Source: a virus. From it: a stretch of DNA of 34,536 nt. Positions within the stretch are counted from its first letter, which is position 1, and each line of letters begins with the position of its first letter. Positions 1-34,536 of the stretch are shown piece after piece. The stretch is from positions 1 through 34,536 of the IMG/VR virus record IMGVR_UViG_3300028399_000022; one strand, written 5' to 3'. Under the pieces are notes generated by a model. It was not told the DNA's origin and did no database searches. It saw only the letters and a list, made by a program, of their open reading frames with translations. The position numbers and the translations under genes are program-made.

Positions 1-1
1 G

Positions 2-549
2 AGGCGGGGGGGGATCGGGCTGGCGGGGGCGATCTCCCCGGCGGGAGCCCTGCTCAGGCAGGCAGCCCGGGCATTGGCCGGGGCCATCGGGCCGGCGGGG
101 GCGCTGGCGAGGCGGGCGGGGATCGGGCTGGCGGGGGCGATCTCCCCGGCGGGAGCCCTGCTCAGGCGGGCGGCCCGGGCATTGGCCGGGGCCATCGGGC
201 CGGCAGGGGCGCTGGCGAGGCGGGCGAGGATCGGGCTGGCGGGGGCGATCTCCCCGGCAGGAGCCCTGCTCCGGCAGGCGGCCCGGGCACTGGCAGGGGC
301 CATTGGGCCGGCGGGGGCGCTGGCGAGGTGGGCGGGGATCGGGCTGGCGGGGGCGATCTCCCCGGCAGGAGCCCTGCTCCGGCAGGCGGCCCGGGCACTG
401 GCAGGGGCCATTGGGCCGGCGGGGGCGCTGGCGAGGCGGGCAGGGATCGGGCTGGCGGGGGCAATCTCCCCGGCGGGAGCCCTGCTCCGGCAGGCGGCCC
501 GGGCATTGGCCGGGGCCATTGGGCCGGCGGGGGCGCTGGTGAGGCGGGC
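2..549 (+). repeat. 54-bp coding tandem repeat (18 residues), left part
   Basis: Ten consecutive 54-bp units alternate between an S-type (LAGAISPAGAL) and a G-type (LAGAIGPAGAL), giving a 108-bp higher-order period. Each S-type unit carries the inverted repeat CTCCC-CGGC-GGGAG. Units differ by only a few bases, and the array lacks stops in several frames on both strands, which creates long spurious frames. The frame assigned as coding is the one continuous with a recognisable domain at 33289. The array continues at 33934-34536. Confidence 0.92.
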
Positions 550-739
550 CTCCCATATCCTGCGGGGAGCGCTCAATCTCATCGGCGGGTTGCTCTGGAT
601 CCACAGGCTGCGCCCCCTGCGCTATTTCCGGGCCGAGATCGCCATTGCGCCAGGGCCGGGCATTGAGATCGCGATCTCCCCCGCGGAGCGGGCGGAGATC
701 GCCATCCAGAGCATTCAGGAGATCGGCCTATGGGCCTGA
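2..739 (+). CDS. Tail-fibre-like repeat protein, C-terminal part (continues from 33289-34536)
   Basis: The frame is open from the first bases, so this is the 3' part of a gene whose 5' part runs off the other end of the window. Ten 18-residue units of the type GIGLAGAISPAGALLRRA / ARALAGAIGPAGALARRA fill the first ~180 codons. A degenerate unit (SHILRGALNLIGGLLWI) follows, then a non-repetitive tail rich in EIAI motifs (FRAEIAIAP, GIEIAISPAERAEIAIQS) ending GLWA. The TTG at 74 lies inside a repeat and is not a credible start. Joined to 33289-34536 through a 16-base overlap, the product would be 656 residues: an N-terminal DNRLRE-type domain, about 21 repeats and a unique C-terminus. Its place between a tail-accessory gene and a BppU-like gene suggests a virion-surface fibre. 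Function is inferred from context. Confidence 0.7.
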   Translation, partial: RRGGIGLAGAISPAGALLRQAARALAGAIGPAGALARRAGIGLAGAISPAGALLRRAARALAGAIGPAGALARRARIGLAGAISPAGALLRQAARALAGAIGPAGALARWAGIGLAGAISPAGALLRQAARALAGAIGPAGALARRAGIGLAGAISPAGALLRQAARALAGAIGPAGALVRRASHILRGALNLIGGLLWIHRLRPLRYFRAEIAIAPGPGIEIAISPAERAEIAIQSIQEIGLWA

Positions 740-1038
740 GCGATCTGGTAGCTGGGAGCTATGGCTCCCAAATCATCATTGAGCTGCGCGAGGATGGGAG
801 AGCTGTGGATGTAAGCAGCTTCTCATCCTACTCCGTGTACCTGCGCTCCCCAGCAGGGGCGACAATCCAAAAAACGGCGCAGCTCTACACAGATGGCACG
901 GATGGGCGGATCACATTCCAGATCGCCCATGGGGATCTCAATGAGACAGGGACCTGGTGGCTTCAAGCCGAGGTCGCCGATGCGACCAGGCGCATCCGCT
1001 CCCGGCCCATCCAATTCTATGTCCAGGAGGCGATCTGA
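730..1038 (+). CDS. BppU-like baseplate/tail Ig-like domain protein
   Basis: A 102-residue protein predicted to be an all-beta virion domain. The pattern resembles the N-terminal domain of BppU-type baseplate upper proteins: a short strand with IIIELREDGRAVDVS, then VYLRSPAGAT, a TDGTDGRITFQI turn, and a GTWWLQAEVAD...RIRSRPIQFYV ending. It starts inside the end of the repeat-fibre gene (10-base overlap) and its stop overlaps the HNH start. BppU relatives attach receptor-binding proteins to the baseplate, which would fit its place beside the fibre. The similarity is by pattern only. A small Ig-like decoration protein is the alternative. Confidence 0.5.
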   Translation: MGLSDLVAGSYGSQIIIELREDGRAVDVSSFSSYSVYLRSPAGATIQKTAQLYTDGTDGRITFQIAHGDLNETGTWWLQAEVADATRRIRSRPIQFYVQEAI

Positions 1039-1502
1039 TGCCTAGGCGGGCTCCTCATCCCTGCGCGAATCCCGGATGCCCCGGGCTGGCCGAGGCCGGC
1101 CACCGATTCTGCCCCGAGCATCGGCGGGAGGAGCAGCGGCGCTATGATCGGGAGCGGGGGAGCGCCGCCCGGCGGGGCTATGGGGCGCGATGGCGCCGGC
1201 TGCGCCTGATGATCCTGGCCCGCCATCCGCTTTGCGCCGACCCCTATGGGATCCACGCAGAGCGGGGAGAGATCGTGGCCGCGACGGAGATTGATCACAT
1301 CATCCCGCGCTCGGCGGGAGGCACAGATGACCCGGCCAATCTCCAGCCCCTCTGCCGGCAATGCCACAGCCGGAAGACAGCCCGGGAGGATGGCCGCTGG
1401 GGAGGGGGGAGGAAATCTCTGGGGCCTCGCGAGAGGGACCGGTGCGGCGGCCTCGCGCACGCGGCCGCGAAATCGGCGACCGGGGGGGATGCGGAGCAAT
1501 GA
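1038..1502 (+). CDS. HNH endonuclease of the packaging module
   Basis: A 154-residue HNH nuclease starting at the ATG that overlaps the previous stop (TGATG). The N-terminus has a zinc knuckle (C9, C14, C25, H28). The HNH core follows: EIDHIIP (D86-H87), NLQPLCRQCH (N101, C106, C109, H110), and an extra Cys in RHPLCAD at about 66. HNH proteins encoded beside terminase genes are a recognised partner of HK97-type terminases and support cleavage at cos, so this suggests cohesive-end packaging (family knowledge). The stop overlaps the small-terminase start by 4 bases. The tail after residue 120 is low-complexity and basic. Confidence 0.88.
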   Translation: MPRRAPHPCANPGCPGLAEAGHRFCPEHRREEQRRYDRERGSAARRGYGARWRRLRLMILARHPLCADPYGIHAERGEIVAATEIDHIIPRSAGGTDDPANLQPLCRQCHSRKTAREDGRWGGGRKSLGPRERDRCGGLAHAAAKSATGGDAEQ

Positions 1503-1975
1503 AGGGACGGAAGCCCAAGCCCGCCGCGCTACGGCGGGCCCAGGGGAACCCGGGGAAGCGGCCTATCCCGGAGGAGCCGCAGCTCCGGCGGCCCGCACGG
1601 GCCCCCTACGCCCCCCGCTGGCTCAGCGAGGAGGCCAAAGCGGAGTGGCGTCGGATCGCCCCCCTGCTGCTGGAGGCCGGCCTCCTCACAGAGGCCGACT
1701 ACACGGCCCTGGCTCTCTACTGCCAAGCCTACGCCCGCTGGCGGAAGGCGGAGGAGAAATTGGCAGAGCAGGGGGAGATCCTGGAGAGTGCCCGGGGGGG
1801 CCTCTACCAAAACCCCTGGCTGGCCGTGGCGAATCGGGCCTGGGATCAGATCAGGAAATCCCTGGCCGAATTTGGCATGACACCCTCATCGAGGCTCCGG
1901 GTGGCCGTGGCCCGGGAGCCGGAGAAATCGCTGGCCGAGCTCCTATTTGAGGGCGTGGCTGAGCGGGAGAGATGA
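1499..1975 (+). CDS. terS: Terminase small subunit (P27 family)
   Basis: A 158-residue DNA-recognition subunit of the packaging motor. The start at 1499 (ATGA overlap with the HNH stop) gives the N-terminus MKGRKPKPAALRR..GNPGKRP, characteristic of P27-type small terminases. A helical core (WLSEEAKAEWRRIAPLL..LLTEADYTALALYCQAYARW) and the typical end with R..LAEFGMTPSSRLRV follow. It overlaps terL by 4 bases. It would bind the packaging site and load the large subunit. Length and motif order are normal for the family. Confidence 0.88.
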   Translation: MKGRKPKPAALRRAQGNPGKRPIPEEPQLRRPARAPYAPRWLSEEAKAEWRRIAPLLLEAGLLTEADYTALALYCQAYARWRKAEEKLAEQGEILESARGGLYQNPWLAVANRAWDQIRKSLAEFGMTPSSRLRVAVAREPEKSLAELLFEGVAERER

Positions 1976-3573
1976 GCCACATCAGGATCCCGGATGAGGG
2001 CGAGAGCTGCCCGGGCTACTACTTCGACGCCCAGGAGGCGGAGAAGGCCACCAGATTCTTCGAGCGGCTCCTGCACCACTCGAAGGGAGAATGGGCTGGG
2101 ACGCCCTTCTTGCTAGAGCCCTGGCAGCGGCGCATCATCCGAGCCCTATTCGGATGGCGACGACGGGACGATGGGACCCGGCGCTATCGGCGGGCCTACA
2201 TCGAGATCCCCCGCAAAAACGGCAAGAGCACGTTGGCGGCGGGGATTGCGCTTTATCTGCTCTTTGCCGATGGGGAGCCAGGAGCGGAGATCTACTCGGC
2301 GGCAGCAGACCGCGACCAGGCGGCGATTGTGTTCGGCGAGGCCCAGCGGATGGTCGAGGCCTCGCCGGCCCTGGATCGGATGGCGGAGATCTACAAGCGG
2401 GCTATCTATGTGCCGTCAACGCACTCCGTGTACCGCGTGCTCTCCGCCGACGCCTACACGAAGCACGGCCTCAATGCACACGGAGTCATCTTTGATGAGC
2501 TGCACGCCCAGCCGACCAGGGAGCTGTGGGATACCCTGACGACGGCCGTGGGATCGCGGCGGCAGCCGCTGATCATCGCACTGACGACGGCGGGCTGGGA
2601 CCACAACAGCATCTGCTGGGAGGAGCACGAATACGCCCGCCAGGTGGCCGAGGGGATCATCGAGGATGATGCCCTCCTGCCCATCATCTACGCCGCCGAC
2701 CCGGACGACGACTGGCGGAGCGAGGCTACCTGGGCAAAGGCAAATCCCAATCTGGGCATCTCCGTGAAGCTGGACTACCTGCGGCAGGAGGCGCGGCGGG
2801 CGGAGCTCTCGCCGGCCTACCTCAACACATTCCTACGGCTCCATCTGAACATCTGGACCCAGCAGGAATCTCGCTGGATTCCGATGGACGCCTGGGACGC
2901 CTGCGCCGAGCCGCCGATCAATCCCCGGATGCTGGAGGGGCAGATCTGCTACGGAGGCCTCGACCTGGCGAGCACCTCCGACATTGCGGCATTGGTGCTC
3001 GATTTCCCGCCGGAGGATGGGGAGGAGGGAGGCCGGCACATCTGGTTGCCTTTTTTCTGGATCCCGGAGGAGAATCTGATGGAGCGGGCACGCCGGGACC
3101 GCGTGCCCTACGACCTCTGGCTGCGGCAGGGGCTGCTGAGGGCCACCCCCGGCAACGCGATTGATTACGAGGCGATCATCCGCGACATCGAGGAGCTGGC
3201 CGAGCGCTACCGGATTGCCGAGATCGCCTTCGATCGCTGGGGGGCATTCCAGATCAGCAATCGGCTCCAGGCGATGGGGCTGACGATGATCGCCTTCGGG
3301 CAGGGCTACCGCTCGATGAGCCCGCCGGCGAAGGAGCTGCTCCGGCTGATCCTCGATGGCCGGCTGGCCCACGGAGGCCATCCTATCCTGCGCTGGATGG
3401 CCGACAATGTGGTCGTCGTCCAGGACGCGGCCGGCAACATCAAGCCCGATAAGAGAAAGAGCAGGGAGCGGATCGACGGGATCGTGGCCGGGATCATGGC
3501 GCTGGATCGGGCGATGAGGCACGGGGGCCGGCAGCCCTCTGTCTATGAGCGGCGAGGACTGCGGACGCTATGA
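1972..3573 (+). CDS. terL: Terminase large subunit (HK97 / Terminase_1 type)
   Basis: A 533-residue packaging motor and nuclease. The ATPase part shows a Walker A-like RKNGKST (residues 81-87) and Walker B VIFDE (172-176). The RNase H-like nuclease part shows GGLDLAS (328-334, D331), FDRWGA and the C-terminal KSRERIDGIVAGIMALDRA. All key acidic positions I can see are intact, and the length is usual. It pumps DNA into the prohead through the portal and makes the cuts. Codon use here favours GAC and ACG more than in many neighbours, which favour GAT, hinting at mosaic ancestry. Confidence 0.95.
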   Translation: MSHIRIPDEGESCPGYYFDAQEAEKATRFFERLLHHSKGEWAGTPFLLEPWQRRIIRALFGWRRRDDGTRRYRRAYIEIPRKNGKSTLAAGIALYLLFADGEPGAEIYSAAADRDQAAIVFGEAQRMVEASPALDRMAEIYKRAIYVPSTHSVYRVLSADAYTKHGLNAHGVIFDELHAQPTRELWDTLTTAVGSRRQPLIIALTTAGWDHNSICWEEHEYARQVAEGIIEDDALLPIIYAADPDDDWRSEATWAKANPNLGISVKLDYLRQEARRAELSPAYLNTFLRLHLNIWTQQESRWIPMDAWDACAEPPINPRMLEGQICYGGLDLASTSDIAALVLDFPPEDGEEGGRHIWLPFFWIPEENLMERARRDRVPYDLWLRQGLLRATPGNAIDYEAIIRDIEELAERYRIAEIAFDRWGAFQISNRLQAMGLTMIAFGQGYRSMSPPAKELLRLILDGRLAHGGHPILRWMADNVVVVQDAAGNIKPDKRKSRERIDGIVAGIMALDRAMRHGGRQPSVYERRGLRTL

Positions 3574-3740
3574 GCCGGCCCGATGGATTTGATGCGATGG
3601 CCGCCATCGGCCTGATCCTGATCGGGATCGGGCTCTGGATGATCTGGCCGCCGGCGGCCCTAATCGGGATCGGAGCGGCGCTGCTGGGGATCGGGCTGGC
3701 AGGGGCCAGGGCCCGGGCGGATCGGAGGATGAGTCGCTGA
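3570..3740 (+). CDS. Small membrane protein between terL and portal
   Basis: A 56-residue protein whose ATG overlaps the terL stop (ATGA) and whose stop overlaps the portal start (TGATG), so it is tightly embedded in the packaging operon. Two hydrophobic segments (AAIGLILIGIGLWMIW at about 11-26 and AALIGIGAALLGIGLA at about 29-44) are separated by PP and flanked by a basic C-terminus (RARADRRMSR). This predicts a two-helix hairpin membrane protein. No function can be assigned. Small membrane proteins at this position are seen in some siphoviruses. The conserved overlap at both ends is the main reason to call it real. Confidence 0.72.
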   Translation: MSRPDGFDAMAAIGLILIGIGLWMIWPPAALIGIGAALLGIGLAGARARADRRMSR

Positions 3741-5776
3741 TGGGATGGCTGGAGAGCATTTTCCGGGAGAGCCGCTTCCATCCATCCCAGGATCCACCGG
3801 AATGGTGGATCCGGTGGACGGGGGCGGAGGTGGCCTCGGGGATCACGGTGACCCCCGAGCTCTCGATCCAATGCATCGCCGTTTTCGCCTGCGTGAGGAT
3901 CCTGTCGGAGAGCGTGGCCTCCCTGCCCCTCCATCTCTATCGGCGCCGGCCGGATCGGGGGAAGGAGAGAGCAGCCGATCACTGGCTGTATCCGATCCTA
4001 CACGATCTCCCCAATCCCGAAATGACCAGCTTCGAGCTGCGGGAGATCCTGATGGGCCACCTGGCCCTCTGGGGGAATGCATTCGCGGAGATCGAGTACG
4101 ATGGGGCGGGGCGGGTCCGGTCGCTCTGGCCGCTACGCCCGGACCGGATGCGTGTTCGGCGGCAGAACGGCGAGCTCTACTACCACTACACGCTCCCCAA
4201 TGGGGGGCCGGAGGTGGTTCTACCCAGGTCTAGGATCTGGCACCTACGCGGATTCGGGTACGATGGGGTGGTCGGCTACTCGCCCATCGCGCTGGCCCGC
4301 CAGGCCGTGGGGCTGGCGCTGGCGACGGAGGAATTCGGCGCCAGATTTTTCGGGAATGGGGCGAGGCCGGGGATCGTGCTGGAGCATCCCGGCGTGCTCT
4401 CCGATGAGGCCCATCGGCGGCTCCGCGAATCGTGGGAGGAGCGGCATCAGGGGCTGAGCCGCGCCCATCGGGTGGCGATCCTCGAGGAGGGGATGAAAGT
4501 CCACGAAGTCGGGATCCCGCCCGAGGATGCTCAGTTTTTGGAGACGCGGCGGTTCCAGGTGACCGAGATTGCCCGCCTCTACCGGATTCCTCCCCATATG
4601 CTGGCGGATCTGGAGCGAGCAACCTTTAGCAACATCGAGCACCAGTCGCTGGAGTTCGTGATACACACGCTCCGGCCCTGGTTGGTGCGATGGGAGCAGG
4701 CGATCTATCGGGATCTGATCCCCCCCCAGGAGCGGGGGAGCCTATTCGCGGAATTTCTGGTGGACGGCCTGCTGCGCGGCGACATCGAGAGCCGCTACCG
4801 GGCCTATGCCGTCGGCCGGCAGAATGGCTGGCTGTCGGCCAACGACATCCGAGAGCTAGAGAACATGAACCCGATCCCGGAGGGCGGCGACATCTACCTG
4901 GTGCCGCTCAACATGGTGCCGGCCGCTTCCCTCCAGGCTCCTACTCCCCCCCAGGGGGGGCAGGCGGAGGCGGGGCAGCGGGCGCTCCCACCGGCGGCGA
5001 TGCGGGCCGCCGAGGAGGATGAGGAGCAGGAGCGGGCCAGGCGAATCGCAGAAGCCCGCTGGAGGCTGGCAGAGGCCTGGCGGCCTCTGCTGGCCGATGC
5101 GGCCGGGCGCATCCTGCGGCGGGAGATGGATGCGATCCGGGGGGCCGCCCGCCGATTCCTGGGCCGGCGGGCGCTGGCCGATTTCGATGGCTGGCTGGCT
5201 CGATTCTATGAGGAGGAGATGCCGGGGATCATCGAGCGGGCGATCTCGGCTCCCCTGCGCTCCTATGGGGAGCTGGTGGCCGCCGAGGCCGCCGATGAGA
5301 TCGCCTACAGCTACGGCGAGGGCGATGATGAGGCCCTGGATGATCTCCTAGGCGACTACCGGCGGGCCCTGGGGGATCGCTGGATCGGCTCCAGCCGGGG
5401 GCAGATCCGCAGCGTCGTGGGGCGGGCGGCCGAGGCGGGCGGGGATCCGCTGGAGGCGCTGGAGGGGCGGCTGGGCGAATGGGAGGAGCGGCGGCCGGGC
5501 AAATTCGGCCGCCGGGAGGCGATCCAGATTGGGAATGCGGTGGCTTGGTGGCTCTATCGGCGGGCGGGGCGGCTGAGGCTCCGCTGGGTAGCCCGGGGCA
5601 GCTCCTGCCCCTATTGCTCCCGGCTGGATGGGCGGATCGTGGGGATCCAGGAGGCGTTTCTCTCCCCCCTGATCCCATTCCATCCCGAGGGGGCCGATCG
5701 GCCGCTGACGCCCCGCATCCCGATCAGGCATCCGCCGGCCCACGATGGATGCGATTGCATGGTGGTGGCCGGATGA
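3740..5776 (+). CDS. Portal protein fused to a MuF-like head-morphogenesis domain
   Basis: A 678-residue protein. Residues 1 to ~400 are an HK97-type portal (SIQCIAVFACVRILSESVASLPLHLY; then AEIEYDGAGRVRSLWPLRPDRM; FQVTEIARLYRIPPHML; NDIRELENMNPIP). After a linker of prolines and charged helices, the C-terminal ~200 residues form a long helical segment ending in a MuF-type cysteine motif: SCPYCSRLDGRIVG (C623, C626) and HPPAHDGCDCMVV. Portals are usually 400-480 residues and MuF-like proteins are separate, so this is a natural fusion. The portal ring is the DNA channel. MuF-like proteins are minor head proteins that may be ejected with DNA. Confidence 0.9.
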   Translation: MGWLESIFRESRFHPSQDPPEWWIRWTGAEVASGITVTPELSIQCIAVFACVRILSESVASLPLHLYRRRPDRGKERAADHWLYPILHDLPNPEMTSFELREILMGHLALWGNAFAEIEYDGAGRVRSLWPLRPDRMRVRRQNGELYYHYTLPNGGPEVVLPRSRIWHLRGFGYDGVVGYSPIALARQAVGLALATEEFGARFFGNGARPGIVLEHPGVLSDEAHRRLRESWEERHQGLSRAHRVAILEEGMKVHEVGIPPEDAQFLETRRFQVTEIARLYRIPPHMLADLERATFSNIEHQSLEFVIHTLRPWLVRWEQAIYRDLIPPQERGSLFAEFLVDGLLRGDIESRYRAYAVGRQNGWLSANDIRELENMNPIPEGGDIYLVPLNMVPAASLQAPTPPQGGQAEAGQRALPPAAMRAAEEDEEQERARRIAEARWRLAEAWRPLLADAAGRILRREMDAIRGAARRFLGRRALADFDGWLARFYEEEMPGIIERAISAPLRSYGELVAAEAADEIAYSYGEGDDEALDDLLGDYRRALGDRWIGSSRGQIRSVVGRAAEAGGDPLEALEGRLGEWEERRPGKFGRREAIQIGNAVAWWLYRRAGRLRLRWVARGSSCPYCSRLDGRIVGIQEAFLSPLIPFHPEGADRPLTPRIPIRHPPAHDGCDCMVVAG

Positions 5777-6204
5777 TCCACGATGATGCGCTGCTGGAGG
5801 AGCGGAATCTGATCGCCCAGGCGCTGGCCAGGATGGCCCAGCGGGCGGGCTATCGGGTCGGGGTGCGGCCCGCGCCCGATGAGGATGGATGGAGGCTGCT
5901 GGTCGTGGATCTGCCCGGCGGGCGGATTGCCTGGCGGATTCCTATCGGGGAGCTGGGCGATCTGTGGCCGCGCTACCCCGAGGAGATTGAGGATGCCCCC
6001 CGGCCGGAGGAGCGCCGGGATCGGCTGGCCCGATTCATCCGGGGGGATTTCGGGATGCGCTGCTGGATCTGCGGCGAGCCATTTGAGCCGCCCAGGGAGC
6101 AGATCGAGAGATGGCTGCGCAGCGGGCGGGGCTACGATCCCACGGATTGGGAATGCGAGCGATGCGGATGGCTGAGCGATCCGGCCATCCTGGAGGAGCG
6201 ATAG
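5773..6204 (+). CDS. Head-module protein with a CxxC...CxxC zinc motif
   Basis: A 143-residue protein starting at the ATG that overlaps the portal stop. The N-terminal ~90 residues are mixed alpha/beta (RNLIAQALARMAQRAGYRVGV; LLVVDLPGGRIAWRI). The C-terminus holds MRCWICGEPFEPP and WECERCGW, a likely zinc ribbon, ending AILEER. I do not recognise the family. The position between portal-MuF and protease suggests a head-assembly or DNA-binding accessory role, by context only. Confidence 0.7.
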   Translation: MIHDDALLEERNLIAQALARMAQRAGYRVGVRPAPDEDGWRLLVVDLPGGRIAWRIPIGELGDLWPRYPEEIEDAPRPEERRDRLARFIRGDFGMRCWICGEPFEPPREQIERWLRSGRGYDPTDWECERCGWLSDPAILEER

Positions 6205-6216
6205 AGGAGGCGCATC

Positions 6217-7323
6217 ATGCCGCCAATCCCACCCCACAGCACGGAGACCAGCACGCGGCCCTGGGACGGGCCGGCCAATGAGGCGCGGCTCCGCTCCGGG
6301 GAGGATGAGGACTACTACCGCCGGGCCTACGCCTGGCAGGACCCCGACGGCGACCCGACGACAAAGGCAGCCTACCGATTCATCCATCATTTCGTGGGCG
6401 GAGATGGGGAGCCGGGGGCGGCCTCGACGCGGGCCTGCATCGCCGGGATCGCCATTCTGAATGGCGCCCGGGGGGGAACGACGATCCCCCAGGCGGACCG
6501 GCGGGGCGTGTGGCGCCACCTGGCGCGCCACCTGGAGGACGCCGACCTGGAGCCGCCGGCGCTGCGGGCGCTGGCCGCCGCCCTGGCAGGCATCGAGATG
6601 CGCTCCTATCCCCTCCAGGGGCTGGAGATCCGCCAGGCCGCCGAGGGCGATGATGAGATGCCGATCATCGAGGGCTATGCCGCCGTATTCGGCCAGCTCT
6701 CGGAGCCTCTGCTGGGATTCCGGGAGCGCGTGCAGCGGGGCGCATTCACGAAGACGATCCAGGAGGGCGACATCCGCGCCCTCTGGAACCACAACAGCGA
6801 CTATGTGCTCGGCCGGACGCGCAACGGCACACTCCGGCTCTGGGAGGATGAGCGGGGGCTGCGCGTGGAGATTCACCCCCCCAGGGCCTCCTGGGCGGCC
6901 GATTTCCTGGAGAGCATCCGGCGGGGCGACGTGGATCAGATGTCGTTCTCGTTCGCGGCGATCCGGGATTCGTGGGATACGGAGGAGGGGGAGATCGTGC
7001 GCACGCTGCGGGAGGTGCGCTTGTTCGATGTCTCGCCGGTCGCCTACCCCGCCTATCCCGCTACATCCGTGGGGGTCCGCGCGGCGATGGCCGCGCTGGG
7101 CACCGATCTGGCCGGCATCGCCTGGGCGCTGAGGCGGGCCCAGGCGGGGGATGCGACGGCGGCCGATCGGGCACTCATTAGGAGCATCGTGGACGGCCTC
7201 GCCGGCCTCCTGGGCGCGCCGGGGGGGAGCCCCCACCCGCCGGAGGCAGAGGGCGAGGATGCAGATTGGCAATGGCGGCTGGATCTGCGGCGGAAGCGGC
7301 TGGATCTGGCAGAGCGATTGTAA
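6217..7323 (+). CDS. HK97-family prohead protease with N-terminal extension
   Basis: A 368-residue capsid maturation protease preceded by a strong AGGAGG (6205-6210). Residues ~18-115 are an extra domain often fused to phage proteases (WDGPANEARL...YYRRAYAWQDPDGDP...YRFIHHFV...ACIAGIAILNGARGG...RRGVWRHLARHL). The protease core follows: GYAAVFG (~153), LWNHNSDYVLGR with probable catalytic His192, and DQMSFSF with probable Ser243, then VRLFDVSPVAYPAYP. The His-Ser spacing fits peptidase family U35/S78. It would cleave the capsid delta domain and then itself. The last ~60 residues are charged and helical. Confidence 0.92.
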   Translation: MPPIPPHSTETSTRPWDGPANEARLRSGEDEDYYRRAYAWQDPDGDPTTKAAYRFIHHFVGGDGEPGAASTRACIAGIAILNGARGGTTIPQADRRGVWRHLARHLEDADLEPPALRALAAALAGIEMRSYPLQGLEIRQAAEGDDEMPIIEGYAAVFGQLSEPLLGFRERVQRGAFTKTIQEGDIRALWNHNSDYVLGRTRNGTLRLWEDERGLRVEIHPPRASWAADFLESIRRGDVDQMSFSFAAIRDSWDTEEGEIVRTLREVRLFDVSPVAYPAYPATSVGVRAAMAALGTDLAGIAWALRRAQAGDATAADRALIRSIVDGLAGLLGAPGGSPHPPEAEGEDADWQWRLDLRRKRLDLAERL

Positions 7324-7341
7324 GCGATTGCAGGAGGATTG

Positions 7342-8562
7342 ATGATGAATGCGAGGGAATTACGCGAGAAACGGGCCGGATTGATCCATCAGGCCCGGAA
7401 GATTCTGGATCAGGCGGGGCAGGAGCAGCGGCCGCTCTCGGCCGAGGAGGAGCAGCGCTGGGATCGGCTGATGGAGGAGGCGGATCGGCTGCTCCAGCAG
7501 GCGGAGCGGCTGGAGCGGCAGGAGGCGGCGGAGCGCTCCTTGGATGAGATCCCCCAGCAGGGCATCCGGCCGGAGCCGGATGGCAATCCTGGGGAGCGGG
7601 CGGAGGATCCCCAGGCCGCGGCCGCATTCCGGCGCTATCTGATCGGCGGGATGGCAGCCCTCTCCCCCGATGAGCGCCGGGCGCTGCAGGCGGATGTGGA
7701 TGTCTCCGGCGGCTATCTCGTCGCTCCGATGGAATTCGTCAATGCGCTGATCAAAGCCGTAGACGACGCCGTGTACCTGCGGCAATGGGCGACCATCCAT
7801 CGGCTGCGCTCGGCAGCCAGCCTGGGCGTGCCCAGCCTGGACACGGATCCGTCGGATGCCGACTGGACGACGGAGCTGGCGACGGGATCCGAGGACTCCT
7901 CGATGGCCTTCGGGCGGCGGGAGCTCTCCCCGTACCCGCTGGCCAAGCGGATCAAGGTCTCCCGGAAACTGCTCCGACTCTCGGCCGACGCCGAGGCGAT
8001 CGTGCGCGACCGGCTGGCCTACAAATTCGCGATCACCTGGGAGAAAGCGCTGCTGCTCGGCACCGGGACCAACCAACCGCTGGGGGTGTTCGTGGCCTCG
8101 AGCCACGGCATTTCCACCAGCAGGGATGTATCCGACGGGAACACGCAGACGGCCATCCAGGCCGACGGGCTGATCAATGCCAAGTACACCCTGAAACAGC
8201 AGTACTGGCGCAACGCCCGCTGGCTCTTCCACCGGGATGCCGTGAAGCAAATCGCGAAGCTGAAGGACTCCAACGGCCAATACATCTGGCGGGAGGGGAT
8301 GCGGGCCGGCGAGCCGGACACGCTGCTGGGATTCCCGGTCTACATGTCCGAGTTCGCGCCCAATACGTTCACGGCCGGGCAGTATGTCGGGATCCTCGGG
8401 GATTTCTCATTCGTGTGGATCGCCGAGGGGATGGCCTTCGAGATCCAGCGGCTCGATGAGCTCTATGCCGAGTCCAATCAGATCGGATTCATCGGCCGGA
8501 TGGAGGGCGACGGAATGCCTGTGCTGGAGGAGGCGTTCGTCCGGGTTCAGCTGGCCAGCTAG
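7342..8562 (+). CDS. Major capsid protein (HK97 fold)
   Basis: About 406 residues. AGGAGG at 7332-7337 is followed by ATGs at 7342 and 7345, and the second has better spacing, so the true start may be 7345. The N-terminal ~110 residues form a charged coiled coil (delta/scaffold domain) expected to be removed by the upstream protease. The HK97 shell core begins near ALQADVDVSGGYLVAPMEF (~116-132) and includes FGRRELSPYPLAKRIKVSRKLL and WEKALLLGTGTNQPLGV. It ends with PVYMSEFAP and GFIGRMEGDGMPV. Normal length and complete. Confidence 0.95.
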   Translation: MMNARELREKRAGLIHQARKILDQAGQEQRPLSAEEEQRWDRLMEEADRLLQQAERLERQEAAERSLDEIPQQGIRPEPDGNPGERAEDPQAAAAFRRYLIGGMAALSPDERRALQADVDVSGGYLVAPMEFVNALIKAVDDAVYLRQWATIHRLRSAASLGVPSLDTDPSDADWTTELATGSEDSSMAFGRRELSPYPLAKRIKVSRKLLRLSADAEAIVRDRLAYKFAITWEKALLLGTGTNQPLGVFVASSHGISTSRDVSDGNTQTAIQADGLINAKYTLKQQYWRNARWLFHRDAVKQIAKLKDSNGQYIWREGMRAGEPDTLLGFPVYMSEFAPNTFTAGQYVGILGDFSFVWIAEGMAFEIQRLDELYAESNQIGFIGRMEGDGMPVLEEAFVRVQLAS

Positions 8563-8576
8563 AAGGAGACAGAGCG

Positions 8577-8960
8577 ATGGACCTCTACAACAATCTGAAC
8601 ATCGCCACCTCGCTGACGATGGCGACGCGCACGGCGGATGCCAACGGGGCGAGCGTGGACCTGCAGGGCTACCACGGTGCGCTGATCGTGGTCGCGACGG
8701 GGGCCATCACCGACGGCACCCACACCATCGAGATCCAGGAGAGCGACGATGGGAGCTCCTGGAGCGCCGTGGCCGATGCCGATCTCCAGGGCTCCGAGCC
8801 GGCGATCGGCCCGACGAACGACGATACCGTGTACAAGATCGGCTACCGGGGCACCAAACGCTACCTCCGGGTCGCGGTCACCGTCGCCGGCGCGACCAGC
8901 GGCGGCGACTACGGGGCCTGGATCCTGCGCCATTCGCCGCGCAAGGCGCCCGTGAGCTGA
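8577..8960 (+). CDS. Putative head decoration protein
   Basis: A 127-residue, beta-rich protein directly after the major capsid gene with a good ribosome site (AGAAGGAG about 8 bases before the ATG). The sequence is Thr/Asp/Gly-rich with a repeated strand pattern (GALIVVATGAITDGTHTIEIQESDDGSSWSAV; YKIGYRGTKRYLRVAVTVAG). This pattern is common in small proteins encoded beside capsid genes that bind the capsid surface. No catalytic motif is visible. The role is inferred from position and composition. Confidence 0.6.
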   Translation: MDLYNNLNIATSLTMATRTADANGASVDLQGYHGALIVVATGAITDGTHTIEIQESDDGSSWSAVADADLQGSEPAIGPTNDDTVYKIGYRGTKRYLRVAVTVAGATSGGDYGAWILRHSPRKAPVS

Positions 8961-9214
8961 TGCGGATCCGAATGCTGACGACGGCGGCCTGGCCGGGCGG
9001 CACGCTGCTCCCCGGCCAGGAGATCGCCGTGGATGATGATCTGGCCCGGGCGCTGATCGAGGGCGGCTACGCGGAGCCGGTGGGGGGAGCGGAGGCGCCC
9101 GCCCCCCCCACCCCAGAGACGGCGACGGCAGAGCCGCCGGAGGCAGCGGTGGCCCGGGCGCCGAGGCGCCGGCGTCGCCGGGCGAAGCGCAAGGGGGATG
9201 AGGCCGGGGGATGA
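8960..9214 (+). CDS. Small head-module protein with basic C-terminus
   Basis: An 84-residue protein whose ATG overlaps the previous stop (TGATG). The N-terminal ~40 residues (GGTLLPGQEIAVDDDLARALIEGGYAEPV) match a pattern often seen in small genes after capsid genes. A Pro/Ala/Glu linker and an Arg/Lys-rich end (PRRRRRRAKRKGDE) follow. The basic tail could contact DNA or the acidic capsid lining. Function unknown. Confidence 0.65.
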   Translation: MRIRMLTTAAWPGGTLLPGQEIAVDDDLARALIEGGYAEPVGGAEAPAPPTPETATAEPPEAAVARAPRRRRRRAKRKGDEAGG

Positions 9215-9235
9215 TGATCCCGGCCGAGGGAGCCG

Positions 9236-9820
9236 ATGAACCTGACGCTAATCACGCCGCCGGCCCGAGAGCCGATCACGCTGGAGGAAGCCCGCAATCA
9301 CCTCCGCGTGGACCTGGACGACGACGACCCCTACATCCAGGGGCTGATCCAGGCCGCGCGGGAGATGGCGGAGGCCTTCACGTGGCGGGCGCTCATCACC
9401 CAGACCTGGGAGCTGGCCCTGGATGCCTGGCCCGAGGGAGATACGATCGAGCTCCCCCGGCCTCCCCTCCAGTCGGTGGATTCGATCATCTACACGGACT
9501 CGGATGGGAACGCCAACACGATGCCAGCCTCGGACTACATCGTGGACACCCGGAGCGTTCCCGGCCGGATCGTGTTGGCGCCGGGGGCATCCTGGCCCTC
9601 GGAGAGCCTCCGGCCGGCCTCGGCGATCGTGGTCCGGTTTGTGGCCGGCTACGGGAAGGAGCCCCGGGATGTGCCTCGCGCCATCCGCCACGCGATGCTC
9701 CTGCTCATCGGCCACTGGTACGAGCAGCGGGAGCAGGTGATCGTGGGTGCGATCCCCCGGGAGATCCCCGTGGGATTCCGGGCCCTCCTGTGGCCCTATC
9801 GCGCGCTGAGCTGGCTATGA
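9236..9820 (+). CDS. Head-tail connector (HK97 gp6-like)
   Basis: A 194-residue protein of the connector family that forms the ring under the portal. Typical features are the N-terminal ITLEEARNHLRVDLDDDDPYIQGLIQAAREMAEAFTWR, LPRPPLQSVDSIIYTDSDG in the middle, and the helical end DVPRAIRHAMLLLIGHWYEQRE. The order (connector, then adaptor, gp10-like, DUF3168-like) is the standard neck module. The 4-base overlap with the next gene supports co-translation. Confidence 0.88.
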   Translation: MNLTLITPPAREPITLEEARNHLRVDLDDDDPYIQGLIQAAREMAEAFTWRALITQTWELALDAWPEGDTIELPRPPLQSVDSIIYTDSDGNANTMPASDYIVDTRSVPGRIVLAPGASWPSESLRPASAIVVRFVAGYGKEPRDVPRAIRHAMLLLIGHWYEQREQVIVGAIPREIPVGFRALLWPYRALSWL

Positions 9821-10149
9821 GGGCAGGGGAGCTCCGCCATCGGGTAGTCATCCAGCAGAAGGTGGCCTCTCGCAATTCCTACGGCGAGGAGGTGATCGCC
9901 TGGGAGGAGGTGGCCACCGTCTGGGCCGCCGTCGAGCCATTGGAGCATCTGGCGGCCGGCCGGGAATTCATCGAGGCGGAGCGGATGGGGGCGGCACTGA
10001 CGACGCGCATCCGAATGCGCTATCGGCCCGGGATCTCGCCGGCGATGCGGGCCGTGTGGGGCCCGCACACCTACGACATCAAATCGGTGGTCGAGCGGGG
10101 GGGGAGGCGGCGGGAGCTCTGGCTTCTCTGCCGGGAGCTGGTGGTCTAG
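9817..10149 (+). CDS. Head-tail adaptor / head-closure protein
   Basis: A 110-residue protein starting at the ATG that overlaps the connector stop. The start MRAGELRHRVVIQQK, then YGEEVIAWEEVATVWAAVEPLEHLAAGREFIEAER and RMRYRPGISPAMRAVWGPHTYDIKSV, is the classic pattern of the phage head-tail joining family (SPP1 gp16-like beta barrel). It would close the head after packaging. Complete, with usual length. Confidence 0.9.
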   Translation: MRAGELRHRVVIQQKVASRNSYGEEVIAWEEVATVWAAVEPLEHLAAGREFIEAERMGAALTTRIRMRYRPGISPAMRAVWGPHTYDIKSVVERGGRRRELWLLCRELVV

Positions 10150-10154
10150 GGGGG

Positions 10155-10170
10155 TGTTCGCGCGCGAACA
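10155..10170. promoter_or_regulatory. parS-like 16-bp palindrome, copy 1
   Basis: A perfect palindrome TGTTCGCGCGCGAACA, flanked by six G on the left and T plus six C on the right, so RNA could also form a long hairpin. It is one of three copies (others at 18935 and 30216). The outer arms resemble chromosomal parS (TGTTT...AAACA). It lies in the only gap over 100 bases within the head-tail genes, just after the adaptor stop. A ParB-like protein encoded at 28717-30195 is a candidate binder. Confidence 0.6.
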
Positions 10171-10221
10171 TCCCCCCGGGCCACCACCCTACCACCCTTC
10201 TCCTTCCTCCTTTCTGCAGAT

Positions 10222-10251
10222 GGGGCCGGCGGGGGTGCCCCCGCCGGCCCC
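10222..10251 (+). other. 14-bp perfect hairpin in the 10150-10263 gap
   Basis: Arms GGGGCCGGCGGGGG (10222-10235) and CCCCCGCCGGCCCC (10238-10251) pair perfectly around TG. A pyrimidine-rich stretch precedes it (10185-10216), and no T-run follows, so it does not look like an intrinsic terminator. It sits about 12 bases before the start of the next gene and could affect RNA processing or translation. The gap holds no gene that I can support. Confidence 0.6.
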
Positions 10252-10263
10252 GGGGAGGGACGG

Positions 10264-10698
10264 ATGCGGATTGCCCTCGAGATCGAGGGGGGTGAGGATC
10301 TGGCCCGGCGGCTGCGGGGGATGGGCGACGCGGCCGAGGCGATCCTGGAGGCCGCCGCCCTGGCCGGAGCGGCCCTCATCGCCCGGGCCGCCAACGAGCG
10401 GGCCCCGGCCCCGCTGATCCAGGCGGAGGTGGCCGAGCGGGGGCGGGGGCGGGTCTCGGTGGCCATCGGGCCGCCGGAGGATCGCTGGTATTGGCGCTTC
10501 CTGGAGACGGGGGCCCAGCCCCATCGCATCCGGGGGCGGCCGCTGCTGGTCTGGGAGGGGCCGGCCGGCCCCGTCTTCGCCCGGCGCGTGGCCCATCCGG
10601 GGATGGCGGCCAAGCCCTTCCTGCGGCCAGCATTCGATGAGGAGCGGGAGCGGGCGCGGGATGCCGTGGCCGAGCGGCTTCGGGGGGCGCTGCGATGA
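10264..10698 (+). CDS. HK97 gp10-like neck/tail-completion protein
   Basis: A 144-residue protein of the HK97 gp10 family. Signature stretches are DLARRLRGMGDAAEAIL near the start, WYWRFLETGAQPHRIRGRP in the middle, and RRVAHPGMAAKPFLRPAFDEE near the end. A ribosome site (GGGGAGGG) lies just upstream, so this gene can be translated independently of the upstream block. The next gene overlaps by 4 bases. It belongs to the head-tail junction. Confidence 0.88.
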   Translation: MRIALEIEGGEDLARRLRGMGDAAEAILEAAALAGAALIARAANERAPAPLIQAEVAERGRGRVSVAIGPPEDRWYWRFLETGAQPHRIRGRPLLVWEGPAGPVFARRVAHPGMAAKPFLRPAFDEERERARDAVAERLRGALR

Positions 10699-11099
10699 GG
10701 CTGGAGGAGGCGCTCTACGCTCATCTGAGCGGCGATGCCGATGTCGCCGCCCTGGTCGGCGATAGGATCTATCCCCTCCTGGTGCCTCAGGATGCCGATC
10801 TGCCGGCCCTGGCCTATCAGCGGATCAGCGGCGTGCCCATCTACGCCCACGACGGCCCGCCCGGGCTGGCCCGGGCTCGAGTCCAAATCACCTGCCTGGG
10901 CCGCTCCTACAGCGAGGCCAAGGACCTTGCGGCCCGGGTACGGGCCGCCCTGAGCGGCTACCGGGGCACGATGGGGGGCGCGGGGGGGGTCGAGGTGGGC
11001 GCCGCCTTCATCGAGAATCATCGGGATGAGCTGGCCGAAGCGTTCGGGCCGGCGCCGGTGGCCCGGCTCGATTGCCTGATCTGGTACCAGGAGGCGTGA
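10695..11099 (+). CDS. Tail terminator-like protein (DUF3168 family)
   Basis: A 134-residue protein with the DUF3168/gp17-like pattern: LEEALYAHLSGDADVAALVGDRIYPLLVPQDADLPALAYQRISG, then ARVQITCLGRSYSEAKDLAARVRAALSGYRG, and a C-terminal DCLIWYQE. Members cap the tail tube and join it to the neck. It starts in the gp10-like stop and overlaps the following small gene (TGATG). Confidence 0.85.
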   Translation: MRLEEALYAHLSGDADVAALVGDRIYPLLVPQDADLPALAYQRISGVPIYAHDGPPGLARARVQITCLGRSYSEAKDLAARVRAALSGYRGTMGGAGGVEVGAAFIENHRDELAEAFGPAPVARLDCLIWYQEA

Positions 11100-11338
11100 T
11101 GGAGGGGAACTTCTACCGCTCGGAGTGGAAGGGGCTTGCGATGTGGCAGTGCATCCGCTGCCCCTGGAACATCGTCGAGGATCGGGCGGCCATCGAGGCC
11201 CACATCCGACAGGTCCACGGCGAGGAGCCCCACGAAGGCCCCTCGCCGGCGGCGCTGCTGGCGGAGGGCCGGGATGAGGAGGCGATGGCCATCATCGAGG
11301 GGGCGGCCCAGGCGCCGCCCGATGAGCAAGGAGGATAG
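11099..11338 (+). CDS. Small C2H2-type zinc-finger protein
   Basis: A 79-residue protein starting at the ATG that overlaps the previous stop. Residues ~15-41 contain WQCIRCPW...AHIRQVHG, a CxxC and HxxxxH pair matching a C2H2 finger. The rest is acidic and helical. Such mini zinc-finger proteins occur in tail modules but have no assigned role that I know. The alternative ATG (LAMWQC) would remove 14 residues. Confidence 0.7.
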   Translation: MEGNFYRSEWKGLAMWQCIRCPWNIVEDRAAIEAHIRQVHGEEPHEGPSPAALLAEGRDEEAMAIIEGAAQAPPDEQGG

Positions 11339-11340
11339 CG

Positions 11341-11766
11341 ATGGGAATCTCAGCCTTTGGGACGCTGTTGCAGATCGGGGATGGGGGGAGCCCGGAATCG
11401 TTCACGACGATCGCGGAGGTGTCCAGCATCAGTGGCCCTTCCCTCTCCCTGGACGCCGTGGAGATCACTCATCACAGCTCGACGGATGGATGGCGGGAGT
11501 TCGTGGGGGGGCTGCTGGATGGCGGGGAGGTGAGTTTCGACATCAACTTCCTACCCACCGACGCAACCCACAATGCCTCGACCGGCCTGCTGGCCGACAT
11601 GATGAACCGGACCCGGCGTAACTTCAAGCTGGTGTTCCCCGACTCGGGGAGCACCACCTGGTCGTTCACCGCGCTGGTCACCGCATTTGAGCCGGCCGAG
11701 CCAACGGACGACAAGCTGGCGGCCAGCGTGACGCTGAAACTGACCGGCAAGCCAACACTGACCTAA
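11341..11766 (+). CDS. Major tail tube protein
   Basis: A 141-residue protein preceded by AAGGAGG. It has the usual tail tube layout: an N-terminal GTLLQIGDGGSPESFTTIAEVSSISGPS, a strand with VEITHHSSTDGWREFVGGLLDGGEVSF, and the C-terminal FTALVTAFEPAEPTDDKLAASVTLKLTGKP. It polymerises as hexameric rings to form the non-contractile tail tube. The G/GT chaperone and tape-measure genes follow directly, as expected. Confidence 0.93.
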   Translation: MGISAFGTLLQIGDGGSPESFTTIAEVSSISGPSLSLDAVEITHHSSTDGWREFVGGLLDGGEVSFDINFLPTDATHNASTGLLADMMNRTRRNFKLVFPDSGSTTWSFTALVTAFEPAEPTDDKLAASVTLKLTGKPTLT

Positions 11767-11782
11767 TCCTAGGGAGGGGGGA

Positions 11783-12181
11783 ATGGCCCTGCTATCGCGG
11801 GAGCAGATCCTGGAGGCACCGGACCTGCCCTATGAGGATGTCGATGTGCCTGAGTGGGGCGGGACCGTGCGGGTGCGCGGCCTCACGGGTGCGGAGCGGG
11901 ATCAATTCGAGGCCGCTATCCTGGAGCGCCAGCGGGATGGCCGGCTCCGCGTGCGGATGGAGAATATCCGCGCCCGCCTGGTCGCCCTCGCCTGCGTGGA
12001 TGAGGAGGGCGAGAGGCTCTTCTCGGAGCAGGATGTGGCGGCGCTGGGGCGGAAATCGGCGGTGGCCCTCCAGCGGGTGTTCGAGGTCGCCCAGCGGCTG
12101 AGCGGCCTCGCCCCCCAGGACCTGGAGGAGCTGGCAAAAAACTCCGGGAGCGCCCGGAGAGGCGCTTCTACTTCCGCCTAG
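11783..12181 (+). CDS. Tail assembly chaperone G
   Basis: The zero-frame product, 132 residues (DLPYEDVDVPEWGGTVRVRGLTGAERDQFEAAI...), has the pattern of gpG-like tail chaperones, which coat the tape-measure protein before tube polymerisation. It terminates 39 bases after a canonical -1 slippery heptamer at 12136-12142. A fraction of ribosomes should shift and make the longer GT protein. SD-like AGGGAGGGGGGA precedes the ATG. Confidence 0.88.
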   Translation: MALLSREQILEAPDLPYEDVDVPEWGGTVRVRGLTGAERDQFEAAILERQRDGRLRVRMENIRARLVALACVDEEGERLFSEQDVAALGRKSAVALQRVFEVAQRLSGLAPQDLEELAKNSGSARRGASTSA

Positions 12182-12504
12182 CGCTGGCGCTGGGGATGCC
12201 CGTGGGGGAGCTCCTGGCGCGGATCAGCAGCCGGGAGCTCACGGAATGGATGGCCTACTGGCGGCTGGAGCCCTGGGGGGAGCCCCGGGCCGATCTGCGG
12301 GCGGCCATCATCGCAGCGACGGTGGCCAACACGGCCCGCGATCCCCGGCGCAAGCCGCGGCCATTCAAGCCCGCCGACTTCCTGCCCCGATTCGAGCGGC
12401 GGCGGCAGAGCTGGCAGGAGCAGCTCCGCTACATCGAATGGCTCAACGCCGCCCTGGGCGGCCGGGACCTCCGCCCCGGCCGCGATGATCCCCATCAACG
12501 ATGA
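11783..12504 (+). CDS. Tail assembly chaperone GT (by -1 frameshift)
   Basis: The first 120 codons are shared with G. After a -1 shift at A AAA AAC (12136-12142), reading continues from 12142 as LRERPERRFYFRLALALGMPVGELL...SRELTEWMAYWRLEPWGEP, giving about 240 residues. The T part has the usual helical pattern of GT proteins and no independent upstream ribosome site fits it better. The T frame stop overlaps the tape-measure start by 4 bases. In lambda-like tails the G:GT ratio is set by frameshift efficiency, and GT recruits the tube protein. Confidence 0.85.
12136..12166 (+). promoter_or_regulatory. Programmed -1 ribosomal frameshift signal
   Basis: The heptamer A AAA AAC lies exactly in the zero frame (GCA AAA AAC). 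Six bases downstream begins the stem AGCGCC (12149-12154) / GGCGCT (12161-12166) with a 6-base loop. A competing stem CTCCGGG / CCCGGAG starts at the heptamer itself. Heptamer plus short spacer plus stem is the standard -1 layout. Confidence 0.87.
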
Positions 12505-14993
12505 CCACCATAGCAACGCTCGTTGTGAAGCTGACCGCCGACGCCGGCGACTTCCACGCCGAGATGGATCGCGCCGCCTCGCGGACGAAGCGGCTCCTGG
12601 GGGGGCTGCAATCGCTGGGGCGGACGGCGATCATCGGCGGGATGGCCGCCGCTTCCTCGGCCGTGGCCGGATTCGGGGCCGTGGCGGCGGCGACGCTGCC
12701 GCTGGCCAGCGAATTCCAGGATTCGCTGACGGAGCTGGAGATCGCCGCGCGGGGCTCCGGCCTCTCGCTGCAGGAGCTGCACGATGCGGCCCTGGCCGTC
12801 GGGGCCGATACTCAGCTGGTCGGTGTCTCCGCCTCGGGCGCGGCCGAGGCGATGGTCGGCCTCTACAAGGCCGGCTTGTCCACTACGGAAATCTTCGGCG
12901 ATCTCCAGGGCTATCTGGCCGGCACGGCGGAGCTGGGCGGGGCGCTGCGGGCCTCGATTGATCTGGCCGCCGCGACAGAGCTGGATATGGTGGAAGCCTC
13001 CGAGCTGGCCGCGACGGCCCTGTCCACGTTCGGGGGGGGGCTGGAGTCGGCCGAGGAGCGGGCGGCCTTCGTCACCCGGGCCCTGGACAACATGGTGCGC
13101 GCGGCCGATGCCAGCGTGGCCGACGTCTCCGACCTCGCCGAGGCCCTCAAAAACGTGGGGCCGGTGGCCGCGGCAATGGGGATGAGCATCGAGGAGACCA
13201 ACAACGCCCTGGCGATCCTGAGCACGCGGGGGATCCGGGGGGCGGAGGCGGGCACGATGCTCAAATCTATGCTGGCCAATATGCGGCGGCCGACGAAAGA
13301 TGTGACGGCCGCCTGGCAGGCCCTGGGCATTTCCCTCTATGATGCCGAGGGGCGATTCCGGGGGCTCCCCACGGTGCTGGCCGATCTGGAGCAGGCCCTG
13401 AGCTCACTGACGCAGCAGGAGCGGGAGCAATACATCCAGAGGATCGCCGGCACCTACGGGATGGTGGCGATGACGACGCTCCTGGAGGAGGGGGCGGAGG
13501 GCTGGGAGGCGATGGCCCAGGCGACGGCGCAAGCGGCCGGGATCCAGGATCAGGCGGCGGCGAAATCGGCCACCTTGAGCGGGCGGATGGAGGCGCTGGA
13601 GGGCACGATCGAATCCATCCGCATCCGCATCGGGGAGGCGCTGATCCCGGCGGCGACGCGGCTGGTGGATGCCCTCAGCGGCATCGCCGAGAAGGCCGGG
13701 CCGGCCCTGGAGCGATTCCTGGCCGGGCTGGAGCCGCTGATGGAGCGGGCGGCGGAGGCGGCGGCCCAATTCATCGAGGCGCTGCTGGCGGGGGAGGATC
13801 CAATCCTGGCGATCCAGGAGGCCCTCCAGGCGATGGGACTGGGGGAGATCGCCGATTGGATCGGCGATCTGGCCGCCCGGGTCGAGGAGCTGATCGCCAT
13901 CGCCCGGCCCTATGCGGAGCAGATCATTGCGTGGGTGTCCAGCCACGTCGAGCTGCGGGATGTGCTGATGGGGCTGGCGCTGGCGATCGGCAGCGTGATC
14001 GTGCCCGCCGTCGCCTCGCTGCTGGCGCCGATCCTATCGCTGGCAGCGACGGCCGGCATCCTGATCGGCGTGATCGCGGCCGTGCGCTCGGCCTGGGAGT
14101 CGGATTGGGGCGGGATCCGCTCGGCCCTGGAGGGATTCTGGGCGATGGCCCAGCCGGCGCTGGCCTCGCTGGCGGGCTGGCTCCAGGAGAAGATCCCCCA
14201 GGCGGCGGCGGCGCTGAGCTCATTCTGGCAGGGCACGCTCCAGCCGGCGCTCCAGGCGGGGGCGGCCTGGATCCAGGCCAATCTCCTCCCCATTCTCTCC
14301 TCGCTGGCGAGCTGGCTCCAGGAGAAGCTGCCGCCGGCGATCCAGGCGGCAGCGAACTTCTGGCAGAACACGCTCTACCCGGCCATCGTCGTCGTCGCGA
14401 ATTTCCTCACGGGCACCCTGATCCCCTACATCCTCAGCGTGGCCAATCTGCTGGAGGCGGAGCTGAGCGCGGCGATCCGCATCGCGGCCGCGCTCTGGGA
14501 GAATCGGCTCTATCCGGCCATCCAGAAAATCTGGGGATTCATCCAGGAGCACCTGATCCCCATCCTGCAATCGCTGGCCGGCCTGCTGGAGGGGCCGCTC
14601 TCGGCGGCGGCCGGCATCGCCCAGGCGGCCCTGGATGCGTTTCTGGGGCTGGCTAAAAGCCTGGCGAATGAGCTCCAGAGACTCACGGATTGGATCAATC
14701 GGATGGCGGAGAAAATCCGAAGCATGCCGATCCCCGATTGGGCCATCCCCGGCTCCCCGCCCCCCCTGGCCCAGGGGCTGATGATGATCGGGGAGGCGAT
14801 GCGGGATCTATCGGGGGTCGAAGTGCCGGCGCTGCGGCGGCAGATGGGGCTGCTGGCCACCCCGGCCCCGCAAATCTCGGTCGGCGGGGATACCTACCAC
14901 GTTTCCGTGTCAGACGAGGCCACGGCGGCGCTCCTGATGGCAATGGCGGAGGAGAGGCAGCGGGAGCGGCTGAGCCGATTTATGGGGGGCTAG
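12501..14993 (+). CDS. Tail tape-measure protein
   Basis: An 830-residue protein, the longest in the window. The N-terminal ~380 residues match the TIGR01760-type core (VVKLTADAGDFHAEMDRAASRTKR; SEFQDSLTELEIAARGSGLS; GLYKAGLSTTEIFGDLQGYL; TNNALAILSTRGIRGAEAGTMLKSML). A hydrophobic region (~490-530) and degenerate tryptophan repeats follow (FWQGTLQPALQAG; ASWLQEKLPPAIQAAANFWQNTLYPAI; IWGFIQEHLIPILQSL, ~545-715). Tape-measure length sets tail length, here roughly 120 nm by the usual 0.15 nm per residue. The start overlaps the GT stop. Confidence 0.94.
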   Translation: MTTIATLVVKLTADAGDFHAEMDRAASRTKRLLGGLQSLGRTAIIGGMAAASSAVAGFGAVAAATLPLASEFQDSLTELEIAARGSGLSLQELHDAALAVGADTQLVGVSASGAAEAMVGLYKAGLSTTEIFGDLQGYLAGTAELGGALRASIDLAAATELDMVEASELAATALSTFGGGLESAEERAAFVTRALDNMVRAADASVADVSDLAEALKNVGPVAAAMGMSIEETNNALAILSTRGIRGAEAGTMLKSMLANMRRPTKDVTAAWQALGISLYDAEGRFRGLPTVLADLEQALSSLTQQEREQYIQRIAGTYGMVAMTTLLEEGAEGWEAMAQATAQAAGIQDQAAAKSATLSGRMEALEGTIESIRIRIGEALIPAATRLVDALSGIAEKAGPALERFLAGLEPLMERAAEAAAQFIEALLAGEDPILAIQEALQAMGLGEIADWIGDLAARVEELIAIARPYAEQIIAWVSSHVELRDVLMGLALAIGSVIVPAVASLLAPILSLAATAGILIGVIAAVRSAWESDWGGIRSALEGFWAMAQPALASLAGWLQEKIPQAAAALSSFWQGTLQPALQAGAAWIQANLLPILSSLASWLQEKLPPAIQAAANFWQNTLYPAIVVVANFLTGTLIPYILSVANLLEAELSAAIRIAAALWENRLYPAIQKIWGFIQEHLIPILQSLAGLLEGPLSAAAGIAQAALDAFLGLAKSLANELQRLTDWINRMAEKIRSMPIPDWAIPGSPPPLAQGLMMIGEAMRDLSGVEVPALRRQMGLLATPAPQISVGGDTYHVSVSDEATAALLMAMAEERQRERLSRFMGG

Positions 14994-14996
14994 CGG

Positions 14997-16469
14997 ATGG
15001 CGGAGATCCTGCGGATCGTAATGGAGCGGCCGGAGGGAGGCTCGGAGACGATTGATCTCCTCTCCGGCGCGCTGCATCTGGAGATGGATGGCTGGGAGAT
15101 GCTGGAGCCGGAGATGCGCCGGCCTCGGCCATTCGGGGGACCACCCCTGCCCTATGAGCCGATCCGGGAGCGATTCATCCTGATAGGGGAGGGGGATCGG
15201 GAGCAGATCCGGGCCAGGATCCGGCAGATTGATCGGGCCCTGGAGCTCCTGCGACAGAGGCGCAGCGACAACTGGAATCAATGGCAGATATGGCTGGAGG
15301 CCTGGACCGAGGGGGAGGGCGATGATGGGCTCGATCCGCCGACGCCATTCCCCAGGCGGGCCTATCTGATTGATGGCAGCGCCGCCCGATTCCCTGCCCG
15401 CCAAGGAACCTTCTCACCGCTGCTCCATCGGCAGGCGGAGCGGATGATCCTGATCCTGGCCCGGATGCCATTTTGGGAGAGCTACGCCCAGCAGCAGGTC
15501 TACAATCCGAGCCAGGCGAATGCGCCATACAATCCCGGCCCATCGCTATGGGGCGGGATGCACAATCTGAGCACGATCCCCGGCACGGCGCCGGCCCGGA
15601 TCGAGCGGATCAGAATGATCAATGACGAATCCAATACCGGCAATCTCAACGAGCTATGGTGCGGGATTTGGACCGACCATACCCGAACGAGCCCCAACTT
15701 TGACCCAATCCTCGAACTGGAGAACGGGGCGCCGGGCACCGATACCGCATCCCAGGCGTCCTCGACGGCGAGTGGCGGCTACGCGATGCGCACCGACTTC
15801 GCCACCACGACATCGGAGGCGATGCGGGTGCAATTCCGGATCTCCCAGGCGGCCGGCGACACTGCGGCCTATTTCGGGCGCTACCTGCTCCTGCTCCGAG
15901 CCCGATGCAGCGACAGCGCCACGCAGGCCGTGGCCAGGATGCGCTACGGCGACCTCAATAGCAGCTCCCGAATCTACGGGAGCTACGTGGAGATCTCCGG
16001 CGTGGATTGGCGGCTCTACGAGATGGGGGAGATCGGGCTGCCCCCGGGCCGCATTCCGCTATCCAGCTATGATCCCTCCCAGGTGGCCATCGAGCTGCTC
16101 GCGGAGCGGACGGCCGGCTCCGGGGCGCTCGAATGGGATGCAATCCTCATGATGCCCAGCCAGCACATGATCCATCTCTGGGATCTCGATCTCCGCCCTA
16201 GGGGCGGAGGATATGCGCCGTCGGCGACCGTAGAGACGCTGCCCGATGGGAGCACCACGGCCCGGCACATCCGAGGACCGGCCGGATCCAGCGCCCCGGA
16301 CTACGCGACGGCCCTCGATGCCCGCCAGTGGTGGCTGCCCACGGAGCATTCGCTGAAATTGGTGTTCGCCGGCCAGCGGGCCGGCCTGCACGATCTCAAT
16401 GATGCTATTGATCTAGAATTTTTCTATCGCCATCGCTGGCGCTCCTACAAGGATCCCAATTATCCCTGA
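14997..16469 (+). CDS. Distal tail (Dit-like) protein
   Basis: A 490-residue protein right after the tape measure, where Dit is normally encoded. The N-terminal ~160 residues (GGSETIDLLSGALHLEMDGWEMLEPEM; REQIRARIRQIDRALELLRQRR; RAYLIDGSAAR) suggest the ring-forming domain. The remainder is beta-rich with a jelly-roll or carbohydrate-binding look (NLNELWCGIWTDH; VQFRISQAAGD; DWRLYEMGEIGLPPGRIPL), like Dit proteins with extra binding domains. The assignment rests on position and overall pattern. Confidence 0.65.
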   Translation: MAEILRIVMERPEGGSETIDLLSGALHLEMDGWEMLEPEMRRPRPFGGPPLPYEPIRERFILIGEGDREQIRARIRQIDRALELLRQRRSDNWNQWQIWLEAWTEGEGDDGLDPPTPFPRRAYLIDGSAARFPARQGTFSPLLHRQAERMILILARMPFWESYAQQQVYNPSQANAPYNPGPSLWGGMHNLSTIPGTAPARIERIRMINDESNTGNLNELWCGIWTDHTRTSPNFDPILELENGAPGTDTASQASSTASGGYAMRTDFATTTSEAMRVQFRISQAAGDTAAYFGRYLLLLRARCSDSATQAVARMRYGDLNSSSRIYGSYVEISGVDWRLYEMGEIGLPPGRIPLSSYDPSQVAIELLAERTAGSGALEWDAILMMPSQHMIHLWDLDLRPRGGGYAPSATVETLPDGSTTARHIRGPAGSSAPDYATALDARQWWLPTEHSLKLVFAGQRAGLHDLNDAIDLEFFYRHRWRSYKDPNYP

Positions 16470-16477
16470 TAGATGCG

Positions 16478-17530
16478 ATGATTGAGCCCATCTCCCTCCG
16501 CCTGCTGAATCGCCAGGGCAAATTCGCCCTGGATCTCTCCCCATATCTGGATCGCTGGGAGCGATCCATCCGCCTCCAGGGCGGATTCTGGATCGGCTCC
16601 CTCCAGATGGAGGGAGACACGACGCAGCTCAGCGATCTCCACTACTCCATCCTGGGCTGGGAGATCGAGGAACGGGCCGGCGGGGAGACGACCTGGGAGG
16701 GGATCATCTATGAGATGGATCTGGCGGCGGCCGGCGGCACCCGCCGCCTCTCCCTGGATTATCTGGCCAACGCCGTGAAGGCCGCCTACATAGATGAATC
16801 GAATGTGGCCGGAGAGACGGGCTGGGCAACGGATGATAGGAGCATCGGCCTCTATGGCAGGAAGGAGGAGATCATCACGCTGGATAATGCCTCGACGACG
16901 AATGCCGAGGCCCTCCGAGACGCCTACCTGCTCCAGAATGCCTGGCCGTGGCCGCGCCCGGTCCGGGTAGGCGGCCGGCAGGGGCCGGCCGCCCTGACCA
17001 TCCGGGCCTGCGGGTGGGTGTTTACGGCCAATTGGCGCTACACGACAACGGATGATGGGGGCACCGGCCCCATCTCCGATTGGATCCGCTCCATCGTGGC
17101 CACGGATTGCGAATTCATCTCGGAGGGGAAAATCGAGAGCAATTCACTCCAGATCAAACGGGCCCTCTCCGTGCCTACGCGGGCCTGGGATCTGATGCTC
17201 CAATTGGCCGAGCTGGGGGATGGATCGTGGCCCTGGAGGATCTGGGTAGATGTGGGCCGGCGCCTCTACTATCGCCGGCTGGACACCTCCCCCAGCTACC
17301 TCCTGCGGGAGGACGGGATCCACGATCTGGGCGGGGGGCATCAGGCCGTGTTGCCGTATCGTGCCCGGCCCGGCATACTACGCGACGCCGTGTACCCCGT
17401 GCGGAGGGGCGGCCCGGCCAATCCATTCCTGCAGGACGGCCGGGATCTGCTGATCGAGGAGGTTCAGGTGCGGGGGGGGGAGCTGATCCTCAAGCCGGCC
17501 GATTTCGATCCCCTGGAGGTGGCTCTATGA
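16478..17530 (+). CDS. Baseplate hub / tail-associated protein
   Basis: A 350-residue protein following the Dit-like gene. It opens with LRLLNRQGKFALDLSPYLDRWERSIRLQGGF and continues GWEIEERAGGETTWEGIIYEMDLA, resembling the first domain of gp27/Tal-like hubs (a surface definition followed by a beta barrel). It ends with GGELILKPADFDPLEVAL. No peptidoglycan hydrolase motif is visible. The first ATG (16473) meets a stop after two codons, so 16478 is used. The stop overlaps the fibre start by 4 bases. Confidence 0.6.
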   Translation: MIEPISLRLLNRQGKFALDLSPYLDRWERSIRLQGGFWIGSLQMEGDTTQLSDLHYSILGWEIEERAGGETTWEGIIYEMDLAAAGGTRRLSLDYLANAVKAAYIDESNVAGETGWATDDRSIGLYGRKEEIITLDNASTTNAEALRDAYLLQNAWPWPRPVRVGGRQGPAALTIRACGWVFTANWRYTTTDDGGTGPISDWIRSIVATDCEFISEGKIESNSLQIKRALSVPTRAWDLMLQLAELGDGSWPWRIWVDVGRRLYYRRLDTSPSYLLREDGIHDLGGGHQAVLPYRARPGILRDAVYPVRRGGPANPFLQDGRDLLIEEVQVRGGELILKPADFDPLEVAL

Positions 17531-18912
17531 GGCGGCGATCCCTGGGCGGGCGGAATGCGGAGCTAGATGCCATCCGGCTCCGTGTGCTGCTGAATCAGGT
17601 GGCCCAGCCTCAGACACCCGTGGACCACGGGAGCCTGCAGGGGCTGGGGGACGATGACCACACGCAATACGTACACGTTTCCGTGGCGCGTACTGTCTCC
17701 GCCCAACACACATTCAATCCCTCGGCGGCCGGCGCGCCATTCCTCCTGGGAGCCAATGCCCAGGGGCAATTGGTAGCCGGCTTCAATGCCGATCAATTGG
17801 ATGGCTACGAGGGAGCGGATTTCGCCCTGGCCGGGCACAACCACGATCACGGGGGATTGCAGGGGCTGGGGGACGACGATCACACGCAATACGTACACGT
17901 TTCCGTGGGGCGCACCATCTCTGCCCAGCACACATTCAATCCCTCGGCGGCCGGCGCGCCATTCCTCCTAGGAGCCAATGCCCAGGGGCAATTGGTGGCC
18001 GGATTCAACGCCGATCAATTGGATGGCTACGAGGGAGCGGATTTCGCCCTAGTCAGCCGCCAGATCATCGCCGGGGCGGGGCTGTCGGGGGGGGGCGATC
18101 TCTCGGCGGATCGCACGCTGGCGGTCCAGGTCGGCCCCTGGATGGGAATAGCCAATGATCGCGTGCAGTGGGAGCCGTCTCAGTTCCTGGCCGTCCCGGG
18201 TGGCTCCGGGAGGCCGGAGACCGCCTCGTCCCTGGCAGGCGCGATCTCCATCGTGCAGGATGGCGGGGTGGTTCTGGTGCCGCCATCCACATCGCCCCTC
18301 CAGGGGGGGGTGGCCTCGGGGATTGATAAATCATTCAGCATCATCGGGATCGGCGGGCCGCTGGCTTGCCGGGTGGATCGGCCCAGCATCGAAATCAATT
18401 CGGCCTCGGCGCGGCAGGTGGCTATCGTGGGCGTGGGATTCGAGGGGAGCGGGGCGAATACGCCGGCGCTAAGCCTGAAGAACACCGGCACCTACGGCCC
18501 CGAATGGCGGCTATGGAACTGCTACATCCATAGCACGGCCACCGGGGCAGGGGGGATTGAAATCACATTCCCCGGCACGGCGATCCTCTACGGATGCGAA
18601 ATCTACGCCGCCGACGGGAACGGGCTCGCGACGATAGGGAGCGGAGCGCCCTCGATGATCCATCTCTATGGCTGCAGGATCAGGGCCACCGGCAGCTCAT
18701 CCATCATCGGGATCGCGCTGGGCTACAACACAGGGGCGGAGATCAGGGTATTTGGGGGAAGCGTCGAGGGGGGGAGCTACTCGCTCCAGGCCGATGGGGG
18801 CACGATCAGCCTATCGGGCATCCCCTATTGCCCCCAGGGATTCCAGGAGCTCAATGGGGGGAATGTGAGGGGGCGCTATCTGGATTCCCTATGGAACGAG
18901 CAGGTGGCATAA
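17527..18912 (+). CDS. Tail fibre/spike with DDDHTQY repeats and beta-helix
   Basis: A 461-residue protein beginning at the ATG that overlaps the hub stop. An N-terminal helix is followed by two ~74-residue repeats, each starting GLGDDDHTQYVHVSV and including FNPSAAGAPFLLGANAQG and GFNADQLDGYEGADFAL, a known tail-fibre repeat style. A short GLSGGGDLSADRTLAV stretch leads to a C-terminal ~240-residue region with parallel beta-helix character (SFSIIGIGG; VAIVGVGFEG; WNCYIHSTATGAGGIEITF; LYGCEIYAADGNGLATI; LYGCRIRATGS), as in tail spikes. It likely binds host surface sugars. Last gene of the late operon. Confidence 0.82.
   Translation: MRRRSLGGRNAELDAIRLRVLLNQVAQPQTPVDHGSLQGLGDDDHTQYVHVSVARTVSAQHTFNPSAAGAPFLLGANAQGQLVAGFNADQLDGYEGADFALAGHNHDHGGLQGLGDDDHTQYVHVSVGRTISAQHTFNPSAAGAPFLLGANAQGQLVAGFNADQLDGYEGADFALVSRQIIAGAGLSGGGDLSADRTLAVQVGPWMGIANDRVQWEPSQFLAVPGGSGRPETASSLAGAISIVQDGGVVLVPPSTSPLQGGVASGIDKSFSIIGIGGPLACRVDRPSIEINSASARQVAIVGVGFEGSGANTPALSLKNTGTYGPEWRLWNCYIHSTATGAGGIEITFPGTAILYGCEIYAADGNGLATIGSGAPSMIHLYGCRIRATGSSSIIGIALGYNTGAEIRVFGGSVEGGSYSLQADGGTISLSGIPYCPQGFQELNGGNVRGRYLDSLWNEQVA
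17637..18051 (+). repeat. 222-bp in-frame tandem duplication in tail fibre
   Basis: Two copies start at 17637 and 17859 (offset 222 bp, 74 codons) and are nearly identical through the GADFAL motif. Differences are mostly synonymous. In-frame fibre duplications change reach and avidity without breaking folding. Confidence 0.9.
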
Positions 18913-18934
18913 AAAAGGCCCCCGCCCGGGGGCC
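18911..18934 (-). terminator. Intrinsic terminator for the leftward operon
   Basis: On the - strand the stem GGCCCCC / GGGGGCC (18917-18934) with loop GGGC is followed by six T (18916-18911). It ends transcription of the leftward genes starting at 21419. Confidence 0.88.
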
Positions 18935-18950
18935 TGTTCGCGCGCAAACA
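18935..18950. promoter_or_regulatory. parS-like palindrome, copy 2
   Basis: TGTTCGCGCGCAAACA, one base from a perfect palindrome. It lies exactly between two opposing terminators and close to the ribbon-helix-helix/zinc gene at 18979-19329. It may be bound by the ParB-like protein or by one of the RHH proteins. Confidence 0.55.
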
Positions 18951-18953
18951 ACG

Positions 18954-18979
18954 GGGGGGCCTCATCGAGGCCCCCCTTT
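18954..18979 (+). terminator. Intrinsic terminator for the late operon
   Basis: The stem GGGGGGCCTC (18954-18963), loop ATC and GAGGCCCCCC (18967-18976) are followed by TTT. It ends + strand transcription after the tail fibre and faces the leftward terminator at 18911. Confidence 0.82.
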
Positions 18980-19329
18980 CATTCCTCGTCGCCCTCCGGG
19001 GGCACGCGGAATAGCCCCCGGAGGCAGCGATGGCACAGGATCAGAGACGAATCCGGCTCATCGGGATAGATCTCCGGCTCCCCGCCGTAGGCGGGGCCGA
19101 AGATGGCGATGGCATAGGCGGGCCTCCCACAGCGATCGCAGGCGGCCCCCTCCCGATCCAGGGGGATGAATCCCCAGGGGGCCCATCCTACGGGCTCGAG
19201 GAGGCCAGCCTGGCGGGCCAAAGCGGCGATGGCCCGCCTAATCGTTTCCACCAGCGACCAGCCGTTTTGGTTGGCCAGCCGGAGGAGGAGGGAATCCGTT
19301 TGCGCGTCTAGGGAGAAGGTGCGCTTCAT
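18979..19329 (-). CDS. Ribbon-helix-helix plus zinc-ribbon regulator
   Basis: A 116-residue protein. The N-terminal MKRTFSLDAQTDSLLLRLANQNGWSLVETIRRAIAAL fits a CopG/Arc-type RHH DNA-binding fold. A C-terminal part follows with two Cys pairs, CDRC (~72-75) and LCHRC (~102-106), likely one zinc site. The end is acidic (PPEGDEE). The ATG at 19329 has a GGAGGGG site upstream. The architecture repeats that of the gene at 30192-30500, so the two may be paralogues. Last gene of the leftward operon, hence possibly an autoregulator. Confidence 0.68.
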   Translation of the reverse strand: MKRTFSLDAQTDSLLLRLANQNGWSLVETIRRAIAALARQAGLLEPVGWAPWGFIPLDREGAACDRCGRPAYAIAIFGPAYGGEPEIYPDEPDSSLILCHRCLRGLFRVPPEGDEE

Positions 19330-19330
19330 T

Positions 19331-19678
19331 TTATAACACCCCCTCCCAGCCGCAGGCGCACACGGCGCGCCGGCCGCTGGCCAGGCCGGGATGGGTGCAG
19401 TGGATCGGGCACCCGTAGGTGTCGGCCTCGACCCCACCATTGGTGGGGATGGGCCGGCAGGTGCACCCATCCTGCCGGAACCAACGGCACACCCCCACCA
19501 CCTCCTCCGTGCCCCCTGGAGGGCACTCATTGAGCGTCCATCCGGTGCCGATAGTCCGATAGCGGCGGGCGCGGGCGCGGTCCTCCCGCACCCAGATGAT
19601 GCGGGGGCCGTTAGGCACCTGGTAATAGGTGCCTGGTCCTGTCCATTCAATGAACTCATCAAGCCCAATCATCCTCAT
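19331..19678 (-). CDS. Cysteine-rich small protein, unknown
   Basis: A 115-residue protein. The start ATG at 19678 has AAAGGAG 8 bases upstream; an ATG at 19672 is the alternative. The N-terminal half (IEWTGPGTYYQVPNGPRIIWVRED) looks like a small beta domain. The C-terminal half has at least seven Cys and His (VCRWFRQDGCTCRPIP; GCPIHCTHPGL; CACGWEG), so it probably binds zinc. I do not recognise the family. It ends one base before the next start. Confidence 0.6.
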   Translation of the reverse strand: MRMIGLDEFIEWTGPGTYYQVPNGPRIIWVREDRARARRYRTIGTGWTLNECPPGGTEEVVGVCRWFRQDGCTCRPIPTNGGVEADTYGCPIHCTHPGLASGRRAVCACGWEGVL

Positions 19679-19695
19679 CTCATCCTCTCCTTTCG

Positions 19696-20241
19696 CTAGC
19701 CCCCGGTCCGGGCGGCTTTGGGATACACCAGCCTGACGTACTCTCCCCCGATCTTCGCGCGCCAGGCGAAGGCGGCGGCTTCCTGGTGAAGGTTCACGCC
19801 GGCCCTCCACGCCCGCCATCCCCGCCGGAACGCGCCCTCCACGTAGAGGCGGAGATGGGAGAATTCCGCCACGATGATCCCCGCGTTCGTGAGATCGTAC
19901 AGCCATACCCGGCGCGGGAGATTGACCCTGGCTTCTACCTCGTATGCCTCCCTCCCGGCGGGATACTGTATGCTCCCCTGTACCTCCGCGGCGGGGATGG
20001 GCTCCAGGTAGATGTCAATCCATCCGAACCTCCACCGCCGCGCGTGGGTCGCGGCGAGGAGCGTCAGGAAGGCCCGATGCTCCTCCTCGGATCCCCGCTT
20101 CATGGGGATCCACTTCTCCTCCTCCTCGTCCTGAGCGATGTTCCGCTCTATGGTTCCCGATGGGGGGAGGCGCAGGCCCAGGAACCGGAATACCACATCG
20201 TGGTATTCCTTCAAGAATACCTCCCAGAACACGTCATTCAT
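19696..20241 (-). CDS. Hypothetical protein, 181 aa
   Basis: The start is chosen at the second of two ATGs (20244, 20241) because it is better spaced from AAGGAGG. Features are an acidic N-terminal helix (FWEVFLKEYHDVVFRFLG), DEEEEKWIP, an Arg/Trp-rich core (ATHARRWRFGWIDIYLEPIPA), YEVEARVNLPRRVWLYDLTNAGIIVAEFSHLRLYVEG, and a basic C-terminus. This could be a mixed alpha/beta domain with a long sheet. No motif is recognised. It is flanked upstream by repeat copy A and is part of the 21419 operon. Confidence 0.6.
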   Translation of the reverse strand: MNDVFWEVFLKEYHDVVFRFLGLRLPPSGTIERNIAQDEEEEKWIPMKRGSEEEHRAFLTLLAATHARRWRFGWIDIYLEPIPAAEVQGSIQYPAGREAYEVEARVNLPRRVWLYDLTNAGIIVAEFSHLRLYVEGAFRRGWRAWRAGVNLHQEAAAFAWRAKIGGEYVRLVYPKAARTGG

Positions 20242-20260
20242 CATTCCCTCCTTGCCCGGG

Positions 20261-20386
20261 GGGCGGGGGCGGCTTTCCCCTCCGAGGGGAGGCCGGGGGG
20301 GCAGCGGGCCGGTGCAGCCCCTCTGTCGGCCGGCCTCCCCTCGGAGAGGGGGGAGGGGCGGCGAGAGCAAGCGCCCCTCCCCGAGG
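20261..20386. repeat. Palindromic intergenic repeat, copy A
   Basis: A 126-bp GC-rich element with a 16-bp perfect inverted repeat: TCCGAGGGGAGGCCGG (20281-20296) and CCGGCCTCCCCTCGGA (20330-20345). Copy B at 20769-20892 differs by two substitutions and two single-base indels. It sits exactly between two genes of the leftward operon and would form a long hairpin in the mRNA. Confidence 0.9.
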
Positions 20387-20388
20387 AC

Positions 20389-20733
20389 CTACTCGATCTC
20401 CCTAATCTCTAGGATCTGGCGTAATCGCGGCTCAACGCTCTCCAGGACAACCACCTCGCATCCAGGCACGGTCACCACCTCGCCTCCAGGCAGGCTGACC
20501 CTCCGGGATCGCCAGAGCAGATGGGTGTGCATGGTGGGCCGGTGCCGGCACCCCTTGGGGCATTCCTGGATCTCCCCGTGGCCGCTGAGGCGGGCCCTGA
20601 TGTCAATGATTCGCCCTCTCCTCCCCTGTCTCTCCTCAATCGTCGAGATCGGGGAGGCGTCGGCAAGGTCGGGGCGGTACGTGAACCACTCCCCATCATT
20701 TCTGATCCACCACTGCCCTAGGAACAGTCCCAC
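20389..20733 (-). CDS. Hypothetical protein, 114 aa
   Basis: The GTG start at 20733 has AAAGGAG 8 bases upstream. The protein begins MGLFLGQWWIRNDGEWFTYRPDLADASPIS, has a basic/Cys middle (HGEIQECPKGCRHRPTMHTHLLWRSRR) that might bind a metal (C, C, H, H, H), and ends in a beta/helix segment (GGEVVTVPGCEVVVLES...LRQILEIREIE). Repeats A and B flank it on both sides, which makes it look like a cassette. Function unknown. Confidence 0.6.
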   Translation of the reverse strand: MGLFLGQWWIRNDGEWFTYRPDLADASPISTIEERQGRRGRIIDIRARLSGHGEIQECPKGCRHRPTMHTHLLWRSRRVSLPGGEVVTVPGCEVVVLESVEPRLRQILEIREIE

Positions 20734-20768
20734 TGCGCACTCTCCTTTCGCTAGCCCCCGGCCCTGGC

Positions 20769-20892
20769 GGGCGGGGGCGGCTTCCCCTCCGAGGGGAGGC
20801 CGGGGGGGCGGCGGGCCGGTGCGGCCCCTCTGTCGGCCGGCCTCCCCTCGGAGAGGGGGGAGGGGCGGCGAGAGCAGCGCCCCTCCCCGAGG
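20769..20892. repeat. Palindromic intergenic repeat, copy B
   Basis: A 124-bp near-copy of 20261-20386, with arms at 20788-20803 and 20837-20852. Its right edge abuts the end of the 20899 gene. On its left, the ~20 bases carrying the ribosome site of the next gene (CTCCTTTCGCTAGCCCCCGG on +) are also found at 19687-19706. Confidence 0.9.
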
Positions 20893-20898
20893 GGGGGG

Positions 20899-21105
20899 CT
20901 ACAGCCCCCACTCCTGCTTGATGCTCTCTTTCATCCGCCACCCGAATTCCCGCTTGCAGCGGATCCACGATTTCTGATTGACATCCCAAATCGCCTGGCC
21001 TGCGTTCCGTGGGCCAACCTCGGTGAAATAGATTCGGTGATGGTTGCCCTTCCTCCATTCCCGTGCCCGCACTAGGATGTTCCCGATTCTCGCTTCTTGC
21101 TTCAT
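20899..21105 (-). CDS. Small basic protein, 68 aa
   Basis: The ATG at 21105 is preceded by AAGGAGG (8-base spacing). The sequence (GNILVRAREWRKGNHHRIYFTEVGP...AIWDVNQKSWI..KREFGWRMKESIKQEWGL) is compact, aromatic and basic, typical of small early phage proteins that bind nucleic acid or host proteins. No family recognised. It lies between the ART-like gene and repeat copy B. Confidence 0.6.
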   Translation of the reverse strand: MKQEARIGNILVRAREWRKGNHHRIYFTEVGPRNAGQAIWDVNQKSWIRCKREFGWRMKESIKQEWGL

Positions 21106-21128
21106 CCCTCTTTCCTCCTTGGCTCATC

Positions 21129-21419
21129 TTAGATGATTCGCTCCCACCATGCCTGGGCATTCAGCTCATCGGCCCAGGCGTAGAAATGCGTTGAGTTACC
21201 GTCATCGAACTCGTATGCCTCGACCCCCTCGAGGTGCACGGCGACAACAACATCACCGTAGAGGAGAGCCTCCTCGACATCATCGGTCAAGTAGACAACC
21301 CCTCCCTCCTCGAGGGGAGTCCGGGAGATCGTGAATTCGGTTATGGGGCTCCCCCTAAATCCCTCTGCCTGAATGCATTCCCAGGCGTTTTCTGTCGTTC
21401 CGTGGTATAGGGTTTTCAT
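21129..21419 (-). CDS. ADP-ribosyltransferase-fold-like protein
   Basis: A 96-residue protein, first gene after the promoter at 21499-21471. It begins MKTLYHGTTENAWECIQAEGF (His7 in the LYHGT position typical of ART/PARP/KptA-type folds) and continues GGVVYLTDDVEEALLYGDVVVAVHLEG (Tyr43 in VYLT, a second Tyr54 before GD), which matches the H-Y part of the H-Y-E signature. The third catalytic residue is not clear; Glu70, Glu85 or Glu93 are candidates. Phages use ARTs to modify host RNA polymerase or ribosomal proteins, and related folds also serve in toxins. Here that is inference. It could be an inactive ART-like domain. An upstream ATG is less well placed. Confidence 0.5.
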   Translation of the reverse strand: MKTLYHGTTENAWECIQAEGFRGSPITEFTISRTPLEEGGVVYLTDDVEEALLYGDVVVAVHLEGVEAYEFDDGNSTHFYAWADELNAQAWWERII

Positions 21420-21470
21420 ATCCCTCTCTCCGTCTCTCCGTCTGTGTTTTCCGTCCGCCTTACGCCCCAT

Positions 21471-21499
21471 ATTATACAGGATAATGCCATATTTGTCAA
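21471..21499 (-). promoter_or_regulatory. Consensus sigma-70 promoter (leftward operon 2)
   Basis: On the - strand: TTGACA (21499-21494), 17-base spacer, TATAAT (21476-21471). Both boxes are perfect consensus. Predicted start is near 21464, about 45 bases before the ART-like ATG. The surrounding DNA is AT-rich compared with the rest. Confidence 0.93.
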
Positions 21500-21510
21500 G
21501 CCCCCAAACC

Positions 21511-21540
21511 TTAAAAATCCGGCATTCGCCGGATTTTTAA
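21511..21540. terminator. Bidirectional intrinsic terminator
   Basis: A perfect 13-bp stem TTAAAAATCCGGC / GCCGGATTTTTAA around ATTC. A- and T-runs on both sides make it work on either strand. It ends the leftward operon whose last gene is 21559-21798 and insulates the promoter just downstream. Confidence 0.93.
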
Positions 21541-21558
21541 CCAATTTCTAACCATTCT

Positions 21559-21798
21559 CTAACCTTCGATCTCCCCCAGCCAGAAGTGGTGGGGAGGGAT
21601 GTTGGGGGCGCCGACGACCCGCACCCCCTGGACCTCAATCTCCGGGCGGTCCAGGTGGGCGGCATTGATGTAGCAGATGTCGGGGGGGCGGCCGAATTTG
21701 CCCCGATAGCGCCGGGCGGCGGCCAGCACCTTCTCCCGCAGATTGCGGTCCCGGCGGCTGTCCACCCACATCCATCCGGCGCGGATCAACATGGCCAT
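21559..21798 (-). CDS. Small hypothetical protein, 79 aa
   Basis: It starts at 21798, directly after the HAD gene stop (21799), so it is probably translationally coupled. The sequence is MAMLIRAGWMWVDSRRDRNLREKVLAAARRY..KFGRPPDICYINAAH with a C-terminal EVQGVRVVGAPNIPPHHFWLGE. It looks like a small alpha/beta domain with a conserved-looking PPDICYIN turn. Function unknown. Last gene before the terminator. Confidence 0.62.
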   Translation of the reverse strand: MAMLIRAGWMWVDSRRDRNLREKVLAAARRYRGKFGRPPDICYINAAHLDRPEIEVQGVRVVGAPNIPPHHFWLGEIEG

Positions 21799-22485
21799 TC
21801 ATCCTCCCTCCCCGGCCAGGATTGCCTGGATCCTGGCCACGATCTCGAGGGCCCGCCTGGCAGGGGCCGGATTGGGGCCGCATTGCCAGGCGGGATCCCA
21901 GCCATCAGGCCCCTCGGCTGCGATCTCCCCCCAGATCCGCTCCAGGCAGAGGATGGCCTCCCGCCCGAAAAATTCCGCCGCGTCCTCATAGCGGATGCCG
22001 GCGGCTGCGGCGGCTGCCTCATCCTCCGGGCGATCGCCGATCATCAGCGCCTCCTCGGCCGGGCAGCCGAAATCCCGCAGGGCCTGCAGGATCATCCCCG
22101 GCTCGGGCTTGCGCCAATCCCGATTCCAGCGGGGATCCTGCCAGCTGTACGGCGGGAGCGGCCCCCATCGGCCATCTCTGGAGCAATATGAGAATGCCGC
22201 ATAGATCCTGAGCTCCCGCTGCCGGAGAGCTAGGATCTGCTCGGCGATGTGTCGCAGTCGGGTCTCCGCCTGCTCGGGGGTGGGGAGGCCGGATGGATTG
22301 CCCCATCCCTCGGCCTCCATCCAGTAGCGGAGGCCGACACCGCCCTGGTTACTGGCCAGGGCGACGCCGACCTCGGCCGGGAGCCGGGCGAAGAATGGGG
22401 CTCGGGCAGGCAGGAGATCCTCCTTGAATGAAGGCACCAGCGTGCCGTCAACGTCGAAGATCAAGAGCGTTGGCCACTCCAGCAC
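21799..22485 (-). CDS. HAD-superfamily phosphatase
   Basis: A 228-residue hydrolase with all four HAD motifs: DVDGT (D11, D13), SNQGG (S45), RKPEPG (K126) and GDRPEDE (150-156). The set, with SNQGG and a short cap containing CSRDG, resembles the HisB/PNKP-phosphatase branch, which removes phosphates from small molecules or DNA 3' ends. The GTG start at 22485 is 8 bases after GGAGGAG. In a phage early operon next to a DNA translocase, a nucleic-acid or nucleotide phosphatase role is plausible but not shown. Confidence 0.85.
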   Translation of the reverse strand: MLEWPTLLIFDVDGTLVPSFKEDLLPARAPFFARLPAEVGVALASNQGGVGLRYWMEAEGWGNPSGLPTPEQAETRLRHIAEQILALRQRELRIYAAFSYCSRDGRWGPLPPYSWQDPRWNRDWRKPEPGMILQALRDFGCPAEEALMIGDRPEDEAAAAAAGIRYEDAAEFFGREAILCLERIWGEIAAEGPDGWDPAWQCGPNPAPARRALEIVARIQAILAGEGG

Positions 22486-22490
22486 TATTA

Positions 22491-24176
22491 CTACTCCTCC
22501 TTCCCCCCGGCCCTGGTCGGGGATCGCGATGGATTCGTCGTAGTAGTAGCGCCCTCCTGGAGGGCACCGCGCACGATGTCGTGGGCCCGCCCACCGGCGT
22601 AGCCGAAAAGAGCAAGCTCGATCTGGCGCATGCTCATCCCCGTCGCCCGCATTTCGCGGATGCGGGCGACGATCTCACCATCCGCCGCAGCTCGCCCCTC
22701 CCGGCGGGGAGAGGCGTTCCTGGGGCCGCCCTGCCCGGCGAGGGCAGCCTGAATCTGCTCGAGGCTGATCCAGGGGGCCTGGATTTTGATCAAGCCCCGG
22801 CCCGGGATGGCGGCCAGGGCCCGGCCGGGCACATCCTCCAGCCGCTCGGCCCCCGACTGGCCCAAGAGTACCTGGCTCTGGCTGGCCGACAGCGCTTTGA
22901 ACTGAACCCGGGTCGCCAATTGATTGCGAATCGCCGGGTCCAGGCTCCTGGCCCGCCAATCCTGGCCGGCCAGGACCATCCAGAGCCCGTATTTCCGCCC
23001 TCGGAGGGCGACCCGGCGCATTGCTCTCTCGATCTCCCGATTGCCCAGTAGGGCCGTGCCCTCGTCCACGAGGGCAATGATGGGGCGGAGCCGCTGCTCT
23101 GCCCGGGCCCGGGCATTGTAGGCGGCCAGGCTGTCGGTGCCCGGGTGGGAGGCGAATGCCTCCCGCCGCCGATCCAGCTCCTCATTTAGCTCCTGGAGGA
23201 GGGCCAGGGCCTCCTCCTCCGATTCGGCCATTGGGTAGAGGAGCCGATCGGATTGGGAGAAGGGGGCCAGCGTAGCCCCCTCCAAATCAATGAGGAGGAG
23301 ATCTGGTTGCTCCTCGGCCAGGATGAGCTGGTAGCCGAGCGCCCGGAGGAAGGCGCTTTTACCCCAGCCGCTGCTGCCGCCCACAGCCACGTGGACGAGC
23401 CGCTGCATATCCCCCCGGATGATCTCCGGGGAGCCATCCTCCTCCCGGATGCTGATCCCCAGGATCAGCCGAGATAGGCTGGGGCGGCCCTCCAGCAGGC
23501 CGAGGAGAGGCACCCGCGACGGCCAGGGGGGAGGGGGGCTCTCCGGCTCTTCGGCAGGGGCGAGGGAGATCGGCGCCGCTCCTCCGCCGCCGGGCTGGGC
23601 CAGGATGGGGGGATGGCGATGGATGGCGGAGGCGATCTGCAGGAGCTGGGCCATCATCGTAGCCCGCCCCTGCGCACGCTCCGCGCCCGGCGGGATGACG
23701 GGGATCACGGCGATCTGTCCGGCGCGATCCAGGGAGGCATAGATGGTCGTGCCGGTGATCTGCCGATTGGGATCGTGGATGATCCACCCGCCTGCGACGC
23801 GGAGGCGGATCAGGGGGAATTGCCCATCCGGGCCGGGGCGGATCTCCCCTGCCCGGCGATAGGCGTAGGCGACGCCGGCCCAGGCCAGGCCGGCCAGGCC
23901 GGCCAGGGCGATGGCGCCGGCTGCTACCTCGCCGGCTCGGCGCCAGGGCTCCATCGCGGCCCGATGGGCCAGCTCGGCCCGGGCCGCCTCGTTTTCTATT
24001 CGGGCCCGCTCCCGCAGCTCATCTCGGATGATGATCTGGCGGACCCCGCCGGCAATCTGCCACCCTCCGAAGAGGGCCAGGAACAGGATTAGGCCAATGG
24101 ATATGGACAAACTCCTATCCCGCATCGAACGCCTCTTGACTTTCCGGCCCCATTGGGCTACAATGGGGCCGCCCAT
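22491..24176 (-). CDS. Membrane-anchored FtsK-like DNA translocase
   Basis: 561 residues from the ATG at 24176 (ribosome site AGAGG); an ATG at 24125 (MRDRS) would shorten it by 17. Two membrane segments (~26-46 and ~84-106) precede a P-loop ATPase of the FtsK/SpoIIIE/TraB type: GGSSGWGKS (266-274), LLLIDLEG (~293-300), IIALVDEGTAL (D371-E372) and WMVLAGQDWRARSLDPAIRNQLATRVQFKA (the LATQRP-like region). A C-terminal ~60-residue helix-turn-helix (EIVARIREMRATGMSMRQIELALFG) may recognise DNA, like FtsK gamma. Such proteins pump double-stranded DNA for partition or conjugal transfer. It is unusual in an ordinary siphovirus. Confidence 0.8.
   Translation of the reverse strand: MGGPIVAQWGRKVKRRSMRDRSLSISIGLILFLALFGGWQIAGGVRQIIIRDELRERARIENEAARAELAHRAAMEPWRRAGEVAAGAIALAGLAGLAWAGVAYAYRRAGEIRPGPDGQFPLIRLRVAGGWIIHDPNRQITGTTIYASLDRAGQIAVIPVIPPGAERAQGRATMMAQLLQIASAIHRHPPILAQPGGGGAAPISLAPAEEPESPPPPWPSRVPLLGLLEGRPSLSRLILGISIREEDGSPEIIRGDMQRLVHVAVGGSSGWGKSAFLRALGYQLILAEEQPDLLLIDLEGATLAPFSQSDRLLYPMAESEEEALALLQELNEELDRRREAFASHPGTDSLAAYNARARAEQRLRPIIALVDEGTALLGNREIERAMRRVALRGRKYGLWMVLAGQDWRARSLDPAIRNQLATRVQFKALSASQSQVLLGQSGAERLEDVPGRALAAIPGRGLIKIQAPWISLEQIQAALAGQGGPRNASPRREGRAAADGEIVARIREMRATGMSMRQIELALFGYAGGRAHDIVRGALQEGATTTTNPSRSPTRAGGKEE
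24136..24164 (+). promoter_or_regulatory. Promoter-like site facing right, with operator-like inverted repeat
   Basis: TTGACT (24136-24141), 17 bases, TACAAT (24159-24164), continuing as ATGGGG, which is very similar to the region after the other strong promoters. A 10-bp inverted repeat GGCCCCATTG - GGCTA - CAATGGGGCC (24146-24170) covers the -10 box and could be a repressor site. It lies inside or just before the 5' end of the translocase gene and faces away from it. Confidence 0.5.
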
Positions 24177-24222
24177 TATGTTCCTCTCTCCGTCCGGCCG
24201 CCCGGATCCCGGGCGGCCGGAC
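24171..24222 (+). ncRNA. Candidate short RNA ending in a 14-bp hairpin
   Basis: If the 24136 promoter is active, the transcript would begin near 24171. It would contain GTCCGGCCGCCCGG (24192-24205) - ATC - CCGGGCGGCCGGAC (24209-24222), followed only by CTTCATTC, a weak U-tract. It would be antisense to the short leader before the translocase gene. No protein is encoded. The hairpin alone could instead be a stop signal between 24225 and 24176 on the other strand. Confidence 0.3.
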
Positions 24223-24224
24223 CT

Positions 24225-24965
24225 TCATTCAATAACCTCGATCCCATCCCCATTGCGGCGGATGCGCCCCTGCCGCTCCAAATCCCGGAGATACTCATAC
24301 ATCGTGCTCCGGCTCCGGCCAATGGCCTGAGCCAGATAAGCGGCCGGCAGTCCGGGATCCTGGCGAAGCAGGTCCAGGAGGCGCTCCTGGGCCTCCCGCC
24401 TGGATAGATCCCGCATTTGCTGGAGTTTTTCCCTGGCTGCCTCGATGGGATAAGGGAATCCGGCCCCGTCCTGGGGGCGGCCGGCGGCCTCTGCATCGGC
24501 CATCTTTCGCTCGGCGGCCCGCTGCCGCCGGATGCGCTGCCGCTCGGCGGCCCGGACATCCGATCCCACGATCTCGGACATCGCGAATACGATGATGGAG
24601 ATCAGGCCGGTGGCCATCAGGCCGATCCCGGCCTGGATCGGATCAAGGCCGGCGATCCCCTCCAGGGAGATGAGGGCTCCCTCGGCGGCCTGGAATCCCT
24701 CGGCCACGTTCGCCACGGCCGAGACAATGACCGTGGCGACCAGAACGAACACGAAAAACGCGGGATTCTGGCCGCTCCTGCGGACCTCGCCGATCCGCAG
24801 GGATAGAGAGACGATGGCGATCTCGATCCCGGCGGCTGCGGCATAGCCGAGCCACCAGGGATTGATGTAGCGGGCCAGCAGCCCGCCCGTGTGGATGGCC
24901 GTGTACGAGAGCAGCAGGAGCAGGCTAATCCAGCCTGCGAGCATCTGAATCTGTGTCCGTCTCAT
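24225..24965 (-). CDS. Four-helix membrane protein with C-terminal winged helix
   Basis: 246 residues, start supported by AGGAGG. About four hydrophobic segments lie in the first ~145 residues (GWISLLLLLSYTAIHTGG; WWLGYAAAAGIEIAIVSLSL; FFVFVLVATVIVSAVANV; GIGLMATGLISIIVFAMSEI). A charged helix (RAAERQRIRRQRAAERK) and a C-terminal HTH (REAQERLLDLLRQDPGLPAAYLAQAIGRSRSTMYEYLRDLERQGRIRR) follow. The fold plan recalls DUF2637/Spd-type proteins encoded beside TraB translocases on actinobacterial plasmids, but similarity is only in layout. It is encoded directly upstream of the FtsK-like gene, so a shared membrane-DNA function is likely. Confidence 0.6.
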   Translation of the reverse strand: MRRTQIQMLAGWISLLLLLSYTAIHTGGLLARYINPWWLGYAAAAGIEIAIVSLSLRIGEVRRSGQNPAFFVFVLVATVIVSAVANVAEGFQAAEGALISLEGIAGLDPIQAGIGLMATGLISIIVFAMSEIVGSDVRAAERQRIRRQRAAERKMADAEAAGRPQDGAGFPYPIEAAREKLQQMRDLSRREAQERLLDLLRQDPGLPAAYLAQAIGRSRSTMYEYLRDLERQGRIRRNGDGIEVIE

Positions 24966-25338
24966 CGCCTATCCTCCTAAATTCAATCCTGAGATCTACT
25001 ATTATCCCCATCTGATCAGAGCCAATGGGTATAATGCCGATAATGTCGGAGATGACTCCCATTAGCCTCTGGCGAAGGGAATCCGCATCCATATCTGGTG
25101 ATGGGAGCAAATCGGGGGATGTGTGCAGCGTGGGATGGGAGTAGATCTCCCGGGCCTTTTCCCAGGCCAGCACATTCAGGAGCCAGGCTAATCCCCTGTG
25201 CTCCCGCTCCTCCTCGTACCTGGCTAGGATGCTAAGGAGATCTGCGATTTTGCTCCTGGCCTCATCCTTCCTCGCAAGAAGGCCTCGATATGTCTCCCAA
25301 TCATCCTCAATCCAATCAAGGATTTCCCATTCGTTCAT
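24925..25338 (-). CDS. Hypothetical acidic helical protein, 137 aa
   Basis: The start ATG at 25338 has AAGGACGAG upstream. The sequence is mainly helical (EWEILDWIEDDWETYRGLLARKDEARSKIADLLSILARYEEERE), then LRQRLMGVISDIIGIIPIGSDQMGIIVDLRIEFRRIG. Its last 41 bases overlap the membrane-HTH gene in another frame, a longer overlap than elsewhere, but both genes have good ribosome sites. No family recognised. Confidence 0.6.
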   Translation of the reverse strand: MNEWEILDWIEDDWETYRGLLARKDEARSKIADLLSILARYEEEREHRGLAWLLNVLAWEKAREIYSHPTLHTSPDLLPSPDMDADSLRQRLMGVISDIIGIIPIGSDQMGIIVDLRIEFRRIGDETDTDSDARRLD

Positions 25339-25501
25339 CTCGTCCTTCTCCCCTCGGCTCCGGACAATCTATCAGCCTGAAGTTGCCTTGCTCATCCTGG
25401 AGGATGAGCGTCGGCCGCCCCTCTCCCAGAGCCCGCGTCTTGGCCTCTGAGGCTTCTCGGAAGGTTTCGTAGGTCCTCTCAGTAAGAGGGTGAGTTCTCA
25501 T
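25316..25501 (-). CDS. Small hypothetical protein, 61 aa
   Basis: The ATG at 25501 is preceded by AAAGGAGAAGGAAGAA. The protein TERTYETFREASEAKTRALGEGRPTLILQDEQGNFRLIDCPEPRG.. looks like a short alpha-beta-beta domain and overlaps the next gene by 23 bases. Function unknown. The ribosome site and sensible amino-acid use are the reasons to keep it. Confidence 0.55.
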   Translation of the reverse strand: MRTHPLTERTYETFREASEAKTRALGEGRPTLILQDEQGNFRLIDCPEPRGEGRDERMGNP

Positions 25502-25545
25502 TTCTTCCTTCTCCTTTGTTGGTCTTATTCTTTTTCTTATTCGGG

Positions 25546-25602
25546 TAGCCCCGGGCTACCCCCCCCCTAGCCCCGGGCTACCCCCCCCCTAGCCCCGGGC
25601 TA
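25546..25602. repeat. Three tandem 22-bp palindromic units
   Basis: TAGCCCCGGGCTA occurs at 25546, 25568 and 25590, each pair separated by exactly nine C (period 22 bp). Each unit is a near-perfect palindrome centred on one C. The third overlaps the stop codon of the gene at 25600-26373. Possible roles are an iteron-like protein-binding array, a weak terminator cluster or a processing signal. Confidence 0.85.
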
Positions 25603-26373
25603 CCCCTCTTCGCGTAGCTGATCGGCCTGCTCCAGGAGGGAAGAGATGGGAATCTGCTCCCACGCCTCCTCATCCAGCTCCGCCTGGCGGAGCCAGCGGG
25701 CGTGGGCCTCCTGGAGCCCGGCGGGGAGGCGAGCGACCTGCTCCGGCGTTAGGAGGGGGAGCACCTCACGGACATAGAATCTATAGCGCCCGTGAGAATC
25801 CTGCTTCCAGCGCAGGATCCCCTCGTCCCGGAGCACTTCCATCCATCCCCTCTGCCAGTAGCGGCGGCCATCCCGCCGCCGCTCCCGCCCGATGAGCTGC
25901 TGGCGAGAGCAGCCGAGGGTGGCCGCCAATGTGGCGATGCTGGGGGTGGCCGGGCCTCCGCCCCAGCCATAGGAGCGGAGGATCAGCCAGAGCAGCCAGG
26001 GCCCCCGCCCTAGGAGAGGGAGCCAGAACCTGATAGCATAGTGGGGAGTAGCGACCCAGCCCCGGCGGGCCGGGTCGAATTCAACGAGTTCGACGTCAAT
26101 CTCCGTCCGCGGGTCGCCCACCGCCTCCTGGGCGAATCCGCTCCCCCCGACCGGCTCCTCACGCACGATGATCTCGGAGAAGCCGGCCTCCTGGGCGGCC
26201 TGGCGAATGCGTAGATTCCGTTCTGCCAGCAATTCGAAGCTCAGGGGATCGCCCGGGTAGGCCAGGAGGATCAGATGATCCTCCTCGGCCTGTAGGCGGT
26301 TGTGGAGGTGGACGGCCAGATGAGGGGCGCTGTATCTGATTATCTGTAGGAAATGCTGGAGCCGCCTATCCAC
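25600..26373 (-). CDS. Candidate replication initiator: DnaA-domain-I-like plus winged helix
   Basis: 257 residues from a GTG at 26373 (GGAGGGG site). The N-terminal ~80 residues (LQAEEDHLILLAYPGDPLSFELLAERNLRIRQAAQEAGFSEIIVRE) resemble the pattern of DnaA domain I (a strand, 'P...WL..R....I..A'). The C-terminal half is a helix-turn-helix typical of phage/plasmid replication proteins: WLLWLILRSYGWGGGPATPSIATLAATLGCSRQQLIGR, then WMEVLRDEGILRWKQDSHGRYRFYV. DnaA-like domain I recruits helicase, so an origin-loading role would fit. No origin is proven. The tandem palindromes directly downstream are a candidate binding site. Confidence 0.5.
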   Translation of the reverse strand: MDRRLQHFLQIIRYSAPHLAVHLHNRLQAEEDHLILLAYPGDPLSFELLAERNLRIRQAAQEAGFSEIIVREEPVGGSGFAQEAVGDPRTEIDVELVEFDPARRGWVATPHYAIRFWLPLLGRGPWLLWLILRSYGWGGGPATPSIATLAATLGCSRQQLIGRERRRDGRRYWQRGWMEVLRDEGILRWKQDSHGRYRFYVREVLPLLTPEQVARLPAGLQEAHARWLRQAELDEEAWEQIPISSLLEQADQLREEG

Positions 26374-26770
26374 AGCTGCCCCTCCATGCCCGGACAGCCC
26401 GCTTCCTGAATTTCTCCAGGGCCGCCAGGGTGATCCATCCTGGCGTAACGACCCTGTAGACCTTCCAGAGGATCTCGGGGCCCTGGGCGATGTAGTAGCC
26501 CAGGTCGCCCCACTCCTCTGCTGCTGCCGCCCAGTCGCGGCGGGCGACGGCGGCGAGGAATTCCAGGAATTCTCCCCGCTTCCATCCGATCTGGGGGGAG
26601 CCGGGGCGGGAGCGATCCCGCTGCTCCTGGATGATGAGCTTCCGCAGGGCCACCAGCGGCCCTGCGGGCTGATCGCCCCGGGAGCGGGCGATCAGATAGG
26701 CGCAGGCCCGCAGGGCGGCGCGGTCGTCGCCGTGGATGATGGCATTGTCTATTGCTCTGATGTGCCTCAT
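26366..26770 (-). CDS. MazG-like nucleotide pyrophosphohydrolase
   Basis: 134 residues from the ATG at 26770, which overlaps the integrase stop by 4 bases. The C-terminal half has the all-alpha NTP-PPase pattern AAAEEWGDLGYYI (EE..D metal ligands) and LAALEKFRKRAVR (KF.KR end). The N-terminal half is helical (NAIIHGDDRAALRACAYLIARSRGD). MazG-type enzymes hydrolyse (d)NTPs or alarmones to monophosphate and pyrophosphate. Phage copies may clean nucleotide pools or influence host stress signalling. The spacing between motifs is shorter than in canonical MazG, so substrate is open. Confidence 0.55.
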   Translation of the reverse strand: MRHIRAIDNAIIHGDDRAALRACAYLIARSRGDQPAGPLVALRKLIIQEQRDRSRPGSPQIGWKRGEFLEFLAAVARRDWAAAAEEWGDLGYYIAQGPEILWKVYRVVTPGWITLAALEKFRKRAVRAWRGSCG

Positions 26771-27795
26771 TTGCGTCTCTCTCCTTCGGTGGCCTCGGCC
26801 GCCGAGCGCCCGTAGGTCTCCAGCTGGTCCCGCACCTTGGCGATCTCGGTGTGGGGGGCGTAGATGCGCCGTGTCGTCGAGATGTCGGCGTGGCCTAGGT
26901 AGGTCTGCAGCACGTCCAGGTCCATCCCCTCGTGGAGCAGTTGCTGGGCCCGGTAGTGGCGGAAGTCGTGGGGCGAGGTGCCCCGGTAGAGCCCCAGGGC
27001 TTTGGCCGCGTCCTTGACGATGCGCCACAGGGTCCAGCGGCTCAGAGGCTTTCCCGCACCGCGACCGTGGGAGATGAAGAGGGCCGGGTGGTTGTCCTCC
27101 CGCTCCCGCAGGTAGTCGGCGATGGCCCGCTGGGCCTCCGGCGTCAGGAGGATGATGCGCTCCTTGCCCCCTTTGCCCTCGATGCGCACTTCCCGCTTGC
27201 GCCCGTCCAGGACCATCTCCCGGGTGAGGGAGGCGACCTCGCTGACCCGGGCTGCCGATGCATAGAGGGTATGCACCACCGCCCTCGCCCGCAGGATGAT
27301 CAGCCGCCTCTGCCGGGCCCGCCATCCGTCGGGCTCCGGCAGGGGCAGGCTGTCGTAGTAGGTGACGATGCGGGGCAGCCCTGGGTCGGGATCGTGAGCG
27401 GTGGCTCGGGGGCCACGGAAGCGGCCTCGGGCGGCCCGGAGGCGGTTCTGAGCCTTGCCCAGGTGGAAGCCGGGGGCCAGACGGTCGTGGGCGTCCAGCC
27501 AGACCAGGAAGCGTTGGACACCGGCCAGGTAGGTCTGGATGGTGGCAGGGCTGTAGCGGCGCTTCTGGACCATCCACTCGTGGAAGGCGACCAAGAGATC
27601 GTCGCGGAAGCCGATGACGGGGATGGGGTGGGGGAGGGGGGGCGGGAGGTAGTCGGTCTCGGCGATGAACTCGGCCAGCCGCTTGAGGGCGTGGCCGTAC
27701 CCCTCCCGCGTCCTAGGGCTGGCCTCGGCCAGCCCTAGGAGAAACTCCTCCCGCCCCTCTATCGGCGGCGGCCGTACCACCGCCGATCTGCCCAT
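26767..27795 (-). CDS. int: Tyrosine recombinase / integrase
   Basis: 342 residues when started at the ATG 27795 (MGRSAVV); a longer frame exists but its extra N-terminus looks unnatural. The N-terminal SAM-like core-binding domain (~15-105) and the catalytic domain are complete: R183 (AARVSE), K211 (GKGGKER), H276-R279 (HDFRH), H302 (LGHADISTTRRIY) and nucleophile Y312. It would catalyse attP x attB integration or resolve dimers. Codon use differs from neighbours: GATC occurs only about 4 times in 1 kb versus very densely in structural genes, which suggests a recent acquisition. No attP core could be recognised. Confidence 0.92.
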   Translation of the reverse strand: MGRSAVVRPPPIEGREEFLLGLAEASPRTREGYGHALKRLAEFIAETDYLPPPLPHPIPVIGFRDDLLVAFHEWMVQKRRYSPATIQTYLAGVQRFLVWLDAHDRLAPGFHLGKAQNRLRAARGRFRGPRATAHDPDPGLPRIVTYYDSLPLPEPDGWRARQRRLIILRARAVVHTLYASAARVSEVASLTREMVLDGRKREVRIEGKGGKERIILLTPEAQRAIADYLREREDNHPALFISHGRGAGKPLSRWTLWRIVKDAAKALGLYRGTSPHDFRHYRAQQLLHEGMDLDVLQTYLGHADISTTRRIYAPHTEIAKVRDQLETYGRSAAEATEGERRK

Positions 27796-27896
27796 CCCTC
27801 GAGGCCCAGGGCCTCTATGATCCGCCAGTAGATGCTCCATTTCAGCTGGAGCATCCTCCGTGTCGCCCACCACCACCAGACCCGGATCCTATTCAT
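27759..27896 (-). CDS. Possible tiny Trp-rich basic protein, 45 aa
   Basis: The ATG at 27896 begins MNRIRVWWWWATRRMLQLKWSIYWRIIEALGLEGWADRRWYGRRR (given in pieces: MNRIRVWWWWATRR at the N-terminus, ALGLEGWADRRWYGRRR at the C-terminus). It overlaps the integrase start by 37 bases. The Arg/Trp composition suggests membrane or nucleic-acid contact. The ribosome site is weak. The region 27897-28049 upstream holds no gene with an acceptable start. A sensible-looking frame there (CAWWNDDFGQCAVAAIAGAL...) ends at the same ATG but lacks a start codon. Confidence 0.3.
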   Translation of the reverse strand: MNRIRVWWWWATRRMLQLKWSIYWRIIEALGLEGWADRRWYGRRR

Positions 27897-28020
27897 TCCC
27901 ATTGCCCATCCCCAGCTCGGCGGCCACGATCGGGGCCGCCAGGGCCCCGGCGATCGCGGCCACGGCGCATTGCCCAAAATCATCGTTCCACCAGGCGCAG
28001 CGATCCCGGTGGTGCTCCTT

Positions 28021-28038
28021 ACATAATAGCGATTATGT
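28021..28038. promoter_or_regulatory. Operator-like inverted repeat ACATAAT-AGCG-ATTATGT
   Basis: An 18-bp inverted repeat with 7-bp arms in an AT-rich island between the 28050 gene and the integrase block. A TAAGGAG sequence follows on the - strand. It could be a repressor site or part of a weak promoter for int. No convincing -35 box was found. Confidence 0.4.
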
Positions 28039-28049
28039 GGGAAAGCTCC

Positions 28050-28724
28050 TCAGAACAGGTCCGCCAACTGCCGCTCCTCCCAAGTCGCGGCGAGGATAGT
28101 GCGGCCGTTGAACACGTAGTAGTGGGCGGCCGGCCGCCCGTAGAGCCGGCCGCTATAGCCCGTCCTGAAGACCTGTCCCTTGGGGATCAGGGCGACCATC
28201 TGCCGCCCGCTCCCCATCCGGCCGGCCATCCCTTGGGCGATCCGACCCTCGACTATGACCCTGCCGGGGAACGGCAGGAATCCGGCGGGGTAGATGTTGT
28301 CGGGGTGGATGTCCTTCTCTTCCGCATAGCGGAGGGCAAGGGCGTAGGAGGGGAACTGCCGATACCAGGACCTTCGGGGCGTGCCTACCTCGTAGGTTCC
28401 ATCCCGGTCGCCGGTGTGTTCGTTCGACCCCCGGTAGCCGATGGGGGTCTGAAGAACAACGATCGCCTGTTCGTCGCTGGTCGCCGCCCGGACGGCAACC
28501 AACTTGGGGCGGCCCGACCGGGTGGTGGTGAGCCGGGCAGCGAGGATCCGATCGCCCGGCTCTGCGCCGGCGACCGGAAGCACGCCCAGCTCCCGGCCCC
28601 GGCCGGCCTCGCCGACGATGATGGCCGGGATCTCGATGTTGGCGCCCTTGAGGCGGAATGAGGACACCCGGGCGCCATCCTCGACCTCGCCGGCCGAAAC
28701 TGTGAAGATGCGGTAGCTATCCAT
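28050..28724 (-). CDS. Unknown protein co-encoded with ParB, 224 aa
   Basis: The start ATG at 28724 has AGGAGG 6 bases upstream and overlaps the ParB-like gene end by 8 bases. The N-terminal half is beta-rich (DSYRIFTVSAGEVEDGARVSSFRLKGANIEIPAIIVGE; GDRILAARLTTTRSGRPKLVAVRA). The C-terminal half has helices and a Tyr-rich segment (SYALALRYAEEKDI; TGYSGRLYGRPAAHYYVFNGRTILAATWEE). I do not recognise the family. Its tight coupling to the ParB-like gene suggests a partner or regulator, replacing the usual ParA neighbour. Confidence 0.65.
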   Translation of the reverse strand: MDSYRIFTVSAGEVEDGARVSSFRLKGANIEIPAIIVGEAGRGRELGVLPVAGAEPGDRILAARLTTTRSGRPKLVAVRAATSDEQAIVVLQTPIGYRGSNEHTGDRDGTYEVGTPRRSWYRQFPSYALALRYAEEKDIHPDNIYPAGFLPFPGRVIVEGRIAQGMAGRMGSGRQMVALIPKGQVFRTGYSGRLYGRPAAHYYVFNGRTILAATWEERQLADLF

Positions 28725-30195
28725 CCCCTTCCTCCTGCGGTAGATATGACAACAACCAACTCTCAATGATCCGCCTGGCCCGCTCTGGATCCGCTTTTGG
28801 GATCCAGATGCTCTTTTGCACGATCGCTTTGGCGATCAGATCGGGCCAGGCGGGATCCACGCCTGCCTCCATTGAATCCAGGGCCGCCCGGGCCGCTTTG
28901 GTATCCAGAGCGGCCAGGATCGCCAAATTGCCCTCCCTGGCGCGGATGGCGTCGGCGATCCGCCGGGTGGCCTCATCCTGGAGCCGGCGGATCTCCCGGC
29001 GAATCTTCCGCTTTTTGCCGGCCTCCTCGGCCTCTCCGGTGCATAGGCAGCCGCCCCGGCGCCGGCACACCCACATCGCGCCGGGGAACTCCTCCGGCCC
29101 CAGCACCATCGAACCCATCCAGAACCGGGGAGCCAGATGGAGATGTTCGCATTGGGAGGCGATGGCCTTCTCCAGGCCTCCCGTTTGATCTGGGTAGAAG
29201 AAACGGAAAGAGGCCTGATACTTGATCTCTTCGGCCTCCCCATAGGGGATGGCCGGGAATCCCAATGCCTGGGAGGCCAGGCCGGTTTGAGAATCCTTCC
29301 AGATCTCCTCTTTCTCCTCCCAGCAGCGCAGATCGCTGCATAGATTGCCCTGCCGGCTGAGCCGGCGAGGGCAATCCCGGCAGACGGGGGAGTGGATCTC
29401 CCCCTCCCCCTCAATGGGCTCATCCCAGGGAAAGGGGGCCTGATCGAGCGGCTTAGCCACTTGGTTCCGGATCCGGGAGGCGATCTCCCGGATCTGATCG
29501 GAGGGGAGGCCCTCATCCAGGGCCGCCTCCAACCTGGCCATTAGCCAGGCCGGTGCCCGCTTCCGGGCCTCCTCAGGGAGGCCATAGACAGGCTGGGCGG
29601 CCTGGGCCTGCCGCTCCGACAGGCGGCCGGCGGCCAGCCGCTCCCGGATTGGCTCCGGGAGGCCTAGAAGCCTCAGCTTGTTGGCCACTGTTGCCCGGGC
29701 CAGGCCCAGGCGCTCGGCTACTTGGGCCTGGGACCAGCCGAAATCCTCCATCATCTTTTTAATGGCCTGGGCCTCCTCCAGCGGCGAGAGATCCCGCCGC
29801 TGGGCATTCTCGGCCCAGCCGGCGATGGCCACCTCCTCATCGGAGAGGAGGAGCACATCCACCGGCATGGCCCAGTATTCCTCCCGCCCCTCCATATGGA
29901 GGCGGAGGAAGGCGGCGAGCCTGGAGTGGCCGTAGGCGAGCTGCACGACGGCCCCTCGCTCGAGTTGCCGATGGGCCCAAGAGGGAACGACAACCCCATC
30001 CGGGGGGATCAGGCGCTCCCCCCGGCGATCCACTAGGCGGCCGGCGGGCACCTGGAGGAGCCCTTTGGTCTCCGGGCGGGAGACCGCCCGGGCCAGGATG
30101 TCGGCCGCCAAGGCAGCGATGTGGTCCTCATCCTCGCCCTGGCGGGCCTGCCAGGGCGAGGGGACGATCTGATCCAGAGGGACGAAGACGATCAC
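28717..30195 (-). CDS. ParB-like CTPase/DNA-binding protein with Cys-rich C-terminus
   Basis: 492 residues from a GTG at 30195 (GGAGGAGG upstream, GTGA overlap with the RHH gene). The N-terminal ParB/sulfiredoxin-like domain (FVPLDQIVPSPWQAR) keeps the CTP-binding motifs GHSRLAA (89-95) and ENAQRRDLSPLEEA (129-142). A KorB-type HTH follows (DFGWSQAQVAERLGLARATVANKLRLL, ~151-177). The C-terminal half is unusual, with a Cys cluster (VCRDCPRRLSRQGNLCSDLRCWEE) and CRRRGGCLC, probably zinc sites. ParB-CTP clamps load at palindromic parS sites. Three parS-like palindromes are present here. No ParA ATPase is visible, so its role may be regulation, replication or condensation rather than classical partition. 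Confidence 0.85.
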   Translation of the reverse strand: MIVFVPLDQIVPSPWQARQGEDEDHIAALAADILARAVSRPETKGLLQVPAGRLVDRRGERLIPPDGVVVPSWAHRQLERGAVVQLAYGHSRLAAFLRLHMEGREEYWAMPVDVLLLSDEEVAIAGWAENAQRRDLSPLEEAQAIKKMMEDFGWSQAQVAERLGLARATVANKLRLLGLPEPIRERLAAGRLSERQAQAAQPVYGLPEEARKRAPAWLMARLEAALDEGLPSDQIREIASRIRNQVAKPLDQAPFPWDEPIEGEGEIHSPVCRDCPRRLSRQGNLCSDLRCWEEKEEIWKDSQTGLASQALGFPAIPYGEAEEIKYQASFRFFYPDQTGGLEKAIASQCEHLHLAPRFWMGSMVLGPEEFPGAMWVCRRRGGCLCTGEAEEAGKKRKIRREIRRLQDEATRRIADAIRAREGNLAILAALDTKAARAALDSMEAGVDPAWPDLIAKAIVQKSIWIPKADPERARRIIESWLLSYLPQEEGDG

Positions 30196-30500
30196 GGTTC
30201 CTCCTCCCCCGCCCCTGTTTGCGCGCAAACAGGGGCGGCCTCGGAGAACTCAACGCGCTCGTCGCAATCCGGGCAGTGATAGGCCTCCCCATCGGGGGCC
30301 AAATCCATGATCCCCAGGGGGAGGCCACAATGGGGGCAGCGATCCGGCTCGGGTTCGGCGGCCGGCGCCTGCCGCCGCCGGCGGGCCTCATCCTCAACGA
30401 GGCGCCGGACTATCGCCGAGACAGGCCGATCCTCCTCCCGCGCCCACCGGCGCAGGAGGGCGGCTTGCTCCTCATGAATGCTGATGCTGATCCTAATCAT
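30192..30500 (-). CDS. Ribbon-helix-helix plus zinc-ribbon regulator, paralogue-like
   Basis: 102 residues from the ATG at 30500 (GGAGGTGG site). The N-terminal MIRISISIHEEQAALLRRWAREEDRPVSAIVRRLVEDEARRRR is a CopG-type RHH. A zinc ribbon follows with CPHCGLPLG and YHCPDCDERVEF. It shares its layout with the gene at 18979-19329. It is directly coupled to the ParB-like gene (GTGA). Its last codons contain the perfect palindrome at 30209-30238, so the protein or ParB may bind within its own gene. Confidence 0.7.
   Translation of the reverse strand: MIRISISIHEEQAALLRRWAREEDRPVSAIVRRLVEDEARRRRQAPAAEPEPDRCPHCGLPLGIMDLAPDGEAYHCPDCDERVEFSEAAPVCAQTGAGEEEP
30209..30238. promoter_or_regulatory. parS-like palindrome, copy 3 (30 bp perfect)
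   Basis: The core TGTTTGCGCGCAAACA (30216-30231) is extended by CCGCCCC / GGGGCGG to a 30-bp perfect palindrome. It lies in the 3' end of the RHH gene, ~15 bases before the ParB start. The core shares TGTTT...AAACA with bacterial parS (TGTTTCACGTGAAACA, known consensus). Confidence 0.68.
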
Positions 30501-30510
30501 CTCCACCTCC

Positions 30511-30603
30511 CCGGGACCGGCAACCCCGATGGCTATCGGAGGAGGGGGGTATAGGGGGGATTGCCGGCCCCGGGGAGGCGGGGAGCCCGCCGGCGGGCTC
30601 CCC
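30511..30603. other. Two strong inverted repeats between the Csx15-like and RHH genes
   Basis: A long stem (CCGGGACCGGCAACCCC at 30511-30527 against GGGGATTGCCGGCCCCGG near 30557-30574, two mismatches) is followed by a 24-bp perfect palindrome GGGGAGCCCGCC/GGCGGGCTCCCC (30580-30603). On the leftward mRNA these would fold just after the Csx15-like gene. Without a T-run they look more like an attenuator or RNA-stability element than a full terminator. Confidence 0.65.
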
Positions 30604-30613
30604 TGGGGAACGA

Positions 30614-30988
30614 TCATCGGGCCTGGCGGGCGGCATCGCGGACATCCTGCAAATCGAGGATCTCCGCGAGGACGAAGCGGGAGCCCTCCCGGCGGAGCCG
30701 GACGATGGGCGGGAAATAGCCCATCCGCCCGTGGAGCTCCGCCAGGAGCACGGCGGCTCCCGGCGCATAGCCGGGCGGGTTGATGATGATAGGGGAAGCC
30801 TGCCATTTAGTGGGGGAAAAGCCGATGGAGGAGACGATCAGCCGGACCTGAGGGGGAATGGACCTGTTGAGATCAAGCTGGAATGGAACATCTACCACCT
30901 TGATCTCGCGTTCGAGGGCAGCGGAGATTTGCTCTCGCTGCTCCTCGGTCATTGGATGGCCAAAATTGAGCAGGGTTGTTGGATCCAT
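30614..30988 (-). CDS. Csx15-like protein, candidate anti-CRISPR ring nuclease
   Basis: 124 residues from the ATG at 30988 (AAGGAG, 6-base spacer), first gene after the promoter 31057-31029. The sequence has the pattern I recall for the CRISPR-associated Csx15 family: LLNFGHPMTEEQREQISAAL near the start, VDVPFQLDLNR, a central SSIGFSPTKWQASPIIINPPGYAPGAAVLLAELHGRMGYFPPIVRL, and the end LAEILDLQDVRDAARQAR. Length fits. Csx15 occurs in type III CRISPR loci and, as I recall, has been linked to cyclic-oligoadenylate breakdown. A phage copy could switch off type III signalling like AcrIII-1. The family call is from memory, and the anti-CRISPR role is inference. Confidence 0.55.
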   Translation of the reverse strand: MDPTTLLNFGHPMTEEQREQISAALEREIKVVDVPFQLDLNRSIPPQVRLIVSSIGFSPTKWQASPIIINPPGYAPGAAVLLAELHGRMGYFPPIVRLRREGSRFVLAEILDLQDVRDAARQAR

Positions 30989-31028
30989 TTCTTTCTCCTT
31001 CCTCTGTCGCTGGGATAAGGATGTTCCC

Positions 31029-31057
31029 ATTTTATCATACTCCGTAATACCTGTCAA
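31029..31057 (-). promoter_or_regulatory. Consensus sigma-70 promoter (leftward operon 1)
   Basis: On the - strand: TTGACA (31057-31052), 17 bases, TAAAAT (31034-31029). Predicted start is near 31022, about 35 bases before the Csx15-like ATG. Its -35 box lies 22 bases from the -35 box of the divergent late promoter, so one regulator could control both. Confidence 0.9.
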
Positions 31058-31079
31058 GGCTGAAACCGTGTATCACCGC

Positions 31080-31108
31080 TTGACATCCAGGGAAAACTCT
31101 GCTATACT
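31080..31108 (+). promoter_or_regulatory. Consensus sigma-70 promoter (late operon)
   Basis: TTGACA (31080-31085), 17 bases, TATACT (31103-31108). Predicted start is near 31115. It would drive the lysis and structural genes from 31287 through the contig ends to 18912. I see no other strong promoter on this strand over that range. Confidence 0.88.
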
Positions 31109-31114
31109 GGAGCT

Positions 31115-31263
31115 GCGCCGAGAGCCCGGAGCTCTGAGCAGGCCGCTGTGATGGGATCATCCGGGCTGTCGGCGCATCTCTATTCTCAATCGGATAGGAT
31201 CGAGCCTGATCAGGGCTCCGGGCTGCCGCCATCTGCCCCACCCCGCGCGGGGCGGATGGCGGC
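31115..31263 (+). ncRNA. Structured 5' leader of the late operon
   Basis: Three stems follow the promoter: GCGCCGAGAGCCCGGA (31115-31130) with TCCGGGCTGTCGGCGC (31160-31175), 16 bp with one G-G mismatch; GAGCC/GGCTC (31202-31218); and GCCGCCATCTGCCCC (31225-31239) with GGGGCGGATGGCGGC (31249-31263), 15 bp with one T-G pair. The first stem begins at the predicted +1. No T-run follows the last. A 41-codon frame (31151-31276) overlaps and its stop touches the holin ribosome site. Candidate antitermination, stability or riboregulatory leader. Confidence 0.5.
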
Positions 31264-31286
31264 TTGCTATTCCTAGGAGGGAGCCA

Positions 31287-31472
31287 ATGGATGGGAAGCC
31301 AATCTGGCGGTCGAAGACATTCTGGTTCAATGTGATCGCGTTGGTCGTCTTCGTGGCCACGCGATTCGGCTACGCCGATTTCACGCCCGATCCCGATCTG
31401 ATGGCCGCGGCCGCGGCCATCCTCAATATCGTGCTCCGGCTGGTCACCCGGGAGCCCGTCCGCCTGCGCTAG
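31287..31472 (+). CDS. Holin-like small membrane protein
   Basis: 61 residues, preceded by AGGAGG with a 6-base spacer. Layout: a short N-terminus with WRSKTFWFN, one membrane helix (VIALVVFVATRFGYA), then a second hydrophobic stretch (LMAAAAAILNIVLRLVT) and a basic end (REPVRLR). This fits small two-helix holins encoded just before lysins. A holin would make the membrane hole that lets the lytic enzyme reach the wall. It could instead be a lysis regulator. Confidence 0.65.
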   Translation: MDGKPIWRSKTFWFNVIALVVFVATRFGYADFTPDPDLMAAAAAILNIVLRLVTREPVRLR

Positions 31473-31477
31473 CGTAG

Positions 31478-31894
31478 ATGGATCCTCAGAGCATCCAGCA
31501 ATACGGCCTGGTGGCCGTCGTCGCCGCCCTGATCTCCATCCTGAGCAATCGGATCCTCCCCTGGGCGCTGCGCAGCGCCGAGCAGAGGGAGGCTCATCGC
31601 CGGCAGGAGGAGGCCGAGATGCGGCAGGCGATCATCTCCGCCTATGAGCGATTCATCGCCCAGCAGGCAGAGACGATCCAATTCATCGCCGGGGCGACGG
31701 AAGCGCTGCATTCCCTCGAGGAGGCGTTTCAGGAGCAATCGCGGCTGAATGCCCAGGCGCTGGGGGAGATCAGGGAGGGGCTGGCTCAGATCCGCCAGGC
31801 ATTGCAGGAGGAGATCGGCGATCTCCTCCCCACCGTGCGCGATCTGGCCCGGCGGGTAGCCCTGCTGGAGAGCGCGATCCGAGGGGGGCGCTGA
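31478..31894 (+). CDS. Membrane-anchored coiled-coil protein of the lysis cassette
   Basis: 138 residues. A single N-terminal membrane helix (YGLVAVVAALISILSNRILPW, ~9-29) is followed by about 100 residues of charged heptad-like helix (SAEQREAHRRQEEAEMRQAI; LEEAFQEQSRLNAQALGEIREGLAQIRQALQEE; DLARRVALLESAI). The layout resembles spanin-like or holin-associated proteins. The stop overlaps the peptidase start by one base, so the two are co-translated. Confidence 0.65.
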   Translation: MDPQSIQQYGLVAVVAALISILSNRILPWALRSAEQREAHRRQEEAEMRQAIISAYERFIAQQAETIQFIAGATEALHSLEEAFQEQSRLNAQALGEIREGLAQIRQALQEEIGDLLPTVRDLARRVALLESAIRGGR

Positions 31895-32646
31895 TGGGGC
31901 GGGATGAATGGCAGCGGGCCGTGCGGGCTATGCGCTCCATCCCGGGGCGCGTGGATGAGGTTCTGCGGCAGATCGGAGAGCTGCGGAAGCTCCATCGGGC
32001 CCTGGATGATGTAATTCGGCTTCTAATCCAGCAGGGGGATCTGCTGGAGCAGGATGCGCGGAATCTGGCCCAGATCACGCGCACACTCCGATACTACACG
32101 GATGAGCAGCCCATCTCGCGGATCCGGCTGGAGATCCCCTGGCTCTCGCAGATGGGGCCGGGCGCCGGCTACGCCCCCGGGGATTGCGGGGCGGCCACCC
32201 TGGCGATGTGGCTCCGCCATCTGGGCCACGATGTGGCCGTGGATGATGTCTCACGGGCCACGGGTCGTCCGCCCGGATTCCGATTTCTGCGCGTAGGCGA
32301 TCTCATCAGAGCTGCCAGGCAATGGGGGATGGAGCTCTATTGGCGGCGGGGGCTGGGGATGGATGATCTGATCGAGGAGCTGGAGGCGGGGAGACCGGCG
32401 ATCGCCCTCATCCATTATCCCTCCCTGCCCCAGAATCATCGCTACGATCCCCGCTACCCCTACGGGCATTTCATCCTGATCGCCGGATGCGATCGGGATT
32501 CCATCATCTACCACGACCCCTACTGGCCACCCGATTCCGGGCGGGGGGCCTACGAGGAGATCCCACGGGCCGATTTCGAGCGGGCCTGGGCCCGCTCCTA
32601 TCTGAATGGCAATAGCCCCAATCAGGCATTGAGGATGCGAGCATAG
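31894..32646 (+). CDS. C39-type papain-like cysteine peptidase, candidate endolysin
   Basis: 250 residues. The N-terminal ~70 residues form a coiled coil (VDEVLRQIGELRKLHRALDDVIRLL). The C39-like domain follows with GDCGAATLAMWL (catalytic Cys98), GHFILIAG (His192) and YHDPY (Asp208), a complete triad. C39-type domains cleave peptides. In this spot beside a holin-like gene, cutting peptidoglycan cross-bridges or processing a virion protein are both plausible. No separate cell-wall binding domain is visible, and no other endolysin was found in the window. Confidence 0.75.
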   Translation: MGRDEWQRAVRAMRSIPGRVDEVLRQIGELRKLHRALDDVIRLLIQQGDLLEQDARNLAQITRTLRYYTDEQPISRIRLEIPWLSQMGPGAGYAPGDCGAATLAMWLRHLGHDVAVDDVSRATGRPPGFRFLRVGDLIRAARQWGMELYWRRGLGMDDLIEELEAGRPAIALIHYPSLPQNHRYDPRYPYGHFILIAGCDRDSIIYHDPYWPPDSGRGAYEEIPRADFERAWARSYLNGNSPNQALRMRA

Positions 32647-32652
32647 GAGGGA

Positions 32653-33279
32653 ATGATGCGAGGGGAGATCGGATTTGGAGGGAGCCTCTCGGCCGAGCTG
32701 ATTCCTGGGGCGGAGCCGGCCCCGCTCCTCTGGCGGCTCCGCAATTGGATGCGGCCGGCATTCCTGTGGGGGTGGCTCTGCTATCGGCTGGCCAGTGCCT
32801 TCACGGCGATCACGGGGATCCCCACGATCGTCGCCCGGCTGGAGGCCACGCTGATCCGGGCCGATGGCCGCCGGGTGCACTATGGCGTGTTGGGCTACCG
32901 CGTGGTGACTGACGCCGGGGTTGCTTTCCTGGTGGACGATTGGGACAACGACGCGACCGACATCACAACGATGAACTACCACGCCTGTGGCACCGATTCC
33001 ACGGCCGAGGCGGCGACCGACACGGCCCTTGGGGCCGAGGCGACGACGGTGACTGACCGGGTCGCCGGCACCAAGAGCCAGCCGGCCGCGAATCAGCTCC
33101 AGACCGTGGGCACGCAGTCGTTCACGGGCACGGCGGCGATCACGGAGCATGGCCTATTCTCCTCGATCACGGAGGGGGCCGGGACGCTCTGGGATCGCTC
33201 TGTTTTCGCGGCCATCAATGTGGGAAGCGGCGATTCCATCCAATGGACATACACTTGCACGATCAATAGCGGGGGCTAA
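32653..33279 (+). CDS. Virion surface/tail accessory protein
   Basis: 208 residues (ATG 32653 or 32656 after GGAGGGA). The N-terminal ~50 residues contain a hydrophobic segment (FLWGWLCYRLASAFTAITG). The rest is beta-rich and Thr/Ala-rich, ending SFTGTAAITEHGLFSS...TLWDRSVFAAINVGSGDSIQWTYTCTINSGG, a C-terminal pattern repeatedly seen in phage structural proteins of this size. The gene lies between the lysin and the repeat fibre, so a surface location is likely. Exact role unknown. Confidence 0.6.
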   Translation: MMRGEIGFGGSLSAELIPGAEPAPLLWRLRNWMRPAFLWGWLCYRLASAFTAITGIPTIVARLEATLIRADGRRVHYGVLGYRVVTDAGVAFLVDDWDNDATDITTMNYHACGTDSTAEAATDTALGAEATTVTDRVAGTKSQPAANQLQTVGTQSFTGTAAITEHGLFSSITEGAGTLWDRSVFAAINVGSGDSIQWTYTCTINSGG

Positions 33280-33288
33280 TGCCATCAA

Positions 33289-34536
33289 ATGCCATCATTC
33301 GTGGCCGATGCCGATACCTATCTGGCCCGAGGCAACGACGGACTGGCGGCCGTTTACAATTACGGAGCGGATGAGGAGATCCTGCTTGCCGATCCCTCAT
33401 TCGCCTATGCCAGGATCGGCTTATTGCATTTCGATCTCTCCGGCATTCCGCCTGGGGCATCGGTGCAGTCGGCCACGCTCTATCTGACACTATCCCGTGA
33501 TGCACCCACATCTCTGAACCCGATCATCTCCGTCCATCGTGTCCTAAGTGCCAATTGGACCTGGATTGAAGGGACGAAATCGGGATCGCTGGCCGGGAGC
33601 GGGGAGCCGTGCTGGAACTACCGAGCCTACAGCTCGACCCGATGGGCCGGGGATGCCGGCGGAGATGGGGGGGCAGATGCGGGGTGCTCGGTCGCCGGCA
33701 CCGATTATAGCGCCACAGCGGCCGGCACCTCGGAGGGGCTCCAGGGCAAAGTGGCCGGCTACACGACGGCGATCTCTCTGGATCCAAATGAAGTCGAGCT
33801 GCTGATCCAGAATAACTATGGGCTGCTCATCAAGCAGGGAGTTATCGCCGTCTTATACATTGCATCGAGGCAGAACACATCCTACTCCGGCCCCACCCTC
33901 GAGATCATCTATGGCCAGCAATTCAGCCAGGCCGTCGCCGGGGCTGCATCCCCGGCGGGGGCGTTGGCGAGGCAAGCGGGGATCGGGCTGGCGGGGGCGA
34001 TCTCCCCGGCGGGAGCCCTGCTCAGGCGGGCGGCCCGGGCGCTGGCTGGAGCCATCAGCCCCTCCGGCCTGGCCTCGGGGATGCGGCTCATCGCGCAGGC
34101 GCTGGCTGGGGCCATTGGGCCGGCGGGGGCGCTGGCGAGGCGGGCGAGGATCGGGCTGGCGGGGGCGATCTCCCCGGCGGGAGCCCTGCTCAGGCAGGCG
34201 GCCCGGGCACTGGCAGGGGCTATTGGGCCGGCGGGGGCGCTGGCGAGGCGGGCGGGGATTGGGCTGGCGGGGGCGATCTCCCCGGCGGGAGCCCTGCTCA
34301 TGCGGGCGGCCCGGGCGCTGGCTGGAGCCATCAGCCCCTCCGGCCTGGCCTCGGGGATGCGGCTCATCGCGCAGGCGCTGGCTGGGGCCATTGGGCCGGC
34401 GGGGGCGCTGGCGAGGCGGGCGGGGATCGGGCTGGCGGGGGCGATCTCCCCGGCGGGAGCCCTGCTCAGGCAGGCAGCCCGGGCATTGGCCGGGGCCATC
34501 GGGCCGGCGGGGGCGCTGGCGAGGCGGGCGGGGATC
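33289..34536 (+). CDS. Tail-fibre-like protein, N-terminal part: DNRLRE domain plus 18-aa repeats
   Basis: Open from the ATG at 33289 (an in-frame stop is just upstream) to the last base: 416 codons without a stop. Residues ~1-213 match a DNRLRE-type beta-sandwich, common in surface and carbohydrate-binding proteins: FVADADTYLARGN, ARIGLLHFDLSGIPPGASVQSATLYLTLS, NWTWIEGTKSG, SGPTLEIIYG. Then 18-residue repeats begin (VAGAASPAGALARQA, LAGAISPAGALLRRA), including two 20-residue variants (LAGAISPSGLASGMRLI). The 3' part is at 2-739. Likely a virion fibre in which the repeats form a spacer rod or amphipathic segment between binding domains. Confidence 0.82.
   Translation, partial: MPSFVADADTYLARGNDGLAAVYNYGADEEILLADPSFAYARIGLLHFDLSGIPPGASVQSATLYLTLSRDAPTSLNPIISVHRVLSANWTWIEGTKSGSLAGSGEPCWNYRAYSSTRWAGDAGGDGGADAGCSVAGTDYSATAAGTSEGLQGKVAGYTTAISLDPNEVELLIQNNYGLLIKQGVIAVLYIASRQNTSYSGPTLEIIYGQQFSQAVAGAASPAGALARQAGIGLAGAISPAGALLRRAARALAGAISPSGLASGMRLIAQALAGAIGPAGALARRARIGLAGAISPAGALLRQAARALAGAIGPAGALARRAGIGLAGAISPAGALLMRAARALAGAISPSGLASGMRLIAQALAGAIGPAGALARRAGIGLAGAISPAGALLRQAARALAGAIGPAGALARRAGI
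33934..34536 (+). repeat. 54-bp coding tandem repeat, right part
   Basis: Eleven units: the first degenerate, eight of 54 bp and two variants of 60 bp (LAGAISPSGLASGMRLI type). The array is truncated by the end of the window. The last 16 bases match bases 1-16 with one mismatch (C at 34529, G at 9). Some S-type units here are almost identical to those at 110-330. Confidence 0.92.

Follow-up and report, generated by a model that had tools for sequence, protein, structure and literature searches.

A Csx15-family gene carried by an uncultivated phage as a candidate anti-CRISPR against type III signalling

The csx15 locus and its phage

The window analyzed here, i.e., the whole stretch of 34,536 nucleotides of the IMG/VR virus record IMGVR_UViG_3300028399_000022, harbors the genes of a siphophage: terminase, portal, head protease, HK97-type capsid, connector, major tail protein and tape measure. 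Its leftward arm contains ParB, integrase and FtsK-like genes, and due to the presence of a tyrosine integrase the phage is probably temperate. The csx15 gene is the first gene of the leftward run and is followed by a weakly ribbon-helix-helix-like gene, whose product may possibly be a regulator, and then by ParB, while an endolysin-like gene and a gene termed h4 are located to its right (Table 1).

The first-pass annotation had described a 124-aa product containing the blocks LLNFGHPMTEEQREQI, NPPGYAPGAAVLLAELHGRMGYFPP and LDLQDVRDAARQ; its open reading frame is present as claimed, on the minus strand and intact. The mechanical list of open reading frames additionally contains a longer version of 147 aa, starting from a TTG at position 31057. 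Since this TTG falls within the -35 box of the promoter, the start of the 124-aa version is preferred. The GC content of csx15 (0.62) lies within the range of the other genes of the phage (mean 0.67, sd 0.04).

Table 1. Coordinates of csx15, its expression signals and the neighboring leftward genes.
Feature	Position	Strand	Description
csx15	30614..30988	(-)	124 aa, intact, ATG at 30988; NF040560 match, invariant residues, AlphaFold2 pLDDT 96.3
Sigma-70-like extended -10 promoter of csx15	31029..31057	(-)	TTGACA-17-TAAAAT, 11/12, TG before -10; pattern only
Ribosome-binding site AAGGAG	30995..31000	(-)	6 nt before csx15 ATG; read from sequence
Divergent near-consensus promoter	31080..31108	(+)	TTGACA-17-TATACT, 11/12, TG before -10; faces lysis-side genes
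Small RHH-like and zinc-ribbon-like protein	30192..30500	(-)	Pfam RHH_1 E 8e-4, DZR_2 E 6e-4, both below cutoff
ParB-like gene, downstream of csx15	28717..30195	(-)	PHROG ParB-like partition protein, E 1e-13
Tyrosine integrase	26767..27876	(-)	Pfam Phage_integrase E 9e-33; PHROG integrase E 9e-32

The near-consensus promoter that had been proposed ahead of csx15 proved to be real as a sequence pattern, matching 11 of 12 positions together with the TG of an extended -10 element, and the leader read from the DNA is approximately 30 nt long. In the whole window three promoter-like sites reach at least 11/12, namely the csx15 promoter, the divergent site at 31080 and a 12/12 site at 21499. Within the 3-kb region around csx15, two promoter-like sites are observed vs. 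0.4 expected from shuffles. A scan of csx15 and its promoter against Rfam yielded nothing above the gathering scores.

Right after the divergent promoter, a highly structured untranslated stretch is found (31109-31290, plus strand; folding energy z-score of -5.1 vs. shuffles), which comprises a stem with 21-nt arms (31110-31180) and a GC hairpin with 15-nt arms (31225-31263). It matches no Rfam family above gathering and is possibly a structured leader or a small RNA. The perfect 12/12 sigma-70-like promoter (21471-21499, minus strand) lies directly before the leftward gene 21470..21129, which has a low GC content (0.56) and is another gene without assigned function. Two genes downstream of csx15, a family-less protein is encoded (28053-28724, minus strand), relatives of which (37% identity) were found in one other IMG/VR contig only. 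This is the viral contig L222, in which two such relatives (4886-5461 and 5593-6180) are present together with a Csx15-family gene; judged from these two cases only, it is possibly a partner gene of csx15. Further repeats within the window are three tandem 22-nt units at 25546-25611 (TAGCCCCGGGCTACCCCCCCCC) and a 116-nt near-copy repeat with a distance of 507 nt (20254-20369 and 20761-20876).

Both ends of the window (1-740 and 33900-34536) belong to one shared tandem-repeat array with units of ~54/108 nt, which also reads as a repetitive protein. In the related phage G461, a relative (57%) of h4 (32653-33279) is located just before HNH and terminase. The shared end array and this gene order are as expected of a circular genome cut within the array, which is what they suggest for the window.

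In 45 of 45 tested phage records with related terminases csx15 is absent, using a search which did find csx15 in three of the phages described below (G001-G003). Therefore, csx15 is considered an accessory gene. A ParB-based search for sister phages found none. A partner swapped against csx15 at the same position of the nearest phage relatives was unreadable; in the leftward module, they have only a distant ParB in common with the window.

DNA relatives of the structural genes are present in Chloroflexota genomes, and the host of the phage is probably a member of this phylum. A search with the window region 800-18900 in 400 Chloroflexota genomes revealed related prophage DNA of 65-71% identity; for the spacer search, 20 matching loci were examined, none of them with a CRISPR array. 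Of six genomes with related prophage DNA, just one has a Cas10 domain scoring above the cutoff, which counts against an anti-CRISPR function.

Family assignment, conserved residues and predicted structure

The family match to Csx15, which the first-pass annotation had proposed, is borne out by a curated profile as well as by similarity to solved Csx15 structures. The profile comparison proposed there was performed, and in a scan of NCBIfam the sole match of the window protein is NF040560.1 (CAS_Csx15), an equivalog-level model (E=4.1e-39, 133.7 bits with a cutoff of 35, model positions 2-125 of 125). Pfam gave nothing meaningful, its sole match at E<=10 being an unrelated model with E 0.15, and PHROG gave no match for the product. 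The AcrIII-1 models of Pfam and NCBIfam are unmatched, and Csx15 belongs to the CARF superfamily (PMC13148439), which agrees with the earlier claim of a family other than AcrIII-1. Three PDB sequences match the window protein: the C-terminal domain of CbCash (PDB 9ylu; best match, E 5e-22), CliCsx15 and PfCsx15. Judged from its sequence, the window csx15 is a genuine member of this family, carried by a phage.

An alignment of 85 sequences was built from the window protein and 84 further Csx15 proteins, obtained by scans of IMG/VR and 84,980 species genomes. Fourteen residues never vary in it (H11, P12, Q47, Q63, A83, H86, G87, R88, G90, F92, E109, R117, R121, R124). The residues of the LAELHGRM/GYFPP blocks were partly selected by the scan patterns, which do not cover H11, Q47, Q63, E109 and the three arginines. 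All 14 are kept in the window protein, so that residues conserved in active members, which the first-pass annotation had named as a check, are in place. Here, the histidine of motif I (H11 in PfCsx15, H13 in CliCsx15) corresponds to the invariant H11, and the second histidine (Pf H82, Cli H90) to H86 within ELHGRMG. The C-terminal arginines R116, R120 and R123 of PfCsx15 correspond to the invariant R117, R121 and R124, an equivalence assigned by the spacing given in PMC13148439.

A conserved serine two residues before the motif-I histidine (S9 in PfCsx15) has also been named (PMC13148439). The window protein lacks an equivalent serine and has G10 there. Since this column is variable among the 85 rows (serine in 44, alanine in 25, glycine in 12, threonine in three), the serine is not family-defining.

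The AlphaFold2 model of the window protein has a pLDDT of 96.3 and displays five strands with alternating helices. Its beta4-beta5 hairpin, the element that contacts the next Csx15 dimer (PMC13148439), comprises 13 residues (R97 to E109) in comparison to 16-22 in the other 84 sequences. PfCsx15 aligns to the window protein without a gap at this hairpin (HMMER alignment) and stacks on cyclic tetra-adenylate (cA4); therefore, the short hairpin is compatible with multimers driven by cA4. In a Foldseek search of the model against the PDB no match reached significance, and the matches listed did not include Csx15; the CARF/SAVED proteins Cap5, CalpL, Cad1, Cap4 and Cam1 were matched only weakly.

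In comparison to CliCsx15 (PDB 9teu) and PfCsx15 (PDB 9tet), the window protein is alike in its full-length profile match, both histidines, the C-terminal arginines and the domain size. It differs in being phage-encoded, in place of an origin from CRISPR loci or from orphan genes of cells, as well as by G10, a glycine present in 12 of the 85 rows, and by the shorter hairpin. The Csx15-like domain of CbCash, on the contrary, is part of a 297-residue protein and has glutamine at both catalytic histidine positions of the alignment, while the window protein keeps both histidines.

Csx15 in phages, further viral contigs and cellular genomes

In a search of 28,114 phage genomes AcrIII-1, Csx20 and Csx16 have been reported, and Csx15 has not (PMC12409355). 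Furthermore, it has been stated that Csx15 occurs in no phage genome and hence may have no anti-CRISPR utility (PMC13148439). Likewise, tblastn with three different Csx15 queries against 50,697 isolate-phage records and with two queries against 72,556 plasmids revealed no Csx15. Escherichia phage BUCT618 was rejected as a candidate (E 0.1, 29% identity over half of the protein, gene position among the head-tail genes). The papers on Csx15 that were read mention no phage copy; preprints and most subscription papers were outside the reach of the literature search and an earlier report is possible.

In IMG/VR, however, intact Csx15 is present in four further uncultivated, terminase-bearing phage contigs: G001 (135 kb, also with baseplate J), G002 (100 kb, also with tape measure and head protease), G003 (54 kb) and G004 (46 kb). 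The terminase of G003 is apparently interrupted by an intein-like insertion (L171 1-1839, minus strand). In a maximum-likelihood tree, based on a short alignment and with the window copy on a long branch, the five phage copies are located in five places; given the well-supported branches, the phage label has to change at least four times. As read from this tree, csx15 is a gene captured repeatedly by unrelated phages.

Three viral fragments of 17-20 kb (L217, L218 and L220) carry phage-type replication genes; since no terminase was found in them, they were left out of the confirmed Csx15 phages. Two of these, L217 and L220, share the order helicase, csx15, methylase, primase. Their csx15 products are 69% identical in comparison to 86-93% for the neighboring proteins, with a dN of 0.19 and a dS of 1.37 for csx15 and a dN of 0.06-0.09 for the neighbors (simple NG86 estimates with dS near saturation). 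Accordingly, csx15 is old in that lineage and constrained overall (dN/dS ~0.14), although it evolves faster than its neighbors.

Some viral copies are degenerate. In L220 (5995-6366) H86 is changed to tyrosine and R117 as well as the last arginine are lost, while the copy of L217 (5995-6372) is intact; the pair represents a natural loss-of-function comparison. In L222, L223 and L224 key residues are likewise lost. On L223 (5529-5900), a terminase-bearing viral contig, the divergent csx15 ends early and the C-terminal motif (NLQTLRD) starts the next open reading frame in another frame, which suggests a frameshift. On the viral contig L224 (986-1834), a degenerate csx15 runs into an IS66-type TnpA-like reading frame. 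These four degenerate copies count against an anti-CRISPR function. That certain lineages have lost the gene and others have kept it fits a counter-defence gene of conditional use.

In cells, Cas10 or RAMP genes were found in the sequenced flank of at least 46 of 80 csx15 loci; this is a minimum, given that numerous flanks are short and that the seeds were derived from a single type III-B locus. Of 50 tested genomes with related csx15, 45 contain a Cas10 palm domain that scores above the cutoff. Several of the remaining loci, inspected by eye, adjoin CARF-like genes (L010, L024, L050) or a type I cas set (L023). This usual cellular home supports an uptake of csx15 by phages from CRISPR loci, and it is from there that we infer the direction of the transfer. 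At L034, L043 and L077, cellular Csx15 proteins of 559-587 aa are encoded, which are apparently fused to another domain.

A likely counter-defence gene acting on cA4

For the key residues of Csx15, binding or cleavage of cA4 was demonstrated in 2026 (PMC13148439). CliCsx15 is a slow, metal-independent and cA4-specific ring nuclease, for which H13 and H90 are needed, and PfCsx15 sequesters cA4 via H11. Crystal structures and models revealed a head-to-tail arrangement of Csx15 dimers, in which conserved arginines surround the ligand. In E. coli, CliCsx15 relieved the plasmid immunity of a type III-A/Csx1 system. PfCsx15 has a weak inhibitory effect on cA3 and cA6 effectors. To the authors it seems doubtful whether sponging can prevail over the high quantities of cA4 that are produced upon infection (PMC13148439).

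This narrows two proposals of the first-pass annotation. It had proposed an assay of cA4/cA6 cleavage, and the characterized Csx15 proteins are specific for cA4 as opposed to cA6 (PMC13148439). Its analogy to AcrIII-1 is supported as a conjecture and is refined to a sponge or slow ring nuclease in place of a fast enzyme of the AcrIII-1 type (PMC13148439).

Taken together, the phage csx15 is likely an accessory counter-defence gene from a cellular CRISPR locus, most likely taken up there and kept for this purpose, whose product would act as a cA4 sponge or slow ring nuclease blunting type III signalling. Here, the window protein would form a CARF-type dimer and these dimers would stack head to tail. 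The cA4 would be trapped in a shared pocket formed by H11 of one dimer and H86, R117, R121 and R124 of the next one, and possibly be hydrolyzed slowly. As free cA4 drops, cA4-activated effectors would be switched off during phage replication. In this scheme cA4 specificity, stacking, sponging and slow cleavage are taken from the published work on other Csx15 members, and by this analogy binding or cleavage of cA4 by the window copy, its anti-CRISPR role and its benefit to the phage may be assumed. As judged from its sequence, the window protein may be either an enzyme or solely a sponge.

The anti-CRISPR function is suggested by the profile match, the closest PDB sequences, i.e., Csx15 proteins and a Csx15-like domain, and the retained invariant residues. 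It is further in line with the cA4 biochemistry of CliCsx15 and PfCsx15, which needs the equivalent histidines, and with the relief of type III immunity by CliCsx15. Moreover, promoter and ribosome-binding site, the phage structural genes, four more phages with intact Csx15, the purifying selection in L217/L220, the cellular linkage to type III systems and the accessory status argue for it. Counted against it are the slow activity of the characterized members and the doubt of the authors about sponging, the absence from isolate phages, the long branch and short hairpin of the window copy, the Foldseek result and the fact that no host or matching type III spacer was found in the search of Chloroflexota genomes.

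A more far-reaching version has about even chances. According to this, Csx15 would be an unrecognized phage anti-CRISPR family with at least four separate captures out of cellular CRISPR loci, a filament-forming cA4 sponge or slow ring nuclease used in infection as well as for the well-being of lysogens, and the window copy with its pared-down hairpin would be phage-adapted.

The main rival to a use during phage replication differs in the moment of use, not in the chemistry. Csx15 might mainly damp a low-level type III signalling caused by prophage transcripts and thereby, in hosts with a matching spacer, spare lysogens a fitness cost. In favor of this are the integrase of the phage, the incomplete tolerance of type III-A systems towards prophages with its fitness cost to lysogens (PMC5754349), and a csx15 promoter that looks like an ordinary sigma-70 site, potentially used in the lysogenic state. 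A slow sponge would also suit low amounts of cA4, and a dampening role has been proposed for cellular Csx15 (PMC13148439). For the other Csx15 phages, however, two of which are on contigs of 100-135 kb, there is no evidence here of being temperate, and we regard this explanation as possible, if rather unlikely.

That csx15 is a captured host gene in decay, a passenger of no current benefit to this phage, would fit the degenerate copies of the four viral contigs, the slow activity of known Csx15 and the long branch. This is improbable given an intact reading frame with all invariant residues, a strong promoter and a ribosome-binding site, independent captures by unrelated phages and the dN/dS of the L217/L220 pair. 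A change of function, in which the fold is kept for another ligand or partner (e.g., a CBASS-type signalling nucleotide) or for regulation of phage genes, is in our view quite improbable: the retained equivalents of all cA4-binding or -cleaving residues speak against it, and so does PfCsx15, which is gapless at the hairpin and yet stacks on cA4. Nevertheless, the window copy combines the long branch with the shortest hairpin of the 85 sequences and with G10 where many Csx15 have serine, CARF/SAVED relatives bind several cyclic nucleotides, and PfCsx15 acts weakly on cA3 and cA6 effectors (PMC13148439). Finally, an assembly chimera or wrongly joined host DNA can hardly be the explanation, since phage genes flank csx15 on both sides (ParB and integrase left, endolysin-like gene and h4 right), its GC content is within the phage's range and it occurs in unrelated phage contigs as well, even if the contig is metagenomic and has no second close copy.

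The anti-CRISPR function proposed for the phage csx15 resembles that of known viral proteins. With AcrIII-1, the viral Crn2 family, it would share the expected role, viral removal of cA4. AcrIII-1 is an efficient enzyme relying on the 2'-hydroxyl of the substrate, whereas Csx15 is slow, employs water and is able to function purely by sequestering cA4 (PMC13148439). AcrIII-2/Crn5, a viral SAVED ring nuclease (PMC12751052), likewise represents a viral take-over of a cellular cA4-binding domain; both stack head to tail around cA4 and have a catalytic histidine in the same place (PMC13148439). In contrast, AcrIII-2/Crn5 is a SAVED domain from CalpL and Csx15 a single-domain protein of CARF type. 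Csx16 and Csx20 are also CARF-like ring-nuclease families found in type III loci and a few phages (PMC12409355), yet they are separate families with faster enzymes, Csx15 being the one reported absent from phages.

The only functional study of Csx15 argues from this absence that an anti-CRISPR use may be lacking (PMC13148439). This premise rests on a phage genome database largely without uncultivated phages, and uncultivated phages carry Csx15 repeatedly and with intact active-site residues. Therefore, the ability of a slow cA4 sponge to act against type III immunity becomes directly testable with proteins evolved in phages. Csx15 is probably an overlooked means by which phages switch off CRISPR. 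If this is true, it would join AcrIII-1 and AcrIII-2 as a further way in which viruses employ a component of CRISPR against CRISPR itself.

Follow-up and report, generated by a model that had tools for sequence, protein, structure and literature searches.

A repeat gene lying at both ends of a tailed phage genome belongs to a widespread family of proteins with 18- and 20-residue units

Repeat arrays at the two ends of the genome

The window analysed here covers an entire virus record of IMG/VR (34,536 bp). The record is classed as linear and carries the terminase, portal, capsid and tape measure genes of a tailed phage. An open reading frame (ORF) made largely of short repeats runs off its right end, and a second one runs in from its left end. 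The locus raises the question of whether the two ORFs are pieces of one gene, and what kind of protein such a gene would encode. The features of the two ends and the marker genes of the phage are as follows.

33289..33933, plus strand: N-terminal part of the repeat protein, a CBM96 (DNRLRE-like) domain and a linker (Pfam PF24517, E 4.5e-8)
33934..34536, plus strand: right arm of the array; of its 11 units, nine have 18 residues (the final one truncated to 17) and two have 20
34042..34101, plus strand: 20-residue variant unit, LAGAISPSGLASGMRLIAQA; units of 20 residues recur in the family
34318..34377, plus strand: second 20-residue variant unit
2..559, plus strand: left arm of the array, 10 units of 18 residues, with a two-unit (108 bp) higher-order repeat
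560..739, plus strand: unique C-terminus containing short repeats of beta-like type (AEIAIAPGPGIEIAISPAERAEIAI); stop codon at 737-739
1361-1975: terminase small subunit
1972-3573: terminase large subunit
3740: portal
7339: capsid
12501: tape measure

The right-hand ORF (33289-34536) comprises 416 codons and is open to the last base of the window; the left-hand ORF (2-739) is open from the first bases and passes from repeats into the unique C-terminus. A three-unit pattern matched the window 11 times and 100 shuffled sequences not once, and by this comparison the arrays are far beyond chance. The other reading frames of the array are also open, but the frame used here is supported because more than 50 phage proteins match it by homology. 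Differences between copies of the same unit type fall most often at the third codon position (136, versus 71 and 54 at the other two), and the codon differences comprise 146 synonymous and 71 non-synonymous ones. This third-position bias is consistent with selection on the repeat reading frame.

A first-pass annotation of this DNA had described in-frame 54-bp repeats running to the last base. The array and its frame bear this out, but two units of the right arm have 20 residues and the DNA period of the array is 108 bp, which corresponds to two units. Next-neighbour units are mostly 89-100% identical (76% in the last pair), compared with 59-67% for immediate neighbours, and the right arm holds a 276-bp duplication of five units with an exact run of 121 bp. 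The DNRLRE-like domain, also recognised in the first pass, was confirmed with Pfam: residues 4-92 match CBM96 at 33.5 bits, above the curated cut-off of 26, the match covering profile positions 5-87 of 164, that is, half of the profile. The N-terminal domain thus appears to be of a carbohydrate-binding type, and it may bind glycans.

The fragments at the two ends almost certainly form a single gene

The first-pass annotation had further claimed that one gene spans both ends in the same frame. Direct end-to-end joining does not give such a frame, since placing base 34536 next to base 1 shifts the one ORF against the other by a single base. The ends instead share a terminal overlap.

34413..34536, plus strand: right copy of the terminal overlap, identical to 1-124 except at base 9
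1..124, plus strand: left copy of the terminal overlap

Joining through this 124-bp overlap, with its one mismatch, keeps the frame, and the joined protein would have about 620 amino acids and at least 19 units (overlap counted once). The overlap alone is no proof of joining: with a period of 108 bp and next-neighbour identities of mostly 89-100%, two arms of a longer array could resemble each other in this way. Synteny in relatives with an unsplit gene provides independent support. The relative IMGVR_UViG_3300048837_000544, whose terminase large subunit (TerL) is 68% identical to that of the window, carries in order a phrog_5417 homologue, an unsplit 623-aa protein of LamG domain and repeats, a 110-residue protein, an HNH endonuclease, the terminase small subunit (TerS), TerL and the portal. 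In the window, a phrog_5417 homologue (at 32653) is followed by the repeat ORF up to the end, and from base 1 the repeat ORF runs on to its stop, followed by a 102-aa protein, HNH, TerS and TerL. Three further loci (L275, L276 and L283) have the phrog_5417 gene, the repeat gene and the HNH gene in this order, with TerL next in L276 and L283.

If the ends were not joined, they would be arms of two different repeat genes or the product of an assembly chimera. The linear class of the record, the mismatch in the overlap and the occurrence of two adjacent repeat genes in some relatives (L122, L128) would agree with such an origin. We hold it to be very improbable, however, as the N-terminus is found on one arm only and the C-terminus only on the other, the joined length of about 620 residues matches the 623-aa protein of the relative, and the flanking gene order is conserved. 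On this strong though indirect evidence, we concluded that the two fragments are almost certainly one gene that was split by assembly. The linear class of the record is probably due to the inexact terminal repeat.

Only contigs that carry the array at both ends, two in all, serve as evidence here: the window and G028 (34,498 bp). In G028 the N-terminus and the first units stand at one end, and the last units and the C-terminus, beside a head-tail adaptor gene, at the other. The second phage contig with both ends inside the same kind of array, similar in size to the window, is recorded as IMGVR_UViG_3300044495_000028 (L120/L256/L257), and it suggests that circular phages with the repeat gene may be misclassed as linear. 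Arrays of this kind account for the way in which assemblies of such phages can come apart within the repeat gene. An excess of contigs ending inside the array was also considered; the count was unremarkable and no claim is made from it.

The repeat belongs to a widespread phage family

A search for related loci with the whole repeat ORF confirmed none, probably because low-complexity filtering hides the array, and tblastn searches of phages, with either the repeats of the window or its C-terminus as query, gave no match. We therefore scanned IMG/VR with a translated three-unit DNA pattern and with an HMM built from 122 two-unit seeds. The results showed a family of at least 58 distinct IMG/VR loci, obvious duplicates removed, with the consensus SLAGTLT[SP]AGALVKQTAK (in a fuller form position 13 is [VL] and position 14 is [KR]). 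The two-unit HMM matched the two window fragments with E-values of 2e-59 and 1e-48, which are partly non-independent because the window units are among the seeds. The repeat is therefore not unique to the window phage, as the first pass had anticipated in supposing that similar repeats may exist in phage databases. Many raw pattern matches (ADAGxx, GGAGGV, VVTAGV) were six-residue or low-complexity repeats and were rejected. Among 84,980 species genomes, 45 stretches matched the pattern; two were true members, on a Pseudonocardia MAG contig (L221) and a Saccharibacteria MAG contig (L249), and the others were low-complexity sequence or other repeats.

Among the matches listed, the spacing between units was 18 residues in 441 cases, 20 in 92, 19 in 7 and 17 in 4; the absolute 18:20 ratio is approximate, since the HMM seed and the anchors favour regular units, but the asymmetry between even and odd lengths is not built in. 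Unit length is thus quantised. The N-terminal domain is exchanged between members: a LamG domain was found in 6 of 41 proteins among the matches listed, CBM96 in two and Gly_rich_2 in one, the rest being without a Pfam match. LamG forms the N-terminus of the closest relative, and CBM96 that of the window protein. The C-termini of the family often carry short beta-like repeats.

The repeat gave no Pfam match above the cut-off, searching PDB sequences with the profiles of the repeat and of the partner returned nothing relevant, five example repeat strings were absent from the papers searched, and no account of a phage fibre repeat of 18 residues was found in a search of the literature. Judged from its sequence matches, the repeat is a widespread and previously unnamed phage family. 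What is new is the repeat, the 18/20 quantisation and the linked partner described below; the general idea of the phage fibre is already known. Once the family has a name, many 'hypothetical proteins' become a module that is open to testing.

A long ORF with related 18-residue repeats that lack glycines (SLVASIIKQANKVLSIS) was observed in the podovirus MW202615.1 (L258; 4710-7709, plus strand), near a phrog_5417-like gene. The deposited annotation of MW202615.1 has a protein, UOF79353.1, on the strand opposite to this ORF.

Related arrays differ in length by whole units

The first-pass annotation had suggested that the array changes in length by recombination, and had proposed looking for copy-number variation in related phages. 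Such variation was found. Two members, L118 and L166, are more than 90% similar along most of the array. The differences between them amount to exactly one whole 20-residue unit, a single place where a unit of 18 residues in one stands against a unit of 20 in the other, and about two of the short repeats at the C-terminus. The suggestion therefore holds in the family. For the window phage itself, the likeness of next-neighbour units and the 276-bp duplication are the pattern that unequal recombination leaves, and from these we infer that its array may change in length as well.

A phrog_5417 gene accompanies the repeat gene

The gene directly upstream of the repeat gene belongs to a family to which PHROG gives no function.

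32653..33279, plus strand: partner gene, phrog_5417 family (PHROG E 2e-10; supported by the linkage counts)

When whole contigs were considered, 44 of 47 among the matches listed had a phrog_5417-family gene besides the repeat gene. The partner profile used for this count (A6) includes sequences from many of the searched contigs, but about 16 of the 44 contributed no sequence to it. In the flanks of the repeat loci, a homologue was present at 37 of 58 among the matches listed, always on the same strand and in 36 cases within 3 kb, and nearly all the remaining loci had little upstream DNA in the comparison. The control loci gave no homologue, neither in 78 selected by terminase nor in 48 others selected by pattern. 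The reverse search, starting from phrog_5417, found the repeat gene within the flanks of 56 of 73 loci, some of the contigs being shared with the first set. The partner is well conserved, its homologues being 32-64% identical to the window protein, whereas the N-terminus of the repeat protein is not. The upstream partner is a member of PHROG 5417, although the PHROG entry mentions neither a function nor any connection with a repeat protein. In L122 and L128, a single phrog_5417 gene has two 18-residue repeat genes side by side next to it.

The rod is more readily explained as beta-structured than as helical

The first-pass annotation had pointed out that 18 residues equal five alpha-helical turns, and had proposed predicting the structure of the units. 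The predictions were divided. For the left arm of the window, AlphaFold2 (AF2) gave long helices with low confidence (mean pLDDT 65, pTM 0.25; five models 36-65), whereas for the array of the closest relative it gave regular beta strands with pLDDT of about 76-90 over the first 120 residues. AF2 over-predicts beta-solenoids for perfect repeats (PMC11795689); since the units of the relative are imperfect copies, this concern is weaker here, yet still present. The beta model of the relative aligned to known beta-helices with VIA-align Z of 15-17 (3p4g: Z 16.9, 253 residues, 3.7 A), and Foldseek against the PDB returned nothing significant (best E 0.11). The aligned structures are beta-solenoid rods such as the left-handed beta-helix of LpxD and the RTX ice-adhesin 3p4g, but the alignment to LpxD is poor (rmsd 11-12 A) and the model may have arisen as an artefact of AF2.

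A continuous amphipathic alpha-helical rod would agree with the AF2 helices on the window arm and with the hydrophobicity of the family, which peaks at 100 degrees (P 0.03, uncorrected for the choice of frequency); the 60-degree (six-residue) component expected of a left-handed beta-helix with hexapeptide repeats was not above shuffles (P 0.34 for the family, 0.19 for the window). The unit lengths speak against the helix. The only common length change is an insertion of two residues, which would turn a helix by 200 degrees but keeps strand alternation, so that lengths of 18 and 20, rarely 19, fit a beta structure. Proline and glycine also stand at fixed positions of the unit: Gly 4 and Gly 10 are invariant in the seeds, where the search pattern demands both, and more than 90% conserved in many columns of alignment A2, and Pro occurs at position 8 in a third of the seeds. 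The Thr-rich units of relatives and the AF2 beta strands of the closest relative likewise count against a helix, which we consider unlikely. A beta rod is favoured over it, by a modest balance of these predictions and patterns.

Triple beta-spiral shafts, as in the adenovirus fibre and reovirus sigma-1, have repeats of about 15 residues, a variable number of repeats and a distal binding domain. The phage repeat resembles them in its short units, its Gly/Pro turns, its alternating hydrophobic residues, its variable copy number and, on the reading preferred here, its distal binding domain, but differs in its unit length of 18/20 instead of about 15 residues and shows no sequence match to them.

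Gene neighbourhood leans towards the head or neck of the virion

Two genes lie between the repeat gene and the terminase genes.

730..1038, plus strand: small protein downstream of the repeat gene (phmmer 4e-8 to a protein of L163 with BppU_N)
1038..1502, plus strand: HNH endonuclease, first gene of the packaging module and order marker after the repeat gene (PF01844, E 2.5e-14)

As called, the HNH ORF and the TerS ORF (1361-1975) overlap by about 140 bp, and TerS probably starts further downstream. The L163 homologue of the small protein matches BppU_N (PF10651, E 1.8e-7) and also follows a repeat gene; the window protein itself gave no match to PF10651 at E 10. BppU_N was absent from the 47 repeat contigs searched, so this neighbour is not general.

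Genes downstream of the repeat genes include head-tail adaptors, neck proteins, terminase, portal and tail terminators (connector neighbours are found, for example, in L129, L201 and L182). The phrog_442 head-tail adaptor was present in 17 of 47 contigs and, in 12 of these 17, within 3 kb of the repeat, among the matches listed. In the window and its near relatives the repeat gene is instead the last of the late operon, with the packaging genes following directly; in the window it comes after a C39 peptidase/lysis-type gene and away from the tail genes. This neighbourhood argues for a structural protein and leans towards the head or neck. Taken together with the modular architecture, it makes a fibre the likely identity of the protein.

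The BppU_N-like protein after the repeat gene, the binding-type domains and weak PHROG matches to tail fibre families would instead suit an ordinary receptor-binding tail or baseplate fibre. Such a role is possible, but we rather doubt it: a tail-fibre-like gene is already present behind the tail genes of the phage (17530-18912), and in many relatives the repeat gene stands with head-tail connector, terminase or portal genes. A non-virion protein, secreted or on the host surface and made late in infection, has only a small chance of being correct. The repeat gene does adjoin a lysis-type cassette in the window (31478-32646), and its partner is assigned no function by PHROG; however, relatives repeatedly have it among structural and connector genes, and the PHROG and Pfam matches give no hint of secretion.

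In the tail-fibre-like gene, a 222-bp tandem duplication (17636-18050, 93% match) encodes GLQGLGDDDHTQYVHVS motifs.

A modular adhesin as the probable product

The explanation that we prefer, and regard as probable though well short of settled, is a modular structural adhesin or fibre of the phage, in which an exchangeable binding-type domain is carried on a recombining rod of 18/20-residue units, with phrog_5417 as a near-obligate partner. The joined gene of about 620 codons would encode an N-terminal CBM96 domain, the rod and a short beta-rich C-terminus. The N-terminal domain may have a surface glycan or matrix as its target; the rod, whose structure is most likely beta, would set the reach and hold the binding domain off the particle, to which the C-terminus, the phrog_5417 partner or both would attach the adhesin. 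It would work with this partner, and sometimes with a small Ig/BppU_N-like protein. Unequal recombination between near-identical repeats would change the length of the rod, and exchange of the N-terminal domain would change what is bound.

Known phage fibres are usually anchored by their N-terminus. In the repeat protein the variable end is the N-terminus, which counts against the adhesin model and the orientation that it supposes. The place of the window gene after a C39 peptidase/lysis-type gene, and the match of CBM96 over half of its profile, count against the model too. Phage adhesins tipped with LamG or CBM domains (PF13385, PF24517) likewise combine a carbohydrate-binding-type domain with an elongated repeat in a late gene; the present proteins differ from them in a rod of 18/20-residue units without Pfam or PDB match, and in having the variable domain at the N-terminus.

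More tentatively, and with less confidence than in the adhesin as such, we propose a two-component device, in which a phrog_5417 anchor and a length-variable beta-rod with exchangeable N-terminal lectin domains would be mounted on the capsid or neck and not on the tail tip. If so, it would be a rapidly evolving second device for binding host or matrix. Phage fibres determine what a phage sticks to, and copy-number change and domain exchange within one gene would be a simple way to alter both reach and binding.

Other features of the window

A perfect 22-bp tandem repeat of 2.8 copies, TAGCCCCGGGCTACCCCCCCCC, was observed at 25546-25606, largely between annotatable genes; it could be a regulatory or origin-like element. 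On the minus strand, the segments 22491-24176, 26767-27876 and 28717-30228 hold an FtsK/SpoIIIE-like ATPase (PHROG) and ORFs judged by eye to be similar to a tyrosine recombinase and to a ParB-like protein, a mixture that suggests plasmid-like or temperate maintenance.
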